Positions 1-64,000 of a stretch of 64,000 nt of DNA are shown here, one piece after another. A program made the translations under genes and the position numbers. Below the pieces are notes generated by a model. It was not told the origin of the DNA, did not search any database, and saw only the letters and a program-made list of their open reading frames with translations. Location of the stretch: contig OY727094.1 in the NCBI GenBank assembly GCA_963402885.1, forward strand, positions 35,776,501-35,840,500, in the 5' to 3' direction. Source of the stretch: Antedon bifida. Its lineage: Eukaryota > Echinodermata > Crinoidea > Comatulida > Antedonidae. Numbering within the stretch: the stretch's first letter is position 1; each line of letters starts with the position of its first letter.

Positions 1-27
1 ATACTAAATGTATAAGCTAAGTTTATT

Positions 28-229
28 CAGGCCTTGTCTTTTAAGGCGAGTGAGTGCGATCACTCACCTAACACACTCCTAAACTGCCCTTGAGGAGTGC
101 GATTTACAACACGCCTTAATTTGGTAAACTTCTACACACGAAAATACAAACAGCACACCTACAGCACCCCTGAATGTATTGAGGAGTGCAATTTGTAGCA
201 CACCTATGATTTTCAAAAGACAAGGCCTG
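28..229. mobile_element. MITE with 15-bp terminal inverted repeats
   Basis: The ends CAGGCCTTGTCTTTT (28-42) and AAAAGACAAGGCCTG (215-229) are perfect inverted repeats. The flanking TTTATT at 22-27 and 230-235 looks like a 6-bp target-site duplication. No coding capacity is seen. It lies in a chfr intron just before the first visible exon. The transposase superfamily is not identified. Confidence 0.7.
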
Positions 230-326
230 TTTATTGCTAAATCTATTGCTAAGTTTACATGCAAACTTTGCATAATACATGAAACAAACATAAATTCACA
301 TTCAGTAACATTGTTTTTTTTAACAG

Positions 327-3300
327 ACTGTACATTAGAATACAACGTCTTGGCATCTAGCCAAAATATGGAGTCACATGACCCTCCATCAGCTAAGAGA
401 GTTAAATTGGATGACCCAAAAGAAGAGGTGGTAGAACCAGAAACATGTGAGGAACTAAAATGTGTCCAGACAACTTCAAGAGTTGTATTGAGTAAGGCCA
501 CAAAAACATCTTGTGAAAGTTTGTCTGATGTCCAGACAACTTCAAAAGTTGTATTGAGTAAGACCAGAAAAACATCTTGTGAAAGCCTGTCTGATCTCCA
601 GGCAACTTCCAAGAACATCCAGATCACAGAGGTTGCTCCATCTGGTAAACCCTCTGCATCTGATGAAAGACAATCTGGTTTGCCAGATGTCGTTGACACC
701 AGTAAAGCTGGTCCATCAACTGAGAACAGACGAGATGACATGGAAGAGACGCTGCTATGTAGTATTTGTCAGGACATTTTACACAATGCAGTCAGGTATG
801 TTTTATGTGCATTTTCAGAAATAATAACATTTACCTTTTGTTATCTAATTATGCCTCCAGATGCTGTTACCCCATGGTTTTAAGTAATTAGTTATCCGCT
901 TGGTATACCAAGCGGATAACTCCTTGTTATTGTATGGGATCAATAGTTTTTTTCTGTATTATTCTTGGATCCTTCCTTCCTTTTTGTGAGTCACGTTTCT
1001 CTAAAATGTGTAAACATAACATTTCATAACTTTGACAACATATGGGCATTTACGTGAAGTTGTGCACCTCCTATTTTTGAATGACGTCATAGTTGCGCAA
1101 CGTGACTTACGCGCAATTTTATGAATTTCAATGATTGATTATAGATTAAAAACCAAAAGTCATTTAGTATTGACACTTTGACAAAATTTAAGTCATATCA
1201 GGGGCAAACTTTCTACGGATTAAAAATGGCATGTTTCACAAGAAGTTACGCGCGCACGTGCATTTAAAATTTCAAAATGCGCAAAATTAATTTCTAATCA
1301 ACTTTTTATGCGTTTCTTGTCATTTTGAGCATGTCAAAAATTCCCACGGGCGCGCAATTTTTTACGCACGCGGTGCGCACGTAGCGTTAAAAACATATTT
1401 TTTTCTCTTGAATTATATTTTTCAAGTCTTTCCTAGTAATTTTGAAAACAATTTAGACCTTTTCCAGTTTAAATAACGCCATACGAACACGGTGAATTAG
1501 ACAATTCGTGCGCGTTTTTTATGAAAAAGCTTAAAAAATCGTCAAAATTATGTCTTTTTTTAAACAGTCATAGTTTCTAAAGTAAACCGTGAACCGTTTA
1601 TTTTTATTACAAAATCTAGAAGTTGATGAGTTGTAGATATCGGATCATGCATCGATAAGGCTAAAAAAACATTGTGACGTCATCGTATGGCCACACGAAT
1701 GTAAAATATAGGATTTTTGTCTCTTTCGTTATTGCTCATCACATTCAATGGAGCGCATCATGCTTATCTGTATAACTTTTTCTCCTAAATTTATATATTG
1801 TGTAGGTCAATCAACTTTCTTTAGCATGAGATAAAAATATTTTAATTTTTATGACGTCATCATGCCTAAAAATTTTAATTACGTGGGTCATTAATTTCAT
1901 CTTTATAAGTAAATTTTAATCTGTAATAGCTCGTAAGAATAAAATGTGATAATCACGATTAAAACGTTTTCTGGAAGCTATTGGATTGTAGATACGAATT
2001 CATGTAAACATTTTGCCAATCGGATGTTGTGCCGTCATCATATGGCCAGTTGAATAAAAAAAGTCGTATTTTCATATTTTGCGTAATAGTTCATCACATT
2101 TAAAAGGGTGCGCATCTATATTTTACGTATTCAAATTTCTTCTACACGTTAATATGTTGTTCCTGAGATAATTTCCTCCAGAAATTGCTATTTAAGTGTT
2201 TCATTTTGATACCGTCGCCATGTTAAAAATTGGAATAAATGGCGGGTCCCGTAATTTCACCTATTCTACACTGTATGTAATATGTATACAGATTATACTC
2301 TTTGCATGTATATACTATATGACACAAATTGACAGAATTCAGCACTAACAGCATATCATATTCTTCAGTTCTTGTCATAATGCCATAATCTTTATCTGTG
2401 TGCAATATTCCAACGTATGACGTGCACGTGGCGTTTGTCGTTGTGCGGATAACTAACTCGTCAAAGTGACGAGTTTCATGTCTAGTTTGTTTATTATAAT
2501 TTAATGAGTATTTCCCGGTATTTTATTTTGATATGTTTTTTTTTCTTTGCTTTCTTTAGCTTGCAGCCATGTATGCATACGTTTTGTGCAGCCTGTTATT
2601 CCTCCTGGATGTCTAATTCAAAGGAATGCCCTACAGTAAGTACAGTTACAACTTTTTTTATGAATAAAGCTGTAGTTTTTTTCCTGCCAAGTGTACCTGG
2701 ATAAACCGACATTGGCCCTTTCCCCACCAAGGGGAGGACAAGACTCGAAAAGTAAAATATCAAGTGGTGCTGTGATCTGCAACCATTGCTTCAAAATATT
2801 GGTACACTGATGTAATCCATTTTCTTCTTTTTTTAATTGAATTGAAACTCTACTACTTACTTTTTTTTAATTAAGCTCCCTTTATTATCAAACTTTATGT
2901 GAAAAAAAAATGTGATGTGTCCATATGTAGACATGATGATGTCATATTACTACCATATTCGGGCATGTCACAGCCATATTAGGGCACATCACACTTTTTT
3001 TTATAGTGTAGACAGAGCTTAAGAATAGACAAGTCCAAAGCTATTCCATCATGAATGTCATTGGTTATGAAGGGGGGTGTTTAAAATAAAACAAATGTCT
3101 CATAATTTACTAAAAATACATTATTTACTGCAAATATATAATGTGTTATTGTTTCTTTTTTTTAGTGCCGCACTAATGTAGATAGAATCAGTTACAACCA
3201 CATTGTAAAGAATCTGGTAGAAGTCTATTTAAAGAATCATCCTGGTAAGTTGGACTGAATGTTATTATTTTAAATTAATATTACAGTCATGGAGACGTTT

Positions 3301-6300
3301 TTAAAACAATCTTTTTCCAACATCATATATAGTTTCATTGTTTTATTATCTGCTTTGATAGTAATTAAGGTCTTTTTACATTTGTTTTTGTTGGTATTTT
3401 CTTTTGAGCATGGTCTTACTGAAAAACAACTTTCAGTTGAGTTAAGTATCCGTGAATAAATAAAGCTTATTATTATTATTACATATCATGGTCTCTACTA
3501 TTACTGCAAGTACAGATGAAATTGGTTTTTTTTTACAGAAAAAAAAAGATCTGAGGAAGAAATTAAAGAAATGGATGCAAAAAATCTGATAACTCACGAT
3601 ATGGTAAGAGGAAAAAGGGGATAAAGGGTCTTTCACACCAGCCTGTTCCGGCACGGTTCCGGTCCGGCGAATCGAACATCAATGTTTCGTTTTCATGACG
3701 CTCCATGAAATGAAACATTGACGTTCGATTGGATTTTCCAGCGCTGGACCGGAACCGTGCCGGAACAGGTGTGAAAGCAATCAACGAAAGATTTACATGC
3801 AACATTAGTAATGTGAATAATTATTAAACAGTTTTGATGATGTCTCTCTGATAATGGCCATATTGATGCCCAATTACAGTATGAAACAAGTATAAACAGT
3901 GTTTTTCTTGATACAATATAATATATCATATTTATATTTTATTCAATTCACAACCTCCATACAAACCTCCACTAACAGGCTGAGATAAAACAAAACAAAG
4001 AACAAAATAAGCATTAAACAACTTTTACAATTTCAGATCTAAAAATGGATAAACTATTTAAAAAAATATCAATATCATAAACATTCAAAGTATTAGCATT
4101 TTGAGTTAATCTCTGAAATAAATTATATTATAAGTCATTTTTATAAAAAAATAAAACAATTTAAACTTTTCTAATGTGTTTTTAGGTTTACAAGAAACCA
4201 GTACAAAGCAATTTTAGTTTTCTTGATTCCAGTTTTGGAGCAAATAGTAGTGATGATTCCGACTCTGACGAAGGCCTTCATTTGTGAGTAGCTTTAATGT
4301 TTTTTTTGGAGAAGTTAAAGTCTAATTCAGTCGTCTTATGTCTTTTTACTATTTTTGCTCACTTGTTATTCACTTTTTGCAGACCAACGTGTAGACAATG
4401 TTTGGATTACAACTTAAGCCAATTATCCTCATTTAGCACTGTGCAATTGGTACCAACTTTAGTTCAGAGGAGTAAGATGACCTCATATGGTATAGCTGTA
4501 CCCATGCCTACACCTCCTCCATATTCTTGTGCGCCGTTCTCTAATCATCTAGTTTGTTGTTGTTGTGGAGATCCCTTTCCAGATCGTAGACGGGATAGTG
4601 TTGATATACCATTGCCACGGCAATCTTGTAAGTATTGTATACCAGGTTGTAATCGGAGGTTTTGATTGCCGCCTAGGTAGTTGCCTAGGCTAGGTTATCG
4701 CCTAGGCCTAGGTAGTTGCCTAGGCTAGGTTATGGCCTAGGTAGTTGCTTACGCTAGGTTATTGCCTAGGCCTAGGTAGTTGCTTACGCTAGGTTATTGC
4801 CTAGGCCTGTAGGTTGTCACCTACGCTAGGTTATTGCCTAGGCCTAGGTAGTTGCCTAGGCTAGGTTATGGCCTAGGTAGTTGCCTAGGCTAGGTTATTG
4901 CCTAGGCCTAGGTAGTTGCTAGGTAGTTGCCTACGCTAGGTTATTGCTTAGGCCTAGGTAGTTGCCTAGGCTAGGTTATTGCCTAGGCCTGTAGGTTGTC
5001 GCCTACACTAGGTTATTTCTAGGCCTAGAAACCATCATAACTGAGTGGAGGAATCTAGAAGGCACAATGAATTAAATTGACGTAAAGGTCTTAGATCGTT
5101 ACAAAATTGGAGGCTCCCTATGTCCGTATATGGGCACATCACATTCACAAACAGTTTGATAGTGTAGCTTAAATCATATCTAGCTGTAGACACTTCATCA
5201 AGCAGGATTGTTGGTTGAGACATTGTTACACATGAAATGATTTGATTTGAATTTATTAGGAAAATCATCATAAAAATACATACAAATAAACATAAAATAT
5301 TGACATTACAAATAAATACATTTATAAAAGATTTTCCAGGATAGCCCATAAAGCTTATTAGCTCATAATGTTAATTATTATTTATTTTTAGGTAGTAATT
5401 GTCATCTATATTTTTGTCACATGTATTGGGGTTGTCAAAGGACCGACTGCCTAGGCTGTCTCAACAAATTTAAAGGTAAGAATAGTCAAATTGTAAAGAT
5501 TTTGTGACAATATAATCAAAACTCTGTGGAAACAAGCTTTTGAGCTTAAAAGGTTATCCTCTTCTTTTTGTTATTTATTTATATAATTTGTGTTCTGAGA
5601 AAAGGTTAGTGTTACCCAAAATCTCTTTAATTTCTTTCTTTATCGTTTTGATTTAGCTTTATGCTTATTTAATTTGTGTTCTGAGAAAGGGTTAGTGTTA
5701 CCCGAAATCTCTTCAATTTCTTTCTTTATCGTTTTGATTTAGCTTTATGCTTATTTAATTTGTGTCTCCACTGATACACACATGTATCATTGTAATTTTT
5801 TTAAATAGTAATTTGCCTTTTCGTTTCAACAAATTCTGTTGTTGTCAACAGTTATAGCATTAAAATGGGAAACTGTTTTATTGTATAACATTAATGATTG
5901 TTTGATGAAAATAATTCTGTATTCTATAGCAGATATAAGCATGCTCTCAATGCGCTGTACATATTTAATGCGCTGTACATATTCAATGCTCTGTACATAT
6001 TCAATGCTCTGTACATATTCAATGCTCTCAATGCGCTATTCAATGCTCTCAATGTGCTATTCAATGCTCTCAATTACGCTGTTTTACATATTGAAGTAAA
6101 ACAGGAAGTAGCAAAATTACTAGATAAATGAAAATATTGTTTTTCTTATTTTTTAGATTTAAAATTTAATCAAATGTGTACCACCAGATTGGTGAATGAC
6201 AATGATTATGAATCTGGAATACTTATGGTAAGTTGCGCTATTTGTTGCTTAATTTGACGCCGTCTTACATTTTCAGTTTTTAAACCAATGACTTTGTATG

Positions 6301-9300
6301 ATTGTGTTGCAATAAATAAAAGGCCTAAGCTCTGTCTACACTATCAAACTTTATGTGATGTGCCCATATATGGACATGATGATGTCATATCACTACTATA
6401 TTTGAGCATATCACTACTAGATTTGGGCACATCACATTTAGTTTTATGGTGTAGACAGAACCTTAGATTTATTAGACTCTGATTTTGGTCAAGTTCATTA
6501 TGTATTGGTACGCCTATATGTTTGATTTATTGCAACACTATCATGAAGTTAACTAGTCCGTAAAGCAAAACATTTTCTTGTAAATTGATAAAATACATTT
6601 ATCAGAACCCAATACTTGGCTAAATACATAGATCAACAGAGGGCGTGCTATTTAATATTTCAATCCATATTGAATATAGGTCTACAGATTAAACTTGAAA
6701 ATTTTGGACATTATTAATCTAACTAGTGAGTGGCTTCTAAATCCACTACTTCTTGACATAGTTTGTACAAACCAATATATAAACAAAACACACAAGAAAA
6801 CAACATACTTGGCATTTTGCCAAGTATGGTGGAAATACAGTCCAGGTACTATATAGAAAATGGCTTAAAATCTGTCGTCCTAGTGCAAAGGTCAATGGTA
6901 TTTGAGTGGATTTAAGTTGATTGCTTGTGGTCAGTTATGTGAAGGAAATTCATTTGAAATAAATGTCAACTCTATACAACAAAAGGGTATTCCCCATTTA
7001 AGTCTACTTTTTTTTGTACTTTCATTATTGAGCTATATAAAATGTATTGCCGGTCAAATCAATCTAGTACTGCTGTAGATTACAATGTTTATTTAGTAGG
7101 ACTTTTTTTACATAGCAAATCCTGCAGTAAAGTCACATCAATAGCATCAAACAAAAGTGGTGAGGCAATACCAGCCAGCAAACATTCAACATCAGTCAGT
7201 TAATTAAAACTTTAGTTATAAAGTTTACTCTTTTAAGGCCCATTTATACTAGAAAGGTAACGATCCACAATAAATAGATAAATATGTATTTTTCTTCCAT
7301 AAAACAAAAGAAATCCTTTAATTATAGAATAGGATTTTAGAGAGTGAGTGGCCGAATGGTTAAGACAATGGAACCATAATTATGTAGCCATAACATCGGC
7401 AAGGGTTCTATAGCTCTAGAATGAAAGAATTTCTATTTTCTTTTGGTTTACTGTATGTAAGAAAGAGAAGAAGAATGTATGTTTATCTATTCTCGTTGAT
7501 CGTTATTGTCCTACTGTAAATGGGCCTTTAGGCTGGCTAGTGCAGTCCAATTGGAGAGTTGACTATAATTCAAATTGATTCTTTAGATAAACTATAGTTT
7601 TTAACTATATTACATAAATCTTTCTCCACTTCTTGTTGTGTGCTTGTCAAATCACATGATTTGAAAGTTGTATTAAATAGGTCATAGTTTGATTGGCCGT
7701 TATAAACCAGGATGCAGATTTGTTTTTATATCTTTAGTTTAATTATGAAAGGTCACTAATTATGTTTACAAATGGAAATGAAAACTCTATTATTTCATTC
7801 ATTCATTTCCTTATTTCGGATAGTACATCCATACAAATCATACAAACAAAAAGACAACAAATTTCACCAGGAAATTAATAATAGCAACTTCTACAAAACC
7901 AACCTACAATATCCTAAAATATCAATTTGAACCAACGCTGATGTAAGTTGGATTGGGGAAGTACGTTAACTATGGTTTGAATCAGACTATTACAACTGTC
8001 ATGAATTCTATTCTACTTTTATCGGCATAAAATGCGGCACCCTGTCATACACAATGCTTGATCCGCCCCTGGTATTAAATTGAGATTAAACATCATCTTG
8101 TTTGTTTCCTATATGGGTTATGCTTTGTCCGCATTAATCTTTATACACATATATTATTGTAAACAATTGTTCATTGAAAGGAAAATGATTAAATATGACA
8201 TTGGAACTGCCATGTTAATCCATTCTGTAGTTTGAAATACTTTCTACAACAAATTTTTTGATAACAGTACATTATAGTATATGATAGTTAATAGGGCTAG
8301 GGTGTATCATCACAAGTACTAGATCTGGCTAAACTCTTATAGACCTGTCACATCAATCCCCTAGCACACACCCGACGTCAACACAAGCGTTTTGTATGGT
8401 GTGCCCTCTGGTGTAGAGTTTTGCCAGGCGATGTGAAAAGAGTATTGAACTTGGCACCAATACTGTATTTTCTTAACATATTTATTTGTTTAATATGCTT
8501 TCTTTACACTAAATGTGTGTTTTGGATTGTTTATATTTCAGAACTACATCCAATCCAAAAATATGACTTACCTTGATCTTTTCCAAGAGTGTTTGGTGCG
8601 ATTGGATTCGAACCGCTACACTCCTCAATTACAGGCCCAAACCACTAGTGCAAGTGTGATTTGCTACAAATGCGGCCTGAAACTTTTTAAAGAATTAGCT
8701 TACTTGTATCGGAAAGATATACCAATTAGTGATTTGCCCAGTAAGTATATTATTTAATTAATAAGAAAAAAAAATTCAATTCTCCAATTGAAACAGTTTT
8801 TACACCAAATCTATTTAAACCTTTAAAAAAAAAATTTTAAAAATCTAAACTAAATTCACCAATTTACTGTAAGTCTATTACTTTTTAAACGTTATCTACT
8901 GAAAAATTAACAATACAATCCAGATTCAAGTTCAATCAAAGTTTATCTGTTCAATAGTGCGTATTATTGCACACCATGTGACCCACAATCGGCCAATCAA
9001 ATGACAGACAGGAATTTATATTTAGATGTTAATATATTTACATAATAATGAATAGTATAATGCATTAATCTATATCTATCTACTTGACCAATATATAAAT
9101 TGTTAAGTATTACTATGGATTTGTGAACTTTAATAAACAACCCTTTGATCACGCTGTCAACTATACATTGGCAATTGTAGGATATATGTGGGTTTTCAAG
9201 TGGCCTTTGAATGCCTACTTTACTTCTTCCTCGATTTGTTTCTTTTGAAACCAAACATTTCCTCTAGGATTAAATTAAACAATGTAGTTTGTATCAAAAG

Positions 9301-9828
9301 CAAAGTCATTGTCCATTTTTTAAATAAACATAGGGCCAAGTATATTGCCCTCCACCAACGCTCAAAGTCATTTTAAAAAGTAGATTTACATATTTTCTAC
9401 TACCCTCTACCAACACTCAAAGTCATATGTACATGTAATACAATTTCAAAACATGTGTTTTTTTTTAATTTTCTTTTTAAACATAATTCATAACACACAT
9501 TCATAATTTTGAATCGTTTTAAACCGTTTTATGAGTTGAAAAGTTTACATATTCACAATAAAATTTAAAAGTTGACTGATGTAAACATTGTATTATCATC
9601 TCAAATCTTTTTTTAAATTTGCAGATGATGTAACCAGTCGTCCTAACTGTTATTGGGGGAAAAATTGTAGAACACAAACCAAAAAGCCTCACCATGCAAG
9701 GTCAGAGGTCACATATATCTTGTTTTACTATCTCCTCTCTACTTTATATTTGTTAAATGTTTAACAGTGTTCTTTTTTCTTCTTTTTATAGGAACTTTAA
9801 TCATATTTGTGAGCAGACAAGACATTGA
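327..9828 (+). CDS. chfr: E3 ubiquitin ligase CHFR, 3' part (FHA exons off window)
   Basis: CHFR is a nuclear mitotic-checkpoint ubiquitin ligase that binds poly(ADP-ribose). Visible exons, all phase-consistent: 327-795, 2560-2635, 3166-3244, 3539-3603, 4186-4283, 4383-4627, 5392-5475, 6157-6227, 8542-8740, 9625-9700, 9792-9828 (TGA). The first exon holds a Ser/Thr-rich linker and the start of the RING (CSICQDILHNAV). The second completes it with LQPCMHTFCAACYSSW and ends in CPT. An acidic DSDSDEG stretch follows, then the Cys-rich region (CHLYFCHMYWGCQRTDCLGC), and last a PAR-binding zinc finger (CYWGKNC...HHARNFNHIC) ending shortly before the stop, as in vertebrate CHFR. The N-terminal FHA domain is not in the window, so the start is unknown. 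Introns hold several MITEs and minisatellites. Identification is by motif order and near-identity around the zinc ligands. Confidence 0.93.
464..595 (+). repeat. 66-bp tandem duplication inside the chfr linker exon
   Basis: Two in-frame 66-bp copies (464-529, 530-595) each encode a 22-residue block beginning VQTTS and ending TSCESLSD. A third partial start (LQATS) follows. It lies in the unstructured region before the RING, so it lengthens the linker without breaking the frame. Confidence 0.85.
891..2452. mobile_element. Non-coding element with 30-bp perfect palindrome and ~178-bp internal period
   Basis: Positions 891-920 form a perfect 30-bp palindrome: GTTATCCGCTTGGTA followed by its reverse complement. 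Near 2443-2452 the related GCGGATAAC recurs, suggesting element ends. Inside, a motif around GACGTCAT followed by TGGCC or a related word recurs near 1482, 1676, 1851, 2032 and 2212, spaced about 175-195 bp, like an old diverged satellite. It is richer in CpG words (GCGCGC, ACGCGC) than its surroundings. No ORF is convincing. It lies in a chfr intron. Confidence 0.5.
2871..3022. mobile_element. TTAA-flanked MITE (GCTCTGTCTACACTAT family)
   Basis: Bounded by TTAA at both ends. The right end reads ATAGTGTAGACAGAGCTTAA, the inverted form of the family terminus TTAAGCTCTGTCTACACTAT; the left end is diverged (TTAAGCTCCCTTTATTATC). The interior shares ATGTGATGTG and GACATGATGATGTCATAT with the copies at 6325, 41145 and 58545. 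Confidence 0.75.
3627..3779. mobile_element. Foldback MITE (TTTCACACC...TTCCGGCACGG family)
   Basis: The left arm has TTTCACACCAGCCTGTTCCGG and the right arm has the inverted CCGGAACAGGTGTGAAA, with inner arms GGTCCGG and CCGGACC-like. It lies in a chfr intron directly after the exon ending at 3603. A half copy lies at 48968-49070. Confidence 0.7.
4667..5032. repeat. CCTAGG minisatellite in chfr intron
   Basis: Tandem variants of CCTAGGTAGTTGCCTAGG and CTAGGTTATTGCCTAGG, about 10 units. Each is built from the palindromic word CCTAGG, so the array can fold on itself. It starts about 40 bp after the donor at 4628. Confidence 0.85.
5111..5174. mobile_element. Deleted copy of the TTAA MITE family
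   Basis: Contains GGGCACATCACATT and GTTTGATAGTGTAG from the right half of the family, but lacks the GACAGAG part of the terminus and most of the left half. Confidence 0.5.
5589..5762 (+). repeat. ~87-bp tandem duplication in chfr intron
   Basis: Two nearly identical copies run from GTGTTCTGAGAAA, through GGTTAGTGTTACCC and ATCGTTTTGATTTAGC, to TTATTTAATTT. No coding sense is seen. Confidence 0.8.
5940..6080 (+). repeat. 18-bp minisatellite (ATTCAATGCTCTGTACAT)
   Basis: Five to seven imperfect units of ATTCAATGCTCTGTACAT and the shorter ATTCAATGCTCTCAATG. The repeat is open in two frames, but both short ORFs are repeat artefacts inside a chfr intron. Confidence 0.85.
6325..6466. mobile_element. 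TTAA-family MITE, chfr intron
   Basis: Left end CTAAGCTCTGTCTACACTAT and right end ATGGTGTAGACAGAACCTTAG. Internal GACATGATGATGTCATATCA matches the other copies. Confidence 0.75.
7233..7530. mobile_element. Foldback element carrying a tRNA-like segment
   Basis: The ends TTAAGGCCCATTTATACTAG and CTACTGTAAATGGGCCTTTA are imperfect inverted repeats, followed inwards by GTAACGATC and GATCGTTATTG. Between the arms, about 7339-7425 reads like a degenerate Ser/Leu-type tRNA: box A-like GTGGCCGAATGGTTAAG and box B-like AGGGTTCTATAGCTCT. It may be a SINE-derived or tRNA-capturing MITE. No functional cloverleaf could be confirmed by eye. Confidence 0.5.
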
Positions 9829-11302
9829 CGCAACCTACTCAATATTTGACCTATGACCTTTTATTACCTGATGTTACAATATAGATATTTGAATAATGTA
9901 TGCATGATTGTTGTAGAAGTTTAGAAAATATATTTTTATAAAAACATAGTTGCATGTGCTTTCTTTAAGTTGAAATCTTTAAATAATACTTTAATAATCG
10001 CAGAATGATAATTTAATATTTACTGTAAAGTATGGCTTTGAGTCAAGTCCTAATCTAACTCTGAAAATCATGTTCAAGTAGGGAAACTAGGAAAGTTCTG
10101 GTTCCTCATCTTCTTCATGCGCATGACCTTGGAACGCGTATGTTTTTATTTGCTATTATTTTTACCCTTGACATGAAGTTTATGTATAGTGAATTTTATT
10201 GGCATGTGATTACAAGTAATAGAGATATGATCGATAATGTGATTTCACAAAATGGCGTATAAATGACGTCACGGATGAGTGATCACGCTGGAAAGCTTAT
10301 TAGGATTAAGTTAAGATATTGTGAAAATGTTGTGATCATTTATTGACATTTAACTTTTCGAGATAATTGTCACACAAAATAGTGTATGTCAGAAAGAAGA
10401 AGAATAATAACAATATTTCATAAAATAAAAATAGGTGATCATTTTTTTCTAAATGGTCACCCAATAATGTCATCTGCTTGCAGCCCTCACTTGAAATTTT
10501 CTTGTTCAGTTCCTCATTTTCTGCTAAATTTATTCTAATCTTCCGTAAGAGGAACAATTGTTATTCAATTGTTTGTTTTTATCAGATAATCATTGTTTGA
10601 CAACTTTTGTAAAATGACCACAGTGCTGATTTTGCCATTTTCCCCTAACTGATTTACTGACATAATTGTGTGAATCTATTTCGAAAAAACCCCAATTTTC
10701 TTTTTTCTAAGTTTACCAGGAACTCATAAGCTTTATCATTAACTTCTGCTATTTTTTATATAACATTCCTATTATTATATATCTCATTTAATCTTTGTGG
10801 TTTTAATGTTTAAGGGAAATAAGTTCAGTGTCCTTATAAATTGAACTTCTTCTTCTTACAGTGATATACACTGACCAGGTATTCACGCATGTAATATAAT
10901 GCTTAATATTTAAAAGCGCTATCTAAACAAAATAATTCCCATTTTTACTCTTAATGAAAATCACATTGTTTTAATTCGTGCCATTCACCCTAAAATTCAG
11001 GAAAGAAGTTATGACTAATCATGCCCAGGTTAACATTAACCCAGATCATAAATAGATACTTAGATTTTCAAGCTGAAGCAAAGGTTTGTCAATGTGTATG
11101 GCCACATACACATTGAACATTGCTACAAAATACCATCAGACTAATTGTTTATACATATTCCTACTAACTCCCCTGCTGGCTTCCAGACATACATTGGATA
11201 TTACGATTTGTTAGATGTAAAAACAACTTTTAAAGGCAAAAATGAATGTTTTGAATTTTAGAAAGTATTAATAGATTAACGAGGATATTTATAGTTTAGT
11301 TA
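9829..11302. other. Region after chfr: 3' UTR and intergenic, no gene seen
   Basis: AT-rich sequence following the chfr stop. There is no clear AATAAA within the first 150 bases, so the transcript end is not placed. No ORF with family character and no repeat with clear ends was found. Confidence 0.5.
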
Positions 11303-11620
11303 TGTTTTTCGAGGAACCGTGATTCAGATTTTAAATAATGATGTTGACATTTTAAACATAAACACACGCATTCAATATTAACTTGTGTACTTAGCTGGGT
11401 ATAGATATATGTATACTAAGTAGATAATGTTTTTCGATGAATATTCAGATTTTAAATAATGATGTTGACATTTTGAAAGAGACAACATAAACACGAATAT
11501 TGAATATTAAGTTGTGTACTTAACTCGGTATAGATATGTTTATACGTAGATAATGTTTTTCGAGGAACCGTGATTCAAATTTGTAATAATGAGACAACAA
11601 CACGAGAATTCAGTATTTTG
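11303..11620. repeat. ~127-bp tandem repeat, about 2.4 copies
   Basis: The word GTTTTTCGAGGAACCGTGAT or a close variant (one copy has GTTTTTCGATGAAT) recurs near 11306, 11430 and 11549. Each is followed by a block with AATGATGTTGACATTT and TATTAA..TTGTGTACTTA. Copies are diverged and the third is incomplete. Confidence 0.7.
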
Positions 11621-11849
11621 AATTGTTATGTGTAGGCCTAGACATAATAATAATAGGTAGGCCTTTAATGAATCCATGTATAACGATAAATAAATTTAGA
11701 ATTTTAATTCGAATATTATATTAGTGTTCATAGAGTATATTAGTTCTTATTTTTCCTTTTATATTTTATTTACCAAAGTATAAATATTTTAAATATATAT
11801 CAAATGAAGATACCGGCTATAGTTTGCTTATTGTATTAATATTATACAG

Positions 11850-11930
11850 TACCGTAAATCTAATTGTAACCCTGGGTTATTATTCTTTGATTGTTTTTGA
11901 GTGTGTGTTACTATTAGAAGATTTACGGTA
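11850..11930. mobile_element. Small hairpin MITE (TACCGTAAATCT)
   Basis: The inverted ends TACCGTAAATCT (11850-11861) and AGATTTACGGTA (11919-11930) enclose 57 bases. It abuts the large inverted-repeat composite that begins a few bases downstream. Confidence 0.55.
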
Positions 11931-12352
11931 CCTGGTTGTAGACCGGCAGCCCAGAGACATTTGGTTAGATGAGCTAGGTACCAATATCTGACTATTTAAG
12001 TGTGTTGGGGGTCACTTGAAGTCAATGAAAATGGGAGTCTGCCGGGTACCCCCTGCTGCGTCTAGACCGGGGGGACCCCGAAATGTGCTAAAAAAATCGG
12101 CACCGGTTAGATGAGAGAGATACCACCTAATTTTACCACCATGGGATGCCCATTGGCATCCTTATACCAGTATCACAAACGACAGACTTTTTGTCTGCTG
12201 CAATAAGCCCGCCAGACCCTCCGAGGGAGGACCTAAAATGGGGCTAGCATAGATGAGTGAGGTACCACTCAAAATTAATGCCAAATGAACAAGTTGTGTT
12301 CATACAATACGAAATGGATAACAACAGACTAATTGTCTGCTGCACCGCAAGT

Positions 12353-12760
12353 GCCAGACTCCCTAAAGTTAGACTAGAGACCCCCCTTCCCCCAACTAGC
12401 CCAGCCTAGATATTGTAGATACCACCAGCAACCAATTTTATATGATTTAGCACAATGTAAGCAATACCAAATGACCTATTACAGACTATCTGTACACTGC
12501 CTTGGCCCTGGCAGACCCCTCTAAAGTTAGACTAGAGACCCCCCTTTCCCCAACTAGCCCAGCTTAGATATTGTAGATACCACCAGAAACCAATGTTATA
12601 TGATTTAGCACATTGTAAGCAATACCAAATGACCTATTACAGACTATCTGTACACTGCCTTGGCCCTGGCAGACTCCTCTAAAGTTCGACTAGAGACCCC
12701 ATTTACCCCAAGTATAGCCTACCTTAGATATTGTAGATACCACCAGCAGCAAAAAAAACC
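12353..12760 (+). repeat. ~172-bp tandem units inside the composite's left arm
   Basis: Units start near CAGACTCCCTAAAGTTAGAC (12355), CAGACCCCTCTAAAGTTAG (12511) and CAGACTCCTCTAAAGTTCG (12670). Each continues with a CCAACTAGCCCAGC-like block, GATACCACCAGCA and GACTATCTGTACACTGCC. One unit also appears inverted at 15172-15315. Confidence 0.75.
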
Positions 12761-15089
12761 CAAAACAACATGTTTAATTGAATAAAGTTTAACTTTAATC
12801 GAACTAACACAAAACAATTGAAAATATAGGTAGATTCCAACAATCTCATGCATTGAAAAGTATTTATTATTTGGCTTATATAAGTTTTAAGTGAAACTCT
12901 TAAACTATTTTCCCTTTAGAATGGTAATGGTCATTTTATCGTCATTGATGGGATATATTTTCAATTGTTTGGTGTTAGTTCGATTAAACATGTTGTTTTG
13001 TGGGTTTTTTTGCTGCTGGTGGTATCTACACTATCTAAGGTAGGCTATACTTGGAGTAAATGGGGTCTCTAGTCGAACTTTAGAGGGGTCTGCCAGGGCC
13101 AAGGCCAGGGCACATAACATTTATGATAAATGGCACCTCTAATTGGCCGGAAAAACACTCTCATGCAGCATGCTACCATGGAACAAAACGATCGTACTTT
13201 TTATCATTGTTGAATGTTTTGATATTAGCCTAATTGTTAAAACGACCTTCACAACCAAAATATTTCTTTGTAATAAAATTTATTTTAAATGGAACGCTAT
13301 AAAAATAATCCTCTGCTTCATCAGAGCATGAATACCTAATAACCAGACAAGAACGTATCTTTATTACGTTTTACTATCAATCCATTTTCATATCACGCAA
13401 TCCATTTTTCAACAATATAGTAGTATAACAATAACATTTTGATTGAATAGTGAGGGATTAGTTACAGTTTGACTTTGAATAAACCATTGGTAATTTACTG
13501 AAAATCCAAAATAAACTTGTGTTATAATACAAACAATATTATTCAATCAAAGAAACGCTCTACTACACATGAGAAATAGATGTCGGTCGATAAACTTCTG
13601 ACGACGACTAAAACAACGACAATCAGCTAAATGTTAGTGATTTTATTTCATCTCTGGCTTGTTACATTTTTCATGACACATTACCGGACTTCCCCCTTCT
13701 CTCGCAATGAACTACAGTACAGATCTTCCCTATCTAGGTTTGTGTATGTAGCATACTACGCTATTCACAAATTACCCACGCATAGCAGTGTTACTAGAGC
13801 CATCACAGATTACCTCTAATGGATCAATCATTCACACATGAATTCAAAAATTCATCGACAAACGACATATAGCCTATATTCATTCCTTTTAAATATTAGG
13901 CATATTGCCAAGGCTAATAATCGATTTGTCCATAATTATTGCGGTTTGCCGGCGGTTTTTCATAATCTAAGGCCAATTTTTAGGCCAAATCATAATTGTG
14001 AGTATAGTTTTGTATTTCCGATGCGTGTAGTACCCTATTTATCTTCATTTCCGTACGTTCGTAAATATTAGGCCGAATTTATAGACGTTCCGAAGTTTAA
14101 ACCGTGTTATACCGGTAGCAGAGCAAAGTTTGCTTCTTTCTGAAAATGTCCTATCATTATTTTCTTTGGTTTATTTGGAGTGTGGTTTAAAACAACACTT
14201 TTGTAAAGTTTATAGTGGATAAATAAAAATGAATTTTTGGAAATTGTGGTTTTAACATCTGAATTCCAAATTATACAATTTAACCTTTTGCTCAATATAT
14301 TTATAGCAACAGCTTCATATTTTTTGTATAACTTTTTAAAATTATTAATTGATAATTAATTTACATTAATTGAGTACAGTTATTAGAATGCATTACCGTA
14401 CCAAAAGTACCTTCATCGGGGACTTCCATGTGACGTTCGCATTGAACGAAAACAAATTTATCATGAATTTTACGTGCGAGAGTACCATTTGCGGCCGTCT
14501 AGGGGTGTCATTTAACAATTTGCTTGCTCAAATACTCAGTGTCTACAGCCCTGGAGTCTTTGAGCAACCCTCTTAAAATAGTCCTGCGACTGCCCCTGAT
14601 AGCTCTATCTATATTTATTTACAGCAATTTGTTGAGGAAACTAAATATATCAATGTAAATAGGTGGTATTGATACAGTTGAGTAGGCCTACGTATCGGCT
14701 GGTGGTCTAGAAAAAAATAATCGAATGCTATAGGCCTAATGTAAACTACAGTACATGATACCATAGATATTATAGTGTAATATATTAAATTCACTATAAT
14801 CCTCTATGATGATGATACACTATACTTCATAGTCACACATAAATATTGTAGGTAACCGCAGCGTTCCATTTTTTGATGTACGTCGGAAGGCTATATACTT
14901 TAAGCATGCTGACTGCCAGTGATAAACAATAGGTACGCGTTTGTCTAGACGGTATGAGTTATTCACACAACGAGTTTACAAATTTTTCAATTTACAAATA
15001 ACCTTTTGTATTGTGGGGCACGCATTTGGAGGATTTTCAGAGATGAAGGTGATGAGGTATTGGGGATGTCGGGGATGGGGGTTCGCAGT

Positions 15090-15175
15090 CGGTTGGGGGG
15101 GGGGGGGGGGTTCGCTGTAAAGGGGATCGCCCGAACCATAACCCCCCCCCCCCCCCCCTGACTACGGGCCTGAAG
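15090..15175. repeat. poly-G / poly-C foldback terminus
   Basis: A run of about 16 G and a run of about 16 C flank a short core (TTCGCTGTAAAGGGGATCGCC), followed by CTGACTACGGGCCTG. It resembles the terminal hairpin of a small repeat family and marks the inner edge of the right arm of the composite. Homopolymer length may be unreliable in assembly. Confidence 0.5.
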
Positions 15176-15735
15176 GCAGTGTACAGATAGTCTGTAATAA
15201 GTCATTTGGTATTGCTTACAATGTGCTAAATCATATAACATTGGTTGCTGGTGGTATCTACAATATCTAAGCTGGGCTAGTTGGGGGAAGGGGGGTCTCT
15301 AGTCTAACTTTAGGGTGTCTGGTACTTGCGGTGCAGCAGACAATTAGTCTGTTGTTATCCATTTAGTATTGTATGAACACAACTTGTTCATTTGGCATTA
15401 ATTTTGAGTGGTACCTCACTCATCTATGCTAGCCCCGTTTTAGGCCCTCCCTCGGGGGGTCTGGCGGGCCTATTGCAGCAGACAAAAAGTCTGTCGTTTG
15501 TGATACTGGTATAAGGATGCCAATGGGCATCCCATGGTGGTAAAATTAGGTGGTATCTCTCTCATCTAACCGGTGCCGATTTTTTAGCACCTTTCGGAGT
15601 CCCCTCGGTCTAGACGCAGCAGGGGGTACCCGGCAGACTCCCATTTTCATTGACTTCAAGTGACCCCCAACACACTTAAATAGTCAGATATTGGTACCTA
15701 GCTCATCTAACCAAATGTCTCTGGGCTGCCTGTCT

Positions 15736-17429
15736 ATTATGCTTTGAAAGGGCATGTCGATTTGTTCTCAGGAAAGAGTTGTTCTGGTTGCCAAGAATAT
15801 AATGTGCAGAATAATGCAGCAGCAGCAATTTAAAACCTACCTCAAAGAATATCTTATTCATAGTTATTAAAGTTCACTTCCAGTTGACGACTCTCTCACC
15901 GCATTTGACATTTAAATGTTGGATCGATTCCAACTTCTGACAGTTGATATTTTAAGTACATTAACATAATATACTTAGTCGATGTATGTCTACATAATTA
16001 GGCCTATGTGTTGTAAGTTTGATGTATCCTGTATTTTACTTGCCTGGGAGTTAGTATTGCTATTTGCAAAAATCGCAAAGGATTGTTATGCAAGCTTAGC
16101 CAATTACCTTTCTTTCTGTACTTTCAAATACTGTATGGCTCTGCTTTCTTCCCTCGCAAATGGCGTCACACTATATATGACGCAACGTTTGGCGTACCGC
16201 GCGGGCAATAAAACAAGTTCGCATGATCCATTGCTTGTGATTGGTCAAATTGAGCGTACTTAATATGGTTGCATGGGGCCGAACCTAAAGGACGAGATTT
16301 TGAAGTATTCCAACAATTCTTAATTACGACTTTCGTTTACTTATAGATAGTAATAAACATTTTACAACATAGAGTAATGTGCTGTTACTAATGCGACAAA
16401 TTCTGAAAACAAACTGACATTATGTCCACCTTATGGATTTTAAGATTATCAACTTAAGAGCGCGCGCGTGTGCTAAGTTTATGTCAGTAATAGTCCACGC
16501 GTGATTGTTTCTAATCTCCAGTATCTTAATTCGTACATTTTAATTCGGTAATGGGTAAATAATTCTAGAGAGACATACCACATGCTGTAGAAAATGGATA
16601 TAGGCCTATCATGTATGCATGCAGATCGTTTTGGCAAGCGTGGAAATTCCTGTCAATGTATTTGATACTTTTGCCTTAGGGTTTATACGTTCTTAATGTT
16701 TAGTCAGTTTCATTTTATTGCATTTTTAATTCAATTTACCAAACTGCTATCCTTATTTCATTGTGATATTGTGTGTTGTCTATGTCACTAACAAGTTAGA
16801 CCCATTCTTAGAATTTGGAATGGAGTACTTCTCTCTCCATGCCCCCTAGCTGATTCCTGCGGAAAGATGTTCCTGGTGCAGATATCATACAGTGATGGTA
16901 TTTCATATAGTCTTGTTGTCTTGTTTTTTTTATACCAAGTTCATCATGAGAAATATGTTTACCTAATTAATCTTCAATTCAGTAGCGTGTTATATTTTGT
17001 ATGCATAAATTTACATATTTACATGTGATTTACATGTAATTTACATATTTAGTAATGTTACATTGCATTCACATCTGCTGTGGGTTTTTGTCACAATTAA
17101 AGGTTTTTGTTCAGTATTATCAACAAATGGTGAAATATGTAATCAAGTCAATTTTTTAGTGTGTAATAAATCAAATTAATAATTATGGATATAACCACCA
17201 CCTTCCACCACCACAATCTAATAAAATCATAAAATTAATTGTGCCTTGTAACTGCATTGTAACTTTTTAAAATGTCTATAACGTCTGCTCTAGCCTATAT
17301 TTAGATTAATTTATAATAATGATGATAATAATAATTTCTGGATACAGGCCTGTGAAAAACCCTGGACATGGCAACCAAACTTAATTTAAGACAAGTTAAT
17401 TTATTAAGTTTTTAAGGAGAAGGGTCGAT
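15736..17429. other. Intergenic region, no gene seen
   Basis: AT-rich. It includes a diverged fragment of the CCAAT-palindrome MITE near 16168-16250 (TGACGCAAC, GCTTGTGATTGGTCAA). From about 16695 to 17050 there is weak collinear similarity to 23640-24000, the spacer on the other side of the 14-3-3 gene, which suggests both are parts of one duplicated block. Confidence 0.45.
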
Positions 17430-17436
17430 TTATAAA

Positions 17437-17998
17437 TATTCATATCTTTCTGCTTGTTCGGCTAATTGAGCTTCGTACACATAATCTTCCCTTTCTTGTC
17501 AGCGGCTTGATCTACAAAATATCAAGCGATCTTTACCTATCTCATAAACAAATTATTTATAAAATTAATCAACTTGACATAGAGACAGTAGGTATAGTAT
17601 TTAGTGGGTGAGGGAGGCGTTTATTTTTTTCGGGTGAAATATGGTAACATGTATAATCAAATAAATAGATTTTAAAAAAAATACATTTTTTACTTTATTT
17701 ATTTGCGTTGCGTTGTAGCTTACGTTTTTGCGTTGCGGCTTACGACGTTTTTGCGTTGCGGCTTACGACGTTTTTGCGTTGCGTCCTGGGAATCAATCTT
17801 AAGCTGCATCGGGCTGCCATTTATAGAAGATGTAAACCTTCAACGGTGTCATTCAATATTTTACATAATTTGTAGGCCTAATGATCATATAAGTATAGGT
17901 AATTAACAAATACAATGAATGACATAATGTATCTTGGAGTAAGCAACTCCTATAAAGAGAAAAAGTAATGCCATGTGCATTATTACCAATACATTCAT
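17437..17998 (-). pseudogene. Truncated 14-3-3 copy: signal-peptide exon and broken exon 2
   Basis: On the minus strand, ATG at 17998 opens a hydrophobic leader (MNVLVIMHMALLFLFIGV..YS) in the same flanking context (ACATTCATTTTAAAAGT, plus strand) as the intact gene's exon 1 at 22350. The normal donor GTAAG is lost. A copy of exon 2 follows (17511-17438, acceptor TTTTGTAG), encoding YEAQLAEQAERYE. It needs a one-base frame change before GAA-GAT-TAT, and its donor site is replaced by AATATTTATAA, giving a stop. Exons 3-5 are not found downstream. Upstream, 18012-18070 also resembles the intact gene's upstream sequence (CTGCCT..CCTTC.GGT.GAAT). It is a segmental duplicate that has decayed. Confidence 0.75.
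17703..17795 (+). repeat. Short tandem TTTTTGCGTTGCGGCTTACGACG
   Basis: Three imperfect units of about 22 bp made of TTGCGTTGCGGCTTACGACG, ending in TTGCGTTGCGTCCTGGGAA. This is the terminal part of the GCGTTGCG palindrome MITE family. It lies in the intron of the broken 14-3-3 copy. Confidence 0.6.
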
Positions 17999-18277
17999 TT
18001 TAAAAGTGTTTTAACTTCACACGACCAAAATAAATTGCTGCCTCGCCTTCGGGTGGAATGAGATTGGTTTGTTCTACTCTCTATTTTAAGAGAGTTTATC
18101 TATTGGGGTTTTTTTTAATAATTCATGTCTTCGTTTTAGCATCAAAATGTATCGATTTATTCCATTTACGTTCTGTCCAATTGCGTTGGTGGTAAGTTTT
18201 ATACAATACATAAAATGTCACCAGGCTCGTACAAAAAAAGGCTGACGCTTTTAAGCGCACCTTGCGTCGTTTGTTGT

Positions 18278-18534
18278 AAGTACCTTGGATTTGGAAGTGC
18301 CTGGGATTTGGAAGTACCTGGGATTTGAAAGTATCTGGGATTTGAAATTGCCTGGGATTTGGAAGTACCTGGGATTTAGAAGTACCTAAGATTATGGAAG
18401 TATCTGGGATTATGAAAGTCCCTGGGATTATGGAAGTACCTGGGATTTTAAATTGCCTGGGATTTGGAAGTACCTGGGATTTAGAAGTACCTAAGATTTT
18501 GGAAGTACCTGGGATTTGGAAGTACCTTCTAAAA
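18278..18534. repeat. 16-bp minisatellite GAAGTACCTGGGATTT
   Basis: About 16 imperfect tandem units with variants such as GAAATTGCCTGGGATTT and GAAGTACCTAAGATTT. It sits about 280 bp upstream of the start of the broken 14-3-3 copy. The intact copy also has a minisatellite upstream (22957-23640) whose main unit begins GAAGTATCC. Confidence 0.85.
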
Positions 18535-19139
18535 ATATTTATTTTAATAATCGACAACAGAAACATGCTGATATTGTTCTTTTGTCTTATTGTTTTCTGC
18601 CGATTTCATGAACAATTATTCTTAGCCTAATTATTTTTTGCTGTAATAAAAACAAAGAGATATTTCATTTCATTTTCAAGAATATTATTAATTTAAATAA
18701 TGGCAAAATAACAATATAATCAACAATATAACAACTACAAAACACAATGTTGTCCTCACTAAATTGCAATACTACAATACATGATGGGTGTTAATTGTGC
18801 TGTTATAATGCATACTATACGCACCTGCTCAGTAATTTGTCATAATTTAATTTAAAATACATTACATTACAAATAAAAAATACATTGGCTTATTAGCACA
18901 GAAAACGCATGCGCAACAATCCACTTCCTATCCCGGTAACAGTTATAATTTCTTGTTTCAATTCCGATGGATACACACATCCGGGTATAAACATTACGAT
19001 GAGATACTTATAGTTGATATAATTAATTAAATTTAAACAGAAAAAAAAAACGCTGATAAAGCAAAAACTTGTAATTGTATAGACCCATAACCAAATAACG
19101 TGTATATTATATTAATTTTACCGATAATAAAACAAAAAT

Positions 19140-19216
19140 TGCCTAACTCAATCATATGCTTTATGACGTCATCACGGCATGAGGATGATCTATAAGCTTC
19201 TCCATTGTCGTTATCT
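19140..19216 (-). other. Candidate 3' exon or old C-terminal exon of the 14-3-3 gene
   Basis: On the minus strand, TTCTTTTCAG is followed by ATAACGACAATGGAGAAGC, readable as NDNGEAYRSSS after a D. A closely similar acceptor-exon unit occurs at 24090 (CTTTCAG then AAAACGACAATGGAGAAAC). The intact gene already stops at 19483, and a GT donor (GATG-GTAGGA) lies just after that stop. This may therefore be a 3'-UTR exon, or the acidic tail exon cut off by an acquired stop. Confidence 0.3.
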
Positions 19217-19482
19217 GAAAAGAACACAATTAATGCTAAATGTCAAAAATGGGTTACAAGTAACTTCGTGTGGGTTCAGATTTTGAAAATTCTCTCCAAT
19301 TCCCCTCACCATAACATCTGTTTATCACGCCTCCAAGTGATTGTGAGCATGCGCATCATAGCATATTAAAAAGTGTAATATTGTTGCAATGAAAACCAGA
19401 CTCTTCGTCCAAGATTCTTCTTATTCAAATAATAAGATTTAAAAATAAATAGAGTTTTAAATTGTTTCCTACCATCTCATTA

Positions 19483-22350
19483 TTATGGGATGTCCGAGGT
19501 CCACAGAGTCAGGTTATCACGTAATAACTGCATAATACGCGTAAACTCCTTGTAATCATCCTCATTTAGCGAATCAAACTCGGCTATTGCAGCATCGAAG
19601 GCAGATTTGGCTGACGTCATTGCACTGTCTGGATCGTTTAAGATTTCATAGTAGAACTCTGACAAGTTCAGAGCTACTTCCAATCGAATGGGATCAGTGG
19701 TTGCTAGTTTTTCCTCCGCAAGTGCTTTTGCTTGTTTATAGGCTTGTAAACTCGCACTTTCTACCTCTGTTCTCTCTGCCCCGGCAGCAATTTCTGCCAG
19801 ATATCTGTAAGCGTCTCCTTTCCTAAAAATATTTATTTAAATTTATATAACATTAACTTTTAAGTTAATTTATTTATTAAAAAATATTTCGAAAATTGCA
19901 AACGTTCGGAGTTTACTTATAGAAGACCACAAACATAAGCATGATAAAGTAGAAATAGTAAATTAATAATAAAAATCCTATATACTTGCATTCTGTAATA
20001 AATCACTTTATCTTCTTGTCTATTATTGCTTTCAGCAGTTGCGATTAGTTTGTCAAGTGCTTCTAACATACCTTCACACATCGCCTGAATTTCTTTTTCC
20101 ATCTAACAAAAAAGTACGAATGAGGGTACGTTTATTGTAGATACATAATAGAAAAATAACGCTTAAAAAAGAACGACGTTTCGACTCCATCATGGGGTCA
20201 TTATCAAGTCCAATGAATAAAATTTAAAAAAAACCCCAATTAATTAAATAACACAAGCCAAGGGTCAAAGTTTAAATAACAAAAGACAAATGAAATGCTT
20301 AGCTTTTACAGAGTCACTTTGTTTATTCAGACTAGGTTTTAATTGTCTGATATACAACATTTCACAGATAAGACAGTCACATTTGTTTTTGCATTTCCTA
20401 AGTATACTAAAACATGAATTAATTTTACTTGGATTAACAATCACGTTATGATCCTTTAAATGCTGTCCTATTAAACATCTACTATGTTCAACAATGCGTT
20501 GGAGAGGTGTCGGCATGTATTCAACATAACTTGCATCGCACAAGTCACATTTAAATTTATATACAACACATTGTTGACTTATAATAGTTGGTTTCTTTTC
20601 GAATTTCCTAATGGAAAACAATGTCTTCATCATATTTTATACCAGTACATATGAACTTAAAAATGTAGTTTTTAGATTTATATTTACTATGTCGAAATTT
20701 TATTTATTTATTTATTTCAACAATATATGTCAAAATTTCGGCCAATTTCTTTATTTTATTTTGTTACAAACCTTAGTTTTGTAAGTTTTAGCTAATTCAG
20801 AATGTTTTTCATTTGTTTCCTTCTGTTCAATGCTGCTGATAATTTCCCACGAGTCTTTTTTAGCTCCTACTGCTTGTTCGAAGGCGATTGACAGTAAGTC
20901 TCTTTCCTCTGTCGTCAACTCTACTTTGTCTAGGTTAGCTACAGCTTTCATTGATTCAAACATATCTGTTTTTATAAAATTATAATTACCAACATTCATT
21001 CTTGCAATGGAATATAGTTTAAAAGAAAAAAATCTTTAGCAAGGAATTAAGCGTAATAGCTATAGGCCTATTATGCATAGCACAATACCTATCTAATACA
21101 TTTAAAATGTTTTTAATCAAAAGGCAAATTACTAAAAATAATGACAAAGCTGTGGGTATCAGTGGCTGTATGTCAATGGAGATATACAAAATACAAAATA
21201 AAATAAGCAAAAAGCTAAATCAAAACGATCAACACTAGCCCTTCATCAATGCAAATGTTTTAAATAATATCTAAATAGGAATGGTACCAAGTGAAGTAAG
21301 GTGAACATTTGTGTAGAAGTAACATTGTGCTAAATTATGTAGGACGGAGAGAATATCAAAGAAGGAGACTGTCAACATCACCACGGTATTTTTGCAGTGT
21401 CTAGTAAGCTATAGTATGCCATCAAATATCAATACTTGTTATAATTAATACAATCTACGTATATACCATCATATCTTCTTGCTTGTTCGGCCAATTTAGC
21501 TTCGTACACATGATCGTCTTTTGATTTGTCTATAAATAAACACAAAATATCACGAAATGTTGTTATTTGAAACATTATTCATAAGGTGTAATATTATAAA
21601 TAATATTTTTAATGTATGTGCAATATTTGTATACAGTGCCTTAACTTGATCTATAATATTATTTTATTATATTGTACAGTATTAATAATGAATTATTGTA
21701 AACCAAAATATATGCATACATTAATGAATGAATACAGATGGGAGAGATCCATAAAAGATTTTTAAAAATATCACGAGATTTCATATGCCTTTTTTACGTA
21801 GGTAGACAGAAAGTCAGAAAGTGGGAAAAACAGTCAGAAGTTTATTTGCAGAGGAGCTATTTTTTATATATTAAATTAGGCAAACAATTACAATGCTAAA
21901 CCGAGAAAAACACACGTCTCTATATTTTGTTTCGGCTTTATATTGTTGAGCTGTAGATTGGTGGAGTGGAGATGTAGATTTGTTATTAACGTACTTGCCT
22001 TCCAATCCCAAAGTCCGGGTTTAATCCTGACCTAGTGCCAGGGTTGTAACTCACGACTCTTTCAACTCCACTCCATATCCGCCTAAAATGAGACTTAGTT
22101 TATAAGCATGATAAATTATAAAATAGTTTATCCATCCTGTAATTTTTTTATTTATTTATTTATTTTTTTTTTTTTTTAAGGCAAGTTACTCGCTGCTGGA
22201 TGGAAAAAAATATATTGAACATACTTATTTCAAAATAAATGATTATTATACAAAATAAACAAGAAAATACATCTTACCATTGTGTTGCGAGTATGTCACT
22301 CTTGCGAGGAGACAAAGCAATGTCACGCATACTACTGACTTTACATTCAT
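19483..22350 (-). CDS. 14-3-3-like protein with N-terminal signal peptide
   Basis: 14-3-3 proteins are dimeric phosphoserine/threonine-binding adaptors. Five exons: 22350-22278, 21529-21467, 20965-20772, 20102-19990, 19822-19483 (TAA); 260 aa. Exon 1 encodes [18 protein letters not shown] then TYS-QHN, a classical leader with likely cleavage near TYS. It joins in phase 1 to exon 2, which has no in-frame Met, so the leader start is needed for a full fold. The rest matches 14-3-3 (epsilon-like): [38 protein letters not shown], and [12 protein letters not shown] near the end. Arg154-Tyr155 match the pocket Arg127-Tyr128 of zeta, but Glu75 replaces Lys49 and Lys82 replaces Arg56. The usual acidic tail is absent (ends TSDIP). 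Intron 4 appears to be GC-AG. A broken paralogue lies just downstream on the same strand. Ordinary 14-3-3s lack leaders, so export is inferred. Confidence 0.88.
20168..20633 (-). mobile_element. Penelope-like element relic: GIY-YIG domain and hammerhead-like motif
   Basis: In intron 3 of the 14-3-3 gene, same strand. The open frame 20633-20265 reads [52 protein letters not shown] and [15 protein letters not shown]. This is the pattern of the C-terminal GIY-YIG endonuclease of Penelope-like retroelements. After the stop, 20215-20170 (minus) carries TTGATAATGACCCC, a short loop, TGGAGTC and GAAACGTCG, which looks like a decayed hammerhead ribozyme as found in Penelope terminal repeats. The reverse transcriptase is absent, so the element is dead. 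Confidence 0.7.
21080..21255. repeat. Dispersed repeat with CACTAGCCCTTCATCA
   Basis: Shares AGGCAAATTACT, GCTGTGGGTATCAGTGG, CAATGGAGATA and ACACTAGCCCTTCATCA with 53180-53310. The reverse strand has TTGATGAAGGGC, which resembles the CUGAUGA box of hammerhead ribozymes, but no GAAA box follows here. Lies in intron 2 of the 14-3-3 gene. Confidence 0.6.
21955..22095 (+). mobile_element. tRNA-like SINE fragment
   Basis: GTTATTAACGTACTTGCCTTCC followed by AGTCCGGGTTTAATCCTGAC resembles the anticodon arm and box B of a tRNA, degenerate at both ends. It lies in intron 1 of the 14-3-3 gene. Not a functional tRNA: the acceptor stem does not close. Confidence 0.35.
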
Positions 22351-22956
22351 TTTAAAAGTTTGTTTATTTAATTTTCACACAACACTGCTGCCTTCTGCTG
22401 CCTTCAGGTAGAATAAGAGTACTAGTCAGTGCTTATATATTACAGAGAGATTAAACAATAGCTCATTAATTCACAGTATTTTAATTAAAACAGTAAAGTA
22501 TCTTTTTATCGGTCAGTCCACTTTCCGTCGATTGTACTGTATATTACCATCATAATAGTAATTTTAAAAATCATGTTTAAAAATCATAAAAATGATTCTT
22601 TTATTATAATTATTATTATAATAGTAAATAATTTGTTATTGGTCAGACCATTTTTCCTTCGATTGTACTGTATATTACCATCATAATATAGGCCTCTGTA
22701 AGTATATTTTTATCGGTAATGGAATTCTTTGTTCGATTGTATTGATGCAAGGTTATTCCATGAGAACTAACCAAATGGAATGAATGATTTAATATATTAT
22801 CGTGCAGTATTTCAAACAGTTAACTTTCTTTTATATATTTTTAGTTGTATCTAATATATAGTTTTTATTGCATCGTATTATTTACTCCTAATTGGTGGTC
22901 ACGTGGTCACTGACAGTGGAGCAATCCGTCTTCGTATTGAACATTTTAGTCATTCA

Positions 22957-23640
22957 ATAGTTAGATCCATACTTAGATCCATACCTAGATCCACACTTAG
23001 AAGTATCTATACTTAGAAGTATCCATACTTAGATCCATACCTAAATCCATAATTAGAAGTACCCATACTTAGATCCATACCTAGATCCATATACTTAGAA
23101 GTATCCATACTTAGATCCATACCTAAATCCATAATTAGAAGTACCCATACTTAGATCCATACCTAGATCCATACTTAGAAGTATCCATACTTAGATCCAT
23201 ACTTATAAGTATCCATACTTAGATCCATACTTAGAAGTATCCATACTTAGATCCATACTTAGAAGTATCCATACTTAGATCCATACATACATCCATACTT
23301 AGAAGTATCCATACTTTGATCCATACCTAGATCCATACTTAGAAGTATCCATACTTATGTCCATACTTAGAAGTATCCATACTTAGAAGTATCCATATTT
23401 AGATCCATACTTAGATCCATACTTAGATCCATACTTAGATCCATACTTAGAAGTATCCATACTTAGATCAATACCTAGATCCATACTTAGAAGTACCATA
23501 CTTAGATCCATACTTAGAAGTATCCATACTTAGATCCATACTTAGAAGTATCCATACTTAGATCCATACTTAGAAGTATCCATACTTAGATCCATACTTA
23601 GATCAATACCTAGATCCATACTTAGATTCATACTTAGAAG
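22957..23640. repeat. Minisatellite GATCCATACTTAGAAGTATCCATACTTA
   Basis: About 680 bp of tandem units built from GATCCATACTTA (12 bp) and GAAGTATCCATACTTA (16 bp) in changing order, with ACCTA variants. Upstream of the intact 14-3-3 gene by about 600 bp. There are no spacers or leader typical of CRISPR. Confidence 0.92.
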
Positions 23641-24110
23641 TTTAGTTTCAATTTTATTTTATTGCATTCTGAATTCAATTTCCAGACCAAATTTAATTTT
23701 GTTATTGTAAATTCATTTTGATTGCCCAAAGCTGTATCGAGCTGTAGACACCTATGATGATGATGCCGAGTTCATGATGAAAATGTCTAATTTATACTCT
23801 TTTTTCTGCAAATGTCATCAAAATAAAGATATAAAATCCTGTTGTCCTCAATTCAGTAGAGTGTGTTGCAATGCTACAATAGGCTACATGTTTTAATATG
23901 TTTTTTATGCATGAGATATTTTATAATGCATAATGTTGTCATAATTTAAGGATTTTGTCTATTATTAACCAAACACCGTGCTATTATACCGATAATAAAA
24001 CAAAATCAATGATTGGCCTAAACTCAGTTGTCGGCTCTATAACAGCTGCAGGAGTGTGCTACACAGTTTCTCCATTGTCGTTTTCTGAAAGGAAAAACAA
24101 ATCATGGTTA
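23641..24110 (-). pseudogene. Relic of a further 14-3-3 gene copy (3' side)
   Basis: Positions 23986-24095 align with 19115-19215, the region just 3' of the intact gene: GATAATAAAACAAAA, TGCCTAA or GGCCTAA, ACTCA, and GCTTCTCCATTGTCGTT or GTTTCTCCATTGTCGTT, the last inside an acceptor-exon unit. The stretch from 23640 onward also resembles 16695-17050. No readable 14-3-3 coding exon remains, so this is only a footprint of duplication. Confidence 0.4.
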
Positions 24111-25568
24111 ACTTACTTTTTATACTTTTACACTTTTTAACGCTTATTTTATTGTTATTTTTACCCTTACTTCTCTGTTTTACCTTTATCACTTTTTTAA
24201 TGTAATTTTTACAATTTTTAGTGTTTTATGCTTTTAACACAGCTTATCTTTTATCACTAGAACCACATTGTTGTTTTAATTTTTATTAAATACTAAAAGT
24301 CAGTGAGAACATAATGCCTGTGTCATTGGGCAAATATGTATGTATTATCCTCAGTTTGTCAATAAATAAATAATAATACTGACTGTAGGCGATTGAGAAA
24401 TACGTCATCAACATACCATCGGTTTCGTAGGCTCTAATCTCACACCTACAAAATTATTTATTTATTTTGTTAAGTTTGGATCACACTTAATCTCCGTTCT
24501 GAATTCACGTCAACGTCAATTACAAAGAAAACGACTAAATAAAAAAATAAATCTTTTATTTTATTTATTCACATTATATTTACAAAACAAACAATTGCTG
24601 ATGTAAACAAAACAGAATGACAATAACAGTTTATTCTTTGCACATGTTTGCTGACGTCATTCTTTACTGTGCTTGTGCATAGAGATTATAATACATTGCA
24701 CTATGACGTAACAACACGACGATATGCGTACATATCATATCATATCACTTATTGTTACTGTGATTTTGTTGTTGATATTTTTAGTGACTCGCTATCGTAG
24801 GCATGTTATCTTTAATGACAATTATTATAACAGGAAAAGTGCATTAATTTAGCCTTTAGATAAGAATTCTTGTTTCAATATCTATAGCCTATGCCTTTTT
24901 AAATAATTCATTTAAAACATTATTTATTAAAAATGTGTTAGCTGCAATGCATAACATAGATATCAACATTGATGGAAACAATGAATATTGAACATTTTGC
25001 AACGAAAATTTAGTGCTTATTTACTTATGACGTCAGGTGTTACGTATCTATTGACATCATACGTTTTTGTACGCGTTTTTAGTACGTGTCAATGCGATGA
25101 AACAAATTTAGATACGCGCGCGCGTTCAAATGCGGATGAATATACTCGTACTTTTGACAAATAGTTAAAGAGAAGTTATCTAAAGTAGTTCTTGATATAT
25201 AAAATAATATAAACTATATTATAGTGACGTCACAGACCGCCTAATTTAACATAAATCTTTGTACAAATATGGCTAGCTTGGCTAGAATTCTCCCAGATTG
25301 AAGTATTAAGAGCACAAAACATACTGATGTCATAATAATACTGAAAACACATTCTACATGTCCACTGATTCGTTTAAATTTGGAATGAGTACAAATCTGG
25401 CTAATTATTTTTGTAATACTGCGTCTTTGAAAAAATGTAGATTTAATTAATTAATAATAAATTTATTTTAGCAGTGACGGTTTATACCTACATTTTTATT
25501 TGGTTTATGGACTACGTTTTAGAAGAATACTTCCTATAATAATATAATAATAATTCCTGTACATTCCT
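24111..25568. other. Intergenic, no gene seen
   Basis: AT-rich with a few TGACGTCA words near 24655, 25029 and 25226. No supported ORF. On the minus strand, possible AATAAA signals for the P450 gene (plus-strand TTTATT) lie near 25462 and 25495. Confidence 0.4.
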
Positions 25569-25731
25569 AAGCTTGGCTCCCATTATGACGCAACACACGA
25601 CGTACGCGCAACGCACGTAATTTAACCAATCACAAACGAAAGGATCGATCCGTCGCTTGTGATTGAACAACCTATTGTTCTTCTGTACCTTTTACGTACT
25701 TGCGTTACGTTCTAGTTCGAACCAAGCCTAA
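25569..25731. mobile_element. CCAAT-palindrome MITE, near full length
   Basis: Ends AAGCTTGGCTCCCATTATGACGCAAC and TTGCGTTACGTTCTAGTTCGAACCAAGCCT. The centre has TTTAACCAATCACAAACGA and GTCGCTTGTGATTGAACAA, which form a long foldback. It is the clearest member of a family present about 14 times in this window. Confidence 0.75.
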
Positions 25732-25862
25732 ACAACAACAATCCACACATCCAGAATTGTCAGGCTGTAATTGTCTACCCCCTAAACCACCCTCTATCCT
25801 CAACCCGCCGTATTTGGTCCAATAGATTAATATTAAAACTCTACAGTTTGGTTTCGTTAATT

Positions 25863-28800
25863 TTACTGTGTCCGATGCGACAGTAATATTTTGTGAGATT
25901 CTGGTTGCAGAGTAATTCCATCTCGAGGTTGAAGATTGATTTTTGGTTCATTCTCCGGAAGACTCAGATCAAACGTATGTATGAGATTCGTGTAGAACAA
26001 GAATACGGTGCTTTTAGCAAGAGCCTCACCAGGACATCTTCTATTACCTGAAACAGTAAAAACGATGCTATTAATGACGGAACGCCATTCTCAACTTTAC
26101 TTCCCGGTTTTTATAACCATGATCCAGGGAATAGATCTACCCAACAGGACACCGTGGAGCTGCCCGCCTTGCCAAGATAGGAACTCGTAACAGTCCTTTG
26201 ATCTTATGACTGGCTGCAAATACAAACAGCACTGTACACTATGGAAATATTCTCCGCAGCGCGCAGTGTTAGTTAAAGGGCGCAGAAACGATCGTGTCGC
26301 GGTCACAGATAAACTCTTTATTCTCCGGACCTGTTTTTTTATTTCCTTGAACTACCGACACTACGAGTAGGCTACAACCTTGCTTTCGGCGGATATTAGC
26401 TGTCAACGCGTGGATGTCAATAATGTCCGTTCTTGAATTGTAAAACTGTTTCCTCGATATTACAATACCTGTCACGATTTACCAGGATGAGGCACTGGCG
26501 ACAACCGGAATTGGAGACATCACTAGACCGCCAAAATATGACGTGGCACCGTCCGCGTTTGTTAACCCGAAGAAATGTATAGCCTTCTAAAAGTCGAATT
26601 AAATACCACGCGCGACATCCTATAGCTTGATTCTCACTTTGGACGTAACGCAATGACGTAATTAACTGCACCGCCGTAATTTGATCAATCACGACGCGAC
26701 TACGTCATTGCGTTACGTGCAAGTGTGAATCAAGCCCTGTCTTTACGTATCGCATAGTTACACGCAAACGAAATGAAGGACGTCGCACAACGCAATCAAC
26801 TTGCATCATCACAAGCGACGTCAACTCATCCGATCCGTCGCTTGTGATTGGTCAAGGTAATTTCTCTGTGCTTACGTACTTGCGTTGTGTGTCCCAGAGT
26901 GTTAACTTTAATTAGCCAATCACAACCCGGCAAACTATCCGTATGTCAGTGACATCATGCGTTACATTTATTATCATCGATATTTAAATGCGCGCGGCTT
27001 TTTCGGCGGTATGCATACACATGATGTTAAAAGATATAGCGTGCTTACCTATTCCAAATGGTATCCATTGTTTCGGGAGGATGACTTTGCTGCGATCTTC
27101 ATTCAAGAACCTTTCCGGCTTGAATTCTTCGGGGTTTTCCCAGGTAGAAGGATCGTGCAGTATTGAGTACAGGTTACCAATCACTTGGACGCCCTCATCG
27201 ATGTGGTATCCATTTAATTCGACTGCTTTCGTTGTAGAATGAGGTACACCTTGAATTTACAAAATAAAAATGTTAGCATTAAAACAAATACCACGACATC
27301 GCAATGAGACACAATTGATAGATGACATGTACGCACTTAATTACGTGTGCGCACTTAATTACATGTACGCACATAATGACGTGTACGCACATAATGACGT
27401 GTACGCACTTAAGGACGTTACGCACACATAATTTAAAAACAAAATAATTTCCATCCAGTGCAAATGCCAATTGGCAATTCCTATAGTCTGTGTCATCACA
27501 AATCGAAAGCAAAAGCTTCCGTTGCTTTATCGTGATATTTTATATAGCCCCGCCAACCCGCCGCCTACTTATGACAACGTATTATAGAACTTACCAAGAG
27601 CAACCGAACTAGCCATGCGCATAACTTCGTAAATAGTTGCGCACGTGTACGGTAAATTATCCATGTCGTCCAAGAAAACATTTCGTTGAGAACCGACCGC
27701 CGTGTCAATTTCCTCCTGAATCTTACGCTGCACATCCTGGTACGCGACGGTGTACGCGAGTAAAAACATCAACGTAGAGGACGTCGTGTCAGTACCTCCA
27801 GCAATTAAGTCTACAATGGTGAACAGTAGTGTCTCTCTACACATTGTCGTTTCTTCTTCATTATCATTTTTCCTGTTCATCTCTATGAAATACGCATCGA
27901 TAAAACTCTTAGCTTCGGCCGGGTTATCCGTAGAAGGTGGGACTAACCGTTCGTCGACAAACTGACAGAATTCATCATATAGTTTATGGAAGGCGTTGAA
28001 AGACGTACACGGGAGGTGTCTGAGGTAAGGGAGGTAGTTGAAGATACCAGCAGAGCCCATCATGTCTAAACAATACCTCGTGATTCGCTGAAGATTTATA
28101 AAGTTCTCGTCAGTGTATTCGAACCGTTCACCAAACGCAATAGAATAGATGATATTGGCGACTGCATTGTTGGTCAGCTGACCCATGTTATACGGTTTAT
28201 CGACCATATTCGATAAGTCTGATAGGTAAAAGTCCACCTCTGTCATTATGCGTCCCTGTATACTACGTCTACCCATTCCAAAATGGCGAAGGAGTTTAAC
28301 TGTGAATTTGCGATGTTCTTTCCAAGACTGTCCGTAATATGCACTTCCTATACCTATAAAAGAAATATAATAATATAATAATAATAGTGTATATTGGGAT
28401 TTATAGTTAAAGCGTTTAAAGGTCGTTCCACAGTTTACAACTTCCTGGATAGTATTGTACAAAAAGTGAGTGTCATTGTCCATTGTGTATTAACACCTTA
28501 AATTGTAACTTTATAAGCTTATTTATTGTAAACACTTTTAACAAGTCCGCGTTCACACTGCAGAATCTTGACCTATTGCAAGTCTAATAATAGACTCAGG
28601 AAATGTAGTTCGCAATGACCTTCATACATTATGTACTTGTAAGCATACATTATTATACTGGTATGCTAGACCATACAGAATATGGCCAGACTATAAATAT
28701 TGTACTGTGTAATTTTACCCCTGCTGATATGATATAGTTGACTACGCTGAGGCATAATGCCATAGCGGGTGCGTGCCATAGGCTATTTTCACAAACCGTG

Positions 28801-30072
28801 GACCTCAATGTGCTTCATAGACTTGATCCAAGCAGGGAAGTATAGACCTCTCTCTGACCTAGTCTGTCTATTGTCTGTTTTATGTTAGTTCACCAGTCGA
28901 CATGAAAATACACAAGCTCAAGTAGTATACATATGAAACACCATATGTACCAAAATATTATCTTTTTACTAATATTAAGTCAAAACTCAGTCTAGAACCC
29001 AGACGGCTTGATTGAGCGAGATGTATTATTTTACATCTCCCTGATTGAATAAATGTTTTGATAGTATGATTAATATTGAAGGCTAGGCATGTCTATAAAT
29101 GTTTTATATGTACTAGGCCTATTATTAAACTACCATATGTCTCTATCGTTAAAAGGCACGCCTTTCTGTACTCAGGTTATATGAATAATTATGGAGCTAT
29201 AAAATTATTTTATTAGTACCATTATTGAAATCCATAATAATTCGATAGACAAGGTCTAACCACAATTTTAGGTCTAACCACAGCTTGTCAACGGCAGTAT
29301 GCCTTAAACAGGTCATTACCGGAGCAGTTCATAGGCCTACATACTAAATGTATAGTTAATGTAACCTTTTGTTATATTATTATATAGTCCTATATAATTA
29401 TCATTCACCGATAATTCATTACTTTCTATTTTTGTGCGAACTCTTCGACTTTGGCTGAGACTATCAAAAAGAGTATTCCAATACTTAGAATAAACTTGCG
29501 CCGGGTTAAGTTGAAATATTAAAATAATAGCCACACAATTTAAAATAATATGTGAGGTGAGGTTTAGAAGCCTCGAGGAATGTGTCAAATCTTACGGTAG
29601 ACCTAATTGGTGTAATATAATCAAAACACATCGTATTGTGCGTGCTACCAATTATTTAGTGATGCGACTTATAATACGAAATGAACTTACCTCGGCCCTT
29701 ACTTAACTCAAACAATGTCACAGAAGGTCGGCCACTAAACAAATGACCCGGCTGACAAAAAGCTTGCTTCAGTAACTCAAAATCTGAGATGAAAATCGTA
29801 GGAACATTTCCCATTTTTCCTGCGAATATTCCACCATACTTCTTAGCCATGCGACTGAGAATCTTGTATGGAGCTTTGCCTGCTAAACTCGGTAATATAC
29901 CAACGATAGGCCATTCTCTTGGTCCTCGAGGTGGTGATACTTGCTTCTTTTCTTGAAAACATTGCAGTAATTTGTAAGTGAGGAAAAACACTACTGCAAA
30001 TACAAGATACACTTGTAGCTTGTAGCCGGAGAAACAACCAGATAAGGTTTCTAGGATTAAGCCTATTTCCAT
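25863..30072 (-). CDS. Cytochrome P450, CYP2-like microsomal monooxygenase
   Basis: A heme-thiolate monooxygenase, expected in the ER membrane with NADPH-P450 reductase. Four exons: 30072-29691, 28353-27595, 27249-27049, 26047-25863 (TAA); 508 aa, a normal length for the family. All three introns are phase 1. The start has a hydrophobic anchor (about residues 20-37, VYLVFAVVFFLTYKLL) followed by the proline-rich hinge SPPRGPREWPIVG. The I-helix reads AGGTDTTSS (312-320), the K-helix ExxR is EVMR (370-373), the PERF motif is FKPERF, and the heme loop is PFGIGNRRCPG with ligand Cys452. PFGIG and NRRCPG come from separate exons, which confirms the last junction. CYP2-clan membership follows from the hinge and the heme loop; the subfamily and substrate cannot be told. 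Introns hold three foldback MITEs and a minisatellite. No truncation is seen. Confidence 0.92.
26624..26737. mobile_element. CCAAT-palindrome MITE in P450 intron 3
   Basis: The inverted arms AGCTTGATTCTCACTTTGGA / GACGTAACGCAATGACGTA and TACGTCATTGCGTTACGTGC / AAGTGTGAATCAAGC are almost complementary. A short variant of the family. Confidence 0.7.
26776..26902. mobile_element. CCAAT-palindrome MITE in P450 intron 3
   Basis: GGACGTCGCACAACGCAA, then ACAAGCGACG, CCGTCGCTTGTGATTGGTCAA, and TACTTGCGTTGTGTGTCC. Adjacent to the previous copy. Confidence 0.65.
27320..27425. repeat. ~20-bp minisatellite GTACGCACATAATGACGT
   Basis: About five imperfect units (TACGCACTTAATTACGTG / TACGCACATAATGACGTG) in P450 intron 2. 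The minus-strand reading as VHVIMCVHVIMC is an artefact. Confidence 0.8.
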
Positions 30073-30177
30073 ACTGTATTGATGTTACGACGACGACCAC
30101 CGCGAGCAGTATGATAAAATCAATGAACCACGAATGTTTATAGGCCTATGCTAATGACGTCACATTAGTAGATTAAT

Positions 30178-30322
30178 TCCCACTTGGACACGTCACGCAG
30201 CCAACGTGTGTTGACGAATCACAAGCGACGGTTCTGAAGCGCGTGTGATTGGTCAAATCTTTGCGTTGCGCTTACGTACGTACATCCATTTCTTTTGCGT
30301 TCTAAGTGAGAACCCAGCTTCT
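30178..30322. mobile_element. CCAAT-palindrome MITE upstream of the P450
   Basis: TTCCCACTTGGACACGTCACGCA at the left, GACGAATCACAAGCGACGG and GTGTGATTGGTCAAATC in the middle, and TTTGCGTTCTAAGTGAGAACCCAGCTT at the right. It lies about 100 bp upstream of the P450 start codon and so falls within the likely promoter. Confidence 0.7.
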
Positions 30323-31689
30323 TTCTCTTAGTATAGCTGGCTGACAACAAATATTGTGAAAATAACATATATTGATTTTTGCTCTGCGTTTTATTGACTA
30401 GTAATGTTTTAAATTACGAGACACATAGGCCTATGTAGTATAGTGACTTACGTAGTACTGTAAATATAAGAAGTAGGGTTTATTGGTTTATTGTTTTATT
30501 GTTTTCGTTGTTTGTCTAAAAATCGATACCGTACCGTTGCCTTGTGGGGCCAATGGCCGTCCGTACACAATAGTATACACACTAAGCATTGTACTTAAGT
30601 AAGTTTAACAATAGTTTAACTGACATGAACCACAAATTGGTAAATAATTTATCATCCTGTTTGTTTTTTATAAATGTTTTACACAATCGTCAAAAAAATG
30701 AAAAGTACAATGTCTAGTGCGGTCTGGCGTCATTGAACAATAGTACCGTAATGTATGCCTATGCCTACGGTTTTGCGCAGTGTATACAGTCAAGGGAAAT
30801 GGCCAAAGGCTTCCTACTTTCTAGGAGTTTTATCAGATAAATAATCGATTATTGTTTTGACAACTCTTGTAACATAACCACATATTTTGCCATTTTCTTC
30901 CTAACTGTTTACTCAAAAGGAAACACAAATATTGTTTGTCTCGACGTTTCGGTATTACGTAAACGTCATAGATTGTAAAATAACAATAGGCCTACTTTTC
31001 TATGTGTATCAAACAATGTATTACTGTGTAATTTACTTATTTAAATAAACCGTAAACAAGTATTAGTGTATAGTGTTTTTAAATATTTTTAAACGTTCCC
31101 ATTAAAAAAAAATGTTAATCAATAGTATACACAGCAACAAATAAACTATTACAACAAAACAAATAGTCATAATGAGAACATTTTTTTATATTTTAGTAAA
31201 AACTAATTAATACATTTGAAGCCTATTAAGGGAAACATTCAGTAATTTTTCACACGTCATAATTCGCGGGAAACATAGTCCATGGTTGTGCACGTAATCT
31301 AGTTTAATGTCCGCCTCGCTAAACCGGGTCCTAAACCGGATCCTAAACCGGTATACAAGTGGACGTACCTTAAACATTATGTCTTTTTTTTAATCATCGT
31401 TAGCGTAATACAACAAGAAATATTTCTTTGTGTTGATTGGCTTGTAGTATTCTAACGAATTTGTTTAACAAATATTAGTTTAATTGTTAGTAGGAATATC
31501 ACAAACCGATTGTTTTATTCGTAGAAACTATAAATATTAATCGATTAATAATAATATTGATTGATTCGGAAAACTCTTTCATGACAGCGGCAAACATTAA
31601 TAATGTTGCTTCCTCAAACAATATTACGAAAAATATTATTAATATGAATATCGAAAACCGCTATTGTTTATTCGTCAAAATTAACTAAT
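30323..31689. other. Intergenic, no gene seen
   Basis: AT-rich, with short GTTTACG and CCGGATCCTAAACCGG words (31326-31350, a triplicated TAAACCGG motif). No ORF supported. Confidence 0.4.
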
Positions 31690-31915
31690 TCACTGAGCAA
31701 GCGATGTACGCGCAACGCAAGTGAGTTGACCAATCACAAGCGAAGATTCGGATAATGTGTGAGATTGATCAAATTGTTTGAAGGTTTGCATGGCGAAATC
31801 AAATGTTGATATAAGTTTGCGGTACACCACGTATATTAGTTCTGAAAAGAAGTTTCTCGACGTTTCGATCAATATGCTTTGATCGTCCACAGGAGTGAGA
31901 CGCTTAAACAATATA
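31690..31915 (-). mobile_element. Composite: CCAAT MITE fragment joined to a hammerhead-like repeat
   Basis: Positions 31690-31760 are a GCGCAACGCAAGTGAGTTGACCAATCACAAGCG fragment of the MITE family. From 31775 a second family begins (ATTGTTTGAAGGTTTGCATGG), also found at 49640-49765. On the minus strand, 31895-31845 reads CTGTGGAC, then GATCAA-AGCATA-TTGATC (a 6-bp stem with a 6-nt loop), then GAAACGTCGAGAAAC: the hammerhead layout CUGANGA / stem II / GAAA, with one change in the first box. Confidence 0.6.
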
Positions 31916-32285
31916 ATTACATTATACGTTGTTAAAATATGACTCGTCTACGCGTGACGCACATGTATTTCAAAAGAAACTGAAAACAATGAATTTAATT
32001 ATGTTTATTTGCCGCCAACGAGAGTGTAAATATTCACGCTAAAAAATGATGAAATGAAAGTATGTGGGCGCGCGTCTGGTTTCGTTTTCATCTATAACAA
32101 TAGATGAGTCTTGTTATTTTGATCATAATGATTATATATACCGTGTGTCCAAATAATGTAAATAAGACTTATGTATGTATACATTATGGGCGCGTCTGTC
32201 TGCTAACAAAAACAGTCAAACTTCTGCAAACTATACTCGCACTTTTCGATGATGTTGTGGAGAGGGCGGGGGAGGGGTGTAGTGC

Positions 32286-32657
32286 CTAAAAAGTTGGTTT
32301 TAAATTATTATAATTACAAACAGTGACATTAAGAGCCTTCTCTCTAATGTCACATGATCCCAATTGACGTACAGAACTGTAATCGCGTTTAATTACCAAT
32401 CGTCGCGTTACGTGGATGCTTTCGTTTCTATCGTCGTGACGCATTGGCTTAGAAGCATGTGAAAGTATGCGGGTAATTAGTACCATAGTGCAAGGCATTC
32501 TAACAATAGGATGCTGAGCTCTGGATATCAAAGGGTTTATCTGTCGTTGCGACATGCGGATAAGTTCCTCGCCCATAGCAGACACCGCGGGCCGCGGAGA
32601 ATTAGGCCTACATTGTACAGTATTGTTGGTATTTGTCGCAGCCAGACATAAGATCAA
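32286..32657 (-). other. Open frame of 123 codons, coding status unclear
   Basis: An uninterrupted minus-strand frame in a patch less AT-rich than its surroundings. It contains EELIRMSQRQINPLISRAQ and RILSHASKPMRHDDRNESIH. I recognise no domain, and there is no clear neighbouring exon. It may be chance or a fossil. Listed only so that the region is described. Confidence 0.15.
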
Positions 32658-34700
32658 AGGACTGTTACGAGTTCCTTTCTTGACAAGGCGAGCTCAGTGT
32701 CCTTAGATATTGCCTTGCATAGTGTATCATTTTACACACTACAGACAAATTAATCCCCGGTTGATGTCGTAATGGTAAACATTCAACTGGCTCGAATTAT
32801 TTATAGAAAAGAAAGTATCAAACGATAATAGAGAAAAAAGTTACAATTCAACATCCTAGTAGACAGCAACAATGAGATTATTTCATTCCTCCCCTGCTGT
32901 TTGTTTTTTTGTTAAACTGAGATTACAACATATTATTTCACATCGGAATTCATGACATCAGCGGAATATCGTAATGCAGAATTACAGAATAAAACTGTTA
33001 AACTTTCTCTTTCTAGCTCTCAACACATTCCTAATTTATCTTGTAGTAATCCCATGATACATTGTGATTGTGAATACTTTTTTACGCAGCGGAAAAATTC
33101 GAGCATGGATTAAACAGCACTTTTATCCATGTTATAGTAAACGAAAATTACTATTTGTGGTATAGAGGGCGACAAACTTGCATTTACAATACTCATATTG
33201 AAAGAAACGCCCTCAATGTACAAATTCTCACGTGCTTAATGTGGGTGTATTATTGATTTCTTTAGCATGGAATCGGATCCACCTTACATCATGCTACTAG
33301 AGACCTCGCTACTGACTCCAAAGTTTGGATAAAGTACGACGAACACTGATTTTTTAATAAATATTGAAACAAAATTAATCAATAACACTAAACAGAAGTT
33401 GAATGGAGGTGTAAAAAATTATATAACTTGTTCTTACTATATTCTCAACTGAGAAGATAGATTTATTGTCAACGTGAAACAATAATTTTTGTGTTGAATA
33501 TGCCTTTTTTTTTGACCAAAAATTGGATTTTAAAAATCTATTTACCTGAAAATAGTCAAATTGTCAGACAATAGGCTTTTGGTTAAATTAAACTTTGATG
33601 TTGTTTTTTTATAAGAAGAAATCATTATTTTTGAATGTCCTATTCAGAATCAGATTTATTATTAAACGTCATCGTTCAATACATCTTTAACATAGGATAA
33701 CGTGGGTTAAAATTCAGTAATTTTATTATTGCGAATGGTTCTGTCTTCCTTCAGTTCGTGGCTGTGCATGGAGGGAAATCGTTCCAGGAGGTTGTACGCA
33801 TCATAACCTTGCAACACTAGGATCAGAGTCTGGTACCACGTTGTACCAACTGGAGAGTGTTCTTGTTGACGCGGCAAATTACGGATTTATTTTGAGATTG
33901 TGCGCGATGTATTTAATAATAGTTGGGTGACCCGGTAGTATCTATTAATGTTTTTAGATTTCGTTTTTTGATTCTTAATTAAATGTAACATTTTATCTGT
34001 TTCAATGACTTCAAATGTTGGTTTTAAAAATAATGTATAGTTTAGTGCTAAAGGGAAAGTCAAATTTCTAGACCCGGATGGAAAGGAATCTTGAATGTTA
34101 ATAATTAACTTTGTGATCCTTCAAATCAACTCAATATTTTAGTACATATAAAAAACAGGCCTATTAAGTTTTAAAAAATGAGAATATTTATTTGTAAATG
34201 AAAGCTGCGGGAAACTGAAATGAAATGATCGAGTACAAATGCTGCTGGCCCAGATGATTTTAAGTAAATATACCATATGAATGAATGAACTATATAGGCT
34301 ACACACGGATAGAACAGAACAACAAAATTTAATTCAAATATTGTGCATAGATGTATTTTGTTATTTATTATAATTCTTTTATTTGTTACTAATACAAGCC
34401 TAGGTCTGAAAAACTATTAAACCCAGACGCGCAATTCATAATATCTAATAGGCCTACAATTTGAGAATAACTGTTCAGTGGATCCGATTTTGTGAATTCT
34501 GAAAGCCACGCCCACTAATCCCGAAGGGCTGAGTTTTGTAATGATGCAAAAACAGTTGATGTGTACGGCCGCTACGTATTTTATATAATATGTAATGCCC
34601 TTAAATTCAACAACAGTAGCGAAAACTAAAATAATCATGGACTGAACCACAATATAAATGTGTTAATTTCTGTTTATTATTGTTTCGATTAACAGGTAAG
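32658..34700. other. Intergenic, no gene seen
   Basis: Mostly AT-rich. At 33753-33930 a stretch preceded by CTTCCTTCAG reads open in one frame (GCAWREIVPGGCTHHNLATL...), but it has no Met and no matching neighbours. A donor-like AACAGGTAAGG lies at about 34690-34700, possibly an untranslated exon end for the PAP2 gene further right. Confidence 0.3.
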
Positions 34701-34724
34701 GTTTATATTGTCTTTCCATCGCTA

Positions 34725-35020
34725 ATTCTAGGCCTACCTAGCTAGCTAGTTAGGCTAGCCTTCTCACTCTCATCATCATCGACGTCGATCGATCATGGGT
34801 GGGTAAAAGAGGAATACCGCGCCCAGCCGCTTAGAGTAGTATAGCCTACTAGTAGGCCTAGGCCTTACTAGTTGTTTGGGTGTCCACCATACTATACTAA
34901 GTAGCAACCGAATGAAGTATATCTAGTACTTTGTTACGTATATTTGAATTAATTAGTTAGGCCTCCTTCTAGAAAGCTAGGCCTAGCCCTAGCTAGGCTA
35001 GCTAGCCTACTACTAGTACG
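34725..35020. repeat. CTAG/AGGCCT palindrome-rich patch
   Basis: Dense CTAGGCCTA, GCTAGCTAG and ACTAGTAGGCCTAGG words with a small CG-containing core (CATCGACGTCGATCGATCATG). No ORF. A similar patch occurs at 36225-36320. It might be a promoter-proximal region for the gene at 37727 or simply decayed repeats. Confidence 0.4.
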
Positions 35021-36041
35021 GTTAAAATAGGGGAGGTCAGTTTATATAGCATGCATAGTTGAACCATCGGCATGTTTAGCCGCCACCCACAAAACATGGA
35101 CTTTACCCCAACAAAAATAGACTGACAATTTAATGTAAAAATGGTGAGTTTTGAATGATGGGCAAATCCATCGCCAACACAGGGCCAGTGTATTTTTTAA
35201 AGACAATCTGGTCCAGTTGGCTTTGAAATGAGCAACGGCTGTAACTGTAACTTTTGGTACTTAGCAACAGGTCATCCTTGTAATTTGGAGTTCAAAATAC
35301 ATTCTATGTCACTGACCATGACAGTATCAATGAGGCCACACCCATCTTTGGTCTGGGGTGTAACTTTATGATGATCCAAAGTGAAATTGTGTCTTTCTGA
35401 ACCTTTTTTTTAAATAAATGTATGGATACCCTGCCCCAAACCATCTTCTTAAAATTTGGATGACAAGCATTTTTGTACAATAATGAAGTGCAAACAGATT
35501 TTATCTTAGCTTGGCTTCCCTAACACAATAGGAAATCCTGCTTTGTATTCTTGCATCAACTGTCAAAGGGTATTTATATTAGAAATCAAAGAAGGTGTGA
35601 AATTGCGAACAATAAGGACTTCTTGCATTAATGAATGATTTGAGTTCATAGGTCATTGCATGCTACTAATTAGAATTTAAACCATTAAACCTACAGTAAG
35701 TTCAAACTTACTGAATGATAAATAGGATACCAATACAGTAACATTCTAATTTGATAAGTGAGTACCAAAGACTTATATCTGTATGGAATATTGATAACAC
35801 TACAATCTCATGAAATCTTTGCATTGTATATCCTGTTAATCAAATCAGCTTTTAAATATTGCAACATGTCAGTTGGTTTTCAGATTTCACTGACTTGATG
35901 TTTAATATTTAATTCATTAAAGGAAACAAATGGATATTGCGCAATAGATCAGATGAATATACCATGGTTACACTTTGACCCATGACCTGTATTGTTTCAA
36001 TAATTATTACTGCCTACCAGGGATAGATCATCTCTTTCATA

Positions 36042-36677
36042 TTAAAGACCCCTTCCCTGCAATTTTGGACGTTTTTTGGAAAATAATACATATATATCAC
36101 TTTAAAAACATTAAACCATGTCATTCCTTGTCTTAAATGTACGTTTTATGGTAAATTATGATAAAAAGTGAGAAACAATGCACTACCTAAGTAGCTCGCG
36201 GCGATCGACCTCTCGTGGACGGTCTTAGGCCTAGCCTAGCTAGGCTTAGTTTTGTAGGCCTAGCTGGTAAACATCGGTAACGTACGAACATCGTACGCTA
36301 GCTATATACCTAGCCTGACGTTGTATAGTTGCTGCATTAATTGTCTTTCTATTTTTGCCAGACTCCGTTGATACAAATTGGGGAAAACCCGGTATTTTCG
36401 CTGTAAACTTAGGAGTCTTCCATTTGTTTTGGCCTCACGATCAATCGAAAAGTGGGCGAATTACAGGTGGTGAAAAACAAAAATATCAATCTGCGCGCAA
36501 TGCATTTTGGGATTTATAGCGGGCCGCTATAATTATTAGAATCGACTTATTTTTCACATTTTAACCGTTTAAAGACGAAAAAAGTTATCGCAATAGGACC
36601 ATATAGTATTATTTTTACATTAAATATAGTTTGTGATCTTAAATTAGATCTAAAAAACGTAGGGAAGGGGGCTTTAA
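36042..36677. mobile_element. TTAA-flanked element with CCCCTTCCCT termini (636 bp)
   Basis: The left end TTAAAGACCCCTTCCCTGC and the right end, read inverted, TTAAAGCCCCCTTCCCTACG; both continue with ACGTTTTTT after a small gap. TTAA on both sides is consistent with a piggyBac-type target. Non-coding; contains the 16-bp palindrome TATAGCGGGCCGCTATA-like segment near 36517. Confidence 0.6.
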
Positions 36678-37696
36678 CATTCACATAGCGTTTGCCCATT
36701 TCTCTCTCTAATTATTATAAGTATTTGTATTTGTATTCTGCTTGTATTGTCATGAATATTTGACATTTTTTCCAAAATGTGGAGGCGTAGTCTTCTTTAA
36801 ATCCTTGTCCCGTTCAAAAATCTTTTCTTTAAATTTTAATAATCTCTTCTTCGAATTCACTTGACCTTCTGTCGTAACCATGACAACTGGTATAAAATCT
36901 TGCCAATTCATTCCTTCATTGTATTTTCGTGTGATTCATAAAATAATAAAATTCTCCTTTATTATTATAATATTTTTAAAACCATTGTAGTAATTCACCA
37001 AAGATTGATTGAACTACTGTACTGTACTACCGTACCACAATTGTATCTGGTCATGCTTGAATGAATATTTGACCACATTTATTAATTATAGTGCTAGTCT
37101 CTGGCACTTCATTTACGAGACCTTTCGATACCTAGGACCTACGCATAATGTGTCATGGGTCTCACCTGGACCCAGAATTTGCCAAACGTGTGTCGGGGAA
37201 GCCTGCCCTGAAACTTACTAACTCAGACTGTATTGTGAAATTCTTTAAGCTGACATTACTGTAAACACTGTACTGTATGAAAGAAAAGCATATTTGTTTT
37301 TTTACACTATTGTGTGCACAATTGATAACCGCAATTATAGAGGTCATTCGGTGAGAACTATTGTACTAATAAGTTGGTCTACAGTATTTATACAGTACAA
37401 ATGTCATATACTATACGCTATTGTACTAATAAGTTGGTATATTTATACAGTTACAATAATGGTGTATACTTTACCCTGTTAAAGTTACATATCCCCTACA
37501 ATTTTGTATTATAACTGATTACTGAGTTCTTAACATAATAATCATTTTTTATTCAAACCTGGAAACAAAATGTTACTGTGCAATGGTAAAAAAATGAAAA
37601 GTTTTATACTTACATATTTTTTTTCAATTTCCAGTAAAATAGTTGATTTATTAATTTTATTATTTTTTAACATATATTTTTACATTTTTTTTCCAG

Positions 37697-37726
37697 TTTT
37701 CTGAGTGATTATTCCAAATTAATATC
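37697..37726 (+). other. 5' UTR end of the PAP2 gene after a probable splice acceptor
   Basis: TTTTTTTTCCAG ends at 37696, a strong polypyrimidine acceptor. The following 30 bases contain TGA in frame with the ATG at 37727, so the coding sequence starts there, and an untranslated exon further upstream is likely. Confidence 0.5.
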
Positions 37727-38659
37727 ATGGCACCAAGAATCCACTGGACACAGGGCACTGCTGTGTCCAAAGTCACAAATTTTGTAAAGACGGCTCCGGT
37801 TGTCCACTGCGGGTTCACCGGGGCGCGGCGCACGCCACTCCTCGGCAAGATCCTGCTTGCGTTTATACCTTTTGGTGCTTATCTCATCACATTCACCTTT
37901 TATCACGACTTGCAAAAACTTTTAGGCTTAGACGAGAAGCATGTGAGTACAGCGTTTCTTCCGTGGCTCGAACACTCGTTATTTCATTGTTACCCACATA
38001 AGATCCTGTCAAGTCATACCTCACCAGTTTTAGATTTTATTGCGGCCATTCCATACTTGTTCCATTTTATACTGCCGTTGGTATTTTCTCTTTACTTGAT
38101 ATACGTTGGGAGACGACATGAAGTACCGTTGTATCTGTGGGTCGCTGGTTGGGTGAACTTTATCGCTGTTCTTGTTCAGCTTGTCAGCCCGACAGCCTCG
38201 CCTTGGTTCGTAGACTCTGTACAATATGACACAAATGGAAATATTATATCCGTAGCTGACAATGAGGCTGGTTTCAAGCGAGTTGACGCCATGCTCGGAT
38301 ATCCGTTATTTCATAACTTGTACGGTAAATCAAAAGTAAAATTTGGAGCATTTCCAAGTCTGCACGTGGCATGGCCGGCAGTTGTTATGTTATTTCGACC
38401 GTGGTTCGGTTACCGATTCGGTGTGTTCCATGTTTGTTGGATATTGTGGGCCAGCATGTACACTTGTCATCACTATCTCGTGGACGGTCTTGCTGGAATT
38501 ACGCTCGCTTACATCATCTATACCTCAACAATGAAATTATATCATCCGTTTCAATGCGAGCGAGAGCGTGACGTTGTTGCGCAAGCAGAGTACATACCAG
38601 TTACTGCGAAAATTCCGTTTACTGATACGTGTGAAATTACTATGCCAGAGAAATCTTAG
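37727..38659 (+). CDS. PAP2-superfamily membrane protein, AUR1 / IPC synthase-like
   Basis: 310 aa in one exon. The start is set by an in-frame TGA 24 bases upstream and good ATG context (ATCATGG). Several hydrophobic segments are seen (about residues 41-58, 102-127, 136-155, 214-223, 231-246, 253-266). Two PAP2 active-site motifs are present: GAFPSLHVAW (207-216, His213) and HHYLVDGLAG (248-257, His249 and Asp253, the HxxxD pattern). Family knowledge: this motif pair occurs in the PAP2_3 group, which includes fungal inositol phosphorylceramide synthase AUR1 and bacterial relatives, and catalyses phosphate-ester or phospho-head-group transfer at membranes. The substrate here is unknown. An intronless coding region in an intron-rich neighbourhood may point to retrocopy or old horizontal transfer, though an upstream UTR intron seems present. 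The charged C-tail (about 270-310) is likely soluble. Confidence 0.82.
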   Translation: MAPRIHWTQGTAVSKVTNFVKTAPVVHCGFTGARRTPLLGKILLAFIPFGAYLITFTFYHDLQKLLGLDEKHVSTAFLPWLEHSLFHCYPHKILSSHTSPVLDFIAAIPYLFHFILPLVFSLYLIYVGRRHEVPLYLWVAGWVNFIAVLVQLVSPTASPWFVDSVQYDTNGNIISVADNEAGFKRVDAMLGYPLFHNLYGKSKVKFGAFPSLHVAWPAVVMLFRPWFGYRFGVFHVCWILWASMYTCHHYLVDGLAGITLAYIIYTSTMKLYHPFQCERERDVVAQAEYIPVTAKIPFTDTCEITMPEKS

Positions 38660-39235
38660 TAGGAGTCGCCGGGAATTTCATTCTATTCGTATAGTATTAG
38701 TAGTTTTGTAACAGTGAAAATATATAAAATGTTTTAATAGCCTTTACCAAAGTAGAATGAGGTGAACGTTCACATGGGTAAAGATTAATTATTGCAACTT
38801 GGTGTTGAAGGTAATGTTTTGTTTTAAGTTCATAATATATAATATATAAATGACAAAACAATGCATTTGATAACCATAGATATAGTTGAATGTTTGGTTG
38901 CAAAATTAGGTTACGGTAGATCAATTTTTTTTATGAAAACTTTTTTTAGGTAAGCTTTTTTGAAAAACTTGAATCCATTTTCAGGTGCTATCAATATTTG
39001 TTTTTTTGCATAAATGAAAAAGTATGATAACAATTTGTGAAACAGACTTTATGTAAATTAAATGAACACGCTTTTTATTTGTGAATTGTTTAGCTGTATA
39101 TTACATCAAAGATTTCTTTGATGACATTATTCATTCCAACACACTGAAATGATTACCTTGTGAAACTGTTAGCTCAGTTACTATTTTTCAAATGTTGCTA
39201 GCTGTTCTATCATGAATTTGAATATTACCATGATG
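38660..39235. other. 3' UTR / intergenic, no further gene seen
   Basis: AT-rich sequence after the PAP2 stop. No AATAAA is obvious close by; the first clear one downstream is near 39943 (GAAATAAAAATC). Confidence 0.4.
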
Positions 39236-39580
39236 CATTGCACTTCCTCTATCCCATAATGCACTGGGACTGCATAACAACCACACATTGGAAAAATGAC
39301 CCTGCTATTTTTAAGTGACCTTGTAAAACAACTGACTAGACACTCATTCATTGAATTTGAATACTACCATAATGCATTGCACCTGCTCAATCCCATAATG
39401 CATATCATTTATACGATAGTTTATGTGTTTTTTTTCAAATCCATTTTTTTTCCTGTTTTCTTGTTACGTATATGTTTTGAAGTATACGTTTTGAAATGAA
39501 ATTTAAAAAAAATCCCATAATGCTGCATAACAATCACACATTGAAAAAAATGAATATTTTTAAGCAGTGAAATGACCCTG
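39236..39580 (+). repeat. Diverged tandem duplication with CCATAATGCATTGCAC
   Basis: Units with CATGATGCATTGCACTTCCT..ATCCCATAATGCA and CATAATGCATTGCACCTGCT..ATCCCATAATGCA lie about 130 bp apart; a further weaker copy near 39512 has ATCCCATAATGCTGCATAAC. Confidence 0.65.
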
Positions 39581-41144
39581 ATATTTTTAAATGACCTTTC
39601 TAGCCTTGTGTTCTTTTTTGTTTTGCATATTTCTTTTTAAACATTTCTTCCAAACATAAGCCCTTGGAAAGCAACTTGGGATAATCTGGTGAAAAGTTAA
39701 GAATGTAAGCGCTACCTAAGAAATTACTTAAGATATGTAGTGGAGTATTATAGACATTTATTATTATATATTTGCCTAAATAGCAATGCATGTATTACAT
39801 TTATAACATATTTAAAAACTAAAATCTTCTTGATTGCCAACATTTTATGATCTCTGATAATTTTGTGATATTTCAACAAAGATATTGTCTTTTTAACTTT
39901 TACATTTTCATAGTAGTAAATAGTATTTTAGTATTAATTTATGAAATAAAAATCATAGAAGTATTGATAATACATCAAATTAAAAATACAATTTTTGTAG
40001 TAAAGTTTGGAAGTGTTTCCCTCTCTAAATAGAGTTGAAAAAACAAATTCAATTTCATATGTAAACTGGTTTAAATCTTTTAAAATAAAGCTAGGATATT
40101 CAATGAAACGTTAATAATCCTATAATGTTTTTTTAATTTAGAAAGAGTATATTTTTGCTTTAATAATTGAATACTGAATTAAATATTACCACTTTTAGTT
40201 TGCCGAAAGAAAATCTAATATAGTAAAGCTTCTTATGAAAATCCCAGACGTTAAACAAAATGTTTATTTATTTAAGATTTAATAAATGTTACAGTACAGT
40301 AACAAACTGTATTAAAATAAATTCAAATTTAAATGATGAGATTAACAAAATGTTTGTTAATATGACGGAAGATGTTTAGATTTATATCAATATTATAGAT
40401 TAGGGTTGTTCATTCCATAAAATGTATTTTGTGTGTGACGTTAATTTGGTAAACAAACAGAATGGTTTTTTTAAATTGCAACTAAAATGCAAGTGGATTC
40501 TGGTTTTCTTTCTTTTCTAGAATGTGTGATGAATAAGTAATTGTATTTTTCTGTGTTTATGTTTAATATAATTATCGGTAAAACATAAATTTTGCTTACT
40601 TGTTTTAATACTATATAATACTATAGTTTAATACTACTCTTGTGTTTTGTTATTAGTTGGGGTTTATTTAGCTGGATATTTAGTACTACAAAATGTACTA
40701 ACCTTTGACCTTTATATTAAAATTAAAAAGGACTTAAGTACCAGTAAATGATATTTTTTACCCCTACTTAAATTTCATTAAGTGTTATCTGTTCTAGTTT
40801 TGTTATTTTGTCTTTCATAATGTAAATGAATCGATCCATACCAGTATATTGTATTACGGTGGTATTATTTTACTATATTATCATATTGAAACATATGTTA
40901 AATCATTGCATGTGGTCAGAAATAGACAACATAATGCAAAATACCCAAAATGGGTTTTAAAGAGATTTTCTCAAATTGACAAACATTTTTCATTATTGTC
41001 TTCAGCATTCTTTTCGTGTACAGTCTCTCACTTTACTTTAAAATGTTTGTGTTGCCCAGATATGAAATTGAGATACTAAAGTTGTGCACTAATGCACATT
41101 TAGTTAAGTATCTGCTATAGACAATATTCTAAAAAATACATTTG
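39581..41144. other. Intergenic, no gene seen
   Basis: Very AT-rich. Short ORFs are low-complexity and lack family features. Confidence 0.4.
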
Positions 41145-41303
41145 TTAAGCTCTGTCTACACTATGAAACTTTATGTGACAAAAAAAAGGTGATGTGTGCA
41201 TATATGGACATGATGATGTCTTATCACTATTTAGTATTTAATATTTGGGCACATCATAGTTTTTTTTTGTCAAACAAGTTTGATAGTGTAGACAGAGCTT
41301 TAA
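41145..41303. mobile_element. TTAA-family MITE, near full length
   Basis: TTAAGCTCTGTCTACACTAT at the left and ATAGTGTAGACAGAGCTTTAA at the right are almost perfect inverted ends, with TTAA flanks. Internal GACATGATGATGTC matches the other copies. Confidence 0.85.
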
Positions 41304-41459
41304 ATGTTGTGTAAATCACATACACACTCTCACATTGCAGTTTTATTTTTAAGTTCATTAGTTCTGTTTATGATGCTTTATTTAACGAGGTTTAACAAAA
41401 AGCTGATGGCAGACTAAATGAAGCTTGTATCTGTAGCATTGTCCTGAATCATTAACCCC

Positions 41460-41627
41460 CGTTCACACTGACCGGTGTCCAGATATCTTGAAACATGGGT
41501 GTAGTGTTTAAGAATACTAGACCGTTCACACTGAAGTCATTCCGTATTTTGTACAAAACATGTGTGATCGAAAAACGTAACATAGCCCTGAGTTTTCACC
41601 GGACAGAACCCAGGCTAAGTGTGAACG
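41460..41627. mobile_element. Small foldback element, CGTTCACACT ends
   Basis: CGTTCACACT (41460-41469) is inverted as AGTGTGAACG (41618-41627). Next to these, ACCGGTGTCC and CACCGGAC also pair. An internal CCGTTCACACTGAAG suggests nested copies. Confidence 0.5.
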
Positions 41628-41944
41628 TAAATCTCTGTAATACTAAATGCCTTTTAGTTAAAAGCAAGAGAAATTATTGTTGATAATTTATGCTATAGAC
41701 CTAGCTGATAGGCCTAATGTTTGAGGAATAGGGCTAGTATTTGTTGGTATATGGTTTATTTGTTATGTTAATTGATACTGAAATGTACGGTTATATAATA
41801 TGTTTTTATGATAAATAAATTTATTCATGTTGATTATTAAATTGTTGTATGAACGGGTTGTTATAGACTGTAGTAATAATCATTTATTTATTTACAAAAT
41901 ACAATTGATAAATGCATTAAAGTTTAAATTTAATTTGGCAAATA

Positions 41945-42060
41945 ATTTATACAAATACCGTATGACTTAAGTCAAAAGTAAATTACATAATACAAATTAC
42001 AAATACCGTATGACTTAAGTCAAAAGTAAATTACAAAATACAAATTACAAATACTGTATA
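41945..42060 (+). repeat. ~51-bp tandem repeat ACAAATACCGTATGACTTAAG
   Basis: Two near-identical units (AAATACCGTATGACTTAAGT..AAATTACAAATACAAATTAC) and a partial third. Confidence 0.8.
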
Positions 42061-42199
42061 AAACAGTTTCACACTAAATGCAGTTGTGAAGTAAAAAGGC
42101 TTGGTTAGTTTAAAACGCCAAGCTAAACGTTATTCACAATAATTTGTTTTTATTTTGATTTAATTATATTTCCTACAAGGTTACCTACAACTATGCTAA

Positions 42200-42340
42200 A
42201 GCCATGTCCCTACTAGAGTATACAGTACAACACAATGACTTGCGCAAATAATTTGACCAATCACAAGTGACCGATCATCTCAACTCTGGCATGTGATTGG
42301 TTAATTTACTTTGCATTGCGTCATAGTGTGAAGCAGTCTG
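42200..42340. mobile_element. CCAAT-palindrome MITE, diverged
   Basis: AATTTGACCAATCACAAGTGACCGA and GCATGTGATTGGTTAATTTACTTTGCATTGCGTCATAGTGTGAAGC form the diverged arms. Confidence 0.55.
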
Positions 42341-42961
42341 TTATCCATGGCAACTTTATATCACGATTTCGTAAACTTTATGGAATGTCTTAATATTTTG
42401 GAACAAAATTCTTTATAAGTTTTTATATGGACAGTTAACAAATGTTTACATCAAAACAATAACTTACGAATATATGACGAGGAAAGATTACATAATGTAC
42501 ATTTTATCAGGTCATAATGCGTTATAAAATAAACTGAACTATAATTTTTAATTAATATAGTGTAGGTTCAAAAAATTGTTTGCACAAATGGCGTGTCATA
42601 CTTGCACTCTCGTTAAAAAATAAAAAGCCCCTGGTGGCGCTACGTTAAAGAAACAGGGACTTGTGTCCAAACTGTTAATGTAGGCCAGTGTCCTTAGGCC
42701 TACAGAGTATAGTAACACGGTGATGGTTTTACCTACATGTTACAAATAAACGCCAGGGATTAATAATTTAGCCATAGAGAAGTAAAAACCATGACGACGG
42801 GTGCGTACGCACCTCCCCCTCCCCCCAAATTGCAAAAGGTCCACATTTTATAGGGTCTTAAAATAAATCTGTAGTGTATTATACATTATTATGAAAATGG
42901 TCCAAAATATATTAATCCGCACCCACCCAAATAAAATCCTGCGTACGGCCCTGTTTAGCTA

Positions 42962-45900
42962 CTATTTCTTTGCTGGGTTTATCCTCGTTTTAAACGCCAG
43001 CTGTTGACTCGTGTCACTCGTTTCATTCGTTTCATTCTCTCGTAGTTGACGCGTCACCTCATCAGTTCGAAGTGTAACGCCAAAGATGTCTTCATGATAC
43101 CGATGTTCTCGCTGAAATTAACAATTAAAAAGAAATAATGTGGGAACCAAGCATTTAATGATTTGACGATGAGTCATCCGAACTGTCGCTTGTGATTGGC
43201 CAACTCGCATGCGTTGCGCGTACGTACGTCGTTGTATTGCGTCAAAATGAGAACCAAACAATAAATAGTACAAACAATAAAAGTTGTAATCATGATCATG
43301 ATTGTTATTATTGTAATTATATAAAAAAAAATTGAATGAATGAATAAAGAAACGTCACTTACCAACATATTGGACATAGTTGTCTTAGCCTCCTCTTTCG
43401 TCAATCCATTTTCTTCTAGGATTTGTAAGAAGGCTTTGTATACACCAGATGCCATCGATACATCACCACAAACGAAAATATGACCATCATTATTCATAAT
43501 GTGATTGTAGAACTTAGAACTGCTTTGTATCAGCATATCTTGGACATACGTCTGAGAAGAAAAAAAAACCCATTAACGTGACTTTATGCGCATAGAATAA
43601 TACACCCACTTCGCATGTATATGTCAACGTGCACGGTACACGTTGAAATTGAAACGGAACAAACTAACTCGTCCTGGTGACGAGTTCAAATCTAGTTTAT
43701 AGTGAACGGTTGTATTTTTTTCCTTTTCGGACGTCAAAAGTTTCTCTTCTCCTCTTTCTCCTTCTTCTGCTAATTACTAACTTCCCTTTTAAATAATAAA
43801 TAAAACGAGACGATTCAAATCAATGTGATTCAAATCAATGTGATTATTATTATAAATAAAACGAGACGATTCAAATCAATGTGATTATTATTATAAATCA
43901 AGTAATAGTGCATGCATCGTAGTGAAACAACTTTCGAAAACATTCTGTTTTCTAGAATGTTCGTAAAAGCTAAATAATAAACTCACCTTTTGCTGACCAG
44001 GTTCTCTTGAATACGCGGTAAACAAGTCAGTAAGAGCTTCTCCGTTGAGGGCGTCTTGCATCTCATCTTTATAAATGTGGTCCATATCAGAACGTCGACA
44101 CCCGAAATACAGCTTCCAATCTGCTGACAGCTTGCCGTTGTTTTGCTTGTCATTTAAGTAGTGTACCCTGTCTTGCCAAAAGCCACGGAAAGGCGCAATA
44201 CCTGTGCCAGGACCGATCATAACCACTGGTGTTGATGGGTTGCTTGGGATGTGGAACGTACTGGCTCTGTATTTTTCATTAATTAGTTTTGTCAGAGAAT
44301 AAGAGTATATTACAGGTTTGCAATACACCACATGTCTCCAACATTTTACTCGATGTTTCAAAATAAAACAATATATCATTGTACTAAGAATAATTAATTA
44401 ACGCTGGCTGCTGATACGAATTAATACATTTTGTAAGAATGGAACCGAAATTTAAAAAAAGTGGTTTGTGATTCGTACCACCAGTAGTGAACATTTTCAT
44501 TTAGGCCTAATTAACAAAAACTGATATTCGATATGAAGTTTTAGAAAGTTACTTACTGCATTATTTTATATAGGTATGCAGCATTTTGCAAAGCTACACT
44601 AAATGTTTACTGAATGTAAGTTTTTCTGGTAAAGTAGGTTTACTCATATTTTTATTTAGATACTTACGATTTAGTATAAGCTGCCACTTCATCTCCCTGT
44701 TTTCTTGTGCTTAGCCATGTTGAGCAAACGCCATTGTGTTCAACACCTTGGCCCTCTGAAATATATATTGTTGTTATTGTTATCACTCACAAATGTAATT
44801 TAATCAACCGATTATTTTCGTATACATAATCGGATCAAGGCGCTATGTAACCAAACGATGTTCATATTGATGAGTGTAAATATCAACAAATTATATAGGT
44901 TGTCTTCCCCTCCTGCCATCCTCCACTCCTATACCAAAGTTGAATAGGACTTGATTGCAAATGGAATTGCCGTTTGTACCTGATTTGTAGAAGGGTCTCT
45001 CTAGCAAATTTCCAGTTTGAAGAATCGCCAATTAAACTACTTACCACGAGTTGTATAAATAACAACAGCGACTGTAAGATGGATTTCTCCAGGGAACATA
45101 CGGGGACTTGAACTAATGGAATAGTATCTAGGCTTTAACATCGGTAACTCTGCTATGAGAAGAGAAGCTGGAATCTCAACAGTTGAATATTCTTCCAATA
45201 TTTCTGCTAAGTTTGGGTGATGTTCGAACTTCCAATCTTCGTACAATGAAGTTCCCTTAACATAAATAAAAACAAATGTTATATTCACTGCCTCTAGAAA
45301 GTAATCCTCGATCTTATCGTGTCAAGTTAGCCTAAAGGTGCATTTATCATAGTATACTTACAGCGGCTAGAGTGTTAAGATTTTTCTTTTCATCTTCATT
45401 GTCGGTGAAATTAGCAAGCAAAGCTAAAAAGTCTGGAGTAGGAGGTGACGTAATATCCAGGTATCGTGATAAAGCTGTTCTCAATGAACACTGTGGCAGA
45501 CGGTTTTCTACTTTCCAACTTTTGACAGTTCCTAGAAGAGAAACCAACTGTGTGTGTGACCTACCATACATTTCTAGACATGAATGAGTAGTGAATATAC
45601 ACGCCGCTACGTTATTTCACTGTGGAATAATGTAGCGTCGTGTATTTTTAGTCAGTTTATTCATAGAGATATTATATATCTCTATAGTTTATCTTGTGTA
45701 AAGAACATTCGCTGTTTGGGGACCACCATTCTCTTGCCCCATCTCGAATTGATATGAATTCGTGGAAAATCACATTTGGTGGCGTGAACAGGTGTTTTAT
45801 CTTACATGCTGTACTTTTTCGTGAATAAATAAAGATTTTAATTGATATACCATTTCATTATTTCATGTAGAGTCGTTTAAATTGGTTTCGTCCTTTGTGA

Positions 45901-48900
45901 TTGAGTGCCTTCTTGTGCGCAAATGCATTATATAGTGTGACCGGAGCTTAAGTAGGAGAGTAGGAGTCTTAGCTTACCTAGGAGAGTCGTTTTCATTTCT
46001 TGCTTCTCCAACTTAGTGACAACATCTGGTTGAATGCCTTGTAAATCAGTTCTTGTGATTATTCGATTGACAAGACTGTCTTCATTGGCTGGGAATATTG
46101 CCAGATGATCTCCTGGTTCGTAATCCATGTCATCTAGGCCTCCTGTTGACATCTTCACTAGAATGGTAGAACGACTGAAAGGAGAAGTTTTTAAACTTAA
46201 ACATTCTCTCCTCTCTTGAAACGTTTTTCGTCTTTCCGACATTACGCTTCCCACGATTTGTTTCCATATTTTTATGTTTTGAGCAGAATGGTTTGTTATT
46301 GTGCTAAAGTCTACATTCAACATTAAAATGATAAAATGGAAAACTGGAAAGTGTTTTTAACTTTATTTCCTTATTACCTTCCAGTATAAGCTTTCAGTGA
46401 ACCTTGCACTTCTGTCTATTTATTTCCCGGGAAAAAAGACATATCCGCTGTTTGTTAAAAGTCATGTGCTTTTTTTTAACCCAGACTTACCCAGATTGTT
46501 CAGATTGCAAATTTTCTACTGACAAAATCTTGCATGCGCTGACTGTCTTTTTATTAATAGTGCCGAGTCCTTCTGAGACATCTATTCCTTTCTTATTTGT
46601 CTCAACAAATCTCCAATTTGATTTGTCCCACTGCTGTCCCTCTGTTGTCAACATCTTGACGGCTTCCTTGTAGTTCTCGTCGTCTTCAAGACAAAATTCT
46701 TCTAGCGATTTCTGAAATTCAACACAAACAGTAAAAATGTATGTTCTGCAATATTGTAAAAAAGAAGGAGCATCTTTACATGGAAGTGATACATTCTTTA
46801 CTTCACTGTTCTTCATTTTGATCGATCAATCTTAGAAACCATTTGATTTATTATCGAATTATTTACCTTAAATACATCACGTGTCCAATTATTGAATGAC
46901 ACGTCTTGACCTCCGAGTTCATCTCCTTCACCAACTTTAAAAATGCGTTCACCACCAAGACGAATGAGAATACGGTCGAGATCCTTAGCAAACGCACAGA
47001 ATTTAACGTACGCTTTGGAGCCTAAACCAAACACTGCAAACCTAAGAGAAAACACTAATACTGTTACACTATAGAAAATAGGACACAAGAACGTCTGTGC
47101 AAATATGGATTATTCGAACTGTCGCTTGTCATTGGTCAACTCGCTTGCGTTGCGCTTACGTCACTGCGTTGCGTCCTAGTGGGAACCAAGCTTAAGACAA
47201 ACCAAAGATTCATGCTTTTTTCATGAGGGCGGAAAAATTTATTTATTTATTTCGGTATAAAAATATAAAAAAAAGCAGCAATCATTGTATGTACATACTA
47301 AAAATATAAAACATTAAAACATTATGGGCTGCACATACAAGAAAAAACAAATACAATATTAAGCAATAGCAAAAACCATATAAAAATACCAATAAAAAAA
47401 TAAAGACAATTGTGAAAAAGGTAGTTAATTATTTGTTTAAAGCTTATACAAAATTAATTATTATTACCAACACAACAAATTGTAATTTTAATTCAAAAAA
47501 AAGAAAATGTGCCTAAGTAAATAGTTATGTTTCATCACTATCAATGTTGTTAATCTTTCTCTTGACCCTGTGCAGTTATTAGTATAGCTAGAAGTATAGC
47601 TATGATAGTTTTTTTCCTTCGTATTATGTGTGTATCACATTCTGAAGGTGGTGAATAATACTAGAACACGAAACATCATGATGTTATAACGTTAATTTTA
47701 GTACCTTTCCGTTATTATTATTACCAACAACAATACAGTGTTGTCCAAACAACAAATGTATACCATAGACTGAATAAAGAGATTAGATTTCTTTACAAAT
47801 GTTTTTATTATTTCAAACATATTTTATCGGATATTTAACCGAATCGCCATCTAGAACGTATTATGTTAAACATTTATTTATTAGGATTACAAAAACAACA
47901 AAGAAACCATTTCATTGTTATAGTGTTAGTAATGATATTGTTTATTTAAAGTACCTGATTTTGTCATGCTTCTTTCTATAGTTCCTGTACCAAAATGGGA
48001 TTCAACGTTACTTATTTACTATAACATTACTGTACTTAAATATAATAGGGATATCAAAGATCTGTACTTTTTGACAGAAAGTTTTCTAATATAAATATAT
48101 ATAGGGGGCGTTGTTTTACAACCTTCTATCGTTCAGGAACCCCCATTCAGCCAACCAATGAGTAGGTACGTAAATGAGTTGGAAGTCGAATAGCTTTGCC
48201 TATTTACGATTAGCCTCTTCTCTTTCTATTAAAATGTATGTCTTTCTTTCTATGTAATGATTCCAAATTTCCAATTGTAACATAGGTGAAGTGATTTTTC
48301 CATCTCCTCTCTAAATATCTGAAACGTGTTTTTAACCATTATTTTATTTCCGTTTTCTATTTTCTAAAATAAATATCATAAATAATAATACAACTTACTT
48401 TGGCATGCTTAAGTTCATTAAAGATCTTTCTTCATCAAGCATCAGTTCTTGCAAGTTCTCATAGAAGCTCTGAGAAATAATGCACATGCCAGTTTTAGAT
48501 TATTCAAAATAAAAAAGAGTGTAGATAAAGAGAGGGAGAGGGTGTTGTTGCACGACTTTCTCTTCATTTTCTCTTCCTCCACCGCGTCACCGACAGCTCA
48601 TAGGCGCGCGCGTAAGTGTAGTGTCGTCTTCTTTTATTTGACAAATTTATTACGAATACGTAGCGAAGACGTCAGTCAGCAAGTCATCACTTACCTCGCC
48701 GTTTGATGGAGGATTTCCATTGCCAAATGTACTTGTGACGATCAATAGCAGGTTCTCATTTTCAAGATCAGTAATATCATATTCCTCCATACACATTATC
48801 TAAAGATAAAATAATAATAGTTAAAGAGTTAAATATTGTATTTTGTATAGTCTCCCGGAGAGACCAGATAGCCAACACAACTGTTCTGGCTTATAATGTT

Positions 48901-51900
48901 TATTGGTACGTCTAGTACATTTTTAATATTACTGTACATGCTTAACATTCAGAAATTAAACAGCATTAAGGGTCTTTCACACCTGTTCCGGCACGGGTCC
49001 GGCGCCGGCAAATCCAATCGATTTCACGCGGCCGGCAACGCGCATATCGATTGGCGCATAGCCGGCTAGAGCGTCGTGCAGTATCACAATGTTTTGTCAA
49101 CTATGAAAAACAGGGGCTGAGATGGGCCCTCATTTTCCTCGATTATTGAATCTACCGAATACTTACCCTTGGATTGAAAGCGTACTTGTAAACCTCATAA
49201 AGTCTATCGGCAAAGTATTCAGACTTTCCGGTTTCTGTGGCATAGAGAATCGTCGCTTTTATACGCTTAGCCATGGCGTTGTTCATCATTGCAGTAGAAA
49301 GTGAAACCGCTCTGGAAAAATAAACATCCAATTTGATAAATGCTAAAGAAAATGTCATTTGTTATTAGAAAATTCATCAAAAGTTTTGCCAGTTCGACTT
49401 ATACCTGCTCTCCTGTGGAGAGTAGTGTAATTGGTCAACTTCTGATTTTTAGGAAATTAATTAAGTTCGTACTTAGCGATTTTCTTGAAGGTGATTCCTT
49501 TCATCTTGTGTTTTGGACTTTCTTCAGTCTTCTTTTTTACAGAGTGGATTTTCCAAGCATCAGCCTAAATATTAAATTTAGAAAATAAGATCGTTAGAAA
49601 ACGTTTAAGTAGTTAGAAAATGTTGATCGGTACACCATGTATGTTTTGTTCAGAAAGGAGCTGTTGAGTCTCTCGACGTTTCAATCAATATAGGCCTACG
49701 TCCGATCCTCAGGAGTGAGGACGGTCAACGTAATGATTTCGCCATGAAAACCTTCAAACAATAAAACAGTATATACATGTTATAGAATTATTAATCAAAC
49801 TTTGTCCACTCTTTTTAAAGAACGTTTCCTACCTGGTACTCAAATGAAGGTCTTAGTTTATAGTTAAGCATCTCCTGGTGGAATACTGGTGTAATGCCTC
49901 CAGATATTGGTGGTACAATCCACACCCAATCAGCAGGACAGCCTCCACGTAAGCGTTGCTCGTTGTCCATGTGTTTTAGGAAAGAGTCCGCCATAGAATG
50001 ATGATCTGCAATTGTGACTCCAGCTTTCTATTGAACAAAATGATAACTAGTAAAATGAGAATTCACTTTATTTAAACTCTAACTACATAATTTACCATAA
50101 CAACATACTATCTGTTCTGTTCGCTACAGAACTCGTTCTTTTCTAGACAAAAATCGAAACGCCGACTGGTGGACTAACATAAAAAAGACAAGTATAAATG
50201 TATCTATACATGTCCTGCACAGAATGTTTAGTTAGTTACCTGAAAGCTGTACAGAACTGCTAGGTTCGCTTCAATGAGAGCACGATCTTTCCAAAGTGAC
50301 GCATAACTGTTGGTGTCCAAGCCCATGCCTTGTGCTATTTTCTATAAAAAAAAATTAATAAATAAAATCATAATAGAAATCTTAAACATATAAAAGCTAT
50401 GATATATATAGTCTATGGGCGTCCGGTTTACTATTTTTTGTCAGGTAGTAGGCCTAAATAACTTTTCTATCGAATTTTTGAATCAAAATTATTTTTTCAA
50501 GAGATCTAATAATCTGCAACACGTCCTGTATGTGTAGCAAATTTTGCAAATTAGATGTTTGGTAGTACAGTAAATGTTCTGTAGATTCGTCACTTTCTCC
50601 GTCTGCAACAAAAGTTTAAATTGCAAGAATACAAACGTTTCCATGCAGAAAAAACTTCAATCAAATGTATTTGTATGCATTAAAAACCATGAAGTTTCTT
50701 ACCTTTGCCATATCATACCGCTGTGGATCGCAGAGATCCCTTCCACCAATTTCTGTTACCATATACCACCCATTGAAAGGTGCACCGGTAAACTCGATCC
50801 CGCCTATGTCCAATAGCAAGCAGGAAACAGCCGGTAGCGCGTACCATTTTAATCCAAGAGCAGCGAACCAATCAAAACTGCAATTAAAAATACTTGATCT
50901 ATAAGGTTTATTGCAAATAGATTGACTTCGCGAGGAATGTCATTGCACAATGCATGGTGGGAAGGGTTTGGGATCAAACGTCACGATGCGTACCACCTAC
51001 AAACAACAAATCATGTACGTACGCGTCGTGACGTTTGCTCCCAAACCCTTCCCATCATGCGTCGCGCAAGCTATTCGCGATAAACTTTTACATGAATTTG
51101 TGGTTTTTAATATTCCATCCAAAGATTTGCTTTCCTGTAATCGACATATTAAAATAACGTTACAGACTGTGACACATCCATCAACGACATCACATTAGGC
51201 TAAACTATTATTCATAAAATGTGTTGACACCTGAATTCTTATAACTTACGAAGGGTGTGAAAATTCGACCTGTAAAACTGCGCTCAGTGGAAGGTCAAAC
51301 ATCTCTGGCTCTTTTCCATTGGCGGATAGTACAAGGGGTAAGACATCAAAGTTGCCACCAGCACCTTTCCAACCAAGACTCTTACACACCTGATAGGATC
51401 ATCATAAAACATAATGAAATATTTTGAATTATAAGTAATACAGTTCAGTTGGAATTGTTAATTATTATACCGAACTGAAAGCGCTGATTGATCGATTTGA
51501 CTTTATCACGTTCTCTAGAAGAAGGATATCTCGGTGTTTTATTTAAATATAAATACCGGATATATTATACAATACATAGATTACAACAGCTTCCGAAGCG
51601 GTCTCTTCAAATCACAATCAAGTTTTGAAAGAAAATTGGACAAGTATTGGTCCGAATAAGAACTTTAATAATAATAATAATAACAGGATTTTTATAGCGC
51701 ACATACCACTCAAGAGTGCTCAAGGCGCATTCAAAAAAAATAAAACAAATCATACAAATGCCCGACAAATAAAATGCAATTTCTTTGGAAAATTTTAATA
51801 CCATTCTGGGCTTCGAAGCATAACTGGCTGTGGGTCACAAGAGGCACATTAGCCTATGTAATGCCACACACAATAAGTTTTAAGTAAGATTTACCTCTGT

Positions 51901-54900
51901 GAATTCCACATTTGCCGGATCGCCAATAATGGAACCGTCCGGTTGCGCGTAGCCCGCGTAACTGATTAACTGGTTGTTCCAAACACGGAAGTCCTTTCCA
52001 TTGGCCCTTGGCGGGAACACTGTCATCGTGGATCTGAAGGGAAATAACAGTAAAAATGTTATATTTAGGCCCATCTACTTTTTTTTCTCTCTCTCGTCAG
52101 CAGAATGATGCTACTTGCATTTGTAGAAATTGATTAAGTCCATATAATATGAATGTAATCATATTATGATATGATGGGATAGGTTTAATATTGTAAGTGA
52201 ACATTTGACGTAAAAGTATTTTTAAAACAACTTTCCTACCAAGGATAACAGTTATAAATCCTTGGACCTAGTATAGTTTTACAAGAGTAATCTCACTCTT
52301 CCTTGAGTCTACATGCAATTTGCATAATTAAACAAGCAAATTGAATCCGTATTTAGTTTTTTTATGAATATTTAAAAATGTTCATGCATAATAACGGAAT
52401 GGAAAAACCTTCCTCAATATGTATAATCAAATTAAAAGCAAGAGTAATTTAAGAAAAGAGTTAAATCACAGCTCAGTACTTTCAAACCATAACTAGTCAT
52501 AAATATTTTAATTCACTTATTTTGACATTTATATTTTTGCTATATTTATGTGTAAACGCAAAGTACTTATTTATTTTAGATTATAATAATGGCCTCAATG
52601 GAAATAAGCTATCCTTTTAAGCTATCCTGGAAAATCGTCTATAAAGTTATTTTTCTAAAATACCAATAGTTATCACTTTGTAAGTGTTTTTTATAATGCT
52701 TTTCAAAGTAAATATGGAATTATTTTTTAGACGCATTAAAATTACGATTAGCCCGTGATTATTCACCATGGATACTTGGTAATATTTGTACCTTGCGTTA
52801 GCAGCTGAGTCAAATTGTATAAACTTTCACGCAATAATTGTCTAGCTGAAGAATGTTGATATTGCTAGAATAATCTATAACTATTATTACGAAACTAATA
52901 TGAGTTTGATAGATCCTTTGCATGTGATGAGAACGTTAAAATGAAAGGCGTGCAGAACATTACGTACATTGCTACGTCGTCATGATTTCATAACACTTAT
53001 TTTTTAACATAATCTGTTCCACCATGTTTTAATGTATGTGTATTTGTTTGCCATTGTCTACATCACCATGTTGTCATGTTTAATAGGACTTTTGAAACAA
53101 TGTGTTTCATATTTTGATTAATGTATTTTGCTTACACTACGTTGCCAAGTATAAATATATACTTGAATATATAAATCCAAAGGCAAATTACTGAACAAAA
53201 TGAAAATACTGTGGGTATCAGTGGTTGGATCTCAATGGAGATACAAAAAAAAGCGAAAAGTAAAACAGCCAGAAAAGCTAGCAACACTAGCCCTTCATCA
53301 GTGCAAGTGAAAGTACTTGGACCAGGGAAGAGTTACATTACAATTTATGTTAAATGTAATTTAACTTGGACAAAGTAGAATCGGCTGGTAGGTAGGTAAA
53401 TATAAGTATAAACAGGCCTCCGTGTATCAAACACACCTTATATTTCCTTTATTGGTTGCGTACACGATGTGTGAGTAGATAGCTTGGAACATCTCGGAAG
53501 CCGTGCTCACATTCCGGGCATCAAACACCTACAAAAATGAATATAATATAGCAAGTTAGTACGTATACGTATTCACAACATAATTTTGCGCGTGTTCTGA
53601 ATGTTGATGATTATTTAATGTGGACTTTACGCATGGGTGTGACCATTTGCGTTGACCTTTGACCTTTTAAATTAAACAGTATTAAAAAATACACTGTAGG
53701 CCTACCGGTAGTGAATTAATTTTTTAAAATGTTAAATGTTTTCATGACGGAGAAAGACGAAGCATGTAATTTTCTTACAGTTGGTTTCCAAGCAATGTAA
53801 GGACATAAGCGCGCTGCAAATAATTCCACCAATCACCACCCGAGAATCATTCGACATTCGCCTGTGATTGGTTAACTCACTTGCGTTGCGCTGACAGTAC
53901 GTCGTTACGTGGAAACCAAGCTTAATGAGTATAGGTCTGTTTATTTCCTATTTTATGAAAATGACATGAAGTGTATTAAACCTTTACAACATTGATTAGT
54001 CATGCACTATCCCTCGAAACAAATCGATAAATACTCCCACAGAAGCTAACAAACGATATATAAACCAAACTAACGAGATAGTAACGATGATTTGATCGTA
54101 GACTTCATTGTATTTTGAATATCTTATCAAAACAAATTGACCTTATGTCGATCAAGGTATATTCTGGAATGGTCACCATAGTACAGCGGTAAACAAAGTT
54201 GTTTAAAGTGTGTGTTCACTTGATTTGGTTGGACATTATACCATTTAAGCTTGGTTTCGACTAGCAACGTAACGCTACGACGTATTGACGCAAAGTGCTG
54301 TATTGCGTAATCACAAGTGGGAACCGACGGCACAAGTGCTGCAAACATCGTAGGTTTGATTTCACGCAGGCGGGAGCAAATACAATGATTGGAAGGGCAC
54401 TTTCTTACGTTGCGTAGATTGCGTTACGTTGCGTAGATTGCGTTACGTTGCGTCGATAGTGAAATATGCATCTGTTGACCATTTTAAAACCCATATTGTC
54501 TGCTATTTAAAATGTAAGACACCAGCATTATGTGCTATATAAATCTACAGGCATCTATTAATATCAATTGTTTCGATAGGTTGTTGTAGGTGTGGTGTAT
54601 ATAGCAACAAATACACTATATGATAACATATCAATATTTACAGTCTCCTTACCTTATCAATACAACATTATGATAACACGTTAAATAATACTTATGTGTT
54701 AAGAGCATTACCTATCAACATTATAAATGTTATCAACATTGTCACACCGATACTCAACATCACAATCAACATTATTCGATCATTCATTCATAATAACATT
54801 TATTTCTTTCTCTTTCAAGGTAAACAACATAACAATTTAAATATAAATAATAAAGAGGTAAAACCCAGAAAGTAATGACATCATCATTACCATCTTAAGG

Positions 54901-57900
54901 GTTAAATGTCACTTTAAATGAAAACGTTAGTAAGAAATTCAATTACGTCATATACCTGTAGTCTAGACCACTGTATTCTACCAATGCATCGGGCGGAATT
55001 CCTCCAAGCCATCTTAGCTCCAAATATTAGTTCTTTTTCTGTGAGTTTGTACGTTCCTGTTGCCTCAATGCTCTCCTGTACTTCCTTCATCCTACCTTCA
55101 TATAGTGGGCTTGACCGTCTTAAAAATTGTAATAATGTTCGTAATTATTTATGAGTATTGTAAGTACTAAATTTAGGATGCCCAAGAACGTGAAAGTTGG
55201 TTATAATAATAATAATATGTATTCGGTCACCAATGAAAAATAACCAGGAGTGAGAATAGACTAAATACGAAACAGATTCTGCACTCACTCCATTTCAATA
55301 CAGTTAAAATAAAAACTTATAAAAGAAAATGAAACAGTTGTATTTGTTGTGGTGTAGAAATGGTGTATGGGGTGCAAAAGTTAAATTGTAATTGCGAAAC
55401 GGGCTTATAACATCTATTTAGAGACGATCTTGAGCACTTTGTGGTTATGTGCGCTCTATAAACCTTATTATTATTATTATCTTGACGTGGAGCGCAATTT
55501 GAGTTTAAGCGTGGCGATCATGGTACAATGGTAAAAACGTCCTTTTTAATACGGTCGTATTAATACTCATTGATAAAGTGGAACGCAATTTTCTCTAGCG
55601 TGGCGATCAAGGTACAATGGTAGAAACGTACTTTTTAATATGGTCGTAATACTCATTGATAAAGTCGACAGCGTGGCTCAACACTACTTCTTTTGGTCTT
55701 GGATCCGTCGAAGCTTTTTCTGGAAACATCATAGAGCCGAAGCAACGTTGTTCCGAACATGTTACAGTTGTCTAAATAGAATTAAAAAAGAACATTCGGG
55801 TTAAAAGCATTAGATTTTTGAATGATGCCAAACTTGATGAAACACAATGTCTTACTTCATTTCTGAAATTTGGTTTCCTAAGATGGAGACACAGTCTGAT
55901 CATCAGTAATTCTACATATAAAATGGTTCATTTATTGAATTTTTATTATCTCCTGTCTGGTAGAAGAGAATTCTTAAAATATAAGTCCATTGGCTTCTTT
56001 TCAAGGTTTTACGATCTAAGGAATGTTTTATTTTGTGTAACTTGCCTATTTATAATCAACCAACCAATCTCTTTTTTATTGTACCCATACAGAGTAGAAG
56101 CATCGACATAAAAAGGAATGTAAAGTATTAAAGTCGCCTTTAGATAAATAATAAAGTGTAAGTACAATAGGCCTACAGCCAAAATAGAATAAAATGTAAA
56201 GTATTAAAATCGTGTGTATAAGTACAATACAACCACCAGAATATAAAATGTAAAGTATTAAAGTCGTATGTATAAGTACAATACAACCACCAGAAAATAA
56301 AATGTAAAGTATTAAAGTCGTGTATATAAGTACAATACAACAAACAGAAAATAAAATGTAAAGTACTAAAGTCGTATGTATAAGTACAATACAACCACCA
56401 GAAAATAAAATGTAAAGTATTAAAGTCGTGTATATAAGTACAATACAACAAACAGAAAATAAAATGTAAAGTACTAAAGTCGTATGTATAAGTACAATAC
56501 AACCACCAGAAAATAAAATGTAAAGTATTAAAGTCGTATGTATAAGTACAATACAACCACCAGAAAATAAAATGTAAAGTATTAAAGTCGTGTATATAAG
56601 TACAATACAACCAACAGAAAATAAAATGTAAAGTATTAAAGTCGTGTGTATAAGTACAATACAACCAACAGAAAATAAAATGTAAAGTATTAAAGTCGTG
56701 TGTATAAGTACAATACAACCAACAGAAAATAATAAGGGTTAAATGAATTTAATTATCAACAATTTTCAAACCTCAATAGTAGAAGAAAAATAATATAAAA
56801 ACATAGGAAATTAAAACGGAAATGTATGAGGACGATCAAAGTAGCCTACTGTATATTGACCGGAACTAATACGTAACGTAGAAACGGAAATGTATTTATT
56901 CATTGTTGTGTCTTTCTCAGAATTCCATAATTATTTCATAATAAGAAATTATAGTAGGATAAACTATTATAATAATGTTTATTGATAATATTTATTGAAG
57001 CTACACACAACGGTGGCACACGTCATACAACATACCGCAACATTAACAATTAACTAGAATTTAATTCGTCACTTTGTCGTGCTATAGGTGATCATTAACT
57101 ATTGTTAATGTCAGAGCGGTCATTGATATAGTTGCAGAAGTAATCTGTTTGGGTTAGCGTACCATAAAAGGTATTTATTCCGATTGTGTTCAGTTATTAA
57201 ATTGTATTGTAACTATGAATTTGATAAGCAGCCAAATACCAAACTACAATTATCGACGTTCAGTTATTAGGCATAACTAAGTCAACAATAAACGTACTTT
57301 ACACGCATTTAGTCAAAGTCAACAACCATATACAAGTATTATGAAGATAGAAAACAGTATTACGATATTTGTACCTTTAAAGCTTGGTTGCCATGACTAG
57401 GACGCAACTCAAAGATGTAGGCACAACGCAAGTAATTGAATCAATCCCAGGCGAAGGATTATTCAAACCGTCGCTTGTGATTGGTCTACTCGCTTGCGTT
57501 GCGCGTACGTCCTTGCGTTGCGTCCAGTGGGAAGAACCAACCTCAAAGTTGAGAGTATTAGTAACATGGAATATTATGCATTCCATTTCCATATAGAAAT
57601 ATATAATGAGCATGTTAGGTATAATGTGAGAATATTTACATTAAATACGTACGAAGGTGACATCACGAATACATAAAAATACGCGCGCATTATCGATAAG
57701 CACGCGTGAGTCAAATTTGAATGTTAGGAAGACAACATACCTCTCTTTTTTGGTGTAAGGTATCGACGTATTGCTTTCCAGATGAAAAATTCTGTATCTT
57801 TACAAACTGCTGATGCTGTGCAGACGATTTGGACATGACAGGACATCCCCCAACCGTTGGCCCTTGCTGTGCAGACGATCTGGACATGACAGGACATCCC

Positions 57901-58289
57901 CCAACCGTTGGCCCTTGTGATTTCTTACTGTCTCCATCATTCCTAATATCATTAGGAGGACTACTTGTCTTTCCATTACACTCTCCATTCATGATCAGGT
58001 TTTTAGTAGTTTTCGGTGGATGTTCACGTCGTTTCATCGACTGGCCAATAATCAACTGTGGTGCCGGTACTGGTCTTGGACTTGGACTATGTCGATACGC
58101 TTGACTAGTCACTGTTAATCTTTGGTTGGTTTTGATTCTACAATTGGAGTTAACTTTGGATCCTGTATGTGGCTTTTGCATTTGCGCAGTGGTGATGTTT
58201 GTTTTGGGACTTCCATATTTTTTTGCTTTAATCAGCTGAGCAGAATCGAACGTAATCAGGTCTTTCTTCTTTATCTTTGGACTGTACAT
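42962..58289 (-). CDS. NOS: Nitric oxide synthase, calmodulin-dependent, full length
   Basis: Converts L-arginine to citrulline and NO, as a dimer with heme, BH4, FMN, FAD and NADPH. 22 exons: 58289-57741, 55771-55632, 55118-54956, 53528-53437, 52033-51895, 51389-51250, 50877-50703, 50341-50240, 50027-49833, 49564-49473, 49311-49167, 48799-48695, 48469-48399, 47041-46867, 46711-46491, 46174-45978, 45531-45362, 45255-45045, 44755-44668, 44266-43987, 43551-43363, 43111-42962; phases agree and total 1262 codons plus TAG. Zinc-site cysteines C188 and C193 (CSEQRC), heme ligand C274 ([13 protein letters not shown]), [11 protein letters not shown], calmodulin site about 582-600 ([16 protein letters not shown]), [13 protein letters not shown] and [37 protein letters not shown] and [12 protein letters not shown]. 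Only about 24 residues separate NGE from FAVFGLGS, so the autoinhibitory FMN loop of nNOS/eNOS is missing. No PDZ domain is seen. The start at 58289 is the first Met after a possible acceptor at 58301, so an upstream exon remains possible. Confidence 0.93.
43148..43262. mobile_element. CCAAT MITE, partial, NOS intron 21
   Basis: ACTGTCGCTTGTGATTGGCCAA, TGCGTTGCGCGTACGTACG and TTGCGTCAAAATGAGAACCAA: the right half of the family. Confidence 0.6.
43794..43900 (+). repeat. Tandem AAACGAGACGATTCAAATCAATGTGATT units
   Basis: Two copies of AAATAAAACGAGACGATTC followed by AAATCAATGTGATT, one of which is itself doubled. NOS intron 20. Confidence 0.8.
45592..45650. repeat. Hairpin ATACACGCCGCTACGTTATT
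   Basis: ATACACGCCGCTACGTTATT and AATAATGTAGCGTCGTGTAT pair around a 9-base loop; likely a tiny MITE in NOS intron 16. Confidence 0.6.
47097..47192. mobile_element. CCAAT MITE, right half, NOS intron 13
   Basis: ACTGTCGCTTGTCATTGGTCAA, GCTTGCGTTGCGCTTACGTCA and TGCGTTGCGTCCTAGTGGGAACCAAGCTTAA, very close to the family consensus end. Confidence 0.7.
48968..49070. mobile_element. TTCCGGCACGG-family MITE, rearranged copy
   Basis: GGTCTTTCACACCTGTTCCGGCACGG matches the copy at 3627. Followed by GCCGGC words and an inverted AATCGAT/ATCGATT pair; the matching right terminus is not seen. NOS intron 11. Confidence 0.55.
49640..49765 (-). mobile_element. Hammerhead-like repeat, second copy
   Basis: Shares GTACACCA.GTAT, GTTCAGAA or GTTCTGAAAA, and CTCGACGTTTC with 31800-31905, and ends GATTTCGCCATGAAAACCTTCAAACAAT, the inverted form of the start of that copy. 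The minus strand has intact boxes CTGAGGA and GAAACGTCGAGA, but stem II between them is disturbed by TAGGCCTA. NOS intron 9. Confidence 0.6.
50928..51081. mobile_element. Foldback MITE in NOS intron 6
   Basis: ATGCATGGTGGGAAGGGTTT / GGGATCAAACGTCACGA pairs with TCGTGACGTTTGCTCCC / AAACCCTTCCCATCATGC. The outer ends are CGCGAGGAAT and CTATTCGCG. Confidence 0.75.
51667..51737 (-). mobile_element. SINE/LINE 3' end with ATT repeats
   Basis: The minus strand reads GCCTTGAGCACTCTTGAGTG, ATGTGCGCTATAAAAATCC and then TTATTATTATTATT. A similar tail lies at 55424-55481 on the plus strand. NOS intron 5. Confidence 0.55.
53180..53310. repeat. Dispersed repeat with CACTAGCCCTTCATCA, second copy
   Basis: AGGCAAATTACT, ACTGTGGGTATCAGTGG, TCAATGGAGATACA and GCAACACTAGCCCTTCATCA match 21080-21255. 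The reverse strand has CACTGATGAAGGGC. NOS intron 4. Confidence 0.65.
53780..53932. mobile_element. CCAAT-palindrome MITE, NOS intron 3
   Basis: GTTGGTTTCCAAGCAATGTAAGGA on the left, TTCCACCAATCACCACCCGAGA and CGCCTGTGATTGGTTAACTCA in the middle, and CTTGCGTTGCGCTGACAGTACG ... GGAAACCAAGCTT on the right. Confidence 0.7.
54239..54470. mobile_element. GCGTTACG MITE, related subfamily
   Basis: AAGCTTGGTTTCGACTAGCAACGTAACG at the left; GCAAACATCGTAGGTTTGATTTCACGCA and repeated TACGTTGCGTAGATTGCGT at the right. The central part is shared with 61990-62128 and differs from the CCAAT core. NOS intron 3. Confidence 0.6.
55424..55481 (+). mobile_element. SINE/LINE 3' end with ATT repeats
   Basis: CTTGAGCACTTTGTGGTTATGTGCGCTCTATAAACC then TTATTATTATTATTAT, similar to the minus-strand tail at 51667-51737. 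NOS intron 2. Confidence 0.5.
55487..55665 (-). repeat. Tandem duplication containing the end of NOS exon 2
   Basis: Copy 55579-55665 includes the real exon 2 end and donor; copy 55487-55578 repeats the same ~90 bp in the intron. In the intronic copy the donor GTACGT has become GGACGT, and two bases (TA) are inserted in the exon-like part, so it cannot be used as an exon end. Confidence 0.75.
56170..56735. repeat. 54-bp minisatellite, about 10 copies
   Basis: The unit contains AAAATGTAAAGTATTAAAGTCG, then TATAAGTACAATACAACCA.CAG. The period 54 is divisible by three, so the minus strand stays open as a repeat of [15 protein letters not shown]-like blocks for 181 codons; this is an artefact in NOS intron 1. 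Confidence 0.93.
57377..57548. mobile_element. CCAAT-palindrome MITE, near full length, NOS intron 1
   Basis: AAGCTTGGTTGCCATGACTAGGACGCAACTC at the left, CCGTCGCTTGTGATTGGTCTACTC at the centre, TTGCGTTGCGTCCAGTGGGAAGAACCAA at the right. One of the best conserved copies. Confidence 0.75.
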
Positions 58290-58544
58290 TATGTATTCGT
58301 CTGATCTGTTGACATAATAATAAGTGAAAATGAAACTACTTAATATGAAAATTAATAAAACAAAAGGTGCTGGAATAAAAATAACTACTGAATCAATATC
58401 TGCGTTTGAAGTTCATTCATTGATGGCATCGCAACATTTTTCTGTTTAAAAAAAAAAGAGGTAAAAATTGATTAGTATAGGCTAGGCCTACATTGGATTA
58501 TGCTATCACTTTTAACCTTGGATAGAATAATATTTCCTCTGTTG
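58290..58544. other. Sequence upstream of the NOS start, possible intron or 5' UTR
   Basis: A TTATGTCAACAG acceptor-like site (minus) ends at 58301, 12 bases before the ATG. The frame remains open upstream, so the first exon could be further out. No TATA box or initiator can be argued. Confidence 0.3.
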
Positions 58545-58689
58545 TTAAGCTCTGTCTACACTATCAAACTTTATGTGGCAACAAATGTGATGTGCCCATA
58601 ATATGGACATGATGATGTCATATCACTACCATAATTGGGCACATCACATTCTTTTGTTAAACTAGTTTGATAGTGTAGATAGAGCTTAA
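58545..58689. mobile_element. TTAA-family MITE, near full length
   Basis: TTAAGCTCTGTCTACACTATC at the left and GATAGTGTAGATAGAGCTTAA at the right, with the GACATGATGATGTCATATCA core. About 250 bp upstream of the NOS start codon. Confidence 0.85.
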
Positions 58690-58751
58690 CAGCGTAACTG
58701 CATATTCCCACTCGAACGCATCGCAAGGACGCCAGCACAACGCAACTAGGG

Positions 58752-58970
58752 CAACTCAGACAGCTTCGTAAGACGAGGCCCGACGAAACAACCTCTAGCC
58801 TACAATAATTATTAATATAATTAAACATGTTTAAAGTTCTCCCGACGACCTAAAATCTAACTACACCTGATGCTATGACAAGACGACTCGTCTCGTCAGG
58901 ATTCAACTGAAACAGCACCGACGAGTCAAGACGTTTCGTCGGGCCTCGTCGTACGACGCTGTCTGAGTTG
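58752..58970. mobile_element. Foldback MITE with 38-bp terminal inverted repeats
   Basis: CAACTCAGACAGCTTCGTAA / GACGAGGCCCGACGAAAC (58752-58789) matches the inverse of 58933-58970 with two mismatches. AT-rich centre. Non-coding. Confidence 0.8.
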
Positions 58971-58978
58971 ACCGTAAA

Positions 58979-59135
58979 ACCGATTTTCCACTAGGCGAAT
59001 CTTTTTCGCGCGAATCGAAAGCGTCAGCTTACACGCATGCGTAGAGGAGAGATATGGAAGATGGAAACATGAATACGCATGCGTATAAGTTGACTCTTTC
59101 TATTCGCGCGAAAAAAATTGCCAAGTAGAAATCGG
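58979..59135. mobile_element. Foldback MITE with TTCGCGCGAA arms
   Basis: CCGATTTTCCACTAGGCGAA / TCTTTTTCGCGCGAAT pairs with ATTCGCGCGAAAAAAATTG / CCAAGTAGAAATCGG. The centre also has ACGCATGCGTA inverted against TACGCATGCGT. Confidence 0.8.
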
Positions 59136-61484
59136 CTTATGTGACCAATCACGACTAAATGATCATTCTCATTAGTTGGAACCAATTAGTTTGTTTTTTT
59201 GTTGATAAAGTCAACGTGTACAGTATGTCTTTAGAAGCTGTGTAGGTGGCCGCCCACTACATACTACCTGCCGGCCCACCTTGCAATAATCATATTGTCA
59301 ATATCATTTGTTTACCAAGATATTGAGATATAAACTTTGCTGGGGTTATGTGTTAAGAATTTCAAACTCATAAAATATATAATATAATTCAAACTGGCAG
59401 CGTTTCTTTGTTTCAAATGCTAGGTATACCCCACTGCTTTGGAGTTGACGGGGGTTGTTTCTGTATAAATGTAGGCTTATTATTGTAGGCTAGAGGTTGT
59501 TTCAATTCAATTTAGATACAAACATGAAAAGCGATTTAAAAGAATAACAGGAATCGCTTATTGACACGGCGTCCCGATGATAAGTAGAAGTATAAATAGA
59601 AGTATAAATATTTACCGTATAAGTTAAAACAGTGGGAAGATCATGAATAGAGGTTTTTGTCCAACTGGTGTAAACAAATAGAATAAAGTAGAACTTAATT
59701 AGAGGGTTTGTTTTGGACCCAACATCTGCCTTAATAGGAGGATGCGCTTGATAGGAATTGACCGTAGTATTAAAACCTAAACCCTCCCCTCATTAGTTCC
59801 ATGAGGTGTGTAATAGGTGTATCCTAAAGGAGGGGTCTTACTGTACTACTTCCATAGGCCCCATTAGCACATGGTACCCAAGATCGTAATTCAGAACACG
59901 CTGATAAAAACATATTTAATGTTGTTCATATTCTAACTATTGTGTGTCATTACGTATTTGTGAAAATGTCGCAGTTTAATGACTACATATTTTTAAACTC
60001 TTACCTTTTAGAAAGATGGACACCCATCCTGTTAGTATAGGCCGAATTCTTTGGTTATAATATTGGCTATGTTCGTGTGGAAAACTACAGGGCCTATAGT
60101 ACAGTGTTGTAGATAAAGCGAAGTCTAGTTCTAATGAAATAAGGCGTCCTCTTCCTTGGGTAATTTGACAAGGAATGATAATAAGACATTGGGTATAGAG
60201 AACACAACAATAGGGATACAATACTGGCGAGTATGAGAGCCGAAACCAACCAGGGACAGCACCGCCCAAGGGCGAGGAGAAAGTTCATTTGTTTTAAATT
60301 TGATGTGTGAAAAAATGTACTATTATATGTGTAATTGGTGTGAGGTATCTAATTATGACAATGACAATTTCTTTTTCTTTGTAGATATAACATTTCAAAA
60401 TGATAATAACAAATAAAAATTGATTCAAACTAAGAAACGGGAAAATTCTAGAAGAAGCAAATCCGAACCCATTTTAAATATCAATGAAAATCAGTCCTAG
60501 TAATTGCAAACGGTTTTCCAACAAATACCAATAAATTCAAATTTGTTAAATACCCTTTGTGTTAATAAAGAAGAAGGGTTTACAAATGTTTAAATATTTA
60601 TAATTAATTTTCTCATATTGTATAATTTTCTAGTAGACATTTTTTGTATACTTTTTCTATACATTTTGTGGAGTTTATTCCATAATAAAATTCCATTATT
60701 CATCCCATAAACATATTGATTTCAACGTTGTTTTCCTTAATTTAATATTAAAATGATTCTGCTGTCTGGTATTAGTAATAGATTAAGTAAAATACCATGT
60801 TAACCAAAATAATCTATCGCCGAAATACGGTATTTCAACCATACACAGAATCGTATGTACGTGCGCGTAAAAACACGCTTCGCGCGCACCCTGGATGTCG
60901 TTGACTTTGGAACCAACTACATGTAAATGTAAATGAAATAATAATTGATTTACTACTACCTTTCACATATCCGTTTTATGACACCTTTCACTGAGAAATA
61001 ACATTAGTTACATTGTTCTATTAAATACATAAAATAACACTGAAACATTATTTTCTCATAAATTCTGGTAACGCATAAATTAAGCCTTTATCCTCATGTG
61101 ACTGAATTAGTCACGAGCTACACGTTAGAGTTACAACATGTTATCGATACCTAATATATTTGTATGAAACGTTACTGAACAAAGTTTGTAAAAGTTATGG
61201 AAAGAAAGATTGGGACGGAGACTCGCCGTCTCAATACTATTGGCTAAACGTGTCAATTGCTGATAAATCTTGTGTTAAACAACTACACACAGTTAAAACA
61301 TATAAAGTCATGACATACATAATTTGTGGCCGTAGCAGCTGACGAGGGCCAAAACAGGTTATAAGTGAGTTCGAAAATTTATATTAAAATGGGTTTCATT
61401 TATTCTCTAATGACATCACCTTGTTCCAAGTATGTAACATTACGCGGTGTTGTTTTCCCTATACAGTAGATTTCTGTCGATTGT
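59136..61484. other. Intergenic, no gene seen
   Basis: AT-rich. Minus-strand frames near 60094-60288 contain a hydrophobic stretch (ALILASIVSLLLCSL) but no family signal or splice context that I can support. Confidence 0.35.
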
Positions 61485-61550
61485 GTTGCCGCTTACGCAC
61501 GTCCTTCCGCCCGTCGCCTCTCAATAGTTGGGAACCACGCTTTAGGCAAA
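61485..61550. mobile_element. CCAAT MITE, right-end fragment
   Basis: TTGCCGCTTACGCACGTCCTTCCG and TTGGGAACCACGCTTTA, diverged from the family end. Confidence 0.4.
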
Positions 61551-61710
61551 TTACTATATTTCCCACTAACAGCGGAAACAATGTACAGTACTGTATTATG
61601 TAAACTACCTCAATGCGGATATTTTAGAATTTTAGAACGGGCCACGAAATGCCCGGACTCTACCTGTTGTATAAACAAACACTGTCAGTATATAGTAGAA
61701 ATCGTAAATA

Positions 61711-61779
61711 ATGATGAGCCCAAGTATGGTAGTGATATCCATGGGCACATAAAGTTTGATAGTGTAGACAGAGCCTTAG
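61711..61779. mobile_element. TTAA-family MITE, half copy
   Basis: ATGGGCACATAAAGTTTGATAGTGTAGACAGAGCCTTA is the right end; the left half is missing. Confidence 0.6.
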
Positions 61780-61989
61780 AGTTTTAGACATAATACTGTA
61801 ACTACATAACATAATAATGTTCAGCCCCAGTTTATTTTCACCTGCACTATCTCAGGTTCGTCGTTTAAGCATGGACAAAGTTATTACGTCCATTATTTGA
61901 GCTGCAATCCGAGGGATTGTCACGCCAAGAACTAAGAATATTATGTTCACGTTATCGATAGTGATTTTATTTTCTGAAGTAAGTGGAAT

Positions 61990-62128
61990 CCATCGACGAC
62001 GCAACAGTTCGGCAAACATCGCAGGTTTGATTTCACGCAACAGGTGGGGGCAAACACAATGATTGGAGGCATTTTCTTACGTTGCGTAGATTGCGTTACG
62101 TTGCGTCGCTAGTGGGAACCACGCTTTA
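61990..62128. mobile_element. GCGTTACG MITE, related subfamily
   Basis: GCAAACATCGCAGGTTTGATTTCACGCA, then ACAATGATTGGA and TACGTTGCGTAGATTGCGTTACG, ending GCTAGTGGGAACCACGCTTTA. The same arrangement as 54345-54470. Confidence 0.65.
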
Positions 62129-62666
62129 TGTATCAATTCATTGCGCCTACACGTTGTTGTGATGTGTGCAAGTGGAAATAAAGCTTAATGCGTATTGGTA
62201 ATTCAATACGACGTTGGGACCAATAACATTTTTTATGTGGCTTTTCGCAAAAAAAAATAAAAAGTTTGTCTAGATATTTTACGAATTTTTCAAAAGTTCA
62301 TACAAAATCGATAGGAAAAAATCAAAACTTATTAGATATTTGTTTCAGCATTCAGAAACCGCTACAAAGCCAACATAAAGAACTCAATACAGTTTTAGTA
62401 TGTATTTGGTGATTAAGATGAAGAGGCCTTCTGAATAGATTCTATTTTTAGTTTCAACACTAATGGCACACAATGTCCAGTCTAAATCAAACAATTGCTC
62501 CAACTAACCTCACAACTGTATATTGTTGAATCAATTCCTGAATAATAATGAATATACATAGAATAACCATTGACCATTTCCGATTTACTAGGGGAAAGAT
62601 AACGCTGCTATGAATTTGACGGGGATATCGGACCTACCTCACAAGTCTTGAAGTATCTTCCCCTTC

Positions 62667-62806
62667 AGCTACTCGAAACACTATTCCAATACATCAGTAG
62701 TCTTTGTGGCTATATTCCAAATCGAATGTAACAGAATAAGCTACTCAAGACGCTATTACAATACATCAGTAGTATATGTGGCTATATTCCACATCGAATG
62801 GGACGC
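62667..62806 (+). repeat. 72-bp tandem duplication
   Basis: Two copies beginning AGCTACTC, with AATACATCAGTAGT and TGTGGCTATATTCCA in each. Non-coding. Confidence 0.85.
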
Positions 62807-64000
62807 AACGGTGGGTGTTATGGACTGGGTTTCGAAATGACATCTGACCGATAGGGTGATAAACAATTTAAGTAAATCCATCGCTCGTTTCACTATTAAG
62901 TTACACACCGTATTGCGGTTAGTTCGTAAGCATAACTTTTTTATTAGCAAGCATAAAACTTTAATATCAAATGCATGTGAACACGAAACGCATAGTTGTT
63001 GACGCACGCACGCGCGTACAAACGCCATACGCGTATTGTCTATTTTCTCTTCGTAGAAAGACAGCAGCAGCAAATGACGATCCGAATTGGATTGTGTTAT
63101 GTGATCATGACGTCATTGTGGTATCATCGCTCAAATTTACCTTGTTGTTAACTATTTGTTGGTAGATAAGACATGTTATACATCGTAAACTCAATTTGAT
63201 AACAATTCCATTTTGTAGTAACTTTACCACCGTACCAACATAGCCGGCGGATTGGCTTTACTTGTTGTGTAGTCAAGGAGGACAAAGCCAAAAAAGACGT
63301 ATCTACCAAGCAAATAAATTAACTTGGACGAAACCCGTGATAAATACTCCCACTAACGAAATATTAACTGACAAATAAAGTAAGAATATTACCGTAAGTG
63401 ACTTGATACCGTTCCTTTTAAAACACCATCATAATTTCCAGACAACTAAAAAGAAAGATGGTTGGGAAAACAAGAAGTGCATAAGGTCAGAAAGATATTG
63501 TTATACAAGATAAAGAAGTACCACGTGATTAGTTGGTGATGTCACTTTTCGGTGCATTCGATTGTTATGCCTATTATTTATGCTATATGATATTAATTCT
63601 AGGTTCACCAATAAAGTCATAGTCATAGTATCTTTATTTTTCCATTAAAACTGAAATTAAAAGAAATTTTCATATATAAAACAGTAAAAATACACAGAAA
63701 ATTGCACAACACAAAATAGCATGCTAACAACATGGACACAACACACTACTGTAGTCAGATAAAAGATTAAAGAATACTTATTATAAATCATCAATCTGTT
63801 ACCATACATATACTGGTTTGAAATGATTTTATCACATCGCATTTACAATGATATAGGAATATTTGTTCCAACTTTATGGCACAAATAAAATGGACGGACA
63901 AGTATACGTTGCCGGTCAAAGTTTCCTAAAATGTTAAGTAAATATTCATTTTCAACAATTTATTAAAAATAATACAGATGAAATGAATGATAAAATACTT
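62807..64000. other. Intergenic to window end, no gene seen
   Basis: AT-rich. A TAAATACTCCCACTAACGAAAT motif at about 63340 resembles 54028-54075, a minor dispersed repeat. No supported ORF. Confidence 0.35.

Follow-up and report, generated by a model that had tools for sequence, protein, structure and literature searches.

14-3-3 proteins are highly conserved and intracellular, being cytosolic or nuclear, and they normally carry no export signal. Extracellular roles have been reported and are hard to tell from leakage or vesicle release. According to the accessible part of PMC11140979, extracellular 14-3-3s exit cells by unconventional routes, 14-3-3 epsilon acts in chemotaxis, and binding of extracellular 14-3-3 to aminopeptidase N (CD13) is cited. 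Among echinoderms, a sea urchin coelomic-fluid study (PMC8464700) includes a putative 14-3-3 epsilon isoform in its protein table; the available portion of that paper mentions no leader for it and does not specify whole fluid or vesicles. Two studies that applied SignalP to 14-3-3s report no signal peptide in their accessible text (PMC10178371, PMC10572514), and we came across no leader-bearing 14-3-3 in mostly non-subscription literature, echinoderm 14-3-3s included. The closest known counterparts, the extracellular 14-3-3s of PMC11140979, have no signal sequence as far as the accessible text describes them; the crinoid gene described here encodes its own leader. The likeness lies in a 14-3-3 at work outside the cell, which for the crinoid protein is a prediction.

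The window, a 64,000-nucleotide stretch of the Antedon bifida genome (C7:35,776,501-35,840,500; assembly of 315.6 Mb in 27 contigs), contains a 14-3-3 gene of five exons on the minus strand between positions 22350 and 19483. The joined frame spans 783 nt with zero internal stops and encodes 260 residues, in which a 21-residue signal-peptide-like leader is followed by a complete 14-3-3 domain. This protein matches PF00244 with 256 bits over profile positions 2-223 of 223 (cut-off 33.2), and its best PDB match is human 14-3-3 epsilon (E 6e-73). A Pfam search of the genome gave at least 19 exon matches, which resolve to the window gene, C7a and C7b (together spanning C7:119-129 kb, with C7a at C7:119-122 kb), one copy on C14, a zeta-like copy on C9 and four copies on C11 (C11a-d). 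These eight paralogues and human epsilon form the set of nine sequences used for comparison below. With human epsilon (PDB 8dgm) and C7a, the window protein has the whole 14-3-3 domain in common by sequence; it differs from them in that a leader exon replaces the start codon, the C-terminal tail is lost and the replacements K49E, R56K, R60E, V176E and L216R are present.

Exon 1 (22278..22350, minus strand, like all features of the gene) encodes the leader and ends at a phase-1 donor, GTAAGA, its final G serving as the first base of the following codon. Exon 2 (21467..21529) follows the acceptor TTTATTTATAG, takes up the same phase and starts the 14-3-3 domain. An earlier note had proposed this leader exon, donor and phase fit, and the joined 783-nt frame bears the proposal out. 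In zeta numbering, exon 3 (20772..20965) bears K49E, R56K and R60E, and exon 4 (19990..20102) has K120R near its end. Exon 5 (19483..19822) encodes the remainder of the domain, in which R127 and Y128 are kept and Y125A, G169E, V176E, C189M, L191S, S214F and L216R are found. The intron after exon 4 (donor at 19988-19989, minus strand) is of the GC-AG type, with AT at the exon end followed by GCAAGT, in contrast to GTAAGT in C7a and to the GT donors at the equivalent border of C7a, C7b and the C14 copy. Joined with an AG acceptor, it yields RMKGD, which compares with KMKGD in the paralogues. All splice sites of the gene are usable in principle.

A stop codon directly after WTSDIP means that the paralogues' C-terminal tail is missing from the window protein. 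A tail-exon-like stretch 3′ of the stop (19115..19240, minus strand) is homologous to 24111-23983 (71% over 136 columns), a tail-exon-like relic (23983..24111, minus strand) upstream of the window gene that probably belongs to a further upstream copy. About 80 bases 5′ of the start codon, a string match identifies a TATA-like ATATATAAGC (22431..22440, minus strand), which is a candidate core promoter. Intron 3 holds an open frame (20265..20636, minus strand) with zero Pfam matches, which we take to resemble a Penelope-type GIY-YIG remnant.

Exon 2 is the counterpart of the first coding exon in C7a, C7b and the C14 copy, with their start ATG missing. An own ATG is present in the equivalent exon of C7a, C7b, C14, C9 and C11d, lies a few codons in for C11a and C11b, and is absent before the first helix in C11c. 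The argument that the leader exon must supply the start stood in one respect: within its splice borders, exon 2 offers no in-frame Met. However, the Met-less exon is not diagnostic alone, as C11c shares it, and a leaderless start is possible on sequence alone because an in-frame ATG lies at 21575 in intron 1, 46 bases 5′ of exon 2. From 21578 the frame is open across the acceptor into exon 2. A cytosolic 14-3-3 translated from this ATG or from an unseen upstream exon, with the leader unused or confined to a minor isoform, would fit both this open frame and the precedent of C11c, for which no leader was found. Against it, the leader is the sole phase-1 candidate exon by the upstream rule given below, and both tandem units keep the leader together with exon 2; we regard such a leaderless protein as improbable.

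The leader consists of one lysine followed by an uncharged core, with T and S at -3 and -1; in a rule-based scan it shows the positive n-region, hydrophobic core and small -3/-1 residues of a signal peptide. Upstream of exon 2, across 3,971 bases, the leader alone satisfies a rule that asks for an ATG frame, at most 240 nt of coding length, running without a stop into a phase-1 donor with a score of at least 7. Over 266,610 strand-bases comprising the window and seven paralogue loci, a strict leader-exon rule matched once, at the leader, and four more relaxed rules, with the charge and cleavage terms dropped, gave 3, 4, 7 and 27 matches. All of these rules, the upstream one included, were devised after the leader had been noticed. 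The leader is among the matches in all three of the looser settings for which matches were listed. For the 4-match setting, with the leader counted, about one match per ninety trials is expected by chance in the 748-base intron. No second close copy of the leader was found in the genome with either the DNA or a 25-residue peptide, in searches that also missed the known diverged neighbor and so exclude close copies only.

That neighbor lies downstream on the same strand. Its leader, MNVLVIMHMALLFLFIGVAYS (17936..17998), is homologous to that of the window gene and has lost its donor, and its exon 2 region (17431..17562, minus strand) lacks a donor and has a one-base gap within the exon. Downstream as far as position 10000, nothing matching exons 3-5 was found; leader-bearing 14-3-3 units within this genome consist of one intact copy plus relics. 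Homology of the two leader regions extends over 217 columns (63%, E 2e-11). Because a homologous leader is shared by the window gene and the decayed copy, it is older than the tandem duplication, as the earlier note had proposed in treating the leader as part of the ancestral unit. Each unit also has a minisatellite array 5′ of its leader (22957-23638 and 18274-18527), and the repeated sequence is not the same in the two.

The two leaders differ at 22 of 63 bases with no indel, the identity (41/63) being about that of the flanks. By codon position, differences are lowest at the second (5/21, versus 11 and 6 at the others). When 22 of 63 bases were changed at random in simulation, the start, frame, core and cleavage context survived in 1.1 to 2.4% of trials, and a working leader was kept in 4.5 to 8.6% with the ATG taken as given. 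The leader has probably been under constraint. A leader-bearing 14-3-3 gene is thus present in this tandem group, with a probably exported product, and neither chance nor a plain pseudogene is a likely account of it.

Outside the tandem group, the closest comparison is with C7a, to which the window protein is 58% identical over 234 columns. The body exon borders are common to both genes, and the length differences in exons 3 and 4 are multiples of three. Only four blocks align between the window gene and the C7a region (E up to 0.001), all of them body exons that run on by no more than 56 bases into the adjoining intron or 3′ flank; the leader lies in none of the blocks, and leader plus flank does not score above shuffles. 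Since only the body aligns, the nearest relative found is the parent-like C7a, a cytosolic-type epsilon gene. An origin of the leader from a paralogue 5′ end was tried and is not supported: leader plus flank scored 35 with the C7a 5′ flank, where shuffles averaged 29.8 and reached 46, 28 with C7b (shuffles up to 42) and 34 with C14 (up to 48). Leader exons were also sought for three C11 copies, and none was convincing. On that contig, three tandem 14-3-3 genes at C11:20,025,503-20,032,105, C11c among them, have intronless bodies and, ahead of these, a TTGCAG acceptor-like site in phase 1. They evolve fast, with omega of 0.86 and 0.91 and dS of 0.12 and 0.18 in the two pairs for which these were calculated.

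The window copy has changed rapidly with its frame preserved. Across 228 codons it differs from C7a with dS 0.56 and dN 0.31, and the 93 replacements between the two, polarized by C7b, C14 and human epsilon, divide into 55 on the window copy, 11 on C7a and 27 ambiguous. A protein tree of the ten sequences gives end branches of 1.13 for the window copy versus 0.23 for C7a and leaves the fork on the epsilon side open. At 19 of the 79 columns that are invariant in the other nine sequences, the window protein is altered; equivalent counts for the other sequences range from 0/60 to 7/67, where the near-identical C11a-c shield one another. In a three-taxon codon fit with a saturated outgroup, omega is 0.59 on the window branch and 0.66 on C7a, with neither omega 1 on the window branch (p 0.49) nor equality of the two (p 0.95) rejected. 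Neutral change per codon in this fit is 1.23 on the window branch versus 0.48 on C7a.

Such figures invite the reading of a young pseudogene, a tandem duplicate losing function whose open frame has been kept by luck. The decayed sister units, the 19 altered columns, the GC donor, the missing tail and the failure to reject omega 1 would all fit, and early decay could account for the GC donor, the tail loss and some replacements, L191S and S214F among them. The 228 aligned body codons, however, contain no stop or frameshift, versus about 7.9 stops expected under simulated neutral change at 0.28 changes per site, a value assumed as half of the pairwise dS. The simulated probability of remaining stop-free falls from 0.023 through 0.0035 and 0.0015 at 0.1, 0.15 and 0.2 changes per site to 0.0005 (1/2000) at 0.28, with 0/2000 at 0.4. 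The splice sites are all usable in principle, and leader features are retained in two diverged copies. We consider a young pseudogene unlikely.

We assigned zeta residue numbers to the alignment, a placement that we take to be correct. By the available portion of PMC13067609, the phosphate pocket comprises K49, R56, R127 and Y128, and the groove L172, V176, L216, I217, L220, L227 and W228; N173, E180 and N224 are backbone-binding groove residues in the accessible part of PMC3690454. The pocket reads E, K, R, Y in the window protein and K, R, R, Y in the nine others. On the hydrophobic groove face, five of seven residues are kept (L172, I217, L220, L227, W228) and V176E and L216R break it, N173, E180 and N224 being present. 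Five replacements are unique to the window protein (K49E, R56K, R60E, V176E, L216R), the residues being conserved in all nine other sequences, and changes at columns invariant in those nine further include K120R, Y125A, G169E, C189M, L191S and S214F beside R60E. The protein does not retain the complete basic phosphate pocket of 14-3-3s; therefore, we class it as a 14-3-3 by descent and sequence, not as a phosphopeptide-binding one.

Changes are not clearly enriched in the groove (4 of the 14 listed pocket and groove residues, the other 10 being unchanged, versus 15 of 65 other invariant columns). Because 4/14 hardly exceeds 15/65, the argument from the pocket rests on the kind of change. According to the accessible part of PMC2956685, K49E takes out a crucial lysine common to every isoform, and most, perhaps all, 14-3-3 interactions are lost with it; in the available text of PMC3006207, trypanosome 14-3-3s with the corresponding Lys-to-Glu change no longer bind peptides. 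The window protein has the identical replacement at the identical pocket lysine as the zeta K49E laboratory mutant of PMC2956685, as that mutant is described in the part available; unlike the mutant, it is a natural version, found in an assembly, with a leader and further groove changes. The earlier note's proposal of an exported phospho-adaptor for extracellular phosphoproteins is not supported, given these replacements at otherwise conserved residues; its other suggestion, a new type of ligand, may still hold. Retention of R127, Y128 and the backbone-binding N173, E180 and N224 would suit an exported protein still able to bind phosphorylated ligands extracellularly. Against this stand the reported effects of K49E and of the trypanosome mutations, compounded by R60E, V176E and L216R, and two groove sequons could carry ER glycans. 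We judge continued phospho-binding very improbable.

We take R18, D21, S58, I65, Y82, K85 and E89 to be dimerization positions, with E17 beside R18. The first seven are present in the window protein, several of them varying among paralogues, and E17 is R.

Two features would matter in a secretory setting. Sequons at N173 (NLS) and N224 (NLT) are present at both places in all ten sequences, and ER glycosylation is conceivable here because of the leader, a cytosolic protein never exposing its sequons to the ER enzyme; both sites, which lie within the groove, could be glycosylated. The mature window protein has one Cys, versus two to six in the other nine sequences, and C189, kept by all nine, is M. 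The groove sequons and the low Cys count fit life in the secretory pathway and prove nothing. As regards the absence of a leader that marks the family, the window gene is an exception, having a leader-like exon in phase.

Elsewhere in the window, neighboring frames at 27569-28489, 43891-44397 and 45928-46356 (minus strand) and 37709-38659 (plus strand) match the Pfam families cytochrome P450, NAD-binding, FAD-binding and PAP2_3, respectively; the NAD-binding and FAD-binding frames resemble a nitric oxide synthase reductase. No Pfam family matched the frames 128-883 (plus) and 57711-58412 (minus), and no RNA families or tRNAs were reported within the window. At 56174-56732 a 54-base unit recurs 10.4 times (93% match), and two minus-strand frames of this array, 220 and 191 aa long, are open. 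On contig C27, mitochondrial COX1 reads well with NCBI table 9, the sole table tried: AAA is found for the second N of NNMSF and within RNVNTTFFDP, one S of PLSSG is encoded by AGG, and TGA occurs at W. We take these positions to be conserved, and the reading fits an echinoderm.

At roughly two chances in three, we favor an intact gene for a conventionally exported 14-3-3-fold protein that has lost ordinary phosphopeptide binding. Its origin would lie in a duplicate of a cytosolic epsilon-type gene that lost its own start codon and became joined by splicing, in phase 1, to a leader exon lying upstream; the leader-plus-body unit would then have been tandemly duplicated, with the remaining copies decaying. 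The product would enter the ER through a conventional signal peptide, with cleavage expected after TYS, and be exported. Its 14-3-3 domain probably still folds and dimerizes, with a phosphoserine pocket that K49E, R60E and R56K would reverse and a groove that V176E, L216R and G169E would re-charge; with pocket and groove so altered, ordinary phosphopeptide binding has most likely been lost. Transcription, splicing, export, dimerization, the loss of phosphopeptide binding and the ligand are steps that we infer from the gene itself. A dimeric scaffold or receptor ligand acting without the usual phosphopeptide binding would be its most likely extracellular role.

A broader version, in which a dedicated ER-exported branch of 14-3-3s had its pocket reversed by natural selection, so that an intracellular phospho-reader became an extracellular dimer with a new ligand and N-glycans on N173 and N224 perhaps fill the former ligand groove, strikes us as an even call. 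If the favored reading is true, the 14-3-3 fold would be usable outside the cell without phosphoserine, and this gene would offer a clean system for finding extracellular 14-3-3 partners.
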